From Parafrankia elaeagni (GTDB lineage: Bacteria > Actinomycetota > Actinomycetes > Frankiales > Frankiaceae), in contig NZ_KB893717.1 of assembly GCF_000374165.1 (NCBI RefSeq), positions 186,001 to 250,000 on the forward strand: DNA of 64,000 nucleotides, written 5' to 3'. This document shows positions 1 to 64,000 of the stretch, in pieces. A model generated the notes under the pieces. It worked only from the letters and a program-made list of their open reading frames with translations, did not search any database and was not told the origin of the DNA. The stretch's first letter is position 1; each line of letters opens with the position of its first letter. A program made the position numbers and the translations under genes.

Positions 1-1
1 C

Positions 2-538
2 GGTGAGGCGGAGTTCTCCTCCGGGCGGATCGAGACGCTCGGCAGGCGGACCATGCGGTACGGCTACCTGGAGGCGCGGGCGGTGCTGCCGACCGGCCAG
101 GGGTCCTTCCCGGCGATCTGGTTGCTCGGCTCCAACATGCCGGAGGTCGACTGGCCGGCGAGCGGTGAGCTGGACGTCGTCGAGACCGTGTCCACAGCGC
201 CCACGACCGTGCACACCAACGTCCACGGGGTGGACGAGTCCGGTGCCCACTGGCAGGCGACCTGGGGTCGCGGCGGCATGCACGACGCCGGGGTGGACCT
301 CGCCGCCGATTTCCACACCTACGGACTGGAGTGGACACCGTCCGCGCTGCGGTTCGTCTTCGACGGCCGGACGATCCGTACGCTCACCCGCGACGACGTG
401 CCGGTCTGGCTGTGGGACAAGGACCACTATGTGATCCTCAACGTGGCGGTGAACCGGGGCGGCGCCCAGGCCACCGCCGCCGACTATCCGCAGCGGATGA
501 TCGTCGACTACGTGCGCGTCTTCTCCGGGCGCCCCTGA
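2..538 (+). CDS. Glycoside hydrolase family 16 (beta-glucanase-like), 3' part only
   Basis: The frame is open from base 2, so the start lies upstream of the window and only the last 178 residues are present. The sequence GELDVVE matches the GH16 active-site pattern ExDxxE, in which the first Glu is the nucleophile and the last the acid/base. Around it are typical GH16 features: RYGYLEARAVLP before it, HTNVHG and FHTYGLEWTP after it, and a C-terminal IVDYVRVF strand. The family cleaves beta-1,3/1,4-glucans or galactans, usually outside the cell. The signal peptide would be in the missing part. The substrate cannot be told from this fragment. The catalytic half is complete to the natural stop. 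Confidence 0.9.
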   Translation, partial: GEAEFSSGRIETLGRRTMRYGYLEARAVLPTGQGSFPAIWLLGSNMPEVDWPASGELDVVETVSTAPTTVHTNVHGVDESGAHWQATWGRGGMHDAGVDLAADFHTYGLEWTPSALRFVFDGRTIRTLTRDDVPVWLWDKDHYVILNVAVNRGGAQATAADYPQRMIVDYVRVFSGRP

Positions 539-602
539 CGACTGTCCGGTGCGGGACGCGGCAGCCGGGGAACCAGGCGGAGGCCGGCCGCGTCGAAGCA
601 CC

Positions 603-1604
603 GTGACGATGATGACGCTGCGCGGCGCGCGACTCGCGGCCGTAGCCCTCCCCCTGTTTCTCACCGCGGCGGCCTGCGCCGGTGACACCACCGGGTCGGA
701 CAGCCTCCGCGGGGCCGGACCCGCTCTCACCGGCGCTCCTGGCAACCCTGGCACCCCCGTCGGGTCCGGCGTGGACGACACCGCGGTGCTGCGGGTGGAC
801 CTGGTCGGCGGGTTCGTGACCCCGCAGATCCTGGCGGCCCGGCTGCCCGTGGTGAGCGTCTACCCGGGCGGCCAGGTGATCTCCGAGGGTCCGCAGGTCG
901 CGATCTTCCCGGCGCCGGCGCTGCCGAACGTCCAGCTACGGCGGATCGCGCCCGCGGACGTCCAACGGCTCGTCGGCCGCGCGGTCGCGGCCGGTGTCGG
1001 CGCCGGGAGGGACTACGGCGAGCCACCGGTCACCGATGTGCCGTCGACCCGCTTCACGGTCCGGACCCCGGAGGGTGTCAGGACGACTGAGGTGCGGGCG
1101 CTGGCCGAGGCGGACGGCACCGGGCTGACCGCCGAGCAGCAGAACGCGCGACGGGACATCCAGGAGCTGCTGGACGCCCTCACCGACCTGCCGGGCACGA
1201 TCGGCGACACCGGGCCGTACGTCCCGACGGCCGTCGCCGCGATCGCCGCACCGCTGGTCAGTGACTGCCCGGCGGGCGGCGTCCAGCCTGTGAACCCGTC
1301 CGGTGGCGCGGCGCCGGCAGGTCCGTCCGGTGGTGTCCAGCCACCGGACTCCTGCGGAGGCGGCCTCCCGCTTCCGGTGGAGCAGGCCTGGCCCGGCCCG
1401 GAGCTGCCAGGTGAGCCACTGGCCGAGGGCCTCGATGTGGGCTGCGTGGCCGTCCGTGGAACCGACGCGACGGTGCTGCTGGCGGCCGCGCGCACGGCGG
1501 TGGACACGACGCCGTGGACGTCCGGCGGCCGGCGCTGGACAGCCGACTTCCGGCCGCTGCTCCCGGACGAGTCCGGGTGCGCCGACCTGCGCGCGGCTTC
1601 CTGA
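603..1604 (+). CDS. Putative lipoprotein, function unknown
   Basis: An export signal is clear: MMTLRGARLAAVALPLFLTAAAC, a short Arg-containing n-region, a hydrophobic stretch and a lipobox-like AAAC. The mature protein of about 300 residues is probably tethered outside the membrane. It has a Gly/Pro-rich linker (VNPSGGAAPAGPSGG) and several Cys in the C-terminal half (SDCPAGG, DSCGGG, VGCVAV, SGCADL) that could form disulfides. I recognise no domain. GTG 603, ATG 609 and ATG 612 are all possible starts; the frame also extends to GTG 549, but the signal peptide argues for a start near 603-612. It is convergent with egtD, 69 nt away. It is not part of the ergothioneine pathway as known. Confidence 0.7.
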   Translation: MTMMTLRGARLAAVALPLFLTAAACAGDTTGSDSLRGAGPALTGAPGNPGTPVGSGVDDTAVLRVDLVGGFVTPQILAARLPVVSVYPGGQVISEGPQVAIFPAPALPNVQLRRIAPADVQRLVGRAVAAGVGAGRDYGEPPVTDVPSTRFTVRTPEGVRTTEVRALAEADGTGLTAEQQNARRDIQELLDALTDLPGTIGDTGPYVPTAVAAIAAPLVSDCPAGGVQPVNPSGGAAPAGPSGGVQPPDSCGGGLPLPVEQAWPGPELPGEPLAEGLDVGCVAVRGTDATVLLAAARTAVDTTPWTSGGRRWTADFRPLLPDESGCADLRAAS

Positions 1605-1673
1605 ACAGCGCGTCCGTTCCGGCCCTGCCGGTCCAGCCCGAGCCCGCGCCCGGGGTCGTCGGGGTTGTCGGGG

Positions 1674-2837
1674 TCAGTCGGGAACGGCGAGGGTGACGGA
1701 GAAGTCGCGGTCCGGGTCGGTCCACTGGCGGCTGGTGGCGAGGCCGGACGCGGCGAGTTCGGCCCGCAGTCCGTCCAGGGTGAACTTGGCACTGATCTCG
1801 GTGCGCATCTGCTCGCCTTCCTCGAAGCGGGCGACCAGGTCCAGCGCCCGCACGGTGACCTCCTGGTCGCGGACGCTGCGCAGCCGCATCTCGATCCAGG
1901 AGTTCTCCGCGTTCCAGACCGCGACGTGGGCGAACCCGCGCAGGTCGAAGTCGGCGTCGAGCTCGCGGTTGATCACGGAGAGCACGTTCCGGTTGAACGC
2001 GGCGGTGACACCGGCACTGTCGTCGTAGGCCGCGACCAGGCGTCCGGTGTCCTTGACCAGGTCGGCGCCGAGCAGCAGGGCGTCCCCGTCGCGGAGCTGG
2101 TCACGCACGGCGCGCAGGAACGCCGCGCGGGCGGCGGGCTGCAGGTTGCCGATGGTGCCGCCGAGGAAGGCGACGAGCCGCCGGTCGCCGCCCACCGCTC
2201 CCGCGGGCGCGCCGGGGAGGCTGCCCAGGTGGCGCTCGAAGTCACCGACCACGGCGCGGACCGTGACTCCCGGGTAGGCCCGCAGAATGTCCGCGCCGGC
2301 CTGGAGCAGAGTGGCCTCGTCCACGTCGAAGGGGACGAAGCGGCGCAGCGTACCGAGGCGGCGCAGGGCGTCGAGCAGCAGCCGGGTCTTCTCCGAGGTG
2401 CCGGAGCCGAGCTCGACGAGGGTCGCGGCCGGGCAGGCGGCGGCGATCTCGTCGGCGTGGGCGGTGAGCACCGCGTGCTCCCGGCGGGTCGGGTAGTACT
2501 CGGGCAGCCGGGTGATCCGGTCGAACAGCAGGCCGCCGGTGGCGTCGTAGAACCACTTGGGGGGCAGCTCGCGGGGCTGCGAGGTCAGACCGGCGCGGAC
2601 GTCGGCGGCCAGGGAGGTCTGGCGTTCCGCCGCGGCGAGGTGGCGGTCGACCGTGACGCCGGCGGAACCCTCGGTGCCGCGGGGCCCGTTGGGTCCACCG
2701 GGTCCACCGGGTCCACCGGGTCCGCTGGATCCGCTGCTGTCACGGGCTTTGTCGGGGTCGCCTGATCCGCCGCCGGCTGCTCCGGTGAACGTGGACCCGA
2801 GGGTTACCCGGGCGGTGGCCGGCGTCCTGGATGTCAT
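1674..2837 (-). CDS. egtD: EgtD, L-histidine N-alpha-methyltransferase (ergothioneine biosynthesis)
   Basis: EgtD uses three S-adenosylmethionine to trimethylate histidine to hercynine. The family core begins near residue 65 (VDRHLAAAER) and includes LPPKWFYDATGG and LPEYYPTRRE. The SAM-binding segment is LVELGSGTSEKTR, followed by FVPFDVDEATL and FLGGTIGNL. The core is the usual size of about 320 residues. Unusually, it carries an extra N-terminus of about 60 residues containing a collagen-like [11 protein letters not shown] run made by a 9-bp DNA repeat; this may be disordered. GGAGGA 5-10 nt before the ATG supports the start. It is the last gene of the egtABCD operon, 42 nt after egtC. Confidence 0.96.
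   Translation of the reverse strand: MTSRTPATARVTLGSTFTGAAGGGSGDPDKARDSSGSSGPGGPGGPGGPNGPRGTEGSAGVTVDRHLAAAERQTSLAADVRAGLTSQPRELPPKWFYDATGGLLFDRITRLPEYYPTRREHAVLTAHADEIAAACPAATLVELGSGTSEKTRLLLDALRRLGTLRRFVPFDVDEATLLQAGADILRAYPGVTVRAVVGDFERHLGSLPGAPAGAVGGDRRLVAFLGGTIGNLQPAARAAFLRAVRDQLRDGDALLLGADLVKDTGRLVAAYDDSAGVTAAFNRNVLSVINRELDADFDLRGFAHVAVWNAENSWIEMRLRSVRDQEVTVRALDLVARFEEGEQMRTEISAKFTLDGLRAELAASGLATSRQWTDPDRDFSVTLAVPD
2691..2717. repeat. 9-bp tandem repeat (GGGTCCACC x3) inside egtD
   Basis: Three perfect copies of GGGTCCACC, with a diverged fourth (GGGTCCGCT) at 2718-2726. On the coding strand it specifies the Gly-Gly-Pro run of the EgtD N-terminal extension. Because the unit is a multiple of three, copy number could change without a frameshift. 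Confidence 0.9.
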
Positions 2838-2879
2838 CGTGGGTCCTCCGTCTGCCTTGTGCGACTCACAGTAGCTGGC

Positions 2880-3626
2880 CTAGGAGATCAAACTACTAAG
2901 AGTGACTTTACGTGTGTCGGCCACCAGGAGTTGTTGGTCCGGTACGTCGACCCAGCCCGGTTCGTCATCATCCGGCTCGCTTGTGACCAGAACTCCGTCC
3001 GGGCCCTCGCGGTAGCTGAGGGTGTCCCGCCAGGTTGTGGCAACGATCTGGGTACCGTCCGTGACGAGGAGGTTCAGTCGGGCGGGCGGCCCGTCGGGTT
3101 CGGTGAGGTCGCCCAGGGTGAGGACGACGTCCGCGACGGCCTTGGCCAGCGGCAGCCGCGACGTGCGCTCCCAGAGGAGCGCGGCGACGACCGCCGAGTC
3201 ACAGCGGGACTCCGGCACCGCCGCCCCGTCCGTCCGCGCCTGCAGCTCCCGCATCGCCGCGGCCGCGTGCACCCGGCCGTTGTGGCTCAGCAGCAGCGTG
3301 CCGGAGGTGAACGGCGCGGTGGCAGTCTCCTCGACGGGCATGCCCACCGTCGCGCTGCGCACCGCCGCCAGGACGCAGCCGGAGCTGACCGTGCCGGCGA
3401 ACGAGGCGTAGGAGGCGTCCGTCCACATCGGGACGGCGCGCCGGTACCGCGCCGGCTCGGGCCGCAGCGCCGGCGCGTACCAGCCGACCCCGAAGCCGTC
3501 GGCGTTGACGGTGCCGTGCCGCATCCGGCGCGGCGCCCACGACTGACGGAGCAGGCCGGACGGGCGGTCGAGGGTCAGCTCCGCCAGCGTGCGCGGGGCT
3601 CCGAGCCAGGCCAGGTGACGGCACAC
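2880..3626 (-). CDS. egtC: EgtC, gamma-glutamyl-hercynylcysteine sulfoxide amidohydrolase
   Basis: EgtC is a class II (Ntn) glutamine-amidotransferase-like hydrolase that removes glutamate from gamma-glutamyl-hercynylcysteine sulfoxide. The protein begins (M)CRHLAWLG, so Cys2 becomes the N-terminal nucleophile after Met removal. VNADGFGVGWY, SHNGRVHAA and SRCDSAVVAALL are typical of the family. The same frame stays open upstream to 4412, but that part is antisense to nothing useful and overlaps egtB. GTG at 3626 is the true start because it places Cys at position 2 and has GGAGGGG 8-14 nt before it. It lies 32 nt after egtB. The length of 248 residues is near the norm. Confidence 0.95.
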   Translation of the reverse strand: MCRHLAWLGAPRTLAELTLDRPSGLLRQSWAPRRMRHGTVNADGFGVGWYAPALRPEPARYRRAVPMWTDASYASFAGTVSSGCVLAAVRSATVGMPVEETATAPFTSGTLLLSHNGRVHAAAAMRELQARTDGAAVPESRCDSAVVAALLWERTSRLPLAKAVADVVLTLGDLTEPDGPPARLNLLVTDGTQIVATTWRDTLSYREGPDGVLVTSEPDDDEPGWVDVPDQQLLVADTRKVTLSSLIS

Positions 3627-3658
3627 AGACGGATGGCCCCTCCGGGTCAGGACGCGGG

Positions 3659-5071
3659 TCAGGAAGCGTCGGCGTCGCGGGCGAGCCGGAACCCGGCGAA
3701 GATCTGCCGCCGGATCGGGAAGTCCCAGTTGCGGAAGGTCGACCGGACCGCACTGGGATGAGTGGCCCAGGAGCCACCGCGCAGCACCCGGAACCGGGCC
3801 GGATCGTCGCCCCGAGGATAGAAGACCTCGCTGTACTCCCGATACGGGAACGCGGCGAAACCGGAATAAGGGGTGAATCCACTTGCGGTCCACTCCCACA
3901 CGTCCCCGATCATCTGCTCGGCTCCGCACGGGCTCGCGCCGGCCGGCCGGCTGCCCACCGGCACGGGCCTGGCCTGCCCGTGGCCCAGGTTCGCATGCTC
4001 GGACGTCGGATCGGTGTCGCCCCATGGATAGAGTCGTGAACGCCTGGTGACCGGGTCGTGTGCGCAGGCCTTCTCCCACTCGGCCTCGGTGGGCAGCCGC
4101 CGTCCCGCCCACCGGGCGTGAGCCTCGGCCTCGTACCAGCACACATGCTGCACCGGCTCGTCCAGCGGGACGGGTTCCACCCGCCCGAACCGCCGCCGGG
4201 TCCAGACATCGCCGTCCCGCGACCAGAACAGGGGCGCGGTCAGCCCCTCCTGACAGCGCCACGCCCAGCCCTCGGCGGACCACAGCCGCTCGTCGTCGTA
4301 GCCGCCGTCGGCGATGAAGGCCAGCTGGGCCCGGTTCGTCACCGGGAACCGGCCGATGTGGAAGGCGGGCAGGTGCACAGGGTGCGCCGGCCGCTCGTTG
4401 TCGTACGCCCACGGGTCGGTGGAGGTCCCCATCGTGAACGCGCCGGCCGGGACCAGCACCTCCGCGGTGTCGTCGACGACCGCACCACCAGTATCAGCAC
4501 CAGCACCAGCACCACCAGCACCAACAACACGGCCGCTGCCCGTCCCGGGGTCGTCCAGGACGGGCGGCCCGCTGCGCAGCTGCAGCGTGGCGAGCATGGT
4601 CTCGTCATGCTGGTGCTCGTGCTGGATCACCATCCCGTACACGAAGGCGCCCGCCAGCAGCCGTTCCCGGTGATCCTGACCGGCCCCGGGGAGCAGCTGG
4701 TCGGCGTTCAGCCCGGCGAGGACGTCCAGCACCCGCGCGCGGACGTCGGTCAGGTAGCCGCGTGCCTCGGCCGGGCCGAGCAGCGGCAGCGTCGTCCTGC
4801 TCGCCCGGCTGTGCCGGAAGGCGTCATAGATGCCGTCCAGGCCGGGGCGCAGCTCCGGGGTGCCCGTGAGCGCGCGCAGCAGCCAGATCTCCTCGTAGTT
4901 GCCGATGTGCGCCAGGTCCCAGACGAGCGGGGACATCAGCGGCGAGTGCTGGCGCAGCAGGTCGTCCTCGGCGAGGTCGGTGTAGCCGAGCGACCGTCTG
5001 CGGGCGGCGTCGAGTTCCGCCGCGAGTGCCTCCGGCCCGGTGGATCCGTCGGTCAGGGCACCGGAACGCAT
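3659..5071 (-). CDS. egtB: EgtB, hercynine oxygenase (iron-dependent sulfoxide synthase)
   Basis: EgtB is a non-haem iron enzyme that joins hercynine and gamma-glutamylcysteine with O2 to give the sulfoxide. The N-terminal DinB-like half supplies the iron ligands: HIGNYEEIWLL gives the first His and HEHQHDE the H-x3-H-x-E pair. The C-terminal half is an FGE-sulfatase/C-type-lectin fold (FTMGTST, HPVHLPAFHIGRFPVTN, RRLPTEAEWEKA, VLRGGSWATHP, RNWDFP, FAGFRLARD). Between the halves is a Gly/Ala-rich linker of about 30 residues (GAGGAGAGAD) that looks like a repeat expansion. It overlaps the end of egtA by 19 nt, implying coupled translation. Length 470. Confidence 0.96.
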   Translation of the reverse strand: MRSGALTDGSTGPEALAAELDAARRRSLGYTDLAEDDLLRQHSPLMSPLVWDLAHIGNYEEIWLLRALTGTPELRPGLDGIYDAFRHSRASRTTLPLLGPAEARGYLTDVRARVLDVLAGLNADQLLPGAGQDHRERLLAGAFVYGMVIQHEHQHDETMLATLQLRSGPPVLDDPGTGSGRVVGAGGAGAGADTGGAVVDDTAEVLVPAGAFTMGTSTDPWAYDNERPAHPVHLPAFHIGRFPVTNRAQLAFIADGGYDDERLWSAEGWAWRCQEGLTAPLFWSRDGDVWTRRRFGRVEPVPLDEPVQHVCWYEAEAHARWAGRRLPTEAEWEKACAHDPVTRRSRLYPWGDTDPTSEHANLGHGQARPVPVGSRPAGASPCGAEQMIGDVWEWTASGFTPYSGFAAFPYREYSEVFYPRGDDPARFRVLRGGSWATHPSAVRSTFRNWDFPIRRQIFAGFRLARDADAS

Positions 5072-6663
5072 CGGGCAGCCTCCTCGCGCAGCAGCTCTGT
5101 CGGCCCGCGCGCCGCGAAGCGCGCGCTCAGATCATCGGCCGGCGACCGCCGCCGCCGGGTGTAGCGGTCCGCGAACGCCTCCACCGCGGCCCGCAGCTCA
5201 GGGTCACCGCCGGCCCGGCCGAGAGCCGTGAGGGCGAGGTCGATGCATCGCGACGCGGCGCGGAACAGCTCCGGGTCGCGCAGCCCGCGCCGGGCCGCGG
5301 CCTCGCCCCGGCCGGCGACCGGCAGGCAGGCGGCGAGCGCGCCGCGGGCGGCGTCGGGGTCGTCGAGCAGCACCGTCGGGACGGCGACCGCCACCGGCCA
5401 GAGCCCGGACGGCTGCGCGTCCAGGTAACGCAGCTCCAGCCAGCCGCGGGGACGGACCGGCGGAAACAGCGTCGTCGCATGCCACCCCAGGTCCTGGACG
5501 GTCGGTGGCCGCCGTACCGGTCCCGCGCCGGCCAGCCAGGCGCCGAACGTCGTCGGCCGTTCGACGGCCCGGTACCGGCCGTCGTCCTGACCGACCATCA
5601 TCAGCGTCGCGTCATGCAGGTAGCGGGCCCAGAACACGGCGAGCTGCTCCGGCCCGGCCGCGAGGTCCGCCAGGTCGGCGAGGTCAGGCAGGACCGGCCC
5701 GGTGCGGCTCGTGTCGATCCCGGCCCACACCGCCTGGCGGCCGGACTGCCAGCCGAGTCGCTGCCCCGCGCCGACCGGCGACGCCGCGAACATCGCGATC
5801 AGGACCGGCTCCAACGCATGGGCGAGCCGGAAGCGCGCGACGATGTCCTCGTCATCGGACCCGCCGTCCAGGTTGACCTGCACCGAGGCGGTGGAGCACA
5901 TCATCGTCAGGCCCGCCTCGCCCCCGCACGTGCGAAAGTGCCGGTCCATCGCCACGTAGCGGGCGGCGGTGGAGTGCCGGCGCGGCGGCCGCAGCGGGTC
6001 GACGCCGAGCCCGGCGACGCCGAGCCCGACCCGGGCGAGCTCCTCGCGGACGATCTGGAGGTCACCGCGCATCGCGGCCACCGCCTCGGTCATCGGCAGC
6101 GGGGGACCGGACAGCTCGAGCTGCCCACCGGGCTCGAAGGTGAGCCGGCTGCCACCGGGCAACCGCCCGTCCGTTTCCGTTCCGGTCCCGGTCCCGGTCG
6201 TGGTCGTGGTCGTGGCTCCGGTGGCGGCTGCGAGCGCGGCCGCCGTCTCCTCCGGCGGGACGGACCGCTGCGGGCGGGTGACGTCGACGACGAACGATTC
6301 GATCTCGATCCCGACCCGGCGGCGCGCGCCGCCGGTCTCGGCCGGCCTGTCACCCGGTCCGGCCGCGTCACCCGGTCCGGCGGTGTCGCTCGGTCCGGCG
6401 GTGTCGCTCGGTCCGGCCGGACCGGCCGGACCGGCCGGACCGGCAGTGTCGGCCGCCTGCCGCTCGGCGTGTGGGTGGGCAAGGACGTCCCGCCCGGCGA
6501 CCCGGACGATGTCCTCGAACGACCGGAGCACGTCCGCAGGTGCGGAGGTGGTCTCCATGTGATCTGCCTTGTCGGTCGTCTCGGGCTGGGTGCGCGGGCC
6601 GTTGCGGCCGGCCCGGGTCGTTCGCCCGTCTACGGAAGCGCCAGGGGGCACGCGGAGTGGCAT
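5053..6663 (-). CDS. egtA: EgtA, glutamate-cysteine ligase (ergothioneine pathway)
   Basis: EgtA makes gamma-glutamylcysteine, the thiol donor for EgtB. It belongs to the GCS2/actinobacterial glutamate-cysteine ligase family: VGIEIESFVVD near residue 120, LTFEPGGQLELSGPP, and MMCSTASVQVNLD followed by RLAHALEPVLIAMFAASP. ATG 6663 has a strong AGGAG 7 nt upstream; an internal ATG at 6558 (METTSAP) is a weaker alternative with only AAGG. An Ala/Gly/Pro-rich segment (TAGPAGPAGPAGP) lies near residues 71-95. It is the first gene of the operon, so the promoter should lie in 6664-7000. Confidence 0.94.
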   Translation of the reverse strand: MPLRVPPGASVDGRTTRAGRNGPRTQPETTDKADHMETTSAPADVLRSFEDIVRVAGRDVLAHPHAERQAADTAGPAGPAGPAGPSDTAGPSDTAGPGDAAGPGDRPAETGGARRRVGIEIESFVVDVTRPQRSVPPEETAAALAAATGATTTTTTGTGTGTETDGRLPGGSRLTFEPGGQLELSGPPLPMTEAVAAMRGDLQIVREELARVGLGVAGLGVDPLRPPRRHSTAARYVAMDRHFRTCGGEAGLTMMCSTASVQVNLDGGSDDEDIVARFRLAHALEPVLIAMFAASPVGAGQRLGWQSGRQAVWAGIDTSRTGPVLPDLADLADLAAGPEQLAVFWARYLHDATLMMVGQDDGRYRAVERPTTFGAWLAGAGPVRRPPTVQDLGWHATTLFPPVRPRGWLELRYLDAQPSGLWPVAVAVPTVLLDDPDAARGALAACLPVAGRGEAAARRGLRDPELFRAASRCIDLALTALGRAGGDPELRAAVEAFADRYTRRRRSPADDLSARFAARGPTELLREEAARCVPVP

Positions 6664-7065
6664 CGAGCGGCTCCTCTCCCTGCGCCTCGGTCACAAGGAG
6701 GCGCCTATCGTGAGGGCGTTCTCCCCACAGCGACGGTCCGGCTACCCCTCGGCGGGCGGCGGCGGGACGGACTCCCCCTGACACAAGGCATCACAGTGGC
6801 TGCCACTTCCCGATGGGGAGCTGTGGGTCTTCGGTGGCTCTCCCGGATGTTCCACGCTTCCGGGCTGTTGTGACTGCGAATTGGATGGAAGTGTGACCCT
6901 GATGATGGAGATTGCTGGTAGCGCCCGGTGACCGGATCGGGGCAGACTCGCTGTTACCCCCCTGCGGTCCGCCGAAGCACGGCGACGGCACCGAGCTGAC
7001 AGGAGGTGGTGACCGCGGACACTCACGATCGTGTGCCGGCCAACAGGTCGGCCGGCAGGTCGGCC
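6664..7065. other. Divergent intergenic region egtA / NERD gene
   Basis: No convincing gene is seen. The region must hold the egtA operon promoter (minus strand). A perfect AGGAGG lies at 7001-7006, just before GTG 7006 and GTG 7009; these are too close for normal spacing and too far from ATG 7066. If one of those GTGs is used, the coding part of the NERD gene begins 57-60 nt earlier than annotated. No terminator or riboswitch was recognised. Confidence 0.5.
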
Positions 7066-7857
7066 ATGGCCGAGTACCAGCGCCGCCGGCAGCTGTACGC
7101 CGCCGAGCGCGGTGACAGTTCGCGGCGGGTCGCTGTCACCGCGGCGGCCGCTGCCGTCGGCGCGAGCGTGCTCGTCGGGTTCCTCTGCGGTGCCGCCGGC
7201 CTGTCCGCCGGGCGGGTGGTGCAGGGCGCGGTGCTCGCGGCCCTCGCCGTGCTCGGCGCGGTCGCCGTCCGGTACTACCGGGTTCCGCCGGAGATCGAGG
7301 CCTGGCGGGTGGACGCCGAGGCGGAGCGCCGCACCGCCCGCTCGCTGGACCGGCTCAGCCGGGCCGGTTACACCGTGCTGCACGACCGGCAGCTCGCCGA
7401 CTCCGCCGGCAACATCGACCACCTGGTGATCGGCCCGTCCGGTGCCTGGGTGATCGAGACCGACGCCCACCGCGGCCCGCTGCGGCAGAACGCCGCCGGG
7501 GTGTGGGTGGGCAAGGTGCCACTGCGCGCCATGCTCGGCCTCGTCACCTGGATGGGAGAGGAGGCCACCAGCCAGCTCGTGACCGAACTGCCCGCCGGGT
7601 GGCAGCTCGAGGCCCAGCCGGTGGTGGCCTTCGCCCGCACGGACGTCCCGAACGGGCTCGCGCTGGTGGAAGGGGTGCTGCTGCTTCCGCTGGCCGGGAT
7701 CGCCGACTACATCCTGTCGGCCGGTGTGGTCCTGCGCCCGATCGACGTCGCGTTGCTGGTGGATGTCGCCGAGCGGGTCCTGCCGGGCTACGAGGTGGCC
7801 GGGCCGCCGCCGGCCTGGCCGACCCGCTCGCGGCTGCGCGGCATGCTCCGCCGCTGA
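7066..7857 (+). CDS. NERD-domain membrane protein (nuclease-related), possibly inactive
   Basis: After a short basic N-terminus (MAEYQRRRQLY) there are two membrane segments (VAVTAAAAAVGASVLVGFL and VVQGAVLAALAVLGAVAV, near residues 22-65), then a NERD domain: AERRTARSLDRLSRAGYTVLHD, NIDHLVIGPSGAWVIETD. NERD is a restriction-like PD-(D/E)xK fold; the usual E-x-K is read here as ETD, so the catalytic Lys appears to be replaced by Asp. The domain may therefore bind rather than cut nucleic acid. It converges on the VirB4-like gene. ATG 7066 was chosen conservatively; GTG 7006/7009 are alternatives. Confidence 0.8.
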   Translation: MAEYQRRRQLYAAERGDSSRRVAVTAAAAAVGASVLVGFLCGAAGLSAGRVVQGAVLAALAVLGAVAVRYYRVPPEIEAWRVDAEAERRTARSLDRLSRAGYTVLHDRQLADSAGNIDHLVIGPSGAWVIETDAHRGPLRQNAAGVWVGKVPLRAMLGLVTWMGEEATSQLVTELPAGWQLEAQPVVAFARTDVPNGLALVEGVLLLPLAGIADYILSAGVVLRPIDVALLVDVAERVLPGYEVAGPPPAWPTRSRLRGMLRR

Positions 7858-7900
7858 CCCGGGCCGCTGACCCGGGCCGCTGACCCGGGCCGCTGACCCG
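7851..7900. repeat. 13-bp tandem repeat CCGCTGACCCGGG, 3.8 copies
   Basis: Copies at 7851-7863, 7864-7876 and 7877-7889 are perfect; the fourth (7890-7900) is truncated. The first contains the stop codon of the NERD gene, and each copy repeats the TGA. It lies between two convergent genes and contains self-complementary CCCGGG, so it may form structure in the transcript. Confidence 0.9.
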
Positions 7901-7937
7901 CCGCCGGCCCGCCGGCAGCGCGGGGCACGCGGGCGGG

Positions 7938-9854
7938 TCAGCGGTGTGCGCCGGCGCCGCCCGCGGGCGGCTGGCCCATCCCGTGGTAGGTCGGCGGGGG
8001 CGTCGCCTCGCCGGGGACGTGCGGGTCCCCCACCTGGATGTGGTGGAGCCCCTCCCGCACCAGCGGCGGAGCGGACCAGCGCGGGCCGGCGACGAGGTTC
8101 TCCTCGTCCTCCTCGGCGGGGTCGTGAACGTGGTCGTCCCCGTCCTGCCACAGGGTGGGGACGAGCTCCGGCGGGTCGAGCTCGCTGGGGTCGAGATCGT
8201 CCGGCACGAGGTTGGTGTCGTCCACCTCGCCGTGCATCTTGGACCCGTTGAGCACCACCGGGATCTCCAGGTCGCCCACGACGTGCTCGACGTAGAACGC
8301 GCGGTGCTGGATCAGCCAGAGGGCGTAGCCCGGGTCCAGCCGCGGGAGCAGGTCGGCCGCGACGTCGGTGAGGCCCAGCGCCTCCTGCGTGTCGGCGATC
8401 TGGTCGGACGCCTGCTTGTACAGGATCCGGATCGCCGTCTCGGCGAGCAGGCCCTTGGCGATCTCCACCGAGTCGGGGGACGCGGAGAGCAGGTCGGAGA
8501 TGCGGTGCGCGACGATCGCGTTCGCACAGCCCCACTGCCGCGCCAGCTTCTGCTGGGCGGAGAGGCGTCGGACGAGCCCGGCGAAGCGCATCAGCCGCCA
8601 GCACTCGTCGTAGACGACGTAGCGCTGCACACCGTCCTGGCGCATCAGGGCGGCTTCCATCCAGGCCTGCGCGCAGGTCATGATCAGCGCGATCATCTCG
8701 TCGCTGCCCTGGACCCGCTCCAGGTTCAGCACGGCGATCGGCCGGTCGAAGTCCAGCGGGGACGTCGTCGGACCGTCGAAGAGACCACCGAGGGCACCGT
8801 GGGTGAGCCGCCGCAGCGTCAGCGTCGCGTCGCGGGAGGCGTCCCGCAGCTCGGTGGCGGTCATCGGCAGCGCCGCGCAGTCCTCCTCCGTCGGGTCGGT
8901 CATCGCCTCGAGCACGTGGGGGAGCAGCGGGGTGGCCCAGCGGTCGGGTGCGGCCCCGGTGATCTGCCGGGTGACGACGTCGAGCGCCAGGTCGACGGCG
9001 GTGTGCTCGGCCGGGGTGAGCGGCACCCCCTTCGCCGTCTCGATCAGCGAGGACAGCAGCGCCGAGCGGGCCCGCTTCACCTCGCGGGCCCAGTCGGCGT
9101 CCGCGATGCCCCGCGGGCGCGGAGGGGCGTCCAGCGGGTTGAGCCGGGTGGAGAGGCCGGGGCCGATGTAGGTCGGCTCGCAGCCGAGCCGGCGGGCGAG
9201 CCGGGTGTACTCGCCCTTCGGGTCGCAGGGGACCGCGGCCTGGTAGCCGAACGCCGACCCGCGGGAGATCAGTGTCTTGAGCAGCGCCGACTTGCGGGAG
9301 CCGACGGCGCCGAACACCGCGAAGTTCGGGTTCTCGATGACCTGCTGCCGGTACAGCTCGAAGACGTCGAAGTCGAACGAGTTGCCCGACCACACGTGCC
9401 GCCCGATGTACATGCCGGGCGCGTCGAGCCCGGAGTCGACGACGAAGGGGTAGATCCCGGCGATCTGTGCCGTGGTCTCCATGTGAGCGGGCAGGCGGAG
9501 CTTGTGGTAGTTCCGGCCGGCGTACGGGCCGAGCAGCTTCGGCGGCTGGAGGCCGCGCCGCAGCGCGGCCTGCGCCCGGCGCATGGCGATCTTCTCCGCG
9601 TTCGCCGCCGCGCGCTCCGCGCGCCGTGACCGGCGGCTGTGGGCTGCCTGTGCCTTCGCTCGCCGCCGCCGGCTCTGCTGGCTGCCGCCCAGGTCGGCGA
9701 AGCCGCTGGCCTGCCAGCCCGGTTCGGCCTCGTTGCTGGCGTCATAGCCGTAGCCGGGGTCGTAGCCAGTCTCGTAGCCGGAGTCGTAGCCCGGGTCGAA
9801 ACCGGTCTGACGGCCGGTCTCGTAGCCGGCGTCATCGGAGTCAGCGGGCGTCAC
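7938..9854 (-). CDS. VirB4/TraC-like conjugation-type ATPase
   Basis: This is probably the motor ATPase of a type IV secretion-like machine. A Gly/Tyr/Asp-rich low-complexity N-terminus (residues 10-40, GYDPGYGYD) and a basic stretch (SRRRRAKAQAAH) precede the family domain from about residue 100. It is followed by RPIAVLNLERV and the Walker B RYVVYDECWRLM near 410. The Walker A segment near 180-190 reads GAVGSRKS, with Arg where GxxxxGK[ST] has Gly, while Lys and Ser are kept. No membrane segment is seen, as expected for a cytoplasmic hexamer. The GTG start overlaps the stop of the SCO6880-like gene by 4 nt. It is the last gene of the minus-strand operon. Confidence 0.88.
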   Translation of the reverse strand: MTPADSDDAGYETGRQTGFDPGYDSGYETGYDPGYGYDASNEAEPGWQASGFADLGGSQQSRRRRAKAQAAHSRRSRRAERAAANAEKIAMRRAQAALRRGLQPPKLLGPYAGRNYHKLRLPAHMETTAQIAGIYPFVVDSGLDAPGMYIGRHVWSGNSFDFDVFELYRQQVIENPNFAVFGAVGSRKSALLKTLISRGSAFGYQAAVPCDPKGEYTRLARRLGCEPTYIGPGLSTRLNPLDAPPRPRGIADADWAREVKRARSALLSSLIETAKGVPLTPAEHTAVDLALDVVTRQITGAAPDRWATPLLPHVLEAMTDPTEEDCAALPMTATELRDASRDATLTLRRLTHGALGGLFDGPTTSPLDFDRPIAVLNLERVQGSDEMIALIMTCAQAWMEAALMRQDGVQRYVVYDECWRLMRFAGLVRRLSAQQKLARQWGCANAIVAHRISDLLSASPDSVEIAKGLLAETAIRILYKQASDQIADTQEALGLTDVAADLLPRLDPGYALWLIQHRAFYVEHVVGDLEIPVVLNGSKMHGEVDDTNLVPDDLDPSELDPPELVPTLWQDGDDHVHDPAEEDEENLVAGPRWSAPPLVREGLHHIQVGDPHVPGEATPPPTYHGMGQPPAGGAGAHR

Positions 9855-11353
9855 GACACCCCCACCGCGAGCGGCAGCGCGCCGACACTGAAGCCCTGGT
9901 CCTGCTCGCCGACGAGACGGACCATCTCCAGCCGGCTGCGTGACGCCAGCGTCTCGGCCTCGCCACAGGCGTCGGCGAGGGATTCCAGATCGTCCGCGGA
10001 GACGGTGACGAAGCCGTGGAAGCGGAAGGCACCGAAGCCGGCGATCAGTTCCTGCTCGCGCCGTTCGACCTCGTCCGCCTCGGCGACGTCCCGCTGGGTC
10101 GTCACCTTGCCCACCTTGTCCCGCATCTGCTGCTCACCGAGGTGCGCCATGCGCCGCCGGTTCACCGCCTTCTCCGCCTTGCGGCCCGGCAGCGGCTCCA
10201 CCACCAGCGAAACGGTACGCCGGCAGGTCGTCTCCATGAGCAGCGGTGCCAGGAACGCCGCCGGGGACGGGACGCGAGGCCAGCCGTTGATCCAGTAGGT
10301 GGTGTGGAAGCCGGAGTCGGTGCGGTAGTGGTCCCAGGCGTTGACCGCCCGGACCGGGCCGGCGATCGCCGGGTTGATGCCGGACGGCAGCCCCTTGAGC
10401 CCACCGGCGAGGTCGGTGCTCGCACCGCCGCGGGCGTCGATCATCTCGGTCGAGTACGGGTCGTAGGTCGTGCGGATCACCGCGGCGAGCGCCCGCGGTG
10501 GCAGCCACCCCACCGTGTTGATCGTGGCGCGCGCGAGCGCCGCCTCCATCGTCCGCAGCTCGCCGAGGAGCACTGCGCACGCAGCCTCGTCACCACCACC
10601 CGCACGCTGGATGGCCCGGCGGGCGTCCTTGGCCCGCAGCTGGAAGGACAGGTAGGTCTCATGCCGCTGCGCGACCGGCCCCGCCGCGTCGATCACCTGC
10701 TCGTAGGCCTCCGCGGCCCAGGAGTCGTCGTGATGGCCCCGCACCCGCCAGTGGCGCTGCAGCTGGTCGCCGGAGTCCGGCAGCGTCCGCTCCAGCCACT
10801 GGATGCGCGACAGCTTGCCGCCGCCGCCGGTCAGCCCGGCCAGCAGCTCGCCCCAGGCATCCACCCGGGCCTGCTGGTCGCCGGACTCCAGCAGCGCGAA
10901 CTGGCTGCCCTTCACCTGCAGGACGGCCGTGTAGGTCTGCCTCTTCACATCCTTGACCACGGCCACGTACCGGCCGCCGCCCACGGGGAACGACAGGATG
11001 ACCAGGCTTGACAGCGGCCCCGGCAGGGCCGTCCTGGTCATCCGGTCCTCGGTTGGCCCGAGCCGGAAGAAGCCTCCGCGGAACACCGTCTCGCCCGTCA
11101 CCTTCTGCATCGTGAAGCCGAACACGATCGGCACCCACTGGTCGAGGTTACGATCCTCCACCCGGACGAACGCGACGAAGACGAACCCCGCCGCCAGCAG
11201 CAGCCACAGCGGGACGAAGACCAACGGCGAGCGCAGCGCACCCAGGACCGACAGCATCACGCCGATCAGCAGGGCGAGCTGCGGCCAGCGCATGCCGAGG
11301 AGAACCCCGCCCCGCTCCAGGGGCCCGAAGCGATAGCTGCGTTCGGCGATCAC
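9851..11353 (-). CDS. SCO6880-like / PrgI-type integral membrane protein of the T4SS-like module
   Basis: Two closely spaced membrane helices near residues 24-62 (LALLIGVMLSVLGALR, VPLWLLLAAGFVFVAFV) sit before a large soluble part of about 430 residues. This arrangement and its sequence resemble the actinobacterial SCO6880 family, in which a PrgI-like membrane region is joined to a VirB4-N-like domain. It is always found next to VirB4-like and TrbL-like genes, as here. The role is probably to anchor the ATPase at the membrane. It overlaps the ATPase gene by 4 nt and follows the TrbL-like gene by 7 nt. No enzymatic motif is seen. Confidence 0.82.
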   Translation of the reverse strand: MIAERSYRFGPLERGGVLLGMRWPQLALLIGVMLSVLGALRSPLVFVPLWLLLAAGFVFVAFVRVEDRNLDQWVPIVFGFTMQKVTGETVFRGGFFRLGPTEDRMTRTALPGPLSSLVILSFPVGGGRYVAVVKDVKRQTYTAVLQVKGSQFALLESGDQQARVDAWGELLAGLTGGGGKLSRIQWLERTLPDSGDQLQRHWRVRGHHDDSWAAEAYEQVIDAAGPVAQRHETYLSFQLRAKDARRAIQRAGGGDEAACAVLLGELRTMEAALARATINTVGWLPPRALAAVIRTTYDPYSTEMIDARGGASTDLAGGLKGLPSGINPAIAGPVRAVNAWDHYRTDSGFHTTYWINGWPRVPSPAAFLAPLLMETTCRRTVSLVVEPLPGRKAEKAVNRRRMAHLGEQQMRDKVGKVTTQRDVAEADEVERREQELIAGFGAFRFHGFVTVSADDLESLADACGEAETLASRSRLEMVRLVGEQDQGFSVGALPLAVGVS

Positions 11354-11360
11354 GATCCAC

Positions 11361-12776
11361 TCACCCGCCGCCGGTACGCGCCGGCGGGGTCACCCGCGGC
11401 GTGGCCTGCGGCGTTACCGGCGGCCTCGCCACCGGGCCGCCTCCGGACGTCCGCCCGCCACCCGAACCAGCCCCGCCGACCCGGGTCACGCCGCCACCCC
11501 CGCGGGTGGTGACGGCCTTCGCCGGGACGGACCGGGGTGCCCCGGCGGCCGCACCGACCGTGCTGCGGGCAGCCCGCACGCTCGCCGTCGCCGTCGCCGG
11601 CGCCTCACGCCCACCGCGGGCCGGAGCGGGACCCGGCATGCCCGAACGGCTGGCCCTGGCACGCACCGCGCCGGCGGTACCGGCGCGCGCGGGCAGTCCG
11701 GCCGGGGCGTTCCCACCGCGGCCCGGCCGCACAGCGGGCCGCGCGGCCGGGAGCGCCGAGCCACCGACCACGCCGGCATCGCCGAGCATTCCCCGGTTCC
11801 TGGTCTGCAGCCGCGAACCGATTCCGCGGAACGTGTCCCGCGAGGTCGAGCCGAGCAGCGCGCCCGCGCCATGCCCGAACGACGCCGCGCTCCGGCGGCC
11901 CGCCGATCCGACCGCGCGCATCAGCTGAACATCGGCGAACCCCAGCAGGTGCATGAGCATGAACGGTGAGAAGACCGCCGCGATCATCACAACGACACCA
12001 CTGAGAATGCTCAGTGTCTGGTCAACCGTGGAGCCGGACGAATCCTGGGCGATGCCCGCACCCAGGGCGAAAATCGCGTAGATGACCGGCTTCGCGAAGA
12101 TCAGGGCGACCAGCATCTCCGCCGCGCGCTTGATCCAGGTGCTGGTCGTCATGGTCGGCTGACCCGCCAGGTACAGCGGGATGAACACCGCCACCACGAT
12201 GATCGCGACTTTCCGGATGTACAGCACCACGAACAGGGTGAAGGAGAAGATGGCAACCAGGAGCGACAGCACCAGGTCGAGGGCGAAATTACCCTGTTCG
12301 GGCAGTGTTCTCAGCTGGGCGACGAGGTCCGCCCCCAGTTCCTTGTCGTTGCCGAAGGCCTCGGCCATGCCGTCCGAGGCGGCCAGGATCATCTGCAGCA
12401 GCGTCAGGGCGATGAACGAGCCGATGATCGCCGTACCGGTCGAGACCAGGGCACGCACGAACACATGCGGGTCGCCCCGCAGGGCGGCCACGGTGCAGGA
12501 ACAGAGGAAGAGACCGGTCACGATCAGGATCGAGACGCCGAAGACGATGTTGTAGTTGTCGACGACATACTGGGCATTGAGATCCACAGCGGTCTTCTGT
12601 GCCGCAAAGCTGAAAACGGACGCCGAAAGATCGGCCGCCATGTTGCAGAACGCCTTGCCGACCGAGTCCAGAAAATCTTCCGCAGCCCCACCGGCAAGAT
12701 CCCGGAGAGGTGTGAGTGGTGTCCATGCCAGGACTACGGTTTCGTCTGGCGTGGAGGCCGCAATACCGCCCGTCAT
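11361..12776 (-). CDS. TrbL/VirB6-like polytopic membrane protein
   Basis: About six membrane helices lie between residues 70 and 310 (for example IVFGVSILIVTGLFL, AIIGSFIALTLLQMI, VVLYIRKVAIIVVAVFIPLYLAG, SGVVVMIAAVFSPFMLMHLLG). The loop after VAVFIPLYLAGQP, and the overall order, match TrbL/VirB6 inner-membrane channel proteins of type IV secretion systems. The C-terminal 160 residues are a soluble Gly/Ala/Pro/Arg-rich tail, probably disordered. Its start overlaps the stop of the upstream gene by 4 nt (ATGA). It would form the inner-membrane pore or scaffold around which VirB4 acts. Confidence 0.85.
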   Translation of the reverse strand: MTGGIAASTPDETVVLAWTPLTPLRDLAGGAAEDFLDSVGKAFCNMAADLSASVFSFAAQKTAVDLNAQYVVDNYNIVFGVSILIVTGLFLCSCTVAALRGDPHVFVRALVSTGTAIIGSFIALTLLQMILAASDGMAEAFGNDKELGADLVAQLRTLPEQGNFALDLVLSLLVAIFSFTLFVVLYIRKVAIIVVAVFIPLYLAGQPTMTTSTWIKRAAEMLVALIFAKPVIYAIFALGAGIAQDSSGSTVDQTLSILSGVVVMIAAVFSPFMLMHLLGFADVQLMRAVGSAGRRSAASFGHGAGALLGSTSRDTFRGIGSRLQTRNRGMLGDAGVVGGSALPAARPAVRPGRGGNAPAGLPARAGTAGAVRARASRSGMPGPAPARGGREAPATATASVRAARSTVGAAAGAPRSVPAKAVTTRGGGGVTRVGGAGSGGGRTSGGGPVARPPVTPQATPRVTPPARTGGG

Positions 12777-13555
12777 GATTGAGGTCCTCCAGCCATCACG
12801 AAATCTCTAAATTCTCCGGCGTTACGGCTATGAAGAAGTGGGCCATCGGGGCCGTCGTCGGCGTCTATCAGCTTCCAGTCGTCTTCCTGCCAGCGCACCT
12901 GGCAAATCTCTGAGCCCCAGCGGACCTGAGCCTGCCTAATTGGGTCTACGGAGTCGTAAACTCCGAGAGATATTGCGCCCCAAACAAATATTGTCGCGTC
13001 GGACTCCGAAGATGATTGGATCTGATATCCCAGAGGCCGCGCGTCGAAGTTGACTTGAGGATCCTGAATTGATGTGACGCCGAGTGTCGCCGCGTTTTCT
13101 TCGTCGACCTGCAGTATTCCGCTGGCAAGTGTTTCTACTGATGTTTGATCTGAAATCGAGCCGAAGAATCCGCGAATTCTGTCTTCTGCCCGATTGGTGA
13201 CATTGTTGTAGGCGGTGAAGTAATTACCGCAAGCGCTTATCGCGCCGGCTTCGGTGTGGGGGTAGCCGACGGGCACCCCGAACTCGTTGACCCGGGTGGG
13301 CCCACCCACCGGGCCGTCGCTGGCTGCCACGGGGACCTCACTGGTGGGGGAAACGGCGACGGCAGGTGTCTCGGGGGGGTCCTCGGCGGACTGTTCGGGG
13401 GCAGGGTCGGAATCGGCCGGAGTCCTGGGGCCGCTGTCCGATGAATGCCGCCCCGCGACGTAACCGATGCCACCGGCCCCGATCGCGGTCACCGTGGCTG
13501 TCGCGACGATGACGATGATCAGGCGCCCGAATGCCCACTCCGTCAGGCTCACCAA
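12773..13555 (-). CDS. Membrane-anchored protein of the T4SS-like module, atypically AT-rich
   Basis: A single N-terminal helix (LIIVIVATATVTAIGAGGIGYVAG, about residues 11-34) is followed by a Pro/Glu/Ser-rich stalk (35-85) and a compact domain of about 170 residues starting at HTEAGAISACGNYFTAYNN. A single-helix anchor plus a small alpha/beta domain is the layout of VirB8/TcpC-like proteins, but I do not recognise the sequence, so that role is inference. The domain-coding DNA (12780-13250) is clearly less GC-rich than everything around it. It overlaps the TrbL-like gene by 4 nt. Confidence 0.75.
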   Translation of the reverse strand: MVSLTEWAFGRLIIVIVATATVTAIGAGGIGYVAGRHSSDSGPRTPADSDPAPEQSAEDPPETPAVAVSPTSEVPVAASDGPVGGPTRVNEFGVPVGYPHTEAGAISACGNYFTAYNNVTNRAEDRIRGFFGSISDQTSVETLASGILQVDEENAATLGVTSIQDPQVNFDARPLGYQIQSSSESDATIFVWGAISLGVYDSVDPIRQAQVRWGSEICQVRWQEDDWKLIDADDGPDGPLLHSRNAGEFRDFVMAGGPQS

Positions 13556-13624
13556 CGCCCACTCCCCTCCGTTGCCGGCAGGGTCATCATCGCAATGTCG
13601 GAGGCCAGATACCTCCGGAACCGG

Positions 13625-14065
13625 CTAGAAGGCGCTGGACGGAAGCTCATGGACCACGTCGGGGTCATCGACGATGTCATCAGCGGGCGCTGGGGTGAAC
13701 GTCTGGACCACGGCCGGCGGGCGCATGCTGTTCGCATCATCGGAGTCGTTGGTGGCGGAGGCGCCGGTCGCGAGGAAGAAGTTGACGAACGCTGCGGCGG
13801 CACCGACCAGGAAGGCGAGGCCGAACCCGGCGAGGACACCGCTCTTGCCCACCGCCGAAGCGCGGTCGAGCCCCATCCGCTCACCGAGTGCCCAGGCGAT
13901 TCCGCCCAGCAGGACGGCGGCCACGGCTGCGACGACCGCGTAGGCTGCCAGACCGTTGACCAGGTCCTGCAGGGCATTGATGCCGGGTGCCTTGGAGTTG
14001 TCCGGCGTGACGTCCACCGCGGCAAGAATGACCGCTGCCGAAGCGGCTGCAGCATCGACGATCAT
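13625..14065 (-). CDS. Small two-helix membrane protein, VirB2/TrbC-like or DUF6112-like
   Basis: The protein has 146 residues. After a short N-terminus there are two hydrophobic helices (LAAYAVVAAVAAVLLGGIAWAL and LAGFGLAFLVGAAAAFVNFFLA) separated by a short basic loop (GERMGLDRASAVGKS), then an acidic tail. Small size, the two-helix topology and operon position are those of pilin-like VirB2/TrbC or DUF6112 proteins; there is no strong motif to decide. Its ATG overlaps the stop of the MinD-like gene by 4 nt, and 69 nt separate it from the next gene. Confidence 0.75.
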   Translation of the reverse strand: MIVDAAAASAAVILAAVDVTPDNSKAPGINALQDLVNGLAAYAVVAAVAAVLLGGIAWALGERMGLDRASAVGKSGVLAGFGLAFLVGAAAAFVNFFLATGASATNDSDDANSMRPPAVVQTFTPAPADDIVDDPDVVHELPSSAF

Positions 14066-17000
14066 CGTGGTTCCCTTCCTGCGGGCGACGGGTCGCCCGG
14101 ACGATCCGGCTCGGACACCCGCGCGGGTGGGCTTCCGGGCCGCAGGTCGCCAAATGATACGCCCGGCACCTGACCGTGATCGGCATCGGCAGTGTGTGAC
14201 AGCGTCGATGTGTTGGGTGTTGCTAGTTCGGTGGGTGGCCGGACGGTCGGTCGAGCTACTGTCGATGTTGGTTCTATCTGTACCGTGACCTGCGCTTCGG
14301 CCTCCTGCGCGTCGCCTTCGGAGTCGGCGACGGCTGCGAGGGCGTCCACCGTTTCGGCGGCGAGCCGCAGGTAGGCCCGCCGGGTCGCCAGCCGCAGCCG
14401 GGGAATCCGTACCGGGGTGCCACGGCTGGGGTCGAGGCGAGGGTCGTAAGGGACCCGCACGATGCCGTCGACATGGCGGGCCAGCCGCGCGGTGGCGTTG
14501 CGCGCGCGGGGCGAGGGCCGGCCCCGCCGCGGCGATACCACCGCCGCGATCACGACGGGCCCGGAAGGCGCCGGATCCGCTGTCCCGTCGTCAGGTGCTC
14601 CCGGCTCGAGACGCCCGCGGCCGGCTGGCTCACGGGCCCGCACACCGACACCGGCGAGTGCGCCCTCCGGATCGATCAGGTCCGCGAGGGTTGTCTCCAG
14701 GTCGGACGCGGTCGCCAGCGTCACCAGGATCACCGCGTCGGCGGAGCGCAGCGCGGTGGGGGTCAGCGGAGCGGCCGCGGGCGCGTCCATGAGGACCAGC
14801 GGGTAGGCGTGGGCCAGACCGCCGAGGACGGCGTGCAGCATGGCCGGGGTGGCCGGTTCGTCGACCGGAACCAGGGACCGGTCGCCGGCGCCGGCGGTGC
14901 CGTTCTCGGCAGGGCGGTCGACCGGCAGGACGTCCAGGTCGTAGACGCTGCCCGCGCGCTGTGCGCTGATCAGCGCCCGCGTCTCCTCGGCGGGAACACC
15001 TGCGCCGGAGCCGCGCAGGCGGGCGATGTCGGCGACTGTGGCCAGCCCCCGGCTGCCGACCCTGCTGACCAGGTTGTCGCCGCGTGACTCGTCGATCTCG
15101 ACACTGTCGGCCGAGGTCGGCGGTACGAACCCGGGGGTCTCGGCCCCGGGGTGGAGGTCGATGCCGAGCACCGGCTCGCCGCGCACCCCTGCCAGGGTGA
15201 GGCCGACGACCCCGGTCAGCGTGGTGGTACCCGAATAGGGGAACAGCGAGGTCACGGCGATCCGCCACGAGCCGGGCAGGATGCTGGACGCCCGGTCCGA
15301 GAGGGTGGTCCGGAGTGGGATCTCCTCCCAGTGCTCGGACTCGTCCCCACTGGCCCAGCTCTCCTGCCCGGGCCACTGCCGGCGGGTGGACGGCCGCAGC
15401 AGCGCGGCCGGCACCTCGTCTCCGGCGGTGAGAGCCGGGACGCGGCGGCGCCCGCCGGGGACCATCTCGGTAGAGGTGGGCTCCTCGTGGCTTTCCGTGG
15501 CCGCAGGCGACTCGGGTACGGCGGGCACCCTGGTCGGGGCAGCCAGCCGCGGCACCGGGGACCCCGACGGGGCCACCTCGTCCCAGCTGTGCTGGCCAGG
15601 TGTGCCGTACTGGTCGGCAGCGGCCGGCTGGGCCGTCAGATCGGCCGGGAGCGCCTCCACGATCTCGGCCGGTGCCGGTGCCGGCACCTCGTGCCACGCA
15701 TCGGCCTGGTCCCAGGCCGGGACGGCCGCCGGGGTCGCTTCGGGCACGGCCTCCGCGGGCACGGTCTCCGCAGGAGCGCCTGACCACGCGGTATCGCCGG
15801 GCCAGGCCGGATCCGTCGGCCACGCGGGTTCGGCCGGCCAGGCCTGCCCTGCCGGCCAGGCCGTCTCGCCCGCCGGCTCGGTGCCGGCTGCGGGTGCCGG
15901 TTCGGCCGTGGGCGCGGGCGCCTGGGCGGGCAGCGCGGCGTCTGGTGGGTAGACCTGCTCCGGCCCGCCACCGGCCTGGCCCGGATGCCCATAGCCGCCC
16001 CCGGACGGGTCGTTCCAGCCGGAGGGCGACGCCGGGTCCGATCCGAAGAGGGCCGGTGACTGCGGGCCAGCGGCGGGTGGCTGGGGGGCAGGAGGCGGCT
16101 GCGACGCGGCAGGTGGCAGCGACGCGGGAGGTGGCAGCGGGACGGCAGGTGGCAGCGGGACGGCAGGTGGCTGGGGAGCCGCGAGCGGCGGCGCGGCAGC
16201 AGGAGGGGGAACCGCCGGCTGCGGGCCGGTGGTGGGAGTCCTCGGCGCGAGGGCGGACGGGCGGCCGGGACGGCGCGGCCCGGCCGAGGTGGGCCGGCGG
16301 CCCGGCGGGGGCGCGCTGGTTCCGCCGCCCCGGCGGGACGGCGGTTCCTGCGGGTCGCTGCTCGAGGGCCGCGCGCCCCCCGACGAACCGGCCCGAGACA
16401 GACCGGAGCGACCGGAGGCACCCCTTCCGCCCGCGGCGCCCGAACCACCTCGGCCGGCACCACCCGGAACACCTGGAACACCTGGACCGGTGCGGCTGGT
16501 GGGAGCTGCCGTGCCCGGGCCGGCGGGTGTCGAGGGTGCGGCGGGCGCGGTCACGGAGCCCGCCGTGGCGGGCGGGAAGCTCGGGTCCTTGCGGCCCATG
16601 GGGGTCGGCGGCGGGACGGCGCGGGGTGTCGCCGCGCGCCGGAGCGCCGGGCGGCGCGGCGGATTCCGCTGCGCCAGCTCGTCCTCCGGGACGTCCGATG
16701 TCGGGGTGGCGGCTGTGACCCGTGGCAGCGGTGACGACGCGGCGAACCGGCCGGGGGGTACCGGGGCGGGGACGCGGGCGACGTCGACGCGGCGCGGTGG
16801 CTCGCCGGCGACGGGTGGTTCAGGGCGGGGCACACGCGGTGCTGCGGCGCGACCGCCGCGGCCGCCCTCGCCGCGGCCCGAATCGCCGGGGGCGGCCGGT
16901 GTGCCGTCACGGCCGGCACTCGGCGGGGTGCGGGGCAGCCGGCGGCCGCGGCGCTGGGCCTGGCCGCGCGGCTCGTCACGGGTGTCACGGAACATGCCGG

Positions 17001-17307
17001 TCCGGCCTGGCCCCGACATGCCGGACCGGCCTGGGGGGCCGGGCTCGTCCGGTGCCGCATCCTCGAGGTGGAACGCCTGGTCCTGCCACGGTCCGCCACC
17101 ACCGTCGGTGGCGGTGGCCTCGTCCTCGTCGCCGCGCCTGCGGTGTCGGCGGCGGGCCGCCCGTGCGCCGGTGCGGTCCTCGCTCTCGCCGTCGCGAGCC
17201 GGGAGCTCGGCCGCGAACGGCGTGGATGCGGGGATTCGCGCGCCAATCAGTGAAACGGGCCGCGCGTCCCCTTCCTCACCGTACGGTGCCTGTGGCACAT
17301 CGCTCAC
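14062..17307 (-). CDS. Large Pro-rich protein with a C-terminal MinD/ParA-like domain
   Basis: 1081 residues. The first 650 or so are Pro/Ala/Gly-rich and probably disordered (QPPAVPLPPAVPLPP, then AWPAGQAWPAEPAWP repeats). The C-terminal third resembles SIMIBI/MinD ATPases of the kind joined to Pro-rich tails in actinobacterial secretion loci: ITSLFPYSGTTTLTGVV, EPVLGIDLHPG, YPLVLMDAPAA and AVILVTLATASDLETT. The P-loop position near residue 690 reads SGTTTLT and lacks the Lys of KGGxGKT, so ATP hydrolysis is doubtful. It heads the minus-strand operon, which suggests a role in organising or positioning the apparatus. Confidence 0.8.
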   Translation of the reverse strand: MSDVPQAPYGEEGDARPVSLIGARIPASTPFAAELPARDGESEDRTGARAARRRHRRRGDEDEATATDGGGGPWQDQAFHLEDAAPDEPGPPGRSGMSGPGRTGMFRDTRDEPRGQAQRRGRRLPRTPPSAGRDGTPAAPGDSGRGEGGRGGRAAAPRVPRPEPPVAGEPPRRVDVARVPAPVPPGRFAASSPLPRVTAATPTSDVPEDELAQRNPPRRPALRRAATPRAVPPPTPMGRKDPSFPPATAGSVTAPAAPSTPAGPGTAAPTSRTGPGVPGVPGGAGRGGSGAAGGRGASGRSGLSRAGSSGGARPSSSDPQEPPSRRGGGTSAPPPGRRPTSAGPRRPGRPSALAPRTPTTGPQPAVPPPAAAPPLAAPQPPAVPLPPAVPLPPPASLPPAASQPPPAPQPPAAGPQSPALFGSDPASPSGWNDPSGGGYGHPGQAGGGPEQVYPPDAALPAQAPAPTAEPAPAAGTEPAGETAWPAGQAWPAEPAWPTDPAWPGDTAWSGAPAETVPAEAVPEATPAAVPAWDQADAWHEVPAPAPAEIVEALPADLTAQPAAADQYGTPGQHSWDEVAPSGSPVPRLAAPTRVPAVPESPAATESHEEPTSTEMVPGGRRRVPALTAGDEVPAALLRPSTRRQWPGQESWASGDESEHWEEIPLRTTLSDRASSILPGSWRIAVTSLFPYSGTTTLTGVVGLTLAGVRGEPVLGIDLHPGAETPGFVPPTSADSVEIDESRGDNLVSRVGSRGLATVADIARLRGSGAGVPAEETRALISAQRAGSVYDLDVLPVDRPAENGTAGAGDRSLVPVDEPATPAMLHAVLGGLAHAYPLVLMDAPAAAPLTPTALRSADAVILVTLATASDLETTLADLIDPEGALAGVGVRAREPAGRGRLEPGAPDDGTADPAPSGPVVIAAVVSPRRGRPSPRARNATARLARHVDGIVRVPYDPRLDPSRGTPVRIPRLRLATRRAYLRLAAETVDALAAVADSEGDAQEAEAQVTVQIEPTSTVARPTVRPPTELATPNTSTLSHTADADHGQVPGVSFGDLRPGSPPARVSEPDRPGDPSPAGREPR

Positions 17308-17432
17308 GCGCCGTCGCCCTCCTGGCAGGTCTGGGCTGGTTGCTTGGTCTGGGCTGTGTCGCCTGGTCTGGGTTGATCGCCTGGTCTGGACTGATCGGTG
17401 GGTCTCGGTCAGGAGCTGAGCTGATGGCCCGC

Positions 17433-17452
17433 CTGGCCACTCGGGTGGCCAG
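17433..17452. promoter_or_regulatory. Inverted repeat, candidate operator
   Basis: Perfect 8-bp arms CTGGCCAC and GTGGCCAG with a 4-nt spacer, in the divergent control region. It could be an operator for the HTH protein encoded at 17632, or a small stem-loop. Confidence 0.4.
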
Positions 17453-17467
17453 TTGGTGCCAGTTACA

Positions 17468-17487
17468 GTTACTTACTGTTACTTACT
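17468..17487. repeat. Tandem 10-bp direct repeat GTTACTTACT x2
   Basis: Two perfect, adjacent copies one helical turn apart, preceded by a related AGTTACAGTTAC. They are AT-rich in an otherwise GC-rich region and lie between the divergent T4SS-like operons. Confidence 0.7.
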
Positions 17488-17631
17488 CTCGGCTGCGGTC
17501 GGATCGATGTAACACGAGCCATTCGAGTATGACAAGCGCCAGTTGGGGCTCGCCAGGGCAGGCATTGCGGTGTTAGCCTCCCTCGCCGGTGCACAACGGC
17601 TGGTTGACGCCGGTCGAGAAGGGGGCCCTGG

Positions 17632-17961
17632 GTGGTGCAGGACAGCTTTCCGGCGGCCTCGTCGCGTTCGTCGCGTTCGTCGCGCCCGCCGCGCATGCCT
17701 GCCCGGCCGGCGGCGAGGACCGCCGAGCCGGTGGCGTCCCCTGTGGTCTCGAGTTCCCCACCTGCGAGGACGCAGAGCTCCAGCCGCCCGGCGGACGACG
17801 ACGAGGTGCTGACCGTCGACGAGCTGGTGTCGTGGCTGCGGCTTTCCGAGAGCACCGTGCTCAAGCTCCTGTCCGAGCGGGCGATCCCCGCGCGCAAGGT
17901 GGGTCATCAGTGGCGGATCCGGCGCGGCCGGGTTCGGGACTGGCTGGACGGCCACGAGTGA
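17632..17961 (+). CDS. Excisionase/BldC-type helix-turn-helix DNA-binding protein
   Basis: 109 residues. A Ser/Pro/Arg-rich N-terminus (1-55) precedes an HTH_17 (MerR-like winged helix) domain: LTVDELVSWLRLSESTVLKLL, then AIPARKVGHQWRIRRGRVRDWL. This family includes phage/ICE excisionases and small developmental regulators such as BldC. As the first gene of the plus-strand operon next to the divergent control region, it is the likely regulator of the T4SS-like module. GTG 17632 and GTG 17635 are both possible. Its stop overlaps a GTG that may start the next gene. Confidence 0.82.
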   Translation: MVQDSFPAASSRSSRSSRPPRMPARPAARTAEPVASPVVSSSPPARTQSSSRPADDDEVLTVDELVSWLRLSESTVLKLLSERAIPARKVGHQWRIRRGRVRDWLDGHE

Positions 17962-18671
17962 GACCACGCGGGCACCAGGGAGGAACTCCAGTTCGGCACA
18001 CCGATAGCTCCTGGTGCCACCCCCTTGCCCGCTGCGTGACATTGATCTCTCTCGTCCTGGTTACGGCGGTGGGCTGCGCGGCGCTCGACAATGCTTCGAC
18101 CGAGCCGGCGCCGTCGCCGACCGGTGGGCCGCCCCCGGGGGCCAGCCAGGCGCCCGGCCCGCCGCTCGCGACCGCCACCGTGGAACCTCAGGGCACGGTT
18201 GATCCCACAGATCCGCAGGCTGTGGCCCGGGACTGCTTTCAGAAGTGGCAGTCCTTCGACGCGCGCACCGACGCCGGCCCGGTGGCCGGGGTCGAGCGGG
18301 CCCGCGACTGCCTCACCCCGGATTTCGCGGCGAAGCTCACCGGGGCCTCCGGCCCGGGTGGGGGTGTGGACGGCACGGACGGGGGGCGGGGCGACCCTCA
18401 GGCTGATCGTGCCTGGCAGGAGCTGCGGGCCGCCGGCACCCGGTCGGCGGTCACGGTGCTTGCGGTCACACCCGTCGGAGCGACCGACACCACCACATCC
18501 GGGCAGGTGGCGCTCCTGCTGAATGTGCGCAGGGAGACGGTCTCGAACGACGGCCAGCCCGAGATCACCGTCTCGACACCGGCGGTCACGATGCTGGCCG
18601 GCACGGATGGCACCTGGCGGATCGCCGGCGCCGACCTGGCGAACGCCGCCGGTGACGCGCCTGGCCGGTAG
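17958..18671 (+). CDS. Putative lipoprotein of the T4SS-like module
   Basis: The N-terminal region has a basic stretch, a hydrophobic core (CVTLISLVLVTAVGC) and a lipobox-like AVGC. The mature part has a Pro-rich linker and a domain of about 150 residues beginning DPQAVARDCFQKWQSFDART, ending in a strand-rich region (TMLAGTDGTWRIAGADL) that recalls the NTF2-like fold of VirB8-type or lipoprotein accessory subunits. This is a structural guess. GTG 17958 overlaps the preceding stop by 4 nt; GTG 18036 is an alternative giving a very short signal. It lies 47 nt before the wall hydrolase gene. Confidence 0.68.
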   Translation: MRPRGHQGGTPVRHTDSSWCHPLARCVTLISLVLVTAVGCAALDNASTEPAPSPTGGPPPGASQAPGPPLATATVEPQGTVDPTDPQAVARDCFQKWQSFDARTDAGPVAGVERARDCLTPDFAAKLTGASGPGGGVDGTDGGRGDPQADRAWQELRAAGTRSAVTVLAVTPVGATDTTTSGQVALLLNVRRETVSNDGQPEITVSTPAVTMLAGTDGTWRIAGADLANAAGDAPGR

Positions 18672-18718
18672 CCGGGCCGGTAGTACGGACAAGCGACGGG
18701 CAGAGGCGGGCGACGGGC

Positions 18719-19717
18719 ATGGTGGGAACGTCGCGGCGACCGGGCCGCGGAGGGCGCTGGCTGCTCTGGCTGGGCTTCGGTGGCTTCGTCACCATCGGTG
18801 GCGTCTTCCTGCTCATCTCCATACTGATCCTGGTGATCGCCGCGCCGTTCCTCGAGGAGCAGCGGACCGGTAGCCGCGCGATCGTGAACTCCGAGGGGAT
18901 CCCGACCGAGTACGTGCAGCTCATCACGGATGCGGCGAACGCGGCCGGCTGCGCCGAGGTGACGCCCGCCGTGCTGGCAGCCCAGCTGCGGCAGGAATCG
19001 GGATTCAACCCGCAGGCCCGGTCCCCGGTGGGGGCGATGGGAATAGCCCAGTTCATGCCCGGCACCTGGGCCGCTCATGGCACCGGTGATGTGTGGAACC
19101 CGGTCGACGCCATTCCGGCCGCCGCGCGTTACGACTGCGCGGTCCTGGCGTCGGTGAAAAATGTTCCCGGCTCGGCTCAGGAAAATATGCTCGCCGCCTA
19201 CAACGCCGGGCCCGGCGCCGTGCTCGCCTATGCCGGTGTGCCGCCCTACCCGGAAACGCGCAACTATGTGCGTACCATTCTGGCGCAGGCCCAGGTGTAC
19301 GGTGACGCGCTGGACACCGGGGTCGAGGTGTCGGTGGAGTCGGTCCAGCCGGTGCTCGACTTCATGTGGTCGCAGATCGGCAAGCCCTACGTCTGGGGCG
19401 CCAACGGGCCCAACGCGTGGGACTGCTCGTCCCTGGTGCAGGCGGCTTACCGGACGATCGGTATCTCCATTCCCCGTGTGACGACGGATCAGCTTGCGTT
19501 CGGCCCCCGGGTCGCCGGCGTCGAGCCGCAGCCGGGGGACCTGCTCTTCATCCCTGGATCAGACGGTACGGCCCTCGCGCCTGGCCACGTCGGAATGTAT
19601 GTCGGGAACGGGCAGGTAATCGCGGCGAAGGGCGCGCGGTGGGGTGTTGTTCTTTCGGAACTTTCCGACTGGACGACGGTGGTCGCGGTCACCCGCCCCT
19701 TTGCCAGCAGTTTCTGA
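18719..19717 (+). CDS. Bifunctional wall hydrolase: lytic transglycosylase + NlpC/P60 peptidase (VirB1/TcpG-like)
   Basis: A basic N-terminus and one membrane helix (TIGGVFLLISILILVIAAPFL, about 25-45) anchor it outside the cell. Residues 75-190 form a soluble lytic transglycosylase domain: LRQESGFNPQA with the catalytic Glu, GAMGIAQFMPGTW, and AYNAGPG. Residues 210-332 form a C40 peptidase: GKPYVWGANGPNAWDCSSLV with the nucleophilic Cys and APGHVGMYVG with the His. The third residue of the C40 triad is less clear (VIAAKGARWG). Such fusions open peptidoglycan for conjugation machines in Gram-positive bacteria. It completes the plus-strand operon. Confidence 0.9.
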   Translation: MVGTSRRPGRGGRWLLWLGFGGFVTIGGVFLLISILILVIAAPFLEEQRTGSRAIVNSEGIPTEYVQLITDAANAAGCAEVTPAVLAAQLRQESGFNPQARSPVGAMGIAQFMPGTWAAHGTGDVWNPVDAIPAAARYDCAVLASVKNVPGSAQENMLAAYNAGPGAVLAYAGVPPYPETRNYVRTILAQAQVYGDALDTGVEVSVESVQPVLDFMWSQIGKPYVWGANGPNAWDCSSLVQAAYRTIGISIPRVTTDQLAFGPRVAGVEPQPGDLLFIPGSDGTALAPGHVGMYVGNGQVIAAKGARWGVVLSELSDWTTVVAVTRPFASSF

Positions 19718-19733
19718 GGGCGTTTCCGGTCTC

Positions 19734-19760
19734 GCCGGGGCGTCCCCGCCGCGCCCCGGC
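19734..19760. terminator. GC hairpin between convergent genes
   Basis: Perfect 9-bp stem GCCGGGGCG / CGCCCCGGC with a 9-nt loop. It lies 16 nt after the wall hydrolase stop and 7 nt from the stop of the opposing 52-aa gene, so it could terminate both. There is no T-run, which is common in actinobacteria. Confidence 0.6.
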
Positions 19761-19767
19761 CCCGACC

Positions 19768-19926
19768 TCAGACCGCGACGTCCGAGACGAAACTGCTGAG
19801 CCCGTCGGCCACGGTACCCAGCGCGCCGAATGCGCTGTGAACTACATCGGCGGCGTCGCCGGGGGCGGTGACCATGAAGAAGATGATGAAGATGGTCACA
19901 CCCCACGGCCAGATCAGCTGCTTCAT
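19768..19926 (-). CDS. 52-aa membrane peptide, function unknown
   Basis: Starts MKQLIWPWGVTIFIIFFMVT, giving one N-terminal membrane helix, then an Ala/Val-rich amphipathic part (ADVVHSAFGALGTVADG). ATG 19926 has a strong GGGAGGT 3-9 nt upstream, which selects it over longer readings of the frame to 20328. Short peptides of this form accompany membrane secretion modules in actinomycetes, but I cannot assign a role. It is convergent with the wall hydrolase gene. The start, RBS and hydrophobic pattern make it more than a chance frame. Confidence 0.7.
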   Translation of the reverse strand: MKQLIWPWGVTIFIIFFMVTAPGDAADVVHSAFGALGTVADGLSSFVSDVAV

Positions 19927-20445
19927 TGGACCTCCCGAAGAGCGTGGGCGAACCGGTGCCCTCGGGGGTCCGGTGCCTGTGGTGACGGTCGGTGGTTGCC
20001 GACAGCATGTGTGTACTGACTTTGAGTAGTGGTCGCAAGGGGAACCGCCGTGCCACGGCGGGGTCCCCGTGCGGCCCACGGGTGGTCCTCCGCCCGCCCG
20101 CGGAGATCGCGGGGGCGGCCCGGGAGGCCGGTCCGAGAGCCCACCCCGTGGCCTTCGGCGGCGTGTCGAACCGCCGATCGAGCAGGGCTGCCCCGGCAGG
20201 GAAACCCCTGTGGGGCCGATGACGTCGGGGCCCGGATGCGGGCCCGCCCGATGACACGGAACTGACAGGGGGTTGATCAGGGGTGGCCAGTAGTCGACGA
20301 CCCGGCGAGCCGATGTACTGGTCCTCACCGTTCCGGGCAGGTGACGTCGACTCCCTGCCTGGAGCGGCAGCCTTGTCGGGAAGCTGACTACGGTGGGTGA
20401 CGTCGGTTGTGGGGCGCGCCCGTCGGCGTCGCTCGGCGTGCCCGC
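19927..20445. other. Intergenic region, no gene recognised
   Basis: 519 nt between the 52-aa peptide gene and the flavin oxidoreductase. Open frames exist on both strands but have neither ribosome-binding sites nor recognisable products. Small GC hairpins are present (for example CACGG...CCGTG and CCCC-TGT-GGGG) and an AT-richer patch lies near 20010-20035, which may hold the promoter of the 52-aa gene. Confidence 0.5.
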
Positions 20446-22179
20446 TCAGGCGGGGCGGATGCTCTGCGCGAAGGCGAAGAGGTTGTCCGGGTCGTAGGCG
20501 CGCTTCACCGACCGGAGCCGGGGCAGGTTCGCCCCGTAGTAGGCGGTCTCCCAGTCCGTCAGCTGGGGGTCGATGTAGTTCTGGTAGGCCGACCGCGAGA
20601 CGTGCGGAGCCAGCGCGGCCACCGTCTCCCGCAGCCAGTCGGCGTTGCGGGCGCGCAGGTCGCCGTCGTCACCGAGGTCGTAGCCGGCGATGTACTGCGC
20701 GCTCGCGACCACGTCTCGGTGGACGAACGCGGTCTCCTGCGGGCCCAGCCGCCCGATGGCGCCGCCCCAGGAGTCGAGGATGACGCCGCCCGAGCGCAGG
20801 CCGGGCACCCGCTGGCGTGCCTCGACGGCGTCCAGCAGTGCCTCGGCACCGGCGCCCGACAGCGGTTCGGTGAGGAAGTTCGACGCCGCGAGCTGGGCTA
20901 CCCGGGACAGCGTGCCCTCGGGGTGGCGACCGGTGAGGTGGCACTGGGCCACGGTCCGTCCCGCGCAGCCGGCTTCGATCAGCATGGCCTCCAGCGGGCC
21001 GCGCTGAGCCGCGAAGGCCGAGGACGGGGCGCGGCCGACGGCGTCCACCAGCTGGGCGAGCAGGTCCTGGGCCGCCTGCGGCACGGCGGTGGCCGAGCCA
21101 GCCGAGCCGGCCGAGCCGGCTGAACCGCCGAGCGGTGTGCGTGCGCCCGCGCCGGAGCCGGCGGCGGCGGCGGGGGCGACGTCGCTGATCACGCCGCTGA
21201 CCCGGATCGCGGGCACGGTCACGGTCGCGCCGTCCGTGCTTGTGGTGCTCGTAATGACACAGGTGGACCACAGATCGTCCGGAGCGTCCGGCCGCAGGTT
21301 CCAGTCCTGCCAGGCGGCGATCACATCGGCCGCGGCGTCCCACGGCCACCGGTAGGTGAAGATCGTCAGAGGTGCCGCCCGGTGGGTGGCGAACGTGAAC
21401 GAGGTGACGATCCCGAAGTTGCCGCCCCCGCCCCCGCGCAGCGCCCAGAACAGGTCGGCGTCACGCTCGCCGTCCACCCGGATGATCTCGCCGGAGGCCA
21501 GGACCACCTCGGCGGAGAGCAGCTGGTCGCAGGTCAGGCCGTGGCGCCGGCCAGCGACCCCGATGCCGCCGCCGAGAGTGAGGCCGGCGACTCCCACCGT
21601 CGGGCAGGATCCGGCAGCAAGCGCCGCCCCCGCCCGCGCGAGCTGGTCGTAGACGTCGACGAGCTGGGCTCCCGCGCCGACGGCGGCGATCCCCGCAGCC
21701 GCTGTGTCGGCTGCGGCGGGGCCGTCCGCGGTGGGGCCGTCCGTACCCGACCGGCTCCCCGGGCGGACCTCGTTCAGGAGCGACACGTCGATGACCAGGC
21801 CGGTGCTGGCGGAGTAGCCGCCGTAGCTGTGCCCCCCGGAGCGGGCGGCGAGCGGAATCCCGGCTGACCGCGCGAACGCGAGACTGGCCGCCACGTCGGC
21901 AGCGGAGGCGCAGTAGGCGATCCCCTGCGGCCGGATCTGGTCGAAGGCGGGATCGAAGAGCTGGCTCGCGGTGGTGTAGTCCTGCGCACCCGGCCGGACC
22001 AGGCGGCCGGAGAGCTTCTCCGCGAGACGCTGCCAGTCCCGCTCGGTCGGCTTCTCCTCGCCCGCGCCGCCGCACCCGGCGACGCCGGCGGTGAACCCGC
22101 CGAGACCCAGCAGTGCCAGCCCCGCCCCGGCGAGGCGCAGTGCCTCCCGCCGGTCGATCGAACCTTGCCCGTCGAACAT
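20446..22179 (-). CDS. Tat-exported FAD-linked oxidoreductase, berberine-bridge type
   Basis: A Tat signal is present (DRREALRLAGAGLALLGLGG, twin Arg near residues 10-12), with a following GC pair that could be a lipobox. The PCMH-type FAD domain contains RSGGHSYGGYS, whose His is the 8-alpha-histidyl FAD ligand. AAGSCPTVGVAGLTLGGG supplies the Cys used for 6-S-cysteinyl linkage, so the flavin is probably bicovalently bound. The C-terminal BBE segment is present (NYIDPQLTDWETAYYG, RAYDPDNLFAFAQSI). Such enzymes oxidise sugars, alcohols or alkaloids using O2; the substrate here is unknown. Length 577. It lies 48 nt after kinase gene 22228-24738, probably co-transcribed. Confidence 0.92.
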   Translation of the reverse strand: MFDGQGSIDRREALRLAGAGLALLGLGGFTAGVAGCGGAGEEKPTERDWQRLAEKLSGRLVRPGAQDYTTASQLFDPAFDQIRPQGIAYCASAADVAASLAFARSAGIPLAARSGGHSYGGYSASTGLVIDVSLLNEVRPGSRSGTDGPTADGPAAADTAAAGIAAVGAGAQLVDVYDQLARAGAALAAGSCPTVGVAGLTLGGGIGVAGRRHGLTCDQLLSAEVVLASGEIIRVDGERDADLFWALRGGGGGNFGIVTSFTFATHRAAPLTIFTYRWPWDAAADVIAAWQDWNLRPDAPDDLWSTCVITSTTSTDGATVTVPAIRVSGVISDVAPAAAAGSGAGARTPLGGSAGSAGSAGSATAVPQAAQDLLAQLVDAVGRAPSSAFAAQRGPLEAMLIEAGCAGRTVAQCHLTGRHPEGTLSRVAQLAASNFLTEPLSGAGAEALLDAVEARQRVPGLRSGGVILDSWGGAIGRLGPQETAFVHRDVVASAQYIAGYDLGDDGDLRARNADWLRETVAALAPHVSRSAYQNYIDPQLTDWETAYYGANLPRLRSVKRAYDPDNLFAFAQSIRPA

Positions 22180-22227
22180 GCCGCCCGTTCCGTTCGCTGC
22201 CCGGGCGCCCGCTGCCCGAGCGTGGCC

Positions 22228-24738
22228 CTAGTCCTCCTCCGCGGCCCGCAGCACGGTGGACACGATGCCGTCCGGCCCGATGCGCCTGACCCCGCCCTCG
22301 CCCTCGCTCACGTAGACGGCCCCGGAGATGTCGACCGCCAGACCGCGGGGCGTCATGCGGGTCTCGGTGGCCTGGCCGCCGTCCGCGGTGTTCGCGGTGG
22401 CTTCGCTCGAACCCGCGAACGTGGTGATCTTACCGTCGACGGACACGACCCGGATCGCGTTGTTGGCGGAGTCGGCGATGTAGAGCTCGCCGTTCGGACC
22501 GAGCGCGAGGTCCTGCGGGTAGGAGAGCAGGGCGTCTACGGCCGGCCCGCCGTCACCCGAGCGCCCGGACTCGTCCGGCTTGCCCGCGACACGCGTGACC
22601 TTGCCGTCCGAAGTGATCTTTCGCACCGTGTGGGCGCGGTAGTCGGAGATGTACAGATCCCCGTTGTCGGCGAGCGCGAGGCCCGCCGGCTTGGCGAACA
22701 TGGCCTCCGCCGCCGGGCCACCGTCACCGGACGTCCCCCAGGTGTCGGCGCTGCCGGTGACCACCGAGATGAGACCGTCCTGGACCTTTCGGACGCGGTA
22801 GCCATCGGTGAAGTAGAGCACGCCGTCATCGGAGACCACCACCGCGAGTGGGCTGCTCAGGGCCGCCTTCGCTGCCTGGCCGGACGCTCCGCCGAAGCCC
22901 TCGTCCGGCGCCGTTCCGGCGACCGTTGTGATCGTCTTCCCGTCGACGAGGCGGATCCGGCCGCCGTCGGTGTCGGCGATGTACACCTCGCCGTCACCGC
23001 CGACGGCGAGGGCATGCGGGCCGATCAGGTTGGAGCGCTCAGCCGGCCCGCCGTCACCCAGGACCGGTGTCGGGGAGGGCGACGGCGACGAGCTCGCGGA
23101 GGGCGACGCGGACGGCCCGCCGGTCGGGGTGGGGCTGGGAGGGGGCGGGCCCGCCCCGGCGATCCGGTCCAGCGACCCGTCCGGCCGCAGCCGCAGGACC
23201 TGGCCCTGCCCACCGGACGTCGGGCCGCTGTCGACCGTGTACAGCGACCCGTCCGGGCCGATGCCGACATCCTCCGCGCTGTACAGACCCTGGGCCTCGA
23301 CGGGCTCGCCGCCGGCATACGCCGGCCGCTCGGGATCGGAGCCGCCTGTGAGCCAGAGACCCAGCCCGATCGCCGCGGCGAGCAGCGCCACCGCGGTGAC
23401 CGAGGCGATGACGACGGTCCCGCGTCCGGGCCGGTACCCGCCGCTGCCCGGGCCATGGTGCTGCGCCCGCCGCCTGGTGGGCGGGCCGGTGGCACCGCCG
23501 TACGGGTCGACCCGGGTCGGCACCGGCCCGCTCGGCCCACCCGGCCAGCTTGAACCACCCGGCCCGCTCGGCCAGTTTGAACCACCCGGCCCACCCGGCC
23601 CACCCGGCCCACCTGGTCCGTTCGGTCCGCCGGGCCAGCTTGGCCCGCCGGGCATGCGAGCCGTACCTGGACCGCTGGGGCCCGCCGGCCCGAGAGGCAG
23701 GCCAGGCCCGCTGTGACCGCTCGGTGAGCCGGGCATGCCGCGGCCACCCGGCGGGGCGGCGCCGAGGCGGCCGGCCAGTTCGGCCGCGGTGGGGTTGGAG
23801 CTCTGGGCGTGGCCGGCGGCGGCGAGCACGTCGTCGCCGAGGCGCACCGGCACTCCGCTGGCCGCGAGCCAGCCGGGGCCGAACACCTGCGTCGCCGCGG
23901 CGGCGAGGTCGAGGGCGAAGTCGTGGGCCGTCGGCTGGCGCCAGGCCGGCTCCTTGGCGAGGGCGGTGAGGATCACTGCGGCCAGCGGCGGCGGCGCCTC
24001 GGTGAGCGGCAGCGGCGCCACCGACATGTGGTGGTGCAGCAGCGCGGGCACGGGCAGGCCGGCGGGGAACGGCGTCCGGCCGGCGAGCAGTTCGTACAGG
24101 ACGACGCCGAGGGAGTACAGGTCGGTGCCCGGGCCGAGGCGGGCGCCGGTGATCTGTTCCGGAGCCATGTAGCGAGGCGTGCCGACGAGGCCGGTCGTGG
24201 TCGCTGCCGCGGTCTCCAGGATCTTGGCGATCCCGAAGTCGGTGACCTTGGGGGTGCCGTCCGCGGCGAACAGCAGGTTGTCCGGCTTGACGTCCCGGTG
24301 CAGCACGCCGCGGTCATGCGCGGCGGCCAGCGCCCCGGCCGCCGCCAGGCCGACCGCGCAGCCCGCGCGCGGGTTGTGCGGGCCGAGCGCCCGGTGCTTC
24401 AGGCTCCCGCCGGTCAGCTGCTCCATCACCAGCAGGCAGAGGCCGTCGTGCTCGACGTAGTCGTAGATGCGCACGACGTGCGGATGGTCCAGGCCGGCGA
24501 GGACCCGGGCCTCGGAGAGGAACCGGTCGCGCAGGTCGCCACCGCTGTCACCGTACCCGCTCCCGTACCCGCCGTGGCCGCCGCCGCTCGGTTCGAGCAG
24601 CACCTTCACGGCGACGTCCCGGTCGATCAGCCGGTGGCGACCGGCGAGCACCGCCCCGAAACCGCCCCGCCCGAGCTCCCCCCCGAGCTCGTAGCCGGTC
24701 AGCGCGGCGGCGACCCGGCCGATGTCGACGGACGTCAT
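22228..24738 (-). CDS. Transmembrane Ser/Thr protein kinase with extracellular NHL repeats (PknD-like), copy 1
   Basis: Residues 15-280 form a complete kinase: glycine loop [14 protein letters not shown], Lys in [21 protein letters not shown] in VTDFGIAKI and YMAPEQ. A Gly/Pro-rich collagen-like linker ([15 protein letters not shown]) leads to one membrane helix near 442-463 ([21 protein letters not shown]). The outer C-terminal part has about six NHL repeats forming a beta-propeller ([38 protein letters not shown]). In mycobacterial PknD the propeller is a sensor or adhesin. The gene is 15 nt downstream of a paralogue and shares its architecture. Confidence 0.93.
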
Positions 24739-24753
24739 GGTTCGCGCCCCGGC

Positions 24754-27429
24754 CTACTGGGCGATCGTGGTGATCGTGCCGTCCGGCGCGATGCGCCGGA
24801 TCCGGTCGTTGCCGGCGTCCGCGATGTACAGGGAGCCGGAGCCGTCGATGGCCACCGAGCTGGGCTCGGTGAACTGGGCGGCGCTGGCGGGGCCGTTGTC
24901 GCCCGAGTAGCCCTCGGTGCCCGTCCCGGCGATCGTGGTGATCGTCCCGTTCGGGTCCACCTTGCGGACCCGGTTGTTGCCGTAGTCGGCGATGTAGACC
25001 TCGCCGCCGGGGCCGAGGGTCACGGACGGGACGGACAGCTGCGCCCGGGTGGCGGGGCCGTTGTCGCCCGAGTAGCCCTTCTGGCCGTTGCCCGCGACGG
25101 TGTGGATGATTCCGTCCGTGGTGATCTTCTGGATGGTGTTGCTGCCGAGGTTGGCGATGTAGAGCGTGCCGTCGTCGGCCAGCACGACGTCGTTCGGCCC
25201 GTTCAGGGTGGCGGCGGTGGCGGGGCCACCGGCACCGGTGAAGCCCTCGGTGCCGGTGCCGGCGATGGTGTTGATGATGCCGTCCGGGGTGATCTTCCGG
25301 ATGCGGTTGTTCTCGTAGTCGGCGATGTAGATCGACCCGTCCGGCCCGATCGCGACCTTCTCGGCGCTGTCGAGCTGCGCGGCCGTGGCCGGGCCGCCGT
25401 CACCCGAGAAGCCGCTGGTGCCGGTGCCGGCGATCGTGGTGATCGTCCCGTCCGGGGCGATCTTCCGGATGCGGAAGTTCTGCGCGTCCGAGACGTAGAT
25501 GTTGCCGTTCTTGTCCAGCACCGCCGAGCCGGGGCCGTCGACCTGAGCGGACGCGGCGGGCCCGCCGTCGCCGGCGTAGCCCCCCGAGCCGGTGCCGGCG
25601 AGATCGGAGACCTGACCGGTGCTGGTGATCTTCTGGACGCGGTCCGTGGAGAGGCTGGTGACGAGCAGCGCGCCCTGCGGGTCGATGGTGAGGCTGTAGG
25701 GGCTGAGGCCCTGCACCGTCACCGGCGGCCCGCTGTACGCCGTGCCCGCGCCGGCCGGGGTGTCCCCACCACCACTGCCCGAGCCGCTCGTGGTCGCACG
25801 GTCGTCGTCGCCACCGCCACCGCCGCCGGAGACGGCCGCGACGATGCCGACTGTCAGCGCCACCACGAGGACGAAGACGACCGCCGCGATGATCAGGATG
25901 CGGTTGTTGCGGTTCTGGTCCGCCTGGCCCGGGGCCCGATGCCCCGGCCCGCCCGCGGCCGCGCTGCCGGGCCGCGGCGCCGGCCGCTGACCGGCGCCGC
26001 CCCAGCCCGCGCTGGCGTAGTTCTGCCCGCTGGTCGGCCGCCCGGCGCCCGGGCCCTGCTGGCCGGGAGGCGCGTAGGGCCGGGTGGGCCCGGCGCCCGG
26101 CCCGAGCGGCCGCGGCTGCGGCGTGGAGCCGGGCGGGGGACCCAACGGCCGTGGATGGGGAGTGCCCCCCGCCGCCCCCAGCGGTGCTGACGGAGGTGTC
26201 GCGCCCGCCGGGCCGGTCAACGGCCGCGGGTGGGGTGTGCTGCCGCCGGCTGGCCCGTAGCCGGGCTGGCCGTGGCCGGGCTGGCCGTAGCCAGGCTGGC
26301 CATAGCCGGGCCCGCCGGGAACCTGCCCCGGCTGGGCCGCACCGGGCATCGGCGTGCCCATGCCCGGGTAGCTGGCGCCCGGCCCACCCGGGACCGGCCC
26401 ACCCGGGACCGGCCCGCGGTAGCCGCCGCCAGGCTGCCCCGGCGGATAGCCGGGCCCGCCGGGTGGGTGGCCCCCGCCGGGGCGTGCGGCCGGGAAGCCC
26501 CCGGATCCGCCGCTGTTGTTGCTGCTGCTGCTGGTGGTGCCGCCGATCGCCCCGCGGATCTCGTCGTCCACCCGGAGCTTGACGTCCGAGCGGGAGATCC
26601 AGTTCGGGCCGAACGCCCGGGAGCTCGCGAGAGCCAGCTCCAGGGCGAACTCGGCGGCGTCGGCGAACCTCGCGCCGGGCTCCTTGGCCAGCGTGCGCAT
26701 GATCACCGCGGAGACAGGGGCGGGCACCATCGTGAGCGGCTCGGGCATCACGGTCAGGTGGTGGTGCGTCAGCGGCTGGACCGCCATCTGCCGGCCGAAC
26801 AGCGGCCGCTGGGCGAACATCTCGTACAGGACGCCGGCCAGCGCGTACAGATCCGTGGAGGGGAAGAGCCGCCCACCCATGATCTGTTCGGGGGCCATGT
26901 AGCGGGGCGTGCCGAGGATGGCGCTGGCCGTGGTCTCCGCCCCGTCGAAGATCTTCGCGATGCCGAAGTCGGTGACCTTGAGCAGGCCCGAGCCGTCGAA
27001 CATGATGTTGTCGGGCTTGACATCGCGGTGCAGCACGCCCTGGCTGTGCGCCGTGGCGAGCGCGGCGGCCGCGGCGATGCCGATGGAGCAGATGGTCTCC
27101 GGGGAGAGCTTCTCGGCGGTGATGCGCTGCTTGAGCGTGCCGCCGGAGAGCAGCTCCATCACCAGCAGGCAGGTGCCCTGGTGCTCCACGTAGTCGTGGA
27201 TGCGCACGATGTGCGGATGGTCGAGCTCCGCGAGCACGCGGGCCTCGGAGAGGAAGCGCGCGCGCAGATCCGGGTCGTCGCTGGTGTCAAGGAGGATCTT
27301 GATGGCCACCTTGCGGCCGATGAGCCGGTGCTGGCCGGCGAGCACGAGGCCGTAGCCCCCCTTGCCGAGGTCTCCCTCGACCGCGTAGCCAGGGAGCGCC
27401 GCCTCCACGAGAGATCTGTCGATAAGCAA
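24754..27429 (-). CDS. Transmembrane Ser/Thr protein kinase with extracellular NHL repeats (PknD-like), copy 2
   Basis: It has the same architecture as its downstream neighbour: kinase domain at 14-275 ([53 protein letters not shown]). A long Gly/Pro/Tyr-rich linker includes [16 protein letters not shown]. One helix lies near 507-530 ([23 protein letters not shown]). At least six regular NHL repeats of about 55 residues follow ([54 protein letters not shown]). The repeats here are more alike than in copy 1, suggesting recent internal duplication. The start is taken as TTG 27429; GTG nine codons later is possible. It is the first gene of the kinase operon. Confidence 0.93.
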
Positions 27430-27786
27430 GGTCGGTTCCGTCCGTCACCGGCTGCCGGGCGGTCACCACAACCACCGTGCGGTGGTGACATCCCGAGGGC
27501 CACATCGTGCGGGATTGTGCGTGGGCAGCCCCGCGGTTGGTTCGTCTGGTGGTGCCGCGTTGGATGGCCAATCCGGGGTGCTTCGGCGCGTTCCCGGCGA
27601 TACTACGGCCTCATACCCCCCGTTCCGCCCTGCGTGGCGACCCGGCAGACGCGTCAGATGCGCGACTGCAGCATGCTGGGCGTCGTCGACAGGTGTTCGG
27701 CCGTGCGCGCGTGCCGGGGGTGCCCGGCAACGCAGCCGCACGACAGCACTGCCTCCGAACTCCCCGCCGAGGAAGGGCCCCACGTC
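27430..27786. other. Divergent intergenic region, kinase operon / pgi
   Basis: 357 nt with no supported gene, although frames run through it on both strands. It should contain promoters for the minus-strand kinase operon and for pgi. A ribosome-binding sequence GAGGAAGGG lies near 27768-27776, ahead of pgi. No operator-like palindrome stood out. Confidence 0.5.
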
Positions 27787-29445
27787 ATGGTGAACACCGA
27801 GCCCACTGCCCTCACCGCCGGAGCGGGTGCGCAGCAGACCCCGGAATGGGCCGCGCTGACCGCGCACCACGCGGAGCTCTCCGCGGTGACGCTGCGCCAG
27901 CTCTTTGCCGACGACCAGAACCGCGCCGCGTCATTCAGCGTCGACTCGGACGGACTCCACCTGGACTATTCCAAGAACATCGTCACAGCGCGGACGATCG
28001 AACTGCTGGTGGCCCTGGCCAACCGCGCCGGGCTCGGTGCCCGCATCGAGGCGATGTTCGGCGGCGAGCGGGTCAACGTGACCGAGAACCGACCCGTCCT
28101 GCACGTCGCGCTGCGCGCCCCCGCCGGCGACGTCATCCGGGTGGACGGCGTCGACGTGGTCCCCGAGGTGCACGCGGTGCTCGACCGGATGTCCGCGTTC
28201 GCGGACCGGGTCCGCTCCGGGGTGTGGACGGGCGCGACCGGCGAGCACATCACCACCGTCGTGAACATCGGTATCGGCGGCTCCGATCTCGGGCCGGCCA
28301 TGGCCTGCCAGGCGCTTCGCGACTACTCCGACCGGTCGATCACGGTCCGGTTCGTCTCCAACGTCGACCCGACCGACATCTGGGAGGCGACCCACGACCT
28401 CGACCCGGCCACGACCCTCTTCATCGTCGCGTCGAAGACGTTCACGACGCTGGAGACCCTCGCGAACGCCCGGGCGGCCCGCTCCTGGCTGACGGCGACG
28501 CTCGGCGAGGACGCCGTCTCGTCGCATTTCGTCGCGGTCTCCACGAACGCGGAGAAGGTGGCCGAGTTCGGTATCGACACGGCCAACATGTTCGAGTTCT
28601 GGGACTGGGTGGGCGGCCGGTACTCGATGGACTCCGCCATCGGCCTGTCGCTCATGGTCGCCATCGGTCCCGGGCACTTCCGGGAGATGCTCGCCGGATT
28701 CCACGCGATGGACGTCCACTTCCGGAACGCGCCGTTCGAGCGGAACCTGCCGGTCCTGCTCGGCCTGCTCGGCCTGTGGTACCGGGACTTCTTCGGCTCC
28801 CAGGCGCACGCGGTGCTGCCCTACAGCCAGTACCTGGACCGTTTCGCCGCGTACCTGCAGCAGCTTGACATGGAGAGTAACGGCAAGTCAGTTGATCTCG
28901 AAGGCCGGCCCGTACAGGTGCCGACGGGCCCGGTGGTGTGGGGCACACCGGGGACCAACGGTCAGCACGCCTACTTCCAGCTCCTGCACCAGGGGACGAC
29001 TGTCGTCCCGGCCGACTTCATCGGCTTCGTGCGCCCGAACCATGCGGGCGTCGGCGATGTCGACCAGCACGCCCTGCTGATGGCCAACTTCTTCGCCCAG
29101 ACCGAGGCACTCGCCTTCGGGAAGACCTCCGAGGAGGTGGCGGCCGAGGGAGTGGCCCCTGGGCTGGTCCCGCACCGGACGTTCGCCGGGAACCGGCCGA
29201 CGAACACGCTGCTGGTCTCCGCCCTGACCCCCTTCACCCTCGGCCAGCTGGTGGCACTGTACGAGCACAAGGTCTTCACACAGGGCGTCATCTGGGGCGT
29301 CAACAGCTTCGACCAGTGGGGAGTCGAGCTGGGCAAGGTGCTGGCCGGGCGGATCATCCCCGAGCTGACCGACCCGGCCGCCCCCCTGCGGCACGACAGC
29401 TCCACCAACGCCCTCATCGAGCGGTTCCGTACCGGCACCGTCTGA
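27787..29445 (+). CDS. pgi: Glucose-6-phosphate isomerase
   Basis: It interconverts glucose 6-phosphate and fructose 6-phosphate in glycolysis and gluconeogenesis. Both family signatures are intact: [14 protein letters not shown] and [18 protein letters not shown]. Also present are [11 protein letters not shown], which binds phosphate, SKTFTTLET, and [16 protein letters not shown] with the catalytic His. At 552 residues it is the usual length of the eukaryote-like bacterial form. The open frame extends far upstream, but ATG 27787 is the start: GAGGAAGGG is 10-18 nt before it and homology begins here. It is a single-gene unit. Confidence 0.98.
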
Positions 29446-29610
29446 GCTGGCACCGTCTGAGCTGGCACGGCCCGCGGCTGGCACCGGCCCCCCGACCGGC
29501 AATGAGTAACAGTAGTTCAACGATTAGCTGAGGCTATGTTACTCTCGGTGATCAGTCGACGGGATGGCGCCCGTGCTGTGACGGACGGAGATCTCCGGGG
29601 GGCGACAGGC

Positions 29611-29958
29611 ATGCGGGTCGAGTCGACAGCCACGCGGATGACGGTGCGGCGAACCGGGGACGACGTCGTCATCGAGCTCGGCGGCGAGTTCGACACCGTC
29701 GGCCGGCTGCGGTTCCGCGAGCAGATCGGTGAGCTTCTGGGCCGGGGCGGCGGCCTGGTGACGGTGGACGTCGGCGACCTGGCAGCCGTGGACATCGCGG
29801 GCCTGGCCGCGCTCCTGCGCGCGGAGCTGCTGCTCCGCCGCGTCCACACCGAGCTGCGCATCCGCGCGGCGTCCCCCGCCTTCAGCGAGCTTGTCCGTGA
29901 GACCGGTCTCGCCGGTCGGCTACGGGTCGAGGAGGCCGGCCGCCGCCGCGGCTACTGA
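29611..29958 (+). CDS. STAS-domain protein (anti-anti-sigma-like), lacking the usual phospho-Ser
   Basis: 115 residues forming one STAS domain: DDVVIELGGEFDTVGRLRF, then LVTVDVGDLAAVDIAGLAALLRAELLLRR. In SpoIIAA/RsbV proteins the helix starts D-S-x-G, with the Ser phosphorylated by the anti-sigma kinase; here the motif is D-I-A-G, so control by Ser phosphorylation seems impossible. It may act as a constitutive binder or in a larger complex. ATG 29611 follows GGGGGG at suitable spacing; ATG 29536 is an in-frame alternative adding 25 residues. It converges with, and overlaps by 39 nt, the small membrane gene on the other strand. Confidence 0.8.
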   Translation: MRVESTATRMTVRRTGDDVVIELGGEFDTVGRLRFREQIGELLGRGGGLVTVDVGDLAAVDIAGLAALLRAELLLRRVHTELRIRAASPAFSELVRETGLAGRLRVEEAGRRRGY

Positions 29959-30201
29959 CCCGCCCGCTACCGGAGGGCTGGCCGGCATCGCGGGGCTGGC
30001 CGGCATCGGGCCGGTGGACGGCGTGCCCGCGGTGTCCACCGGTGCGCTGTCGGTGGCCGGTGCGGCGTCGGAGGTGGCCGCGCGAACGGCCCGCCCCGCC
30101 GAGGAGAGGTTCTGTTCCAGCCTGCTCATCATCAGCATCCCGATCATCGCGAGGAGCGGGAAGCTGAGCATGATCAGGATTTCGGACGTGGTCAGGTCCA
30201 C
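29920..30201 (-). CDS. Small membrane protein, function unknown
   Basis: 93 residues: one N-terminal membrane helix (EILIMLSFPLLAMIGMLMM), a short charged segment (SRLEQNLSSAGRAVRAA) and an Ala/Pro-rich tail. The GTG start has GGGGGA 4-9 nt upstream. The 3' ends of this gene and the STAS gene overlap tail to tail. I cannot name a family. Confidence 0.6.
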   Translation of the reverse strand: MDLTTSEILIMLSFPLLAMIGMLMMSRLEQNLSSAGRAVRAATSDAAPATDSAPVDTAGTPSTGPMPASPAMPASPPVAGGSVAAAAAGLLDP

Positions 30202-30475
30202 CGGTCCCCCAGAGATCGGGTGTCCGAGCGCCGGTTTGGCGCCCCGCAGGTCCGCTTACCCGACCTGGAGGTCAGTTCACGCTCCGGGCGGCGCGGACCT
30301 CGCACTCACCCGTGTCGGGTAATCACCCACCCGGCGTGCCGGTCACCGGAGTGTGGGCAATCCGGTGCTGTGCAGCCGACCCGACTGCTCGTACTCTTCC
30401 CTGAGGGATGTCCTCCTGCCCCGACGACATCCGCCCGGCTGGCCGATCTCCGGGATCGCAGGGGGGAGGCTCACC

Positions 30476-30751
30476 ATCAGCACCGAGGACCTACATGCCC
30501 GACTGACGATGGTGACCGAGCAGGTCGACTTCGCCCTCGCCGAGGTCGCGCTGTGCGGGGCAGCCTACCGGCGCGCGGCGCAGGACGACCCCGACTGGCC
30601 GTGGCCGCCCGAATCCTCGCAGCACCTGGCCCGGCCCCTGGTCGCCCGTGCGCTGGCGGCGCAGCTCACGGCCGTCGCCCGGCTGCGCCTGTGGGCACAG
30701 GAGCTTTACTGGCTGCAGGAGCAGGTTCGCCTGCGCGCCATGGTCCCCTGA
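30476..30751 (+). CDS. Small hypothetical protein, uncertain (possibly non-canonical) start
   Basis: The C-terminal 80-90 residues look protein-like: TEDLHARLTMVTEQVDFALAE, then PLVARALAAQLTAVARLRLWAQELYWLQEQ, a helical, charged and leucine-patterned pair of segments. The frame is open back to GTG 30353 with no ribosome-binding site. A strong GGGGGGAGG at 30461-30469 is perfectly spaced for ATC at 30476, which would be a rare start codon; ATG 30509 is the next canonical choice. The function is unknown, and the annotated start is a proposal. Confidence 0.5.
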   Translation: MSTEDLHARLTMVTEQVDFALAEVALCGAAYRRAAQDDPDWPWPPESSQHLARPLVARALAAQLTAVARLRLWAQELYWLQEQVRLRAMVP

Positions 30752-30769
30752 TCTTCCGGCCGGCCGGCG

Positions 30770-31933
30770 TCAGTCGCGGGTGCAGTCGGTGTTGAACGGG
30801 CCGGACTGCGCGCCCTTCACCTCGTTGTCGCAGGTCACGATGTTCTGGGACCGGTCGGGCTGGTGGATGTACACGCCGAAGCCCGTCGCGTTCACGGTGA
30901 GGATGTTGCGGCGGAAGGTGTTCTGCTGGCCCCAGCCCTCGTCGATGACATGGGTCTGGATGCCGTCCTCCAGCGTGCCGCCGCCGACACCGATGTTGTC
31001 CTCGACGAGCCAGCCGTTGCCCTTCACGTCGATCCAGGAGTCGGCCTCGACGAGCGCGTCCGAGGAGAGGGTGTTGCCGCGGACCACCCCGCCGGTCGTC
31101 CCCTCCTTGATGTCGATGTTCTCCGACGTCGTCCCGGCGATGTCGTTGCCGATCACCGCGTTGCGGTCACTGCGGTCCGGCTGGCAGTCGGTGTAGGTGC
31201 ACCAGTTGCTCTCGGCGCTGCCGATGTAGACACCCTCGCCGAACTTCTCCCGGCGGTTGCCGGTGTCCCGGATGACGTTGCCGATGACCGTGTTGTCAGA
31301 ACTCGCGGTGCGCAGGTGAATGGCCTCGTCGCCGATCGTGGTGACGCGGAGCTGGGCGATGGTCGAATGCTGGACGCCGTCCCCGATCACCCCCTTCTGG
31401 CCGTTGCGCACGGAGAAGCCGACCACCCTCACCCAGGACGCCCCTTCCAGGTGCAGCACGTACTTGGCGTCGTCGTCACCGTCGTCGTCCTTGCCGTCGA
31501 GGACGGCGTCCGCCGACCCGCACAGCCAGATCGGCTCGGCTTCGGTGCCCGAGGCGGTGAGCTTGAACGCGCCCCGGTAGACGCCGTCGGCGATCTGGAT
31601 GACGTCGCCCGGCCTCGCTGCGGCGAGAGCGCTGCGCAGGTCACCGGCGTCGGTGACGGTGGTCCCGTCGGACGGGCATTCGACCCGTTCGACCCCGGCG
31701 GTGGCCGCGGCGGCGGTCGGTGCGGCCGTGCTGGCCCGCAGGGACGGAGCGGGCCGGGACGGCGCGACCTCGAGGGGGCTCTCCGTCTCCTCCGGGGCCG
31801 GGGTGCGCGCCGCGCCGGAGTCGGACCCGTCCGAGCCGCAGGAGGTCAGGGCGACCGCCACCGCCGTCAGGACACCGGTCGCGGCCAGCCGCGCGGTCCG
31901 GCGGTGGGGTCGGGCCGGGCGGGCGGTCGTCAT
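30770..31933 (-). CDS. Secreted right-handed beta-helix lipoprotein, second of the exopolysaccharide locus
   Basis: 387 residues. A lipoprotein signal (TARLAATGVLTAVAVALTSC, lipobox LTSC) is followed by a Pro/Ser linker to about residue 95. The rest is a parallel beta-helix of the pectate-lyase/C5-epimerase type: SALAAARPGDVIQIADGVY at the N-cap, then asparagine-ladder coils (VIGNVIRDTG, VIGNDIAGT, VVRGNTLSSD, FRRNILTVNATGFGVYIHQ). Such folds bind and cleave or epimerise acidic polysaccharides; no catalytic residue can be assigned by eye. Its ATG overlaps the stop of the other beta-helix gene by 4 nt, so it is the third gene of the glycosyltransferase operon. Confidence 0.88.
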   Translation of the reverse strand: MTTARPARPHRRTARLAATGVLTAVAVALTSCGSDGSDSGAARTPAPEETESPLEVAPSRPAPSLRASTAAPTAAAATAGVERVECPSDGTTVTDAGDLRSALAAARPGDVIQIADGVYRGAFKLTASGTEAEPIWLCGSADAVLDGKDDDGDDDAKYVLHLEGASWVRVVGFSVRNGQKGVIGDGVQHSTIAQLRVTTIGDEAIHLRTASSDNTVIGNVIRDTGNRREKFGEGVYIGSAESNWCTYTDCQPDRSDRNAVIGNDIAGTTSENIDIKEGTTGGVVRGNTLSSDALVEADSWIDVKGNGWLVEDNIGVGGGTLEDGIQTHVIDEGWGQQNTFRRNILTVNATGFGVYIHQPDRSQNIVTCDNEVKGAQSGPFNTDCTRD

Positions 31934-34287
31934 TTCGTGTGGTCCCCTCTGGAGCGCCGGCGGCGCCGGTGATGTGGGCCGGTGGCCGGTGACGGCGGCT
32001 CGGTGTGCGGGTGCGGGTGCGGTGACAGCGGCTCGGTGTGCGGCTCGGTGTGCGGCTCGGTGTGCGGCTCGGGGGTCGGCCGGGATGGTTCGGGGAGGTG
32101 GCCGTCCGCCCATCGGCTGCCGGGCCCCTGGGCGGCCGGTCCGGGTTCGGGTGCCGCCGGGCCGCCGGGCCAGTCGGTGCGGGGCCACTGGGCTGGTCCG
32201 GCGCTGTGATCGGCGCCGTCGAAGGGCCGGCCCGTCATTCCCGTTCCGTGCGGGCCGGTGTCCGCGGTGTCGATCCGCGGGCGGGTGGAGCGCCGTGGGT
32301 GCCGTGCCTGGGGGACCACAGGGCTGGCGGAGCCCCTGCCAGCCGCACCGGCACCCACCGGCGTGAGCGCGGTGGACGTGGCGACGGCGGCCCCGGCCGG
32401 AGCTGTCCTCGTGCCCCCGGCGGCCGGTACGAGCCCGGCCGGTACGAGCCCGGCCGGTACGAGCCCGGCCGGCACGAGCGCGGCCGGGCCGAACGGAGCT
32501 GGGCCGAAGGCGGCCGGGGCGAGGTCGTCGGCGCCGCGCTGGCCGGGAATGCCGGAGTAGGCGGCATCCGGGCGCATCGTGCCACCGGTGAGCCGCCGGA
32601 CCAGCAGCTCGGACTCGGGGTAGGGATGCCTCGGCGGGCGACGCCGGGCCCGGTGCCGGGTCCAGGCGCCGAGGATGGGGAACAGCGCGACGGCGCCCCA
32701 CACGACCAGCGCCGGATGCCGGCGGATCAGCGTGTACCAGTGCTGCGGCTCGCGTTCCACCCAGCCGTCCGCGTTGTTGTGGTGCACGTCGCCCTCGCGG
32801 ACCCCGAGGGCCTTGCGGATGTCGACGGCACGCCACCCCTCGCCGGCGAGGGTGTTCCACTGGATGGCGGTGCCGTCCGCGGGCCCGCGGACGGTGATCG
32901 CGAACTCGGTGGCATCGCGGATCTTGTTCCGGCTGATGATGTTCGTCGTCGCCTCCTGGGTGATCACCCCCAGGCGACTGTCGGACACCTCGTTCTCGGT
33001 GATCGCGGTGCGGCGGGCGTCCGGCCCGACCTGGATGCCGGCTTCGTCCGGCCCGGTGATGGTGTTACCGGTGACCTGGGTGCCGTTCGCGCCGCTCTTG
33101 ACGATGATGCCGAGCTGCCCGTCACTGATCGTGTTCTTCCGGACGATCGTGTTCTCGCCGCCGACGACCCTGATCCCGTACCGCCCGTTCGCCGAGACGG
33201 TGTTCTCCTCGATCAGTGTGTCCCTGATCTGGTTGATCTGGACGCCGGTCGCGGTGGCGATCACACCGAGGCCACGGCCGTCCAGGGAGATGCCGTCGCC
33301 GCTGTTGTCGGCGACCGTGCTGCGCATCACCCGGGAGCCCGAGGCCCGGTCGATGGTCATGCCGTCACCGTGGTTGCGGGCGGCGGTGACCCCCGAGACG
33401 AGGGTCGTGATCGCGTCCCGGTGCACGGCGAGGCCGGAGCGCTCGTTGTCGATCAGGCGCACCCCGATCATCTGGATGCCCTCGCTGCCCGAGACGTAGG
33501 CGCCGTAGATGTTGTTGCTGAACGTCGAGTTCGCCGCCCCGCCGGTACTCGGCTCGCCCTTGCTTCCCGTCCAGGCGACACCGCCGGTCCGGCCGTTCCA
33601 GAAACCCAGGTGGTTGGCGCTGACGTTGCGCAGGATCAGCTCGCCGCCCATGGTGCGGAGGTAGGAGCGGCCGTCCGCGGTGAGGCTGTCCGGTTCGAGG
33701 TTCTGGACGTCCCAGCCGATGACGGTCAGCGGGTTGTCCGGGGTCGCGCCGGCGAACTCCAGTCCGCCGCGCCAGGTGGCCACCGAGGTGAAGCCGGCCG
33801 CGCCGCTCGCCAGCCGCAGCGTGCCGACGCTGGCGTCGATCACCAGCCGGGCCTGCGGGCCGACCAGGACGTGCGCGGTGAACAGCACGGCCCCGTCCAC
33901 CTCGTGCCGGCCGCCGCCGGCGGCGATGACGTCCTCGGCGCTGTAGGGGGCCTGGCGGGCGGGCAACAGCAGCGTGGGCTGGCTGCCGGCGACCTCGACG
34001 AGGGTCGGCGCGGTCAGCACGCCGAACCGCTCGAACATGGACCGCATCCGGATGTCCTCGGCGTCGACCAGGACGGACTGTTGCTTCGCGTCCCCGGAAC
34101 TGACCGGAGGCAGCGGCGGCACCGGCTCCGCCTGCGCCGGCAGCGCGGTCAGGGTGGTCAGCGCCGTGACCGCCGCCAGCACTGTCAGCGGCGCGAGGGC
34201 GGCCAGGGCGGTGCGGAGCTTCCGCCGAGGGGCCGTCGGGGCCGTCGGGGCCGTCGAGATCGCCGGGGTCGTCGGGGTCGGGGTCAT
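31930..34287 (-). CDS. Exported right-handed beta-helix protein with C-terminal membrane anchor
   Basis: 785 residues. The signal peptide is near residues 20-53 (LTVLAAVTALTTLTALPAQA). A region with a strand-rich lead (SVLVDAEDIRMRSMFERFG) precedes a long beta-helix around 200-510 with regular coils (GDGISLDGRGLGVIA, LIEENTVSANGRYGIRVVGG, IVRKNTISDGQLGIIVKSG, VTGNTITGPDEAGIQV), resembling NosD/AlgG-type C5-epimerases. One helix near 525-545 (ALVVWGAVALFPILGAW) then holds it at the membrane, and the last 240 residues are Pro/Gly/His-rich. ATG 34287 starts within the stop of the glycosyltransferase gene. A role in modifying the nascent polymer is inferred from the operon. Confidence 0.87.
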   Translation of the reverse strand: MTPTPTTPAISTAPTAPTAPRRKLRTALAALAPLTVLAAVTALTTLTALPAQAEPVPPLPPVSSGDAKQQSVLVDAEDIRMRSMFERFGVLTAPTLVEVAGSQPTLLLPARQAPYSAEDVIAAGGGRHEVDGAVLFTAHVLVGPQARLVIDASVGTLRLASGAAGFTSVATWRGGLEFAGATPDNPLTVIGWDVQNLEPDSLTADGRSYLRTMGGELILRNVSANHLGFWNGRTGGVAWTGSKGEPSTGGAANSTFSNNIYGAYVSGSEGIQMIGVRLIDNERSGLAVHRDAITTLVSGVTAARNHGDGMTIDRASGSRVMRSTVADNSGDGISLDGRGLGVIATATGVQINQIRDTLIEENTVSANGRYGIRVVGGENTIVRKNTISDGQLGIIVKSGANGTQVTGNTITGPDEAGIQVGPDARRTAITENEVSDSRLGVITQEATTNIISRNKIRDATEFAITVRGPADGTAIQWNTLAGEGWRAVDIRKALGVREGDVHHNNADGWVEREPQHWYTLIRRHPALVVWGAVALFPILGAWTRHRARRRPPRHPYPESELLVRRLTGGTMRPDAAYSGIPGQRGADDLAPAAFGPAPFGPAALVPAGLVPAGLVPAGLVPAAGGTRTAPAGAAVATSTALTPVGAGAAGRGSASPVVPQARHPRRSTRPRIDTADTGPHGTGMTGRPFDGADHSAGPAQWPRTDWPGGPAAPEPGPAAQGPGSRWADGHLPEPSRPTPEPHTEPHTEPHTEPLSPHPHPHTEPPSPATGPHHRRRRRSRGDHTK
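32030..32065. repeat. 12-bp tandem repeat GGCTCGGTGTGC x3
   Basis: Three perfect in-frame copies near the 3' end of the anchored beta-helix gene; they encode the repeated Glu-Pro-His-Thr of the protein tail (TEPHTEPHTEP). A related partial copy lies at 31997-32008. Confidence 0.88.
32422..32481. repeat. 15-bp tandem repeat GGCCGGTACGAGCCC, 4 copies
   Basis: Three perfect copies and one diverged copy, in frame in the anchored beta-helix gene, encoding LVPAG units (GLVPAGLVPAGLVPA). It extends the disordered C-terminal tail. Confidence 0.88.
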
Positions 34288-35558
34288 CGGGCTCCGCCCG
34301 TCGCTGTGGCGGCCGCCGGGCGGGCTGCCGGGCCGGTTCGGGTCGAGGCGTCGGTCTGTCCCTCGCCGCCGATCAGGTCGGAGCGCCGGGTCAGCCAGCC
34401 CTGCTTGTTCATCGAGACGAGGGCCCAGGCCTTGATCGGCAGCGCGATGACGATGATCATCAGCACGGTGAGGGGGAGGATGAAGATGTCGCGGGGATGC
34501 TCCCGTAGGTGAGAGAGCCCGCGGATGAGCCGTCCGAGCAGCAGCCAGGCGACCGCGATGATCGGGGCGTTCGGCTCCGGCCGGAACATCCACAGGACGA
34601 AGTAGGTCATCGCCACGCCCATCGTCACCGGCGTGAGCACGATCTGCAGCACACTGATCTGCGTGATCAGGGGCTGCCGCCACAGCCAGCCCTTGTAGAT
34701 GGCCGTCAGGTAGGTCCGGTAGGAGTTCCGGCTCCAGCGGACCCGCTGTTTCAGGAAGGCCCGCAGGTTGTCCGGGAACATCGACATGGCACGCGCCGTG
34801 TGCTGGTGCATCGTCCGGTAGCCGGAGGCGAGCACGAGCCAGGTCAGCCGCCCGTCGTCACCGGCGATGCACCGCCGGCCGAGGAAGAACTCGTGCTCCA
34901 GGTTGTGCAGCACGGGCAGGATCGCCGAGCGCCGGTAGGCCGCGGTGCGCCCGGACAGGCAGGCGACGGCGCCGACCCGGCCCTGCGCGGGCACATAGTC
35001 GAGGTAGCGGATGTCGACGAGCCAGTTCGCGACCCGGCGCCACACGCTGCTCCGCGGCTCGTACACGTTCTGGCGGGTTCCGACGCCGCCGACCTGCGGG
35101 TCGATGAACGGCATCTGGACGGCGGCGAGCAGACCCGGCTCCCAGGCGGTGTCGGAGTCGCAGAGCACGACGATCTCCATCGTCGCGGCCGACAGGCCGA
35201 CTCCGAGCGCCGAGCGCTTGCCCTCGTGGACGAAGGGGATCACCCGCACCGTCGGGTCGGCACGCCGGGCGAGGCGGTCGATGAGATCCCGGTCCTCGAC
35301 GTCGGGGATGATGATGATCTCGTCCGGCTCCTGGCCGAGCCAGGTCTCCAGGCAGCGGATCAGGACGTCGGGGTCCTCCCGGAAGGACGGGACGACGACC
35401 GACGTGGTTGTCCGGAAGTTGTTCCGGACGGGCTTGTATCTGGTCGAGAGGAGCCGCCGACTGAGCCACACCACCCAGGACACGGCGCCGGCGATGCCGA
35501 GCGGGATCAGAGATCTGTGATCGCGGACGAACTGCACCGCGTCGCCGAGCCACTCCAT
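34284..35558 (-). CDS. Family 2 membrane glycosyltransferase, hyaluronan/cellulose-synthase-like
   Basis: A processive polysaccharide synthase is likely. Residues 15-37 are a membrane helix (IPLGIAGAVSWVVWLSRRL). The GT2 domain shows VVVPSFREDPDVL, the DxD metal site in VLCDSDTAWEPG near 133, GDD near 234 (AGDDGRLTWLVL) and the acceptor-site KQRVRW near 270, matching the Q/RxxRW signature. About four C-terminal helices follow (VLQIVLTPVTMGVAMTYFVL, ILPLTVLMIIVIALPIKAW). The sequence is closer to hyaluronan/chitin synthases than to BcsA, and no PilZ domain is seen. ATG 35558 was chosen because GT2 homology starts there and GGGGGGAG lies 10-17 nt upstream. First gene of a three-gene operon. Confidence 0.92.
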   Translation of the reverse strand: MEWLGDAVQFVRDHRSLIPLGIAGAVSWVVWLSRRLLSTRYKPVRNNFRTTTSVVVPSFREDPDVLIRCLETWLGQEPDEIIIIPDVEDRDLIDRLARRADPTVRVIPFVHEGKRSALGVGLSAATMEIVVLCDSDTAWEPGLLAAVQMPFIDPQVGGVGTRQNVYEPRSSVWRRVANWLVDIRYLDYVPAQGRVGAVACLSGRTAAYRRSAILPVLHNLEHEFFLGRRCIAGDDGRLTWLVLASGYRTMHQHTARAMSMFPDNLRAFLKQRVRWSRNSYRTYLTAIYKGWLWRQPLITQISVLQIVLTPVTMGVAMTYFVLWMFRPEPNAPIIAVAWLLLGRLIRGLSHLREHPRDIFILPLTVLMIIVIALPIKAWALVSMNKQGWLTRRSDLIGGEGQTDASTRTGPAARPAAATATGGAR

Positions 35559-35916
35559 GCCTGGTTTCGCTCCCCCCGAACGCCGGCTACCGAGAACGCC
35601 GGGGGCACGGGCAGGAACGGGCACGATGCACCGACAGGCACGCCAGCCTGCAGGTTCACGACCCCCACCGCCCCCGTCGGTGGTAGCCCAGACGTGTTGT
35701 TTGCTGAGCCGCCAGAACAGTAGCAGCAGGCTCTGCCCGTTCGTCCCGCCGTCACAACGGCGTAACTCGGGCTGGCAAACTTGTCGCTTGAGGTAGTACC
35801 TCGAACACACGGGGGGATGCATGCTCCGCCGCCGGCCCCCGCTCATCTCGACGAAACCTGGGCGGTCCACAATTCCGTCCGCGGCCCAGCCAGATGCTTG
35901 AGTGGGGGGACACACT
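35559..35916. promoter_or_regulatory. Divergent promoter region of the exopolysaccharide locus
   Basis: 358 nt separating the glycosyltransferase operon from the UDP-glucose dehydrogenase operon, with no supported gene. It holds a perfect palindrome at 35790-35802 and GGGGGGA at 35903-35909, the ribosome-binding site for ATG 35917. A run of G/C-poor sequence near 35755-35785 could hold the promoter. Its position implies joint regulation of both operons. Confidence 0.6.
35790..35802. promoter_or_regulatory. Palindrome GAGGTA-G-TACCTC, candidate operator
   Basis: Perfect 6-bp arms around one central base, with near-symmetry extending a further 1-2 bp. It lies 114 nt before the dehydrogenase start and 231 nt before the glycosyltransferase start. 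The cognate regulator is unknown; none is encoded next to the locus except the cyclase-AAA-TPR protein. Confidence 0.5.
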
Positions 35917-37329
35917 ATGAGCGCCGAGTCAGTGAGTACCGAGACGGTTACGGCACCACTGCGGATCAGTGTGATTGGCACCGGCTATCTGGGGGCCACG
36001 CACGCGATCTGCATGAGCGAGCTCGGTTTCGACGTCGTCGGTATCGACGTCGACCCGGACAAGGTGCGGCGGCTGGCCGACGGCGAGGTGCCCTTCTTCG
36101 AGCCCGGTCTGGAAGAGCTCCTGCGCAAGAACCTGGCGACCGGCCGGCTGGCCTTCACCACCTCCTTCGCGGAGGCGGCCGACGCCGACGTGCACTTCCT
36201 CTGCGTGGGCACCCCGCAGCGCGCCGACTCCGGCGCCGCTGACATGACCTTCGTGGACGGCGCCGTGGAGCGCCTGCTCGCCGTCGGGCCGAAGTCCGGG
36301 TCGCTGCTGGTGGGCAAGTCGACGGTCCCGGCCGGTACCGCGGTACGCCTCGCCGGCTGGCTCGCGCGGGAGGCCCCCGACGTCGACCTCGCCTGGAACC
36401 CGGAGTTCCTGCGCGAGGGCTTCGCCGTCGAGGACACCCTGCGCCCGGACCGGCTGGTCTTCGGGCTGCCCGCCGACGACGAGTGGTACGGCGTCGCCGA
36501 CCGCTACGACCACGGTGACCACACCGGGCGGCGGGACCGGGTGGAGGCCAGGCTGCGGGCGGTCTACGCGGTCGCGCTGGCCGCGGGCACACCCGCCGTC
36601 GTCTCCGACTTCGCCACCGCCGAGCTGGTGAAGGTCGCGGCGAACGCCTTCCTGGCCACGAAGATCTCCTTCATCAACGCGATGTCCGAGGTCTGCGAGG
36701 TCGCCGGCGCCGACGTGAAGACCCTGGCCTCGGCGCTGTCGTACGACACCCGCATCGGCGGCCGGTTCCTCGGCGCCGGCCTCGGGTTCGGCGGCGGCTG
36801 CCTGCCCAAGGACATCCGCGCCTTCCAGGCCCGCGCCGAGGAGATCGGCGCCGGCCCGGCCCTGCGCTTCCTCGACGAGGTCGACACCGTCAACCTGCGC
36901 CGCCGGACCCGGACGGTGGAGCTGGCGATCCACCTCCTCGGCGGCGTCGCCGCCGGGCGGCGGGTGGCCGTGCTCGGCGCGGCCTTCAAGCCGAACAGCG
37001 ACGACATCCGCGACTCGCCGGCCCTCGACGTCGCCGACACCCTGCGCCGAGCCGGCGCCCGGGTGACGGTCTACGACCCGGCCGCGATGGAGAACGCCGC
37101 CCGCAAGTTCCCCGACCTGCGCTACGCGACCGGGGTCGCCGCGGCGGTCGCCGACGCCGATGTCGTGCTGCACCTCACCGAGTGGGCCGACTTCCGGGAG
37201 ATCGAGCCGTCGCTGCTGACCCCCCTGGTCCGCCGCCCGGTCATCGTCGACGGGCGCAACACCCTCGACCCGCAGCTGTGGCGCGGCGCGGGCTGGATCT
37301 ACCACGCCCTCGGCCGACCGAACGTATGA
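35917..37329 (+). CDS. ugd: UDP-glucose 6-dehydrogenase (nucleotide-sugar dehydrogenase)
   Basis: It oxidises UDP-glucose to UDP-glucuronate with two NAD+. VIGTGYLGATHAICMSELGF is the NAD-binding Rossmann start and strongly resembles mycobacterial UdgA. Also present are FLCVGTPQ, GKSTVPAGT and NPEFLREGFAVEDTLRPDR. GFGGGCLPKDI contains the catalytic Cys295, and AFKPNSDDIRDSPALDV lies in the C-terminal domain. The spacing and motifs favour UDP-glucose over GDP-mannose, but the family boundary is not absolute. ATG 35917 has GGGGGGA 7 nt upstream and is preferred to GTG 35902. Its stop overlaps the next start (ATGA). 470 residues. It supplies the precursor for the divergent synthase. Confidence 0.94.
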   Translation: MSAESVSTETVTAPLRISVIGTGYLGATHAICMSELGFDVVGIDVDPDKVRRLADGEVPFFEPGLEELLRKNLATGRLAFTTSFAEAADADVHFLCVGTPQRADSGAADMTFVDGAVERLLAVGPKSGSLLVGKSTVPAGTAVRLAGWLAREAPDVDLAWNPEFLREGFAVEDTLRPDRLVFGLPADDEWYGVADRYDHGDHTGRRDRVEARLRAVYAVALAAGTPAVVSDFATAELVKVAANAFLATKISFINAMSEVCEVAGADVKTLASALSYDTRIGGRFLGAGLGFGGGCLPKDIRAFQARAEEIGAGPALRFLDEVDTVNLRRRTRTVELAIHLLGGVAAGRRVAVLGAAFKPNSDDIRDSPALDVADTLRRAGARVTVYDPAAMENAARKFPDLRYATGVAAAVADADVVLHLTEWADFREIEPSLLTPLVRRPVIVDGRNTLDPQLWRGAGWIYHALGRPNV

Positions 37330-38318
37330 GCCGGTCGGGGCAGCCGGGAGCGACACCTCCGGGGCCCCGCGGCCGGACGAGGCGGGCGATGCTCGCCTCG
37401 TCCCTCGGCGTGCTCGGCCTCGCTGCCGGCGCCGGGTGCGGAGCGCTCACCGACGACCAGGTCTTCGACCCGGCCAGTGAGATCCTCCCGCCCGACACGG
37501 CGGCGCCGGCCGCGGGTCCCGCCACCACGGCGCCCGCGGCCGGTGTGGCGACGGGCCGCACGCTGGCGGACCCGGCCGCGGCGCGGGAGTTCTTCGGCAG
37601 GGAGCTGGTTCCGCAGACCCGGTCGTCCTTCGGGCTCGACCGGGCCGCGATCATGGTGTCGGACGACCCGCGTTTCCCGCAGTTCCTGCGGGTGGCGATC
37701 CCGGTCGACGCGATGAACCCGTCCGACGCGAGAATCTACGGTGACGGGCCGACCTACGGTGGCACGCAGCTTTTCGTCGATCACACACTGCGCTCGCCCT
37801 ACGAGCTGTACCTGCGTTACTACCTGCGGTTTCCGGAGACGTTCGACTTCGGCAACGGCGGACGCCTGCCCGGATTCTTCGGAACCATCGTGAAGGACCG
37901 CCGGCGCACCGAGACGATGCGCAGCGGACTGGCGACGCGTTTCGCCTGGCGCGAGGGCGGCAAGGGCATCGTGTACGCGAACACCGCCCGCGAGGACCAT
38001 CCGGTGAATGTGATCGGGAAAGGCTCGTGGTACTGGCCGAGGGGCCGCTGGGCCTGCGTCGAACAGGGCGTCAAACTCAACTTCGAGGGTTTCGCCGACG
38101 GGGTGATCCTCATGTGGCTGGACGGCCAGCTGGTGCACAAGGAGAGTTTCAACCCGCGGATCTCGAGCGATCTGCGGATCGGCGGCATTCTCGCCACCGC
38201 CACGTTCGGTGACGGTGGGGCGTCGTTCGCGCCGACCACGACGCAGGCGATCGACCTGGCCGGCTTCGCCTACGGCATCGCGCGCCTCAACCCGCTGCCG
38301 AGGCCGGAGGAGACCTGA
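37326..38318 (+). CDS. Exported polysaccharide lyase-like protein (PL14-type)
   Basis: 330 residues. A twin-Arg signal with lipobox is visible (RTRRAMLASSLGVLGLAAGAGC). After a Pro/Ala linker the domain of about 230 residues includes YELYLRYYLRFPETFDFGNGG, LPGFFGTIVKD, RWACVEQGVKLNFEG and DGVILMWLDGQLVHKE, a beta-jelly-roll pattern resembling PL14 alginate/glucuronan lyases. Identification is by recall of the family pattern, not by search. PL14 enzymes cleave uronic-acid polymers by beta-elimination. Coupling to ugd (4-nt overlap) fits a role in trimming or releasing the polymer. Its last 49 nt overlap the opposing cyclase gene. Confidence 0.78.
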   Translation: MSRSGQPGATPPGPRGRTRRAMLASSLGVLGLAAGAGCGALTDDQVFDPASEILPPDTAAPAAGPATTAPAAGVATGRTLADPAAAREFFGRELVPQTRSSFGLDRAAIMVSDDPRFPQFLRVAIPVDAMNPSDARIYGDGPTYGGTQLFVDHTLRSPYELYLRYYLRFPETFDFGNGGRLPGFFGTIVKDRRRTETMRSGLATRFAWREGGKGIVYANTAREDHPVNVIGKGSWYWPRGRWACVEQGVKLNFEGFADGVILMWLDGQLVHKESFNPRISSDLRIGGILATATFGDGGASFAPTTTQAIDLAGFAYGIARLNPLPRPEET

Positions 38319-41300
38319 TCGAGGCTTTCGAAGTGCCGCCGGGCCATCGCCGCCGCGGCCCGGTTTCCCTTGTGCAGGAAGCGCGCGGCGGCGGCCTCGA
38401 GGCTCTCGGCCGCGTCGTCCTTGCGCCCCGCCCGGTACAGCACCTCGGCCCGGGCGAGCAGGGCGTTGCCCTGCCCGTCGATGTCATCGGTGCGGCTGGC
38501 GAGATCGCAGGCGGTGTCGGCGAACCGTAGTGCCTCGGCGTCGCGCCCGGAGATCGCCAGCAGCCGGGCGTGCACCGAACACCAGCCGGCCTGGGCGGGC
38601 AGCTGGTCGCCCGCGGCGGCGTCCCGGCACCGGTTCACGTACTTCGTCGCCTCCTCCAGCTTGCCGAGGCGGACGAGCACGTCGGCGAGCAGCGCGGCGC
38701 GGGTGGCCAGGTGCGCCCGTTCGCCCATCCGGGACAGCTGCCGGCAGCTGCGCCGCAGCTCGCGCTCGGCGACCTCCGGCTCACCGGCGAGCAGCGCGAC
38801 CCGGGCGACGACGAAGCCGCTGTGGAACGGGTCGGCGCGGGCGCCGCGGATGTCACCGACGATCTCCTCGGCGTCCTTGAGGTGGGCCCGCGCGGCTTCC
38901 ATGTCGTCGGACATCGCGGTGAGCAGCGCGAGCTGGGCGAGGACAGCCCGGCGCAGGCCGCGGTCGTCGCCGGCGCCGTCCAGCGCCGCGGCCGCCTTCG
39001 CGATCGAGTAGGGCACCGGCCCCGGAACCAGGCTCAGCAGCAGGACGAGCTCGCGCCGCAGCGAGTGCGCCGCCCGTGGCACCCCCGACTCCTCGGCGTG
39101 CCGTACCGCGTTCTCCATCGCCTTCTCCGCCGCCGCGAACTGGCCGGCGGCGCCGTAGGCGGCACTCTGGCTGCGGCAGGCCAGCGCGGCCCCGACGTCG
39201 TCGCCGTCGCGGACGAAGGACGCCAGCGCCGCGGTCGCCTCGGTGAGGGTGCTGGCGACCAGGCCCTCCGGGTCGGTGGCGAACAGGACGCGCAGGTGCG
39301 CGAGGCGGGCGTGGGCGCGCAGCCCGTCCTCACCGGCGCGGCGTGCCCGGTCGCTGACCTGCCGCAGGATCCGTTCGGCGTCCGAGAGCCGGCCGAAGGA
39401 GTACAGCGCCCAGCCGAGGTCGATCTCCGCGCGCAGCCGCAGCGGGTCGGTCTCCGGCAGCAGGGTGATCGCCCGCTTCAGCAGTTGCGCGGCGCCGGTC
39501 TCGTCACCCTGGCGAACCCGGTCGGCCGCCTCGATCAGGCAGGTCGCCGCGGACCGGCCGAGCTCGACCATCTCGTTGTCGCGCTGGCCGAGCTCCACCC
39601 GGTAGCGGTAGGCCTGCTCCAGGTGGTACCCGACCAGCTCGTCGTGCTCGCCGGGACCGCCGACCATCCGGGCCTGCAGCCAGCCGGCGAACCGCTCGTG
39701 CAGGTCGGCGCGCTGGCGCTTGGACGTCGTCTGGTACGCGCAGTCCCGCAGCAGGACGTGCAGGAACCGGTACGCCTCCACCCCGGGCAGGTCGGAGCGG
39801 TCGGGGTGGACCAGCTCCTTGCGGACGAGCGACAGGCAGTGCTCGTAGACGTAGGGGCGTTCCACCGGGTCGGACAGATCGATGACGGCATCGAGGTAGA
39901 AGCGTTCGCCGACGACCGCGGCGCGCTCCAGCACCTGGCGCTCCGGCGGGTCCAGCCGGTCGAGCCTGGCGGCGAGCAGCGCGGAGATCGTCGGTGGCAC
40001 GGTGACGCCGCGCAGGCTGCCGGTGGCGATCCACCGGCTGCCCTCCCGGCGGAGCAGGCCGTCGTCGACGAGCGCGGCGACCATCTGCTCGACGAACAGC
40101 GGGTTGCCCGCGGCGGAGGTGGTGATCCGGGAGACCAGCGCGGGGTCGAGGTCGTCCGACCCCATCAGGGTGCGGATCAGCCGCTGGCAGCGTGCCTCGG
40201 TGAGCGGCGCCAGCAGCAGCGAGGTGGCGTTCAGCTTGCCGCCGCCCCACATCCGGCGCTCCTCGAGCAACTCGGGGCGGGACAGGCACAGCAGCAGGAT
40301 CGGCGCGTCGCGGGACCAGTCCGCCACGTGCTCGATGAGGTCGAGCAGGGTCGGCTCGGCCCAGTGCACGTCGTCGAACCAGAGCACCAGCGGGCGCTGC
40401 TCGGCCAGTGCCTGGAAGAACGTGCGGACGGCCCAGAAGCTCTCCTGGGTGCCCAGCTCCGCACCGCCGAGGCCGACGAGGGGGGCGAGGGCGTCCACCA
40501 CCTCGGCGGCCTGTGGGACACCGGCGAGCAGGTTCTTCAGCCGCAGCCGGCCGTCGGGCGCGCTCTCGTCGGCGGACATGCCGGTGGCCTGGCGCACCAT
40601 CTCCATCAGCGGCCAGTAGGCGATGCCCTCGCCGTAGGACAGGCAGCGGCCGGTGAGCACCGTCGCCCGGCTGGAGATGCCCTCGCAGAACTCGCCGACC
40701 ATGCGGGACTTGCCGATGCCGGCGGGCCCCAGAACGGTGAACAGGTGACAGGTCCGCTCCTCCACGACTGCCTCGAAGGCGTCCTGGAGGCGGCGGCGCT
40801 CGCGGTTGCGGCCGATCACCGGCGCGGCGAACCCCTGGGACGGCTCCCGCAGGCCGGGCCCGACGCCCGGGTTGCGCAGGCCGAGCAGCCGGTGCGCCCG
40901 CACCGGCTCCCGCTTGCCCTGGACGACCAGCGGCCCGACCGAGCTCGTGGTGATGCTGTGCCGGACGAACCGGTAGGTGCTCTCGCCGATGAGGATCTCG
41001 TCGGGCGGGGCCGCCTCCTCCAGCCGGGAGGCCACGTTCACCGGGTCACCGGTGGCGCCGCCGCCGGCGACGGTCACCTCGCCGGTGTTGATACCGATCC
41101 GCACCCGCAGCCGCAGGTTCAGGTCGCGGTGGAACTCGGTGTTCAGTTCCTCCATGGCGGCGCGGATGTCCAGGCTCGCCCGGACGGCGCGCAGCGCGTC
41201 GTCCTCATGCAGCACCGGGATGCCGAACACGGCGAACACCGCGTCACCGATGAACTTCTCGACCGTGCCGCCATGCGCGTAGATGACCTCGCGGACGGTC

Positions 41301-41503
41301 GTGAAGAACCGCCACATGACCTGTTGCAGCTGCTCGGAGTCGATCTTCTCGCCAATGTCGGTCGACCCGGTGATGTCGACGAACATGATGGTCACGATCT
41401 TGCGGGCTCCGGTGCCTGCGACGGGCAGGGGATTCCCGCAGGCGGAGCAGAAGCGCGCGCGCTCGGGGTTCCCCTCCTCCCCGCATGTCGGGCACAACGC
41501 CAT
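38270..41503 (-). CDS. Class III nucleotide cyclase - AAA ATPase - TPR regulator with zinc ribbon
   Basis: 1077 residues. Domains: zinc ribbon CPTCGEEGNPERARFCSACG (residues 4-23); cyclase homology domain (about 35-210) with metal Asp in FVDITGST and FIGDAVFAVFG, Lys in EKFIGD, and Asn/Arg in DPVNVASRLEEA, so it appears catalytically intact; AAA/STAND ATPase with GPAGIGKSRMVGEF near 256 and LVLWFDDVHWAEP; and a long TPR-like helical C-terminus. Such proteins sense ligands and may make cAMP. ATG 41503 puts the zinc ribbon at the N-terminus; longer frames lack support. It converges on the exopolysaccharide locus (49-nt overlap), so could be functionally linked, but this is not shown. Confidence 0.93.
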   Translation of the reverse strand: MALCPTCGEEGNPERARFCSACGNPLPVAGTGARKIVTIMFVDITGSTDIGEKIDSEQLQQVMWRFFTTVREVIYAHGGTVEKFIGDAVFAVFGIPVLHEDDALRAVRASLDIRAAMEELNTEFHRDLNLRLRVRIGINTGEVTVAGGGATGDPVNVASRLEEAAPPDEILIGESTYRFVRHSITTSSVGPLVVQGKREPVRAHRLLGLRNPGVGPGLREPSQGFAAPVIGRNRERRRLQDAFEAVVEERTCHLFTVLGPAGIGKSRMVGEFCEGISSRATVLTGRCLSYGEGIAYWPLMEMVRQATGMSADESAPDGRLRLKNLLAGVPQAAEVVDALAPLVGLGGAELGTQESFWAVRTFFQALAEQRPLVLWFDDVHWAEPTLLDLIEHVADWSRDAPILLLCLSRPELLEERRMWGGGKLNATSLLLAPLTEARCQRLIRTLMGSDDLDPALVSRITTSAAGNPLFVEQMVAALVDDGLLRREGSRWIATGSLRGVTVPPTISALLAARLDRLDPPERQVLERAAVVGERFYLDAVIDLSDPVERPYVYEHCLSLVRKELVHPDRSDLPGVEAYRFLHVLLRDCAYQTTSKRQRADLHERFAGWLQARMVGGPGEHDELVGYHLEQAYRYRVELGQRDNEMVELGRSAATCLIEAADRVRQGDETGAAQLLKRAITLLPETDPLRLRAEIDLGWALYSFGRLSDAERILRQVSDRARRAGEDGLRAHARLAHLRVLFATDPEGLVASTLTEATAALASFVRDGDDVGAALACRSQSAAYGAAGQFAAAEKAMENAVRHAEESGVPRAAHSLRRELVLLLSLVPGPVPYSIAKAAAALDGAGDDRGLRRAVLAQLALLTAMSDDMEAARAHLKDAEEIVGDIRGARADPFHSGFVVARVALLAGEPEVAERELRRSCRQLSRMGERAHLATRAALLADVLVRLGKLEEATKYVNRCRDAAAGDQLPAQAGWCSVHARLLAISGRDAEALRFADTACDLASRTDDIDGQGNALLARAEVLYRAGRKDDAAESLEAAAARFLHKGNRAAAAMARRHFESLDQVSSGLGSGLRRAMP

Positions 41504-41607
41504 GTGCGGGATCGTAGGCCGATCGCGGTGGCGAGAGGTGGGGGATGAGGGGACGCGCCGTGCGGGCAGTGACCTATGCCACATCACGGATTCGGTCCGT
41601 TCCTGGT

Positions 41608-42408
41608 TCAGGATGGCAGGTCCCGGCGCAGTGAGGCGCTCGCGGCGGCGATGAGGACCACCGCCCACGAGATCGCGGCGGACAGTGACGAGACCGGGGT
41701 CTCGGTGGTGGGCCACAGGAGCACGCCCGAAGGGGCGGTCACCGGGCCGTGGAAGCGCGCTCCGTCGAGCACGGCCTCGACCAGGCCGCTCAGCGCGACG
41801 GTGCCGGCGCCCAGGCCGAGGCCGCGGGTGAGCTCACCCAGCGCCACGCCGGTCAGGCCGGCCGCGCACACCACGGCGACCACGATCAGGTAGGCGGACA
41901 GCAGCTGGGCGGGCCGGTCCGACCGCATGGCCGCGCCCCCGTGCCGGCCGGCGCCGCGCAGCCACCAGGCCGCGAACACGAGGCTGGACAGGACCATGCC
42001 GGTGAGCACCACCGTCGTGGCCTGGGCGGCGAGGACCCGCACCCGGCCCGGGCTGACCAGCCAGGCGTGGGTGACTGTGCGATACCGGTATTCGCTGGTG
42101 ACGAGAACCAGGCCGAAGAACATCATCGCGTAGGCGAGGAGGAAGCCGGAGCGGGCGCGCAGACTGATCCAGGCGCGGGCCGGATCGGCCTGGGCGCCCC
42201 ACAGCAGCAGGGGCAGCGCGTGCACGGCCAGGACGACACACAGCCCGGCGAGCTGCCACCGCCCGGTGGCCAGCTTCATGAGCTCGGCACCGACGAGGCG
42301 CGGTGCGCGCGGCCCACGGCCCCGCCCCGTACCCCCCGTACCCCCCGCGCGCGACCGGCGGACGGCGGCCCGGCCGCCGTGGGCGGCGAGCGTGTGCGGG
42401 CCGGTCAT
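41608..42408 (-). CDS. ABC transporter permease (ABC-2 type)
   Basis: 266 residues with about six membrane helices after a basic N-terminus (for example LAGLCVVLAVHALPLLLWG, FLLAYAMMFFGLVLVTSEY, QATTVVLTGMVLSSLVFAAWW, LSAYLIVVAVVCAAGLTGVAL, SLSAAISWAVVLIAAASA). The SEYRYRTVTHAWLVSPGR loop is characteristic of ABC-2 permeases that pair with drug/peptide-type ATPases. Its start overlaps the ATPase stop by 4 nt, forming a two-component exporter. The substrate is unknown. Confidence 0.87.
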   Translation of the reverse strand: MTGPHTLAAHGGRAAVRRSRAGGTGGTGRGRGPRAPRLVGAELMKLATGRWQLAGLCVVLAVHALPLLLWGAQADPARAWISLRARSGFLLAYAMMFFGLVLVTSEYRYRTVTHAWLVSPGRVRVLAAQATTVVLTGMVLSSLVFAAWWLRGAGRHGGAAMRSDRPAQLLSAYLIVVAVVCAAGLTGVALGELTRGLGLGAGTVALSGLVEAVLDGARFHGPVTAPSGVLLWPTTETPVSSLSAAISWAVVLIAAASASLRRDLPS

Positions 42409-43388
42409 CGGCCCTCGCCGGTGGACTGGCCGGTCAGCTCGAAGAACGCCCGCTCCAGATCCGGCCCCGTGGTGTGCAGCTCGACGAGGGGGATGCCATG
42501 ACCCGCGCACAGCCGGCCCACCCGCTCGGCCGTGCCGTGCGGCAGGCGGAGGGAGTCGGGCCCGGTGCGGACGACCCGCGCCCCGGGAAGCAGGGAGGGC
42601 AGGAGCCCGGCGAGCCGGTCGGCCTCGGGTGTGCGGACCTCGACCCGGCCCGCGCCCACCTCGCCGGCGGGCGCGGCCAGCACCACCCGGCCCCGATCGA
42701 TGATCACCACGTGGTCGACCGTCTGCGCGACCTCGGCGAGCACGTGGCTGGACACCAGGGCGCAGCGCCCGGAGGCGGCCCACTCGCGCAGGAAGTGGCG
42801 CAGCCAGCGGATGCCGTCCGGGTCCAGCCCGTTGGCGGGCTCGTCCAGGACGAGCAGTTCGGGCTCTCCGAGCAGGGCGCACGCGATGGCCAGCCGGCCG
42901 CGCATCCCCAGCGAGTAGCCACCGACCGGGCGGTCGGCGGCCGAAGTGAGGTCGACACTCTCCAACGCGCCCTCGACGGCTGCCGATCGTGCACGGCGGG
43001 GCAGGCCGAGTGCCACCGACAGACAGCGGAGGTGGTCACGCCCGCTGCGGGCCGGGTGAGCGGTCGGTTCGAGCACGGCGCCCACTGTCCTCGCCGGGTC
43101 CGACAGTTTCCGGTAGGGGCGGAGCTCCCGGGCGGTGCCGTCCCGGAGCAGTGCCTGCCCGTCGGTGGGCGCGACCAGGCCGAGCAGGATGCGTAACGTC
43201 GTGGTCTTGCCCGACCCGTTCGCGCCGAGGAAACCGGTCACCGCCCCCGCGGGCACGGTGAACGAGACGTTGCGCAGCGCCTCCACCCGCCCGTACCGCT
43301 TGGTGAGGTCGCGGACCGCCACGACGTCGCCCGAGGTGGCCGCCCGGGCCTGAGCCGGACCGCCGGCCTGGCGGGCGTTGTCATCCAC
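42405..43388 (-). CDS. ABC transporter ATP-binding protein
   Basis: Standard exporter ATPase: FLGANGSGKTTTLRILLGL is Walker A, YSLGMRGRLAIACALLG covers the signature region (the usual LSGGQ is read as YSLGM), LLVLDEPANGLDP is Walker B, and VSSHVLAEV is the H-loop. 327 residues. The divergence of the signature is common in the DrrA/BcrA-like group. It energises the permease encoded next to it, with a 4-nt overlap. It lies 54 nt downstream of the MarR gene, so may be co-transcribed and repressed by it. Confidence 0.93.
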   Translation of the reverse strand: MDDNARQAGGPAQARAATSGDVVAVRDLTKRYGRVEALRNVSFTVPAGAVTGFLGANGSGKTTTLRILLGLVAPTDGQALLRDGTARELRPYRKLSDPARTVGAVLEPTAHPARSGRDHLRCLSVALGLPRRARSAAVEGALESVDLTSAADRPVGGYSLGMRGRLAIACALLGEPELLVLDEPANGLDPDGIRWLRHFLREWAASGRCALVSSHVLAEVAQTVDHVVIIDRGRVVLAAPAGEVGAGRVEVRTPEADRLAGLLPSLLPGARVVRTGPDSLRLPHGTAERVGRLCAGHGIPLVELHTTGPDLERAFFELTGQSTGEGR

Positions 43389-43442
43389 CGTCGCGGATCT
43401 GGTTACGGTGGCCTCCTCAGGTCGGAACGCCCTGTGATCGTC

Positions 43443-43898
43443 TCACGGTAACGGCCGTGTGTTTCCGGGGGCAGCGCTGTCGCGCAGCCGGGCGAGCAGA
43501 CGGCCCAGAGTGGCCCGTTCGTCGTCGGACAGGCCGCCGGTGAACTGCCCGACGGCGCCTGACGCGTCGGCCAGCCCGCGTTCCAGCGCGGTCCGCCCCG
43601 TCGGCGTCAGCTCCAGCAGAATCGCCCGCCGGTCAGTGGGATCGACCCGGCGGCACACCATGCCGTCGGCCTCCAGCCCGTCCACGGTCTCGGTCATCGT
43701 GCGGGGCGCGACGGCGACGGCCGCGGCCAGATCGCGCGGCCGGACGGGCCCGCGCTCGGCGACGAGCCGCAGCACCTTCAGGCGGGCCAGGGTCAGCCCG
43801 GCGCCGGCGCGCAGCGCCTCGTTGACCGAACGCCGGACCTGGTGGCCGACGGCCAGCACGAGGTCGATGAGCGGGTCTCCGGTGTCGGGTGGGGGCAT
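43443..43898 (-). CDS. MarR-family transcriptional regulator
   Basis: 151 residues with the MarR winged helix: TLARLKVLRLVAERGPVRPRD, LAAAVAVAPRTMTETVDGLEADGMVCRRVDP, and the wing DRRAILLELTPTGRTALE. These proteins bind small phenolic or drug-like ligands and repress nearby exporters or oxidoreductases. ATG 43898 has GGGGA upstream; a longer frame to 44093 is open but weak. It is divergent from a nitroreductase with a palindrome between them, and upstream of an ABC exporter: a classic MarR arrangement. Confidence 0.9.
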   Translation of the reverse strand: MPPPDTGDPLIDLVLAVGHQVRRSVNEALRAGAGLTLARLKVLRLVAERGPVRPRDLAAAVAVAPRTMTETVDGLEADGMVCRRVDPTDRRAILLELTPTGRTALERGLADASGAVGQFTGGLSDDERATLGRLLARLRDSAAPGNTRPLP

Positions 43899-43989
43899 GT
43901 CCCGGTCGTCCCCTTCGCTGCTTTCGTCGTTGTTCTCAGCCGATTGTGCGCCGTGCGTCACAGGTCCGAGCACGGAGCATCCTCTATTG

Positions 43990-44002
43990 TGAGGGCACCT
44001 CA
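43990..44002. promoter_or_regulatory. Palindrome TGAGG-GCA-CCTCA, candidate MarR operator
   Basis: Perfect 5-bp arms with a 3-bp centre in the 128-nt space between marR-type and nitroreductase genes, 25 nt before the nitroreductase GTG. Binding here would block its promoter and could autoregulate the MarR gene. Confidence 0.5.
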
Positions 44003-44026
44003 TCGAAATGGAAAGGGCGGAACACC

Positions 44027-44653
44027 GTGGACGCACTGGCCTGCCTGATGACCCGCCGCACGGCCACCCGGCTGGTGGAGCCGGGCCCGACATCCGAACA
44101 GCTCGCGGTCATGCTCACCGCGGCGACCACCGCGCCGGACCACAAGATGCTGCGCCCCTGGCGCTTCGTCGTGGTCCGCGGCGAGGCGCGCACGACCCTC
44201 GCGAACGCGATCACCGCAGCCGCCGAGGCCGTCGGTGGCCTGGCCGAACCCGTGATCCGCAAGGCCGCGGGCAAGGCCACCCGCTCGCCGGCCCTGATCG
44301 CGGTGATCGCTTCCCGGGTGCCCGGCGCCAAGGTCCCCCGTGCCGAGCAGGACGCCTCCGCCGCGGCGGCGGCGCAGAACATCTGCCTGGCCGCGCACGC
44401 CCAGGGCGTCGCCTCGGCGTGGAAGTCGGTACCGCTGCCCGACAGCGACGAGGTCCGCGCCGTGTTCGGGCTGACCGGCGGCGAGGAGCTGCTCGGCTGG
44501 GTCGAGCTGGGCACGCTGTCCGACGCCGTCCCGCTCCCGCCGCGCCCTCAGGTCGACCTGCCGGCGGTGACCGCCGAGCTCACCACCGACGGCGTGCTCG
44601 CCCCCGTCCCGGCCCTGGCCGCGGCAGCCACCCTCGTGACGCCGGCGGGGTGA
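44027..44653 (+). CDS. Nitroreductase-family FMN oxidoreductase
   Basis: 208 residues. MTRRTATRLVEPGPTSEQL is the N-terminal FMN-binding RR region, followed by TTAPDHKMLRPWRFVVVRGEA, AAAAAQNICLAAHAQGVASAWK and GGEELLGWVELG. This subgroup is close to YdjA/RutE-like enzymes that reduce nitro or enone compounds with NAD(P)H. GTG 44027 has AAGGGCGG 6-13 nt upstream; ATG 44048 is a possible alternative. Divergent from the MarR gene, which probably controls it. Confidence 0.9.
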   Translation: MDALACLMTRRTATRLVEPGPTSEQLAVMLTAATTAPDHKMLRPWRFVVVRGEARTTLANAITAAAEAVGGLAEPVIRKAAGKATRSPALIAVIASRVPGAKVPRAEQDASAAAAAQNICLAAHAQGVASAWKSVPLPDSDEVRAVFGLTGGEELLGWVELGTLSDAVPLPPRPQVDLPAVTAELTTDGVLAPVPALAAAATLVTPAG

Positions 44654-44967
44654 CGCGTGGGCCTGTTCGTGGCGGCTGGCCCGGGCGTGTGACGGATGTC
44701 CGGTCGCGGCGGGCAGTCCTGTCGCCCCCGGCGGGGGAAGTTGCCCCCGGCAGGGGAAAAGGAGCCCCGCCGGGGTACAGAGACCGCTGCGGGCGGCGTT
44801 GCTGCGCCGTCCCGGGGCCGGTCGCCTGCCCGGTCACCGACGTACGCGGCGGACCCGCCGGTTCCGGCACCCCCGAACTCCGCTTCCGGAAAGTAGCGGC
44901 GTTTGGCGCCGGAAGCTACCTAAGCTGAACCCGGGCCCAGCAGCCAGGCCTGTGAGGGGGTGGCGCG
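44654..44967. other. Intergenic region with tandem GC repeats
   Basis: 314 nt without a supported gene. It contains a 19-bp tandem repeat at 44721-44758 (two copies, two mismatches; each CCCCCGGC(G/A)GGGG is self-complementary, so a terminator after the nitroreductase is possible). A 7-bp inverted repeat CTTCCGG (44883-44889) / CCGGAAG (44909-44915) with TAAGCT just after it may mark the promoter of the next gene. Confidence 0.5.
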
Positions 44968-45780
44968 GTGACCAGGACTCGCTCGTCCGGTACGGCCCCC
45001 CGGGGCCCGCTGCGTCGGCCGATGATCGGCCGGCCGGTCGCCGGCCGCCTGATGGTCGCGGGGGCCCTGCTCACCGCGGCGCTGGCCGGGTGCGCCGAGT
45101 CCGGAGCGGACACCGCCAGCTCCCGGCCCATGCCGCCCGCAGCGGCCGACCCGCCCCAGCCCTACTCGACGCCGGACCCGGCAGCCACCGGGGCCCGAAC
45201 CCCGGAGGGCGGCGGCGCCGCGGGTACGGGTACCGCCGGTACCGATCCGGCTGGCTCTCCGGGTGACGGCGCCGGCGGGGCCGAGGGGGCCGACGGGACA
45301 GGCATGACTGGCTCCGGCGGAACGGCCGGCTCCGGTGGTGACGGGTCGAATCCCTCGTCCAGCGGCGAGGCCGGGAGGTCCGGCGCTGAGGACGGTGCGA
45401 GTGGAGCCGGTGGAGCCGATCGAGATGCCGCGGGCGGCTCGGCGGGGCCGCTGGTGCCGGATCTGCCGTCGGTCGCGCCTTCCCCGGTCTTTCTCGGCGA
45501 GGCGTGTGACCCGGACCGCGACTCCGAGCCCGCGATGGCCGTCAACGGCCTGGTTCTCCACTGTGTGCAGGTGCCGGAGCCGGAGATCACCGGGGCCGCC
45601 CCGAGCGGGGTCGGGCGCTGGTCGCCCGGGCCGCCGTCCCAGGGCAACCCGACCGGTCCGGAGCCCGGCGGTGAGTGCGACCCGGCCGACGTCGGCAAGG
45701 TCGTCCCTGGTGCCGGCGGCCGGCCGCTGTCCTGCCTGCGCGAGCCGGACGGCGCGATGCGCTGGGCCGACGTCTCCTGA
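44968..45780 (+). CDS. Putative lipoprotein with a long Gly/Ser/Pro-rich region
   Basis: The signal GRLMVAGALLTAALAGC ends in a good lipobox (LAGC, Cys near residue 42). Residues 45-160 are a disordered Gly/Ala/Ser/Pro stretch (GSGGTAGSGGDGS). The C-terminal 110 residues contain four Cys (GEACDPDRDS, GLVLHCVQV, GGECDPADVG, PLSCLREPDG) in two similar halves, suggesting a small disulfide-linked repeat domain. GTG 44968 has GAGGGGG 8-14 nt upstream. No family recognised. Confidence 0.75.
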   Translation: MTRTRSSGTAPRGPLRRPMIGRPVAGRLMVAGALLTAALAGCAESGADTASSRPMPPAAADPPQPYSTPDPAATGARTPEGGGAAGTGTAGTDPAGSPGDGAGGAEGADGTGMTGSGGTAGSGGDGSNPSSSGEAGRSGAEDGASGAGGADRDAAGGSAGPLVPDLPSVAPSPVFLGEACDPDRDSEPAMAVNGLVLHCVQVPEPEITGAAPSGVGRWSPGPPSQGNPTGPEPGGECDPADVGKVVPGAGGRPLSCLREPDGAMRWADVS

Positions 45781-45813
45781 CACCGACGTTTCCTGACGCC
45801 GACGTCTCCTGGC

Positions 45814-48800
45814 TCAGCGGCGGCGGCGCGGGCGCACCAGGTCGGCGAGCGACCAGAGCGGTGGCAGCACGAGCAGGGTGAACACGGCCGCCCAGGCCCA
45901 GGGATGCTCGGCGAGGTAGGGGACGGCGTCGTCACGCAGCCAGGGGAACAGCCGGTCGCCGGCCGCCGGGATCAGCCCGGCGGCGGCCAGCACGGCGAGC
46001 CCACCGGCGCCGGCCACCGTGAGCCCGCCGGTGAGCGTCCGCCAGCTGGTCACGCCGATCATGAGTAGGCCGGTGAGGGCGGCCAGCAGCCCCAGCCCGC
46101 CGAGCAGCCCGGCCTGGGTGACCGCCCCCGCGAGCCCGGCGAGGAGCAGCACCGCACCGGTGGCGATCGTCACCCGGTACCGGCGGCGGGCGAGGTTGTC
46201 CACGGCCGCGTGGGCGAGCCGGGTCACGGCGCGCGCGGCGGCGACGGCGGGGCGCAGCGGGCGGGGGAGCGCGCGCACCGAGGCGAGCCAGGCGGTCAGC
46301 ACCGCCAGTGTCTGGGTGACGGCGGCGACGAGAATCGCGCTGTTCGCCCGGTCGGTCAGCCGTTCGTCGGCCACCCGGCAGGTTCGCAGCACGGCGTCGG
46401 TGGCCGCGGGATCGACCCGGTCGCCGCCGGCTTCGCAATGTTCGGCCACCGCGTCGAGGAAGGCCCGGCTCGGAGCGGGGCTGGCACCGGCGCCGTCGAT
46501 GTCCGCGCGGGTGGCGGTGGCCACGCTGACCAGCTCGGCCGCGGCGATCTCGCGTTGGATGCCGGCGGCGACCCAGGCCGCGGTCTCCGGCAGGGCGGCC
46601 GGGACCGGCGCGTCCGGATCGTCCAGCCAGGCCAGCTCGGCCAGTACCGGCCCGGGCGCCGGGGCCGCGGCGACTGTCGCCAGCTGGTCCACGAAGTCGG
46701 TGAGCCACCGTGCCTCGTCGGCCGTGGAGCTGGGCCGGCCGCCCGCGGTGTCGCGTAACCAGGCGAGGCGGCGCGGGTCGAGCAGGATGCGGACCAGCCA
46801 GGCGGCGCCGTCGAGGCGCCCCCACATCCAGTCGTTCGCCCGCCAGGACGATTTCGCGAAGGCGCCGAAGTTCCCGAGCTGCAGCCCGGTCAGCTTGCGT
46901 GCCGCGGTCGCCCGGCCCGGATCAAGATCGCAGCGGACGTCCGCGCTGACCTGGACCAGCTCCACCGGCTGGTCGACGATCTCAGCCCCGGTCAGGGTGC
47001 GGGTGACCAGATGCAGGTCGAGCAGAGCCAGGGCAGCCCCGCCGCGTCGCGGCGGGAGGTAGCGGACGAAGTCGTCCAGGGTGCGGGCGGCCACCCGGCG
47101 CCGGGCGGCGAGGCTCAGCCCGTTCGGATGGGTGCGCGGCCGCTGCGTCAGCAGCGCGGCGGACGCAAGCAGTGCGGTCGGTGTGGCCGGTGTGGCCGGT
47201 GTCGCGGGTGTCGCCGGCCGGGAGGACGCCGCCGCGGCCGGCGACCGGCCGAGGGCGCTGGCCGGTGAGCGCGCCACGATGCGGCCGAGCAGGTCGCGCA
47301 GGTTCTCGGTGAGTGAACCCAGCGTGGTCCAGGCGAGGGTGAGATCGGTCTGGCTGGTCTCGGCGTCGCCCACTCCGCGCAGCCAGCGCCGGGCCGCCTC
47401 GGCGACCACCGCGTCGGACGGCGCGCCTGCCAGGTCGCGCAGCGTGTGGCGGACGATCGTGAACGCCCCCCGGTTCGCCGGGGTCGACGGGAGCGGCAGC
47501 AGGTGGGCCCCGGCCTGCTCACGGGGCGCGACCACAGCCCCGTGGATCCCCCGGGCCAGGTGCGCCAGTGCCCTGCGGTCGCGCGGGTCCGTCGCCAGCA
47601 CGTAGCCCTCATTGATCATCGCGATCAGGATGCCCTTGGCCGCGTCGACCGCGGGACGCCCCAGCCGCCACAGCTCGCCGGTGTCCGCCGGGCCGGGCAG
47701 CTTGTCGGGAAACTGCGCCAGGGCGGCGCGCACGGCGGCGACGCGCAGCTCCGTGCGGCCGGCGGCCGAGGCCAGCAGCTCCGCGGCGTCGGCGGGAACG
47801 GTCTCCAGCGGCACCGGGGCGGCCGCCGCGTCGACGACGATCCGGTCGAAGACCCCCAGCACGGCGTCCGCGGCGCGTTCCGCCTCCCGCCCGCGGTACA
47901 CCTCGTAGATGTCCTGGTCGGTCAGCCGTGGCCCGCCGGCCGGCGCGAGCCGGAACAGTGCCCGCCGGGTCGCGCGCAGGCCGCGGACGGCCTCGTTGTG
48001 CTCCCGGATGCGCCTAAGGTCGACCGAGATCGACTGGTTCAGCGCGGCGTCGAGCGCGCCGAGCAGTGTCTCGGTGGCCGAGGGGAGGCCGGGGCGCTGC
48101 CCGGGGCCGTGGTCCGCTGCCGGGCTCCCCGCCGGGTTCTCTGCCGGGCTCCCCGCCGGGTTCTCCGGTGCGTCCTCGGGCGGGTTCGGTGCGGGCACGA
48201 CGTAGGCGAGGACGCGGCGGACCTGCCGGCCGCGCGCGGGCCGCTCGAACACCTCCTGGATCGCCGGCCCGATCGGGCGGTTCACCAGGATGCCCCCGTC
48301 GGAGCCGTAGAAGTCGCCGGCCGCGTTCACATAGTCGGCCATGTCCGGATGGTCGGAGTCCGGAGAGTTGCGCACCGGGACGTACGCCGGCTCGAAGGCG
48401 CCGGGGAAGGCCGCGCTGGCCCGGGCCGCCAGCGCCAGGCGGGCGGCCGCCTCGGGGTCGGTCAGGTCGTCCTCGCCGAAGACGAACAGGCCGCGGTGGT
48501 CACGGTCGCGGATGATGCCGCCGAGGTCGTCCGACCAGCGGCTGGACTCCCCGCCCAGAATGGTCGTGGTGATGAACACCGAGGTCGGGCGGATCGTGCG
48601 CGCGGTACCGGCCCGGGGGGCGATGCTGTGCAGCCCGCGGCGCAGCGCCGGGAGCAGGATCTCGTCCCCGCGTAGCAGCGAGGGGAAGCGCCGCCCGTCC
48701 GGCCGCCGCATCAGCTCGCGCAGGGAGCCCAGCGTGATCCACAGGTCGTGCAGGGGTCCGAGGTCGGTGTCGTGGGCGTTCGCGTACCCGAGCAGGGCCA

Positions 48801-49143
48801 CGTTGATGCCGCCGGCGGAGGCCCCGGCGAGGACGTCCACCGAGATCTCGGCGTCCAGCGCCGCCAGCAGCGCGGCCCAGCGCCCGGCGACGGCGGCGTC
48901 GGTGGCGGACCAGCCGCGGGCGTGACCTGACCGGGCGGCGGTGGCGAGGTTGATCTCGCGCGCGACGCCGCCCATCCAGACCGCGAGGCTGGCGCCGCCG
49001 GTCATCACGATCGCGAGCCGGATGTCCTGCGTGGCACCGTCGCGGGGCCCGTCGGGCCGGTCTGGTCCGCCGGGCTCGCCTGCGCCTGCCGTGGCCCTCG
49101 CACCGCCCTCCGTCATGGTCGCAAGACTAGACGTGCCGGACAT
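45814..49143 (-). CDS. Patatin-like phospholipase with long C-terminal region and membrane helices (DUF3376-like)
   Basis: 1109 residues. The patatin domain spans about 40-340: oxyanion turn IVMTGGASLAVWMGG, nucleophile in LAGASAGGINVALLG (Ser about 108) and Asp in YGSDGGILVNRP near 282, an intact Ser-Asp dyad. A central region of about 600 residues has no motif I can name but fits the patatin-DUF3376 form of actinobacteria. Several helices lie near 960-1105 (VLLLAGLAGAVTQAGLLGG, WAWAAVFTLLVLPPLWSLA). It probably hydrolyses acyl esters at the membrane. ATG 49143 has GGAG 7-10 nt upstream and is preferred over ATG 49116. Confidence 0.88.
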   Translation of the reverse strand: MSGTSSLATMTEGGARATAGAGEPGGPDRPDGPRDGATQDIRLAIVMTGGASLAVWMGGVAREINLATAARSGHARGWSATDAAVAGRWAALLAALDAEISVDVLAGASAGGINVALLGYANAHDTDLGPLHDLWITLGSLRELMRRPDGRRFPSLLRGDEILLPALRRGLHSIAPRAGTARTIRPTSVFITTTILGGESSRWSDDLGGIIRDRDHRGLFVFGEDDLTDPEAAARLALAARASAAFPGAFEPAYVPVRNSPDSDHPDMADYVNAAGDFYGSDGGILVNRPIGPAIQEVFERPARGRQVRRVLAYVVPAPNPPEDAPENPAGSPAENPAGSPAADHGPGQRPGLPSATETLLGALDAALNQSISVDLRRIREHNEAVRGLRATRRALFRLAPAGGPRLTDQDIYEVYRGREAERAADAVLGVFDRIVVDAAAAPVPLETVPADAAELLASAAGRTELRVAAVRAALAQFPDKLPGPADTGELWRLGRPAVDAAKGILIAMINEGYVLATDPRDRRALAHLARGIHGAVVAPREQAGAHLLPLPSTPANRGAFTIVRHTLRDLAGAPSDAVVAEAARRWLRGVGDAETSQTDLTLAWTTLGSLTENLRDLLGRIVARSPASALGRSPAAAASSRPATPATPATPATPTALLASAALLTQRPRTHPNGLSLAARRRVAARTLDDFVRYLPPRRGGAALALLDLHLVTRTLTGAEIVDQPVELVQVSADVRCDLDPGRATAARKLTGLQLGNFGAFAKSSWRANDWMWGRLDGAAWLVRILLDPRRLAWLRDTAGGRPSSTADEARWLTDFVDQLATVAAAPAPGPVLAELAWLDDPDAPVPAALPETAAWVAAGIQREIAAAELVSVATATRADIDGAGASPAPSRAFLDAVAEHCEAGGDRVDPAATDAVLRTCRVADERLTDRANSAILVAAVTQTLAVLTAWLASVRALPRPLRPAVAAARAVTRLAHAAVDNLARRRYRVTIATGAVLLLAGLAGAVTQAGLLGGLGLLAALTGLLMIGVTSWRTLTGGLTVAGAGGLAVLAAAGLIPAAGDRLFPWLRDDAVPYLAEHPWAWAAVFTLLVLPPLWSLADLVRPRRRR

Positions 49144-49307
49144 TGCTGACTCCGTGTGCTTTGCACGCACTCCGAACCGGTGTGGCATTCGTCCGGAGAT
49201 CTCTCCCCTTCTTGGTTACTCGCGAGTAGCATGGGCATCACCTACCAGCGAGTAACCACGCCCGCGCCACCGAGCACCGCACGGTGGGTCGAGGGGAGGA
49301 GCCGTCC

Positions 49308-51140
49308 ATGGGGCACTACCGGAGCAACCTTCGCGACATCGAGTTCAACCTGTTCGAGGTGTTCGGCGTTGACCGGACGCTCGGGACCGGGCCCTTCGCG
49401 GAGATGGACCGCGATACCGCCCACGAGGTGCTCGCCGAGCTCGAGCGGGTCGCCACCGGACCGGTCGCCGAGTCCTTCGTCGACGCGGACCGCAACCCGC
49501 CGACGCTGGATCCCGACACCGGCACCGTCACGCTGCCCGAGTCCTTCCACCGCTCCTACGCGGCGGCGCAGGAGGGCGAGTGGTGGCGGCTGTACCTCCC
49601 GGCGCACCTCGGCGGCATGGGAGCGCCGCCCAGCATCGCCTGGGCGTCGTCCGAGCTGCTCCTCGGCGCGAACCCGGCCGTGTTCATGTACATGGCCGGC
49701 CCGACCTTCGCCGCCATCCTGGAGAGCATCGGCACCGAGTGGCAGAAGAAGCTCGCGCGCTGGGCCATCGAGCGCCAGTGGGGCGCGACCATGGTGCTGA
49801 CCGAGCCGGACGCCGGCTCCGACGTCGGCGCCGGGCGGGCGCGTGCCGTCGCCCAGCCGGACGGGACCTGGCACATCGAGGGTGTCAAGCGCTTCATCAC
49901 CAGCGGCGACTGGGACGTCCCCGAGAACATCTTCCACCTGGTGCTCGCCCGCCCGGAGGGCCACGGCCCGGGCACCAAGGGCCTGTCGATGTTCGTGCTG
50001 CCGAAGTACATGCCCGACCCGGAGACCGGCGCGCCCGGCGCCCGCAACGGCGTCTACGTCACCAACCTCGAGAAGAAGATGGGCCTGAAGGTCTCGACCA
50101 CCTGCGAGCTGCGGTTCGGCGAGCGAGAGCCGGCCGTCGGCTGGCTGGTCGGGGACGTCCACGACGGCATCGCCCAGATGTTCCGGGTCATCGAGTACGC
50201 CCGGATGATGGTCGGGACGAAGGCGATCGCCACCCTGTCCACCGGCTACCTCAACGCGCTGGAGTTCGCCCGCGAGCGGGTGCAGGGCGCCGACCTCACC
50301 CGGGCCTCGGACAAGTCCGCCCCCCGCGTCACGATCATCAACCACCCGGACGTCCGCCGGATGCTCATGGCACAGAAGGCGTACGCCGAGGGGATGCGCT
50401 CCCTCGTGCTCTACACGGCGACCTTCCAGGACGCCGTCGCGCTCGCCGCGGCCAGCGGCCGGGCGGACGAGGACGCCGAGCGGATGAACGACCTGCTGCT
50501 GCCGATCGTCAAGGGCGTCGGCTCCGAGCGCTCCTACGAACTGCTGGCGAGCTCGCTGCAGGTCCTCGGCGGGTCCGGCTACCTGCAGGACTATCCGATC
50601 GAGCAGTACATCCGCGATGCCAAGATCGACACCCTGTACGAGGGCACGACGTCCATCCAGGGGCAGGACCTGTTCTTCCGGAAGATCGTCCGGGACAAGG
50701 GGCGGGCGCTGACCGCCCTGCTCGGGCAGATCCAGGAGTTCGCCAAGGGCGAGGCGGGCAACGGCGCGCTGCGCGGCGAGCGGGAGGCGCTGGGCAGGGC
50801 CCTGGAGGAGTGCCAGGCGATGGTCGGAGCCATGGTCGGCTTCCTCACCGCCGGCGCCGAGAACGGCAGGCAGGTCTACCGGGTCGGGCTGAACACCACT
50901 CGCCTGCTGATGAGCCTCGGCGACCTCGTCATCGGGTGGCTGCTGCTGCGCGGCGCGGAGGCGGCGCTGCGGGCCCAGGACGAGAAGCCCGCGGCCGGAA
51001 AGGACCAGGCCTTCTACACCGGCAAGATCGCGGCGGCCCGCTGGTTCGCCGCCAACGTCCTGCCGGAGCTGCAGGCCCGCCGCACGGTGCTGGAAGGCAC
51101 CGGCCTCGGGCTGATGGAGCTGCCCGAAGAGGCGTTCTGA
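49308..51140 (+). CDS. Acyl-CoA dehydrogenase, FadE5-like
   Basis: 610 residues, the size of mycobacterial FadE5 rather than ordinary 380-residue enzymes. Motifs: [17 protein letters not shown] (FAD-binding region), [12 protein letters not shown], and [17 protein letters not shown] with the catalytic Glu. [12 protein letters not shown] marks the N-terminal helix domain. It carries out the first step of fatty acyl-CoA beta-oxidation, passing electrons to ETF. ATG 49308 has AGGGGAGGAG just upstream; ATG 49284 is less likely. It is a monocistronic unit, as shown by the strong hairpin just after it. Confidence 0.95.
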
Positions 51141-51150
51141 CGCAGTTGGG

Positions 51151-51199
51151 ATCCGCGCGGGGTGGTCGGCGAGCCCGTTGCCGACCACCCCGCGCGGAT
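51151..51199 (+). terminator. Strong intrinsic terminator after the acyl-CoA dehydrogenase gene
   Basis: A perfect 20-bp stem (51151-51170 with 51180-51199) around a 9-nt loop, followed by TT then CTC. It begins 10 nt after the stop codon. The stem starts ATCCGCGCGGGGTGG. This is the longest perfect inverted repeat I found in the window. Confidence 0.9.
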
Positions 51200-51361
51200 T
51201 TCTCGCTGGTGCACCCGGCCCGCTCGGAGCGCGCTGCGGCTCCGCTGACCTCGATGGACGTAGCAGCTGTCGAACGAGGCCGCGGGCGCTGCGGGCATCC
51301 GTCGGGTGCTGGATGTGCGCAGCGTGGTTGTATCGTGGGTGATCAGGGGTAGACGGAGCCA

Positions 51362-51760
51362 ATGGGAACTCCGCTGAGCCTTCTGCTTCTCGCTTTCGGC
51401 GCCGTGCTCGCCTTCGCCGTCCGCGCCGATCCGTCCGGCCTCGACCTCACCGCTGTCGGGGTCATTCTCATGATCGTCAGTCTGGTGGGGCTGGGCGTCA
51501 CGCTCTACCGTGACCAGTGGCGCCGCCGGATCGTCGAGGAGTCCATCGACCACGGCACACCACCGCCGGTCAGTGTGGACGACACCGTGCTGGTGGACCC
51601 GTCCATGCAGGTCGAGGCCCCGACACACCATGACCCTGTCCGCCCCGAGACCGGGGGCGACGGTTCCGCCCAGTCCGTCCGCGAGACGCGCACCGACGTG
51701 CACCTGGACGAGCGGCCCCGGAGCCGGCGCCCGGCCCAGCGCGGGCTGCGCCTGCGCTGA
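51362..51760 (+). CDS. Small membrane protein, DUF6458-like
   Basis: 132 residues: two helices (LSLLLLAFGAVLAFAVRA and AVGVILMIVSLVGLGVTLY) joined by the conserved-looking DPSGLDLTAVG, then a charged tail (RDQWRRRIVEESID) and a disordered C-terminus. The MGTPLSLLLLAFGAVLAF start resembles small actinobacterial membrane proteins of the DUF6458 type, recognised by pattern only. The function is unknown. A GTGATCAGGGGT context precedes the ATG. Confidence 0.75.
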   Translation: MGTPLSLLLLAFGAVLAFAVRADPSGLDLTAVGVILMIVSLVGLGVTLYRDQWRRRIVEESIDHGTPPPVSVDDTVLVDPSMQVEAPTHHDPVRPETGGDGSAQSVRETRTDVHLDERPRSRRPAQRGLRLR

Positions 51761-51876
51761 GCGCGTGAACCGTGCCTGCGCCGACCCGGAGCGTGCGCGG
51801 GCCGGGGAGCCGTGCGCGGGCCCTGGCAGGGAGCCGTATGGGCGGGTTGTGCCGTGCGGGCGGGCGCCGACCGGGC

Positions 51877-52113
51877 TCAGGTGGTGCGCAGCGGAGGGAA
51901 AGCCTGGTCGAGCTCGTTGCGCATGTCACGCTTGAGGAGGTCGTCGGCCTCGGTGGACGACTGGCCCTCCAGCAGGAACCGGGCGACCCGCAGGGTCAGG
52001 TCCACCCGCTCGGCCAGGTTGAGCGCCCCGTTGAACCGGCCGCTGGTGCTGGCGGAGGTCAGTACCTTCGCGACGAACTCGTCGGCGGCCTGCAGAGCCT
52101 CCACGCGCGTCAT
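51877..52113 (-). CDS. Small helical protein, function unknown
   Basis: 78 residues, predicted mostly helical and acidic/basic patterned: TRVEALQAADEFVAKVLTS, LAERVDLTLRVARFLLEG, STEADDLLKRDMRNELDQAF. The ATG has GAGGTG 6-11 nt upstream. A chance frame of this composition would be unlikely, since amino-acid use is normal rather than Arg/Pro-rich. No family recognised; it lies 181 nt upstream of no operon partner on its strand. Confidence 0.65.
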   Translation of the reverse strand: MTRVEALQAADEFVAKVLTSASTSGRFNGALNLAERVDLTLRVARFLLEGQSSTEADDLLKRDMRNELDQAFPPLRTT

Positions 52114-52294
52114 GCGTTCACCTCTTCGTGGCGGAAGTCGAGCCGGGTGCCGGGTGTGAGGCGCAACCGTACCAGGCTGGACACCTCTCTCCGTTGTGCA
52201 CCCCTATGTGTCCGTTGTTCCCTCAAGGGTGTATGCGGCGAAGTGCTGATATCTGCCGCCTTGCGGCGCACCTGGCCTGACCAGCACGTCGGGC

Positions 52295-53905
52295 TCAGTT
52301 CCAGGCGAGGGCGACCACGGGGTCGGCGAGGACCGCCCCGACGTCGGCGAGGACCGCCGAACCCAGCTCGCCGTCCACCACCCGGTGGTCGAACGAGAGC
52401 GCGAGCTGGGCCACCGTGCGCACCGCGAGCTCGCCGTCGTGCACCCAGGGGGCCGGCTTGATCGCGCCGAGCGCCAGGATCGCCGCCTCGCCCGGATTGA
52501 TCACCGGTGCACCGGTGTCGACGCCGAAGACCCCGACATTGGTGATGGTGATCGTGCCGCCGGAGAGGTCCGCCGGGCGCAGCCGGTCCGCCCGCGCGGC
52601 CTCGGTCAGCCCCTGCAGCGCGCGGGCGAGCCCGACCAGGTCGAGCGCCCCCGCCGCGGGGATGTTCGGGACGACGAGGCCCCGCGGCCCCGCCACCGCG
52701 ATTCCGAGGTTCACCTGCTCCTTCACGCGGATCTCGGCATCGTCACCGGACGTGTCGCCGACCCACGACGCGTTGATCATCGGGTGTCGCCGGACGGCGG
52801 TCAGCAGCGCCTTCGCCACCAGCAGCAGTGGCGTCACCCGCACGCCGGCGAAGTCCGGCAGGGCCGCGATCCGCTCCTTCGCCGCCATCGTCTCGGTGAC
52901 GTCGACGCTGAGGAACTCGGTGGCGTGCGGCGCCGTGAACATGCTCGCGACCATCGCCCGCGCCATCGTGCGCCGAACCCCCGTGACCGGCACCCGCCAG
53001 CTCCGGGACGCCTCGTCGAAACGGGCGTCCTCCGGAACGGCGCCCGGCACCTGCCGGGCGGCCACAGGGGGGACCGCGTGCGCAGGGGGGATCGAGCGCG
53101 CAGGGGAGACGGCGGGTGCCGCCGGGATGTCCCGGGCTGGCGGGAGCGGGGCGGTGGCCGGGGCAGGGCCTGCGGCGGCCTCGACGTCCGCCCGGCTGAT
53201 CGTGCCTGCCGGGCCGGTGCCGGCCAGGCTGGACAGATCCACCCCCAGGTCACGTGCGAGCTTGCGCACCGGTGGCTTCGCCGCCACCCGGCCCGGCCGG
53301 GAAACCGTGCCGGTGGGCGCGGTCGCGGTCGCGGTGGGCGTGGTGGGCGTGGTGGTGGCGGTCGGCGGGCCGCCCTGGACGCGGCGCCGGCGCCGCTGCC
53401 CGGTCTCGCCACTGCGTGGCCCGTACCCGACGAGCATCGGCGTGCGGCCGGCCGCCATCGACGGCCGGCCGGCCAGATCAGCCCGGCTGGCGTCAACTCC
53501 CCCGACCGGGCCCCCTGCAGCGCCCGCGGAGGCGCCGTCGGGGACGCCTTCGGTGACTCCGTCCATGGCTTCTCCGGCGCGCGACGCCGGCAGCGAGGCA
53601 GCCCCGCTGCGGGGCTCCCCGACCGGCGGGGGCGATGCGGCGGTGCCGCCCGGCGGTTCGTCGCCGACGGCGTCGATGGTGAGCAGCGGGGCGCCGACCG
53701 CGAGCTCGGCACCGGGCTCGCCGTGCCGCTCGACGAGCACCCCGGCGAACGGCGACGGGATCTCCACGACTGCCTTCGCCGTCTCGACCTCCACCAGCGG
53801 CTGGTTCACGGTCACGGCCTCGCCGACGTCCACCAGCCAGCGGACGATCTCCGCCTCGGTCAGGCCCTCGCCCAGGTCGGGTAGACGGAACTGTCGATGG
53901 GACAC
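52295..53905 (-). CDS. bkdC: Dihydrolipoamide acyltransferase (E2) of a 2-oxoacid dehydrogenase complex
   Basis: 536 residues. Lipoyl domain at 1-80 with Lys in VETAKAVVEIPSPF; a very long Pro/Ala/Gly linker (about 80-190); a peripheral-subunit-binding domain (RKLARDLGVDLSSLAGTGPAG); a second linker; then the CAT catalytic domain (about 300-536) with SFDHRVVDGELG containing the His-x3-Asp-Gly signature. It transfers acyl groups to CoA. GTG 53905 has GAGGAGA 7-13 nt upstream and lies 10 nt after E1beta. Substrate (branched-chain or pyruvate) is uncertain; the gene symbol is by likeness to actinobacterial bkdABC. Confidence 0.92.
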   Translation of the reverse strand: MSHRQFRLPDLGEGLTEAEIVRWLVDVGEAVTVNQPLVEVETAKAVVEIPSPFAGVLVERHGEPGAELAVGAPLLTIDAVGDEPPGGTAASPPPVGEPRSGAASLPASRAGEAMDGVTEGVPDGASAGAAGGPVGGVDASRADLAGRPSMAAGRTPMLVGYGPRSGETGQRRRRRVQGGPPTATTTPTTPTATATAPTGTVSRPGRVAAKPPVRKLARDLGVDLSSLAGTGPAGTISRADVEAAAGPAPATAPLPPARDIPAAPAVSPARSIPPAHAVPPVAARQVPGAVPEDARFDEASRSWRVPVTGVRRTMARAMVASMFTAPHATEFLSVDVTETMAAKERIAALPDFAGVRVTPLLLVAKALLTAVRRHPMINASWVGDTSGDDAEIRVKEQVNLGIAVAGPRGLVVPNIPAAGALDLVGLARALQGLTEAARADRLRPADLSGGTITITNVGVFGVDTGAPVINPGEAAILALGAIKPAPWVHDGELAVRTVAQLALSFDHRVVDGELGSAVLADVGAVLADPVVALAWN

Positions 53906-53915
53906 CGCAGTCTCC

Positions 53916-55211
53916 TCAGTAGCCGAACGATCGGTCGACGGCATCGAGGATCCGGTCGACGTCGGGGAGGTAGTGGTCCTCCAGCCGTGCGGGAGGGTAG
54001 GGCGTGTCGAAGCCGGTCACCCTGAGCACCGGTGCTTCCAGGTGGTAAAAGGCCTGCTCGGTGACGCGGGCGGCGATCTCCGACGACAGCGACACGTTCG
54101 ACGGCGCCTCGTGGACCGCCACGAGCCGCCCGGTGCGGCGGGTCGACTCGATCACCGGGTCGAGATCGAGCGGCGACAGCGAGCGCAGGTCGATCACCTC
54201 CAGCGATCGGCCGTCCTCCGCGGCGGCGACCTCGGCGGCGTCCAGGCAGGTGCGGACCATCGGGCCGTAGGCGACCACGGTGGCGTCCTCACCCGGCCGG
54301 ACCACCCGCGCGCTGTGCAGGCCGGTGCGCAGGCCGGCGGGGAGGTCGGCAAGCGGGGTCGTGTCGACCTCACCCTTCTCCCAGTAGCGGCGCTTGGGCT
54401 CCAGGAAGATCACCGGATCGTCCGAGGCCACCGCCTGCTGGATCATCAGGTGTGCGTCGGCCGGATTGGAGCAGGTGACGACCCGCAGCCCGGCGGTGTG
54501 GCAGAAGTAGGCCTCGGGCGACTCGCTGTGGTGCTCGACCGCGCCGATGCCGCCGCCGTACGGGATCCGGATCGTCACCGGCAGCCGGACCCGGCCGGCC
54601 GAGCGGTAGTGCATCTTCGCGAGCTGACTGACGATCTGGTCGAACGCCGGGTAGACGAACCCGTCGAACTGGATCTCGCAGACCGGCCGGAAGCCACGCA
54701 TGGCGAGTCCGATGGCGGTGCCGACGATGGCCGACTCGGCGAGCGGCGTGTCGATCACCCGCTCCTCGCCGAACAGCTCCTGCAGTCCGTCGGTTATGCG
54801 GAAGACACCGCCGAGCTTGCCGACGTCCTCACCCATGATCACGGTCTTCGGGTCGGCCTGCATGGCGGCCAGCAGCCCGGTGTTCAGCGCCTTGGCGAGG
54901 GTCAGTGTCCGGCGGGCGCTGTCCTCGCCCGCGGTGCCGCTGCCGTCGACCACGGCTGTCACCGCCCGGCGCCCCGGGGCCGTGCCGTTGCCGGCCGCCA
55001 CGCTGCCGCCGGCCACGCTGCCGCCGGCCACGCTGCCGCCGGCCACGCTGCCGCCGGCCACGCTGCCGCCCGCCGCGCCGCTGCCTGCCGCCTCCCGGCC
55101 CAGGGAGGCGGCAGTGCCGGCGGGCCGGGGGTCCGCGTCCACAGCGGCCTGCCTGGCGGTGTTCGCCGGCGCGCCCGCGGCTGGCCCCGTCGCCATCTCA
55201 CTGGTCGTCAC
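53916..55211 (-). CDS. bkdB: 2-oxoacid dehydrogenase E1 component, beta subunit
   Basis: 431 residues, about 100 longer than usual at the N-terminus. The core starts near residue 103 (TLAKALNTGLLAAMQADP) and has the usual VIMGEDVGKLGGVFRIT, IDTPLAESAIVGTAIGLA, RIPYGGGIGAVEHHSE, EPKRRYW and the C-terminal VTGFDTPYPPARLE. The N-terminal extension contains five GGSVA units generated by a 15-bp DNA repeat. It forms the thiamine-diphosphate E1 heterotetramer with the alpha subunit, whose stop its GTG overlaps by 4 nt. Confidence 0.93.
   Translation of the reverse strand: MTTSEMATGPAAGAPANTARQAAVDADPRPAGTAASLGREAAGSGAAGGSVAGGSVAGGSVAGGSVAGGSVAAGNGTAPGRRAVTAVVDGSGTAGEDSARRTLTLAKALNTGLLAAMQADPKTVIMGEDVGKLGGVFRITDGLQELFGEERVIDTPLAESAIVGTAIGLAMRGFRPVCEIQFDGFVYPAFDQIVSQLAKMHYRSAGRVRLPVTIRIPYGGGIGAVEHHSESPEAYFCHTAGLRVVTCSNPADAHLMIQQAVASDDPVIFLEPKRRYWEKGEVDTTPLADLPAGLRTGLHSARVVRPGEDATVVAYGPMVRTCLDAAEVAAAEDGRSLEVIDLRSLSPLDLDPVIESTRRTGRLVAVHEAPSNVSLSSEIAARVTEQAFYHLEAPVLRVTGFDTPYPPARLEDHYLPDVDRILDAVDRSFGY
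55001..55075. repeat. 15-bp tandem repeat CGCTGCCGCCGGCCA, 5 copies
   Basis: Four perfect copies at 55001-55060 and one diverged copy at 55061-55075, in frame in the E1beta gene, encoding GGSVA units. It is confined to the non-conserved N-terminal extension. Confidence 0.92.
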
Positions 55212-56305
55212 AGCAACGCTCCCCGGAGATCCGTGTACGCGGCGCGCTCGGTGGTGACCAGACTGTTCTCGGTCACCTGAACATGATCGAAGACGGAGTC
55301 CTCGGGCGGGTCGGGGAGCGCGAGGCAGCGGGTCCGCAGGTCCGCCGCGACGGCGTCCGCCTCGGCGGCGATGCCCGACTCCCGCTCGTCGGTCAGGACG
55401 TCCCGCGCCCGCAGGTATGTCCGCAGCCGGTCGAGCGGATCACGGCGGCGCCAGGTGGAAAGCTCGTCCGCCGGGCGGTACCGGGACGGGTCGTCGGCGG
55501 TCGTGTGCGGATTGATCCGGTAGGTCAGCGCCTCCACCAGCACCGGCCCGGCCCCGGTGCGGGCCTGGTGCAGCGCCCACCGGGTCACCGCCAGCGTGGC
55601 GAGGACATCGTTGCCGTCGACCCGCACGCTCGGGAAACCGAACCCGCGGGCGCGCTGGTAGACCGGGACCCGGCTCTGCCGCCGGTACGGCTCCGAGATC
55701 GCCCACTGGTTGTTCTGGCAGAAGAAGACCAGTGGGGCGGAGAACACACTCGCCCAGCCGAAGGCCTCGTTCACATCCCCCTCGCTGGACGCCCCGTCGC
55801 CGAAGTAGGAGATGACCGCGCCCTCGCCGTGGTCGCGGGTGACCCCCATGGCGTAGCCGGTGGCGTGCAGGGTCTGCGAGCCGACGACGATCGCGTAGAG
55901 GGCGAAACCGTGCTCCTGGGGATCCCACCCGCCGAGCGAGGACCCCCGGAACAGCCCGAACACATTCAGCGGGTCGACCCCCCGGCACCAGGCGACACCG
56001 TGCTCCCGGTACGACGGGAACGCCATGTCGTCGGGGCCGAGGGCCCGGCCCGAACCGATCTGCGCGGCCTCCTGGCCGCGCAGGCTCGCCCACAGAGACA
56101 GCTCGCCCTGGCGTTGCAGGGCGGTGCCCTCGTCGTCGAGGCGGCGGACGATCGCCATGTCCCGCAACAGGCCGACGAGGTCGTCGTCGGTCACATCGGC
56201 CACGTAGGCCTGGTACTCAGCCTCGGGACCGGATGCGGATGCCGCGGTCGTCCGCCGGCCGTCCGGGGTGAGCAGCTGCACCAGCTCCGTCACACCGGCA
56301 AACAT
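55208..56305 (-). CDS. bkdA: 2-oxoacid dehydrogenase E1 component, alpha subunit
   Basis: 365 residues. It binds thiamine diphosphate: YFGDGASSEGDVNEAFGWASV is the GDG-to-N motif (residues spaced as usual), followed by FFCQNNQWAIS. HGFALYAIVVGSQTLHATG and YRINPHTTADDPSRYR lie around the active site and the phosphorylation-like loop. Complex type: branched-chain 2-oxoacid or pyruvate dehydrogenase, E1alpha/beta form. ATG 56305 was chosen because the homologous region starts soon after; a long open frame continues upstream. First gene of the E1alpha-E1beta-E2 operon; no E3 gene nearby. Confidence 0.93.
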   Translation of the reverse strand: MFAGVTELVQLLTPDGRRTTAASASGPEAEYQAYVADVTDDDLVGLLRDMAIVRRLDDEGTALQRQGELSLWASLRGQEAAQIGSGRALGPDDMAFPSYREHGVAWCRGVDPLNVFGLFRGSSLGGWDPQEHGFALYAIVVGSQTLHATGYAMGVTRDHGEGAVISYFGDGASSEGDVNEAFGWASVFSAPLVFFCQNNQWAISEPYRRQSRVPVYQRARGFGFPSVRVDGNDVLATLAVTRWALHQARTGAGPVLVEALTYRINPHTTADDPSRYRPADELSTWRRRDPLDRLRTYLRARDVLTDERESGIAAEADAVAADLRTRCLALPDPPEDSVFDHVQVTENSLVTTERAAYTDLRGALL

Positions 56306-56402
56306 AGCCCTCGTTCCCGCGGAGGCAACCCGGCGAGACGATGTCGACGCAGCCGGACGGTCGCAGCGAGTGACCGATGGCCCCCTCGGTACGGTGACCC
56401 GC

Positions 56403-57428
56403 GTGAGTGACCACGCGCGCCACGCCGCCAGCAGCCCCGGCCCCTCCGCCTCTCCCACCCCGCCGGCCTCTCCCACCCCGCCGGCTTCTCCCACCCCGCC
56501 GGCGCCGTTCGAGGCACCCGCCCGGCCGCCGGTCGGAGCGGTGCTCGGCAAGGTGGGCATCTGGAGCGGCCAGTTCGACTTCTCGCCGGCCGGGACCGTC
56601 CGCGAGGCCGTCGCCGAACTGGACGAGCTCGGCTATTCCACCCTGTGGACCGGTGAGGTCAAGGGCCGCGAGGTCCTGGTGACCGCCGGGCTCATGCTCG
56701 GCGTGACGTCACGGATGACCATCGCCACCGGCATCGCGCAGATCCTCGCCCGCAACCCGCTGACGATGGCCGCCGGTCAGCTCGCGCTGGCCGAGGCCAA
56801 CCCCGGCCGTTTCCTGCTCGGCCTCGGCGTCTCGCACGCGGAGCTGATGCACATCCGCGGCGCCGTCTACTCCCGGCCCCTGGCCCAGATGCGGGCCTAC
56901 CTCGACGAGATGGACCGGATGGCCGCGGAGCAGTACCGGGCCGTGCCGCCGGCGGGCCCCCAGCCGCGGGTGCTGGCCGCCCTCGGGCCGAAGATGCTCG
57001 GCCTCGCCCGGGACCGCGCCGACGGCGCGCACACCTACTTCGTGCCGCCGGAGCACACCGCGCACGCCCGCGAGCTGCTCGGTGCCGGCAAACTGCTGGT
57101 GCCGGAGCAGGCGTTCGTCCTGCACACCGACCCGGCCCAGGCCCGCGAGCTGGCCCGCCGGCACACCGGGTCGTACCTGCGCCTGCCGAACTACACGAAC
57201 AACCTGCGCCGCTACGGCTTCACCGACGACGACCTGGCCGGCGCCGGGTCGGACCGTCTGGTCGACACCATCGTCCCGTGGGGGGACGTCGACGTCCTGC
57301 TCGGCCGGATCAAGGAACATCTGGACGCCGGGGCCGACCAGGTCGCCGTACAGGTCCTCGACTTCGACCGCCGCGGGCTGCCGCGCCGCCAGTGGCGTGA
57401 GCTGGCCCCGGCGCTGCTGTCGCTGTAG
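56403..57428 (+). CDS. F420-dependent LLM-class oxidoreductase
   Basis: 341 residues. The TIM-barrel luciferase-like pattern is clear from residue 45: GKVGIWSGQFDFSPAG, LDELGYSTLWTGEVKGREVL, MTIATGIAQILARNPLTMA, RFLLGLGVSHAELM, ALGPKMLGLARDRADGAHTYF. This is a coenzyme F420 or FMN family; the short form and its pattern fit the TIGR03620-like group. The first 40 residues carry three ASPTPP units from an 18-bp repeat and are not part of the fold. GTG 56403 is taken as the start. Divergent from the E1alpha gene, 97 nt away. Confidence 0.88.
   Translation: MSDHARHAASSPGPSASPTPPASPTPPASPTPPAPFEAPARPPVGAVLGKVGIWSGQFDFSPAGTVREAVAELDELGYSTLWTGEVKGREVLVTAGLMLGVTSRMTIATGIAQILARNPLTMAAGQLALAEANPGRFLLGLGVSHAELMHIRGAVYSRPLAQMRAYLDEMDRMAAEQYRAVPPAGPQPRVLAALGPKMLGLARDRADGAHTYFVPPEHTAHARELLGAGKLLVPEQAFVLHTDPAQARELARRHTGSYLRLPNYTNNLRRYGFTDDDLAGAGSDRLVDTIVPWGDVDVLLGRIKEHLDAGADQVAVQVLDFDRRGLPRRQWRELAPALLSL
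56451..56504. repeat. 18-bp tandem repeat, 3 copies
   Basis: Units at 56451-56468, 56469-56486 and 56487-56504 (TCTCCCACCCCGCCGGC plus a variable last base). They encode SPTPPA units in the N-terminal tail of the F420-type oxidoreductase. Confidence 0.9.
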
Positions 57429-57429
57429 G

Positions 57430-57468
57430 CCACCGCGGGCCGCTGCGGGCTGCTGCGGGCCGCGGTGG
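57430..57468 (+). terminator. GC hairpin after the LLM oxidoreductase gene
   Basis: Perfect 9-bp inverted repeat CCACCGCGG / CCGCGGTGG with a loop of 21 nt that itself contains repeated GCTGCGGGC; it starts one base after the stop codon. There is no T-run, so its activity is uncertain. Confidence 0.5.
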
Positions 57469-57666
57469 GCTGCTGCAGGCCGCCGCGGGTGGATCCGGCC
57501 ATTCTTTGCCGCCGTGCCGGGCGCGGGTGATGTTTTACCCGTTCTTCCGGAAGATCGGCATGTGGGGATCGGGAAGATGGGCCGGTATGGAGGAGCAGGC
57601 CAGGCGGGCGGCATCGAGGTAGTGTGACTTTCGGTCATCGGAATTTCGTGGGCGGGGGTCGAACAA

Positions 57667-58923
57667 ATGGCCGGTGGGCGCAGAGCGGGCCGGCCCGGGT
57701 CGATCTCCGGGAGTGATCCCGCCCGCCGCCCGCGGGCCCGCGGTGGTTTCCGGGAAAGCTGGGGAACTCCGGTGTTGGCCGGTTCACTTCTCGCTGTCGT
57801 CAGCTGTGTCGCCTTGGCGACATTGGGCCTGATGGGCGGCAGTGGCGACGACGAAGCGGCTGCTGCGGGCCAGGGGCAGGCCCGTGCCGCCGCCGGCGGG
57901 CCGATCGCACGGCCGTCCGCGCCGCAATCACCCGCGCAAAGCGAGCAGACTGTGGCTGGAAACGGCCCGCGTCGACCGACCGGAAATCCAGTGCGTATTG
58001 CGTTCGGTGGCGACGTGCATTTCGAGGGTTCGGCGGGCCAGCGGCTGGCGTCCGATCCCGGTACCGCGATCGGGCCGATGGCACAGAACCTCACCGCTGC
58101 CGATCTCGCCGTTGTCAATCTGGAGACAGCGGTGACGACCGGTGGCACACCGGCCGCCAAGACCTTTGTCTTCCGGGCGCCCCCCACGGCGTTCAACGCC
58201 CTGCGCGCAGCCGGGATCGACGTGGTGAACATGGCCAACAACCACGGCATGGACTACGGCCTCGACGGCCTCACCGACTCACTCGGCAGCGCCGAGGCGG
58301 CGACCTTCCCCACCGTCGGCATCGGCGCTGACGACACGGAGGCGTACGCCCCGTACGTGACCAGCGTCAACGGCCAGCGCATCGCGGTCTTCGGCGCGAC
58401 CCAGGTCCTCGACGACGAACTCGCCGCGGCCTGGACGTCCGGTCCGGGCAAACCAGGCCTGGCCTCGGCGAAGAACGTCGAGCGACTGGCCTCGGCCATC
58501 CGTGCGGTCCGGCCGACCGTCGACACGGTGATCGTCTACCTGCACTGGGGCATCGAACGGGAGACCTGCCCGAGCGAGGCGCAGGCCAGCCTGGTGGCAC
58601 CGCTCGTCGCAGCCGGCGCCGACGCCCTTGTCGGCGGGCACGCCCACGTCCTCCAGGGCGCGGGCTGGAACACCGACGGCGTGTACGTCGCCTACGGGCT
58701 GGGGAACTTCGTCTTCTACGCCTCGGGCTCCGGGCCCAACACCGAGACCGGGGTCCTGGAGCTGACGTTCCAGGGCCGGGCCGTGACCGCGGCCAACTGG
58801 GTGCCCGGCCGCATCGTCGACGGCGCGCCGCGCCCGCTGACCGGCGCCGCCGCCACCGAGGCGCTGAACCGGTGGAACGGCCTGCGCGGCTGCACCGGTC
58901 TCGCCGCCACCGCTCCCCGGTGA
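57667..58923 (+). CDS. CapA/PgsA-family protein, membrane-anchored metallophosphatase-like
   Basis: 418 residues. One N-terminal helix (PVLAGSLLAVVSCVALATLGL, near 38-58) and an Ala-rich linker precede the CapA domain: RIAFGGDVHFEG, DLAVVNLETAVT, VVNMANNHGMDYG, IVYLHWGIE, ADALVGGHAHVLQG and YGLGNFVFY. These Asp/Asn/His motifs form a calcineurin-like metal site. CapA/YwtB acts in poly-gamma-glutamate export or wall polymer attachment, but many homologues occur alone. No capBC genes are here, so poly-gamma-glutamate synthesis is not implied. The promoter and ribosome-binding region lie in 57550-57660. Confidence 0.88.
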   Translation: MAGGRRAGRPGSISGSDPARRPRARGGFRESWGTPVLAGSLLAVVSCVALATLGLMGGSGDDEAAAAGQGQARAAAGGPIARPSAPQSPAQSEQTVAGNGPRRPTGNPVRIAFGGDVHFEGSAGQRLASDPGTAIGPMAQNLTAADLAVVNLETAVTTGGTPAAKTFVFRAPPTAFNALRAAGIDVVNMANNHGMDYGLDGLTDSLGSAEAATFPTVGIGADDTEAYAPYVTSVNGQRIAVFGATQVLDDELAAAWTSGPGKPGLASAKNVERLASAIRAVRPTVDTVIVYLHWGIERETCPSEAQASLVAPLVAAGADALVGGHAHVLQGAGWNTDGVYVAYGLGNFVFYASGSGPNTETGVLELTFQGRAVTAANWVPGRIVDGAPRPLTGAAATEALNRWNGLRGCTGLAATAPR

Positions 58924-59364
58924 GCTCCGCCGCGGTTCACTGGCGCCCGCCTGACGCCCGTCTGGCGCTCGTCTGGCGCCCGTCTGGCGCTCGTCTGGCG
59001 CTCGTCTGGCGCCCGCCTGACACCGGCCTGGCGCCCGTCGGTGCCGGGCGAGCACCAGTGCGCGCACGGGTGTGACCCGACGGCCCCACCCATTCAGGTA
59101 ATTGTTCGGGCGCGGTCGGGCCAGGTGCATCTGTTGTGTTGTACCTTGGCCCGCAGGAAGCCAGAAACATCCGCCGGTATGTGCTGTCCGTAACTTATTT
59201 TCGCGGTGCCCCGGCAATCTCTTTCATCCTGCTGCCCGTCCGTTCTGTTTGCTGTGCCCTGCCGAGGTCCGGCGCCGGTCCTAATCGAGAAGAACTTCGC
59301 TGAAAGCATCGGACGCCGGCCGCCGGATCCGGGACAAGCATCCCCCTGTCGATCCGGGAGTGTC
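58924..59364. other. Intergenic region with an 11-bp minisatellite
   Basis: 441 nt between the CapA-like gene and the secreted protein gene. The first part holds an 11-bp tandem repeat (58940-59038). The remainder includes an AT-richer patch near 59100-59220 that probably contains the promoter of the next gene. No riboswitch that I recognise and no supported small gene. Confidence 0.5.
58940..59038. repeat. 11-bp tandem repeat, 9 copies
   Basis: Nine contiguous units of the form CTGGCGCYCGT: five exact or single-change copies and others such as CTGACGCCCGT and CTGACACCGGC. Non-coding; the period equals about one turn of DNA. Confidence 0.88.
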
Positions 59365-60327
59365 GTGTCGCGAACCGCGCCGAAAAGGCATCGCCACCGT
59401 GGGCCGGCGGCCCGGCCCCGCCGCCGAAGAATTCTTTCCTTCCTCGTACTCGTCGCCGGGAGCGGTTTTCTTGCCCTGAGCGGGTCCAGCCCGGCCTGGG
59501 CCGCCGACACCACCCAGTACGCCGCCGACCCGAGCCGAGGCAACGGCGTCGCCGTTCCCTTCGAGGGCCTCGTCGACCGGGACGGCAATCCGGTGTCGAT
59601 CTCCGGAGCCGTCGGCGTCGACCTGGTCCTCGGCTCGACGCAGGAGCCCTATCTGCCCTGCCAGAACTTCAACCAGGCAACGGGTGCCGGCGACACCTAC
59701 CTCAACGCCTGCCAGGAGCGCGGTAGCTACGCGACCTACACGCGTTTCGCGGCCGGGCGCAGCCTGCTCTTCCCACACGGCTACTTCATGGGCGACAGCC
59801 AGCCCGACCTCGTCCGCGGGGGGACCCTGAACACAGGCTGGGGCAGCCGTACGGCGGGCCTTTCCTTCGAGTTCTACCCGCAGGTCGACCGGGACAAGGA
59901 GTTCGTCCACTCCCGTTTCTACATCGATGCCTTCGGTCATCGGGCAAACGGGTGGACGTACTCTGCCTGGGTCGGCCGCATCACCCTCGCCACGCTGAAT
60001 GATCCGGGTACGGCGCGTATCGGTGGACGCATCACGGACGGTGGCAGCACGCCGGCTCGGGACCGGGTCAAGTTCCTCATCTTCGGCGGTGAAGCGAGAT
60101 CATCGAGCGACTATCCGATCTCGTCGTTCGCGGTTTTCACCAGCACCGGTGAACCGACCTGGGACAGCGGCGCGATGTACGCGGGTCCGCAACGCATCGC
60201 GGTGACCGACACCGCGAACGGCCGGCAGTGCGTCATCGACCTTAAGGGAATCAGCGGACGCGACAACGTTCTGGACCTCGACCTTTCCCGGCCCGATTTC
60301 GGGCGGGCCGGCAGCGTCTGCCGCTGA
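59365..60327 (+). CDS. Secreted protein, function unknown
   Basis: 320 residues. The basic N-terminus (PARPRRRRILSFLVLVAG) and hydrophobic core end in a signal-peptidase site at AWA-ADTTQ. The mature protein of about 270 residues is Tyr/Gly/Asp-rich with beta-strand character (GAVGVDLVLGSTQEPYL, HSRFYIDAFGHRANGW, DRVKFLIFGGEARS) and ends CVIDLKGI...SVCR; four or five Cys could pair. No family recognised. GTG 59365 has GGGAG 5-9 nt upstream; an open frame runs further up without support. A terminator hairpin follows. Confidence 0.72.
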   Translation: MSRTAPKRHRHRGPAARPRRRRILSFLVLVAGSGFLALSGSSPAWAADTTQYAADPSRGNGVAVPFEGLVDRDGNPVSISGAVGVDLVLGSTQEPYLPCQNFNQATGAGDTYLNACQERGSYATYTRFAAGRSLLFPHGYFMGDSQPDLVRGGTLNTGWGSRTAGLSFEFYPQVDRDKEFVHSRFYIDAFGHRANGWTYSAWVGRITLATLNDPGTARIGGRITDGGSTPARDRVKFLIFGGEARSSSDYPISSFAVFTSTGEPTWDSGAMYAGPQRIAVTDTANGRQCVIDLKGISGRDNVLDLDLSRPDFGRAGSVCR

Positions 60328-60337
60328 GCCGGGTGAG

Positions 60338-60370
60338 CTCGCCCGGCACCTGACAACCGTGCCGGGCGAG
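60338..60370. terminator. Hairpin between convergent secreted-protein and zur genes
   Basis: Perfect 12-bp stem CTCGCCCGGCAC / GTGCCGGGCGAG with a 9-nt loop, 11 nt after the secreted-protein stop and about 107 nt before the zur stop. It could act in both directions. Confidence 0.7.
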
Positions 60371-60476
60371 ACCGGCGGGCCTCCGCCGACAACCCACTGC
60401 TGCATCGGCCCGGGCGGCCGGAGCCGTCGGACAGCCTCCGGCCGCTCCGGCCGCCCGTTCCCCTCGCCGCCGGCGG

Positions 60477-61025
60477 CTACGCGCCGCCGGCGGCACACGC
60501 CGCGCACGTGCCGTAGATCTCGACCGTGTGGACGACGTCGGTGAAGCCCTCCGCGTTCGCCACAGCCGACGTCCAGGCCTCGATCTCGGGCCCGGCGATC
60601 TCCACGGTGTGGCCGCAGCGTCGGCACACCAGGTGGTGATGGTGTGTTCCGGTCGTGCAGCGGCGGTACACCGTCTCCCCGTCGTCACGCCGCAGGACGT
60701 CGACCTCGCCGCGGTCGGCAAGCATCTGCAGGTGCCGGTAGACCGTGGTCAGGCCGACTGACTGGCCCTCCTGACGCAGGCGGGCGTGCAGATCCTGGGC
60801 GCTGGTGAAGGCATTGGTCGCCGCCAGCGCGGACGACACCGCATCCCCCTGCCGGGTGTTGCGGACAGTGGTGCCGCGGCCGTGCGCCGTGCGCCTGCCT
60901 GGCCCGCGCGGGGAGGTGCCCGCATCGTTCAGGACCCGGCCCGGGCCCACCCGCAGACCGTCCGTGTTGTTTGTGTCGTCCGTGGCGCCCGCCTGGTCGC
61001 CTTCCACCTTCGCCACGACATCCAC
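60477..61025 (-). CDS. zur: Fur-family zinc repressor, Zur-type
   Basis: 182 residues; the conserved part starts near 58 (RNTRQGDAVSSALAATNAFTSAQDLH) with the winged helix VGLTTVYRHLQMLADRGEVDVL, the metal-rich THHHHLVCRRCGHTVE and the second Cys pair CAACAAGG. These match actinobacterial Zur/FurB, which uses zinc as corepressor, better than Fur. GTG 61025 has GAGGGAG 10-16 nt upstream; it gives an N-terminal extension of about 57 residues that is unusual. A Zur-box-like palindrome lies 67 nt upstream, so autoregulation is likely. Confidence 0.88.
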   Translation of the reverse strand: MDVVAKVEGDQAGATDDTNNTDGLRVGPGRVLNDAGTSPRGPGRRTAHGRGTTVRNTRQGDAVSSALAATNAFTSAQDLHARLRQEGQSVGLTTVYRHLQMLADRGEVDVLRRDDGETVYRRCTTGTHHHHLVCRRCGHTVEIAGPEIEAWTSAVANAEGFTDVVHTVEIYGTCAACAAGGA

Positions 61026-61091
61026 TCTCTCATCTCCCTCGCCCGGTTGGAGTGTGCGCGAACTGCTCACTTGGGACCACGCGTGTGGTGT

Positions 61092-61106
61092 TGACAACGG
61101 TTTTCA
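61092..61106. promoter_or_regulatory. Zur box, TGACAAC-G-GTTTTCA
   Basis: 15-bp inverted repeat with 6 of 7 symmetric positions, close to the actinobacterial Zur consensus TGAAAATNATTTTCA. It lies between the divergent zur (start 61025) and the SCO5389-like gene (start 61179), so it could control both. Confidence 0.7.
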
Positions 61107-61178
61107 TTTCATGCGACCGTGCGTGACGTAGTCGGTGCCACATGTCGCCGTATCCCTCGCATCAGCAGGAGGATCCTG

Positions 61179-61625
61179 ATGTCCCTGACAGTCACGCCCG
61201 AGCTCGTCACGGCCGCGAACGCGGGCCGGATGACGGATGAGGAGTTCGTCGCCTGCATCCGCGCCTCGCTGCCGTACGCCTACCACCTGGTCGAGGGGCT
61301 GGTCGCGGAGCTGCCCTCGGGGGGCTCGGGTGACCTGGCGGGCGAGGGTCTCCCGGTGGGCACGCGTCCCGCGCCGGCCGTCGCGTTCGTCGACAACCAG
61401 GTTCCCCCGCCGGACGAGGCGGCCCGTGGCCAGCTCCTCCGGGCGATGGCCAGCACCTCCATCCGCACCGCCCTGGAGCGGCACTTCGGGGTGGCACTGG
61501 CGTTTCAGAACTGCCACCGGGTTGCCGTCTTCCCACCGGCCGCGGTCGGCAGCGAGCAGTACCGGGCCTTCGTGTCGTCGCGGGCGCAGATTCTCAACCA
61601 GCAGCCGGAGTTTCTGGACTGCTAG
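61179..61625 (+). CDS. SCO5389-family-like protein, function unknown
   Basis: 148 residues. MSLTVTPELVTAANAGRMTDEEF, SLPYAYHLVEGLVAEL, DNQVPPPDEAARGQLLRAMAS and LERHFGVALAFQNCHRVAVF agree with the small actinobacterial family named after Streptomyces SCO5389, from memory. It is cytoplasmic and has no enzymatic motif that I recognise; NCHR and the acidic patch could bind metal, which would fit the Zur box nearby. A strong AGGAGG 7 nt upstream fixes ATG 61179. Confidence 0.8.
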   Translation: MSLTVTPELVTAANAGRMTDEEFVACIRASLPYAYHLVEGLVAELPSGGSGDLAGEGLPVGTRPAPAVAFVDNQVPPPDEAARGQLLRAMASTSIRTALERHFGVALAFQNCHRVAVFPPAAVGSEQYRAFVSSRAQILNQQPEFLDC

Positions 61626-61883
61626 GAGAAACCGCCGGTGTTCCACCGGTCGGCCCCGTCGGGGGGCGCGTGGCGGCCGTCCCTGGCCCGTGCCCGGGCG
61701 GCCTCGGAGCGGGCGGGTCCTGGTCTTCCTCGCCTGCGCCGCCCGCGGCCGTCCGGGTCCGGCCCATCCAGGTGACCTGTCCGCACCCGGGATGCGCCGC
61801 GCGCGGGACGCGTGAGGGCCTGCGACATACCCTCCCGTACCCTTTGCGTTCAGCCTTGGTGGCGAGCGGTGCGGAGGTGGCGG

Positions 61884-62561
61884 GTGGCGGGGCGTCCGGC
61901 CTGGTTGCGGGCGGGGTTCTGGCGGGTCGCCGAGCCGCCCCTGTCCCCGGCGGTGACCGGGGTGGCGGCTCTCGGCGCGGTCGTCCTGGTGGTCGGGTGC
62001 GTGCTGACCAGCGGATCGGACCCGGACGGGAGTGCGGCCGCGTCAGTCCCGGCAGCCGACGCGGCCACCGTCGAGCTGACCACCTGGTACACCTCCACCC
62101 AGGGGGTGCGGTCGAGTATCGCCACGAATATCCAGGCCGTCCGGGCCGCTCTTGATGCCCAGGACGGGGCGTCGCTGCAGCCCCAGTGCGTTCGGCTGGG
62201 GGGCGGGACGCAAGGCGCCGCCCGGCTGCAGCCTGGTCCGGATGCGCAGGCCCAGCAGATGCTGGCCGGCGGTGTCGAGCGCTATGCGGCAGCGGCCGCC
62301 ACCTGCCTGCAGCTTTTCGACGGAACCCAGATCCCGGTATCGGAACTGCAGACACGGGTCCGGACGGCGCTGGCGGACGGCGACAGCCAGTGGCAGGCTC
62401 TGGCCACCCGCGTGGGGCTGCCGGTGGCTGTCCCCCTGCGCTCCGGTGAACCCTCCACCACCGACGTCGCTCCCGGCACCGCCCCGGGCGCGGTATCAGA
62501 CGCGGCCTCGGATCCCGCGCAGGACGACGAGCAGGGACAGGACTCGGGCGGAAGCTCCTGA
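61884..62561 (+). CDS. Membrane-anchored secreted-side protein, function unknown
   Basis: 225 residues. A basic N-terminus, one membrane helix (AVTGVAALGAVVLVVGCVL, residues 22-40, with GC as possible lipobox) and a helical extracytoplasmic domain of about 150 residues (VELTTWYTSTQGVRSSIATNIQ, AALDAQDGASLQPQC, RYAAAAATCLQLFDG), then an Asp/Ser/Gly tail. GTG 61884 has GGAGG 7-11 nt upstream; the frame is open back to 61812 without support. No family recognised. Confidence 0.68.
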   Translation: MAGRPAWLRAGFWRVAEPPLSPAVTGVAALGAVVLVVGCVLTSGSDPDGSAAASVPAADAATVELTTWYTSTQGVRSSIATNIQAVRAALDAQDGASLQPQCVRLGGGTQGAARLQPGPDAQAQQMLAGGVERYAAAAATCLQLFDGTQIPVSELQTRVRTALADGDSQWQALATRVGLPVAVPLRSGEPSTTDVAPGTAPGAVSDAASDPAQDDEQGQDSGGSS

Positions 62562-62651
62562 CACCTGCCGGGGTGACAGGTGCCGTGGGGCGGACCACCA
62601 CACCACGTCGCGCCACCGCCCGGGTCGGTCCGCGTCAGTACGCCAGTACGT

Positions 62652-62687
62652 CGGTGCGGTCGGTGCGGTCGGTGCGGTCGGTGCGGT
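62652..62687. repeat. 9-bp tandem repeat CGGTGCGGT, 4 copies
   Basis: Four perfect copies ending at the stop codon of the minus-strand glycosyltransferase gene. It is downstream of that gene's coding sequence except for the last base. Confidence 0.9.
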
Positions 62688-64000
62688 CAGCCGGAGCATC
62701 GGGTGAGGACGCGCAGCGTTCCGGTGAGCTCGAAGTCGTGCGTCTCGGCGGGGCACCAGCCGGCCGCCCGTGCCTCGTCCAGCGCACGCGCGGTGCCCCG
62801 GCGGTCGTACGCGAGGACGAACAGCAGCACCCGGCTGCCCGGCCCCGGCGCCCGCAGGTCGAGGGCCTGTCCGACCCCCCCGTCGCCGATCGCGGTCAGG
62901 AAGACCGTGGCGGAGACCGGGATCCGCGGCCTCCTCGCTCCTGCCGCCCCCCGGGCGGAGGCTGACCGGGCGCCGGAGGACACGGCACCGTCCTGGCTGA
63001 GTCGCGTCCCGTAGAGCCAGCCCGCGCGGGCCAGGCGACCGCCCACCAGTACGAGGTCACCCGGCCGGTAGAGGTCTCGGGCGGTCGCGGTGGCATCCAC
63101 CATCAGGTCGATCGGGCGGCGGTCGGTGCGTTCCTCCCACAACGGCCGGAGCCCGGTCGCCGCTGCCACCGGCACGGCGGCCGTGAGCAGGAGAACGGGG
63201 ACGAGAACGAGGACCACCGGGTCAGCCATGCCCCGCACCCGGGCAGGAACCGAGCAGGCGAGGGTGGAGGCGCCGACCGCTGCCACGACGGTGAGCAACG
63301 GAACGAGGAAGGTGTTCGGGCGGACCGCCCCGAACGGCCAGTAACGCCAGGCACTCGCGGCGAGAATCATGAGCTCGGCGCCGGCGGTCGCGACGAGAAG
63401 CACCCGACCGTCCCGGCGTCGCCCGAGCGTGACCGCCCCGGCGACGAAGCTGATCGTGACCGCGACGCCGAGGGCGACGACCAGGGCCTCGGACGAGTCG
63501 GTCAGCGGGTGGACGAGGTTCGGGTCGTAGCGGTCGATGCCCGGTGGGGCGCCCGCCGCCGTCGCCGCGAGTTGGTCGAGCAGGAACCGCGCGGCATCCA
63601 GCGGCCCCCGCCCGGCGAGGAAGTGGTCGTCCCAGAAGGTGCTGGCCCGCTGGCTTGACTGGTGCGTCACGAACAGCAGCGCGTGCAGGCCGGCGACGAC
63701 GACGGCCGGTGCCGCGCAGGCCGCCGCCCGGCCAGCCGTCCTGAGCGCCCGGCGTCCGGGTTGCCGGCGGTGCGCCCACAGCGGCCGGGCCGCGTCGTGG
63801 ACGAACAGCGGGACGATCAGGAACAGCACCGGCAGCGAGAGGACCGCGAGGAGTCCGGCGGCGATCCGGCGGGCGAGCAGCCCTCGGGTGGACGGCGGGT
63901 CGCTCATCCACACCAGCACCACGGCGACCGCGCAGGCGGCGTCCAGGGTGTAGGGCTTGACCTGGGAGGCCAGGTCGACGACGGTGCCGGCCAGTGTGAC
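62687..64000 (-). CDS. Polytopic membrane protein, GT-C (GT39/ArnT-like) glycosyltransferase, 5' part missing
   Basis: The frame is open to the window edge; the visible part is 437 residues. The first residues seen, DLASQVKPYTLDAACAVAVVL, are typical of the GT39/ArnT membrane glycosyltransferases, in which this loop follows the catalytic Asp motif (outside the window). At least seven helices follow (for example LARRIAAGLLAVLSLPVLFLIVPLF, AALALVAVLGV-type segments, VVLVLVPVLLLTAAVPVAAATG), then a soluble C-terminal domain of about 170 residues (DLYRPGDLVLVGGRL, SRVLLFVLAYDRRG). These enzymes transfer sugars from polyprenyl phosphate at the outer membrane face. Substrate unknown. Confidence 0.78.
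   Translation of the reverse strand, partial: VTLAGTVVDLASQVKPYTLDAACAVAVVLVWMSDPPSTRGLLARRIAAGLLAVLSLPVLFLIVPLFVHDAARPLWAHRRQPGRRALRTAGRAAACAAPAVVVAGLHALLFVTHQSSQRASTFWDDHFLAGRGPLDAARFLLDQLAATAAGAPPGIDRYDPNLVHPLTDSSEALVVALGVAVTISFVAGAVTLGRRRDGRVLLVATAGAELMILAASAWRYWPFGAVRPNTFLVPLLTVVAAVGASTLACSVPARVRGMADPVVLVLVPVLLLTAAVPVAAATGLRPLWEERTDRRPIDLMVDATATARDLYRPGDLVLVGGRLARAGWLYGTRLSQDGAVSSGARSASARGAAGARRPRIPVSATVFLTAIGDGGVGQALDLRAPGPGSRVLLFVLAYDRRGTARALDEARAAGWCPAETHDFELTGTLRVLTRCSG

Follow-up and report, generated by a model that had tools for sequence, protein, structure and literature searches.

We recovered, in a 64,000-nucleotide stretch of the Parafrankia elaeagni genome (hereafter the window), five genes that probably form a synthase-dependent locus for a uronic-acid exopolysaccharide, with a backbone that is most likely beta-1,4-linked and rich in glucuronic acid (GlcA), i.e., glucuronan-like. 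This reading is built on protein families, folds, active-site residues, gene order and conservation, from which we infer the activities, the polymer, the membrane anchoring and the order of the steps.

Organization of the locus

The five reading frames lie in two divergent operons, with strands and coordinates that, in an ORF check of the window, match the earlier note on this DNA. The minus-strand operon encodes a glycosyltransferase family 2 (GT2) synthase of the HAS/NodC type (34284..35558, 424 aa), an exported beta-helix protein with a C-terminal hydrophobic segment and an AlgG-like fold that is a candidate C5-epimerase (BH1; 31930..34287, 785 aa), and a predicted PL31-type uronan lyase, probably a lipoprotein (BH2; 30770..31933, 387 aa). 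The plus-strand operon encodes a UDP-glucose 6-dehydrogenase-type enzyme (UGD; 35917..37329, 470 aa) and a PL14-type protein, also a probable lipoprotein, with an altered active site (37326..38318, 330 aa). Within each operon, neighbouring genes overlap by 4 nt (ATGA), which accounts for three junctions in all, and both operons share one divergent intergenic region (35559..35916); on recomputation, the five frames, the three overlaps and the 358-nt length of this control region were as previously claimed. No Rfam family reached the gathering threshold in the window. The source genome is a 7.6-Mb draft (135 contigs, 98% complete).

Several other features surround the locus. Convergent with the PL14 gene is a minus-strand gene for a protein with a nucleotide cyclase domain, an AAA ATPase and TPRs (38270-41716), which stays beside the locus in related genomes. 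On the plus strand, a phosphoglucose isomerase gene (28000-29445) is located nearby, together with a small frame (29536-29958) that has a STAS-type look by eye and a tRNA-Ala called by ARAGORN (26252-26340), unusual in its 89 nt, in a GC-rich stretch and possibly false.

A hyaluronan synthase-like GT2 and a probable UDP-glucose dehydrogenase

The GT2 matches Pfam PF13641 (6.9e-29) and its closest solved relatives are hyaluronan synthases (top PDB match 8smm, phmmer 3.3e-23, profile 3.1e-28); the nearest named match is from Parafrankia colletiae (98%). The window copy reads DSDT, GDDGRLT and QRVRW, and among 18 aligned GT2 sequences, which share 56-92% identity with the window copy, HxGKR, DxDT, CxSG, GDDGR, QRxRW and a gating-loop-like NxQGWLTR are invariant, so the DxD, GDD and QxxRW-type motifs that had been claimed are indeed present. 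Its scores against the NCBIfam models for NodC (135 bits, cut-off 550) and PgaC (55.5 bits, cut-off 422) reach neither cut-off. Motifs and alignment thus support a HAS-like, processive-type enzyme, the best matches being hyaluronan synthases and not a non-processive enzyme. The "about five helices" assigned to it are plausible but not proven, as Kyte-Doolittle analysis gave three 19-residue windows above threshold, of which two overlap, and by eye another two stretches appear hydrophobic.

Contacts to UDP-GlcA are described for K177 and R341 of CvHAS in the available text of two reports (PMC11750622, PMC12987647), the former of which also places C307 of XlHAS1 in a GlcNAc collar. The CvHAS residues align with K114 and R274 of the window GT2, and the XlHAS1 cysteine is kept (C200); R296 is not kept, R343 of GDDR is replaced by Gly, and R287 finds a match in the profile alignment only. 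Processive GT2 enzymes probably share such lysine and arginine residues, which hence do not fix the substrate of the GT2 in the window.

The dehydrogenase contains PF03721, PF00984 and PF03720 and matches TIGR03026 (8e-115). Its scores against solved structures, 309 bits for a UDP-glucose dehydrogenase (4a7p) versus 161 bits for a GDP-mannose dehydrogenase (1mfz), support a better fit to UDP-glucose, as had been proposed, at a level that falls below the equivalog cut-offs of UGD models (e.g., TuaD, 355.8 of 700). The alignment also bears out Cys295 in GGGCLPKD.

One candidate epimerase and two lyase-type proteins

BH1 (Pfam Beta_helix, 6.8e-24) has the AlgG fold and keeps the aligned His and Arg, and the position of the DPHD motif, typical of the catalytic site of C5-epimerases in the accessible portions of PMC11468063, reads AVHR. 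It scores 18.5 bits against NCBIfam NF038177 (cut-off 700), and among 20 aligned orthologs the His is missing in two and the Arg in one. Judged from these residues and the fold, BH1 may be a C5-epimerase. Tandem BH1 duplicates occur within the operon at three loci (L069:10548-14635, L074:5033-9327, L075:5360-10353).

BH2 stays just below the cut-off of Pfam Beta_helix (9.2e-6, 25.8 bits against 25.9) and is a clear homolog (phmmer 3.7e-41) of PsAly, the PL31 alginate lyase of Paenibacillus sp. FPU-7 (PDB 6kfn). All twelve PsAly active-site residues checked (K128, H154, R156, E181, Y184, E216, D219, K221, D250, K252, Q276 and H278) are found in the window copy. Nine of these positions are invariant in all 28 sequences (27 distinct) that comprise the window and every locus with BH2 in our tblastn table; of the other three, Q276 differs in three sequences, D250 in two and H278 in a single one. 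As far as the text available to us goes, the PsAly study (PMC6796002) gives the conserved cleft and cation residues, reports undetectable activity for Y184F and K221A and loss of activity also for D188 and K191 mutants, and mentions related sequences in Streptomyces. Unlike PsAly, BH2 lacks D188 and K191 and is encoded inside a synthesis operon. By homology, BH2 belongs to the PL31-type uronan lyases; its active site is intact and its activity predicted. Thus, of the two beta-helix proteins described before as NosD/AlgG-like, BH1 fits that description and BH2 does not, so that the locus has two proteins of lyase type and a single candidate epimerase.

In a class sample of 296 genomes, the GT2 (E <= 1e-100) occurs in 22 genomes, all of which are among the 27 with a PL31-like gene, defined by a match of E <= 1e-10 to 161 residues of BH2; Fisher tests of this co-occurrence ignore the relatedness of the genomes. 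Given that 20 of the 58 PL31-like matches lie at most 10 kb from the GT2 and 38 farther away, PL31 is not confined to the locus. Several genomes (G026, G028, G030, G031, G079, G096, G110 and G123) hold three to six PL31-like genes, mostly off the GT2 locus.

The last protein matches PF21294 above its cut-off (9.1e-26) and shares jelly-roll (lyase) fold and family with AkAly30, vAL-1 (PL14) and Aly36B (PL36), so the exported PL14-like lyase proposed earlier holds as to fold and family. Its active-site positions are R180, A203, R205, Y217 and N219. Lys99, Tyr140 and Tyr142 of the Aplysia enzyme AkAly30, which we take to be catalytic, correspond to R, Y and N in the window copy and to K, Y and Y in the copy of a second locus (see below), and Ser126 corresponds to Ala in the window. 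Two of the three presumed catalytic residues are therefore replaced, and the "trim" step claimed for the locus, for which lyase-type proteins are present, rests more on PL31. In the class sample, 19 of 23 PL14 genes adjoin genes of two kinds of synthesis locus (ten of the window type and nine of the second type, one of the latter, located where its contig begins, having just the acyltransferase beside it) and four do not. Near the PL14 genes of a more distant kind (L116, L117, L118 and L119), the search turned up no synthesis gene of those queried.

Conservation of the gene set

Neighbourhood counts derive from a tblastn table in which each identity is that to the best-matching query of several, which was not in every case the window; outside the window, genes were called with a simple script based on GC frame, which may miss or extend them, and named loci and G handles were paired by contig coordinates. 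At 75% identity or more, the GT2 is present in 15 of 36 sampled Frankiaceae genomes, i.e., in 6/7 of the window's genus, in 4/5, 4/8 and 1/1 of three other genera, in 0/13 of another and in 0/1 of each of two more. All five genes accompany it in 14 of these 15 genomes, the window included, and in the fifteenth (L060) the contig ends after the GT2; UGD adjoins the GT2 in 15/15. Such a recurrence of the whole set in 13 other Frankiaceae genomes is more than chance, and the joint conservation proposed earlier is upheld. In one locus (L009, of which L061 is a duplicate), the PL14 gene sits within the synthase operon, after BH2, and is thereby tied to the set.

Fifteen loci outside Frankiaceae (about 56-68% GT2 identity) all contain BH1 (two at 27%), and BH2 is found in 13, with one contig ending early and one locus without it. 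UGD lies within the fetched region in eight (one at 29%), some regions being cut by contig ends, and PL14 in none; among the loci examined, the PL14 gene is part of the set only in Frankiaceae. Left out of these fifteen were loci at 40-48% GT2 identity, which have UGD or PL14 without the full core, i.e., L126 (48%; UGD nearby, neither BH1 nor BH2), L127 (41%; BH1, PL14 and UGD), L079/L110 (about 40%; PL14 and UGD) and L080 and L081 (about 40%; UGD and second-type genes), as well as six control loci (29-34%) in which BH1, BH2 and PL14 are all absent.

A second locus in the same genome

Another contig (contig 57; L086:3107-10347) of the source genome encodes a dehydrogenase, a GT2 different from that of the window (PF13632 in its ortholog), a beta-helix protein with DPHS, an AT3/SGNH acyltransferase and, at 9445-10347, a PL14 protein that keeps the full canonical active site. 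The beta-helix ortholog in L111 scores 108 bits (E 3.5e-31) against the AlgG model, far below the 700 cut-off, and the dehydrogenase ortholog scores 137 bits with the UDP-glucose type and 133 bits with the GDP-mannose type, too close to tell the two apart. This second locus is more alginate-like than the window locus. Its five genes also occur in L111, L114 and L115, whereas in L113 gene calling gave no beta-helix gene. The tblastn queries reported no beta-helix in L080, L081, L086, L108, L109 and L111-L115; gene calling with blastp found one in L080, L081, L086, L109, L111, L114 and L115 and none in L108, L110, L112 and L113. A distant HAS-like GT2 was also seen flanked by a GH26-type protein on one side and an AT3-type acyltransferase on the other (L083:7503-12806), with a similar set in L084.

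A proposed pathway and its alternatives

We postulate that UGD makes UDP-glucuronate, which the GT2 would polymerise, alone or with a second UDP-sugar, the chain leaving through the single membrane. BH1, presumably anchored outside by its C-terminal helix, may epimerise some of the polymer uronates, and BH2 would cleave the chain by beta-elimination, setting its length or removing stuck polymer in the manner of AlgL in the alginate system. The PL14-type lipoprotein, an addition of Frankiaceae, could cleave a particular pattern or bind the chain. Pseudomonas AlgL clears polymer during synthesis according to the part of PMC8829089 available to us, and by analogy it seems the best model for a lyase within a synthesis locus. 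For the complete make-modify-trim set envisaged in the earlier note, the GT2, UGD, conservation and lyase fold speak in favor, while the missing DPHD of BH1 and the altered PL14 site speak against.

These last two points (in PL14, the missing Lys99 and Tyr142 equivalents) also count against the pathway postulated here, as do the GT2 without R296 and with Gly for R343, UGD in the fetched region of just 8/15 outside loci, L126 without BH1 or BH2 and the 38/58 PL31 matches elsewhere. An alternating heteropolymer, hyaluronan-like (GlcA/GlcNAc) or cellobiuronan-like (GlcA/Glc), would leave the mechanism otherwise unchanged and is possible, if unlikely: the GT2 best matches two-substrate hyaluronan synthases, resembles NodC and keeps the collar cysteine, yet R296 and the Arg of GDDR are lost, the five genes include none for GlcNAc supply, and the PL31 and PL14 enzymes in the literature portions we covered act on alginate or glucuronan, none on hyaluronan. 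It is improbable that the GT2 makes a neutral or amino-sugar chain, with UGD serving another pathway and the beta-helix proteins an unspecified chemistry. The NodC/PgaC-type similarity would suit such a chain, as would the lack of UGD in the fetched region of 7/15 non-Frankiaceae loci (some cut by contig ends), but the PL31 uronan-lyase site is intact, PL31 accompanies the GT2 in 22/22 genomes and UGD stands beside it in all 15 Frankiaceae loci. Hardly credible is a locus that serves to degrade plant or algal uronans and that the GT2 adjoins by chance. The hosts are presumably plant-associated, and the literature found, in the parts available, treats PL31 and PL14 enzymes as degradative; against this, GT2, BH1 and BH2 overlap in the window and stay together across families, the six loci with a 29-34% GT2 have none of BH1, BH2 and PL14, and no uronate-uptake or catabolic genes were noticed among the neighbours, only some of which are annotated. 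The source genome, a 98% complete draft, has no GH88 gene, a mild argument against the use of uronans as food.

Relation to known systems

The Pseudomonas/Azotobacter alginate operon combines AlgD, Alg8/Alg44, AlgG and AlgL, and the window locus likewise unites a dehydrogenase, a GT2, an AlgG-fold protein and a lyase. It differs in having a UGD (by score) instead of a GDP-mannose dehydrogenase, a HAS/NodC-like GT2, PL31 and PL14 lyase types instead of PL5, no DPHD in BH1 and no acetylase, and its host, unlike alginate producers, is presumably single-membraned. The claim of an alginate logic built from different families holds only in part, BH1 being a relative of AlgG. With hyaluronan systems the locus shares the GT2 family, the motifs and the UDP-GlcA supply; beyond these it has an epimerase candidate and two proteins of lyase type, and some hyaluronan-contact residues are not kept. 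The alginate machinery of brown algae (GT2, ManC5-E, PL41), compared by description, comprises the same kinds of protein, although its epimerases keep DPHD and its precursor is GDP-mannuronate, in contrast to AVHR in BH1 and the UGD of the window. At about 30% identity, the closest bacterial relatives of ManC5-E are actinobacterial, and there is a proposal of an actinobacterial origin (PMC11468063, PMC8307928), one that the available text of PMC11468063 doubts for the dehydrogenase, with distinct donors inferred for ManC5-E and PL41. In the portions of the literature covered by our search, we found no published description of the five-gene locus and no polymer from these strains.

A broader and rather doubtful extension is that uronan-synthesis operons are widespread in actinomycetes and come in two sister types, one built on a core of GT2, AlgG-fold protein and PL31 to which UGD is often added, the other combining GT2 and PL14 with an AlgG-like epimerase and an O-acyltransferase. 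Their products would be glucuronan/iduronan or alginate-like, the alginate machinery that brown algae acquired would have present-day kin in these operons, and synthesis, not degradation, would be the role of most PL14 genes and of a substantial share of the PL31 genes in these bacteria. If the pathway postulated for the window locus is right, an alginate-like route of making, modifying and trimming a polymer would exist in single-membrane bacteria with another precursor and another synthase, lyase types treated as degraders in the literature seen would take part in synthesis, and the locus would provide an enzyme set for the production of glucuronan-type polymers. The annotation of some actinomycete PL31 and PL14 genes (20/58 and 19/23, respectively, beside synthesis genes) would then change.
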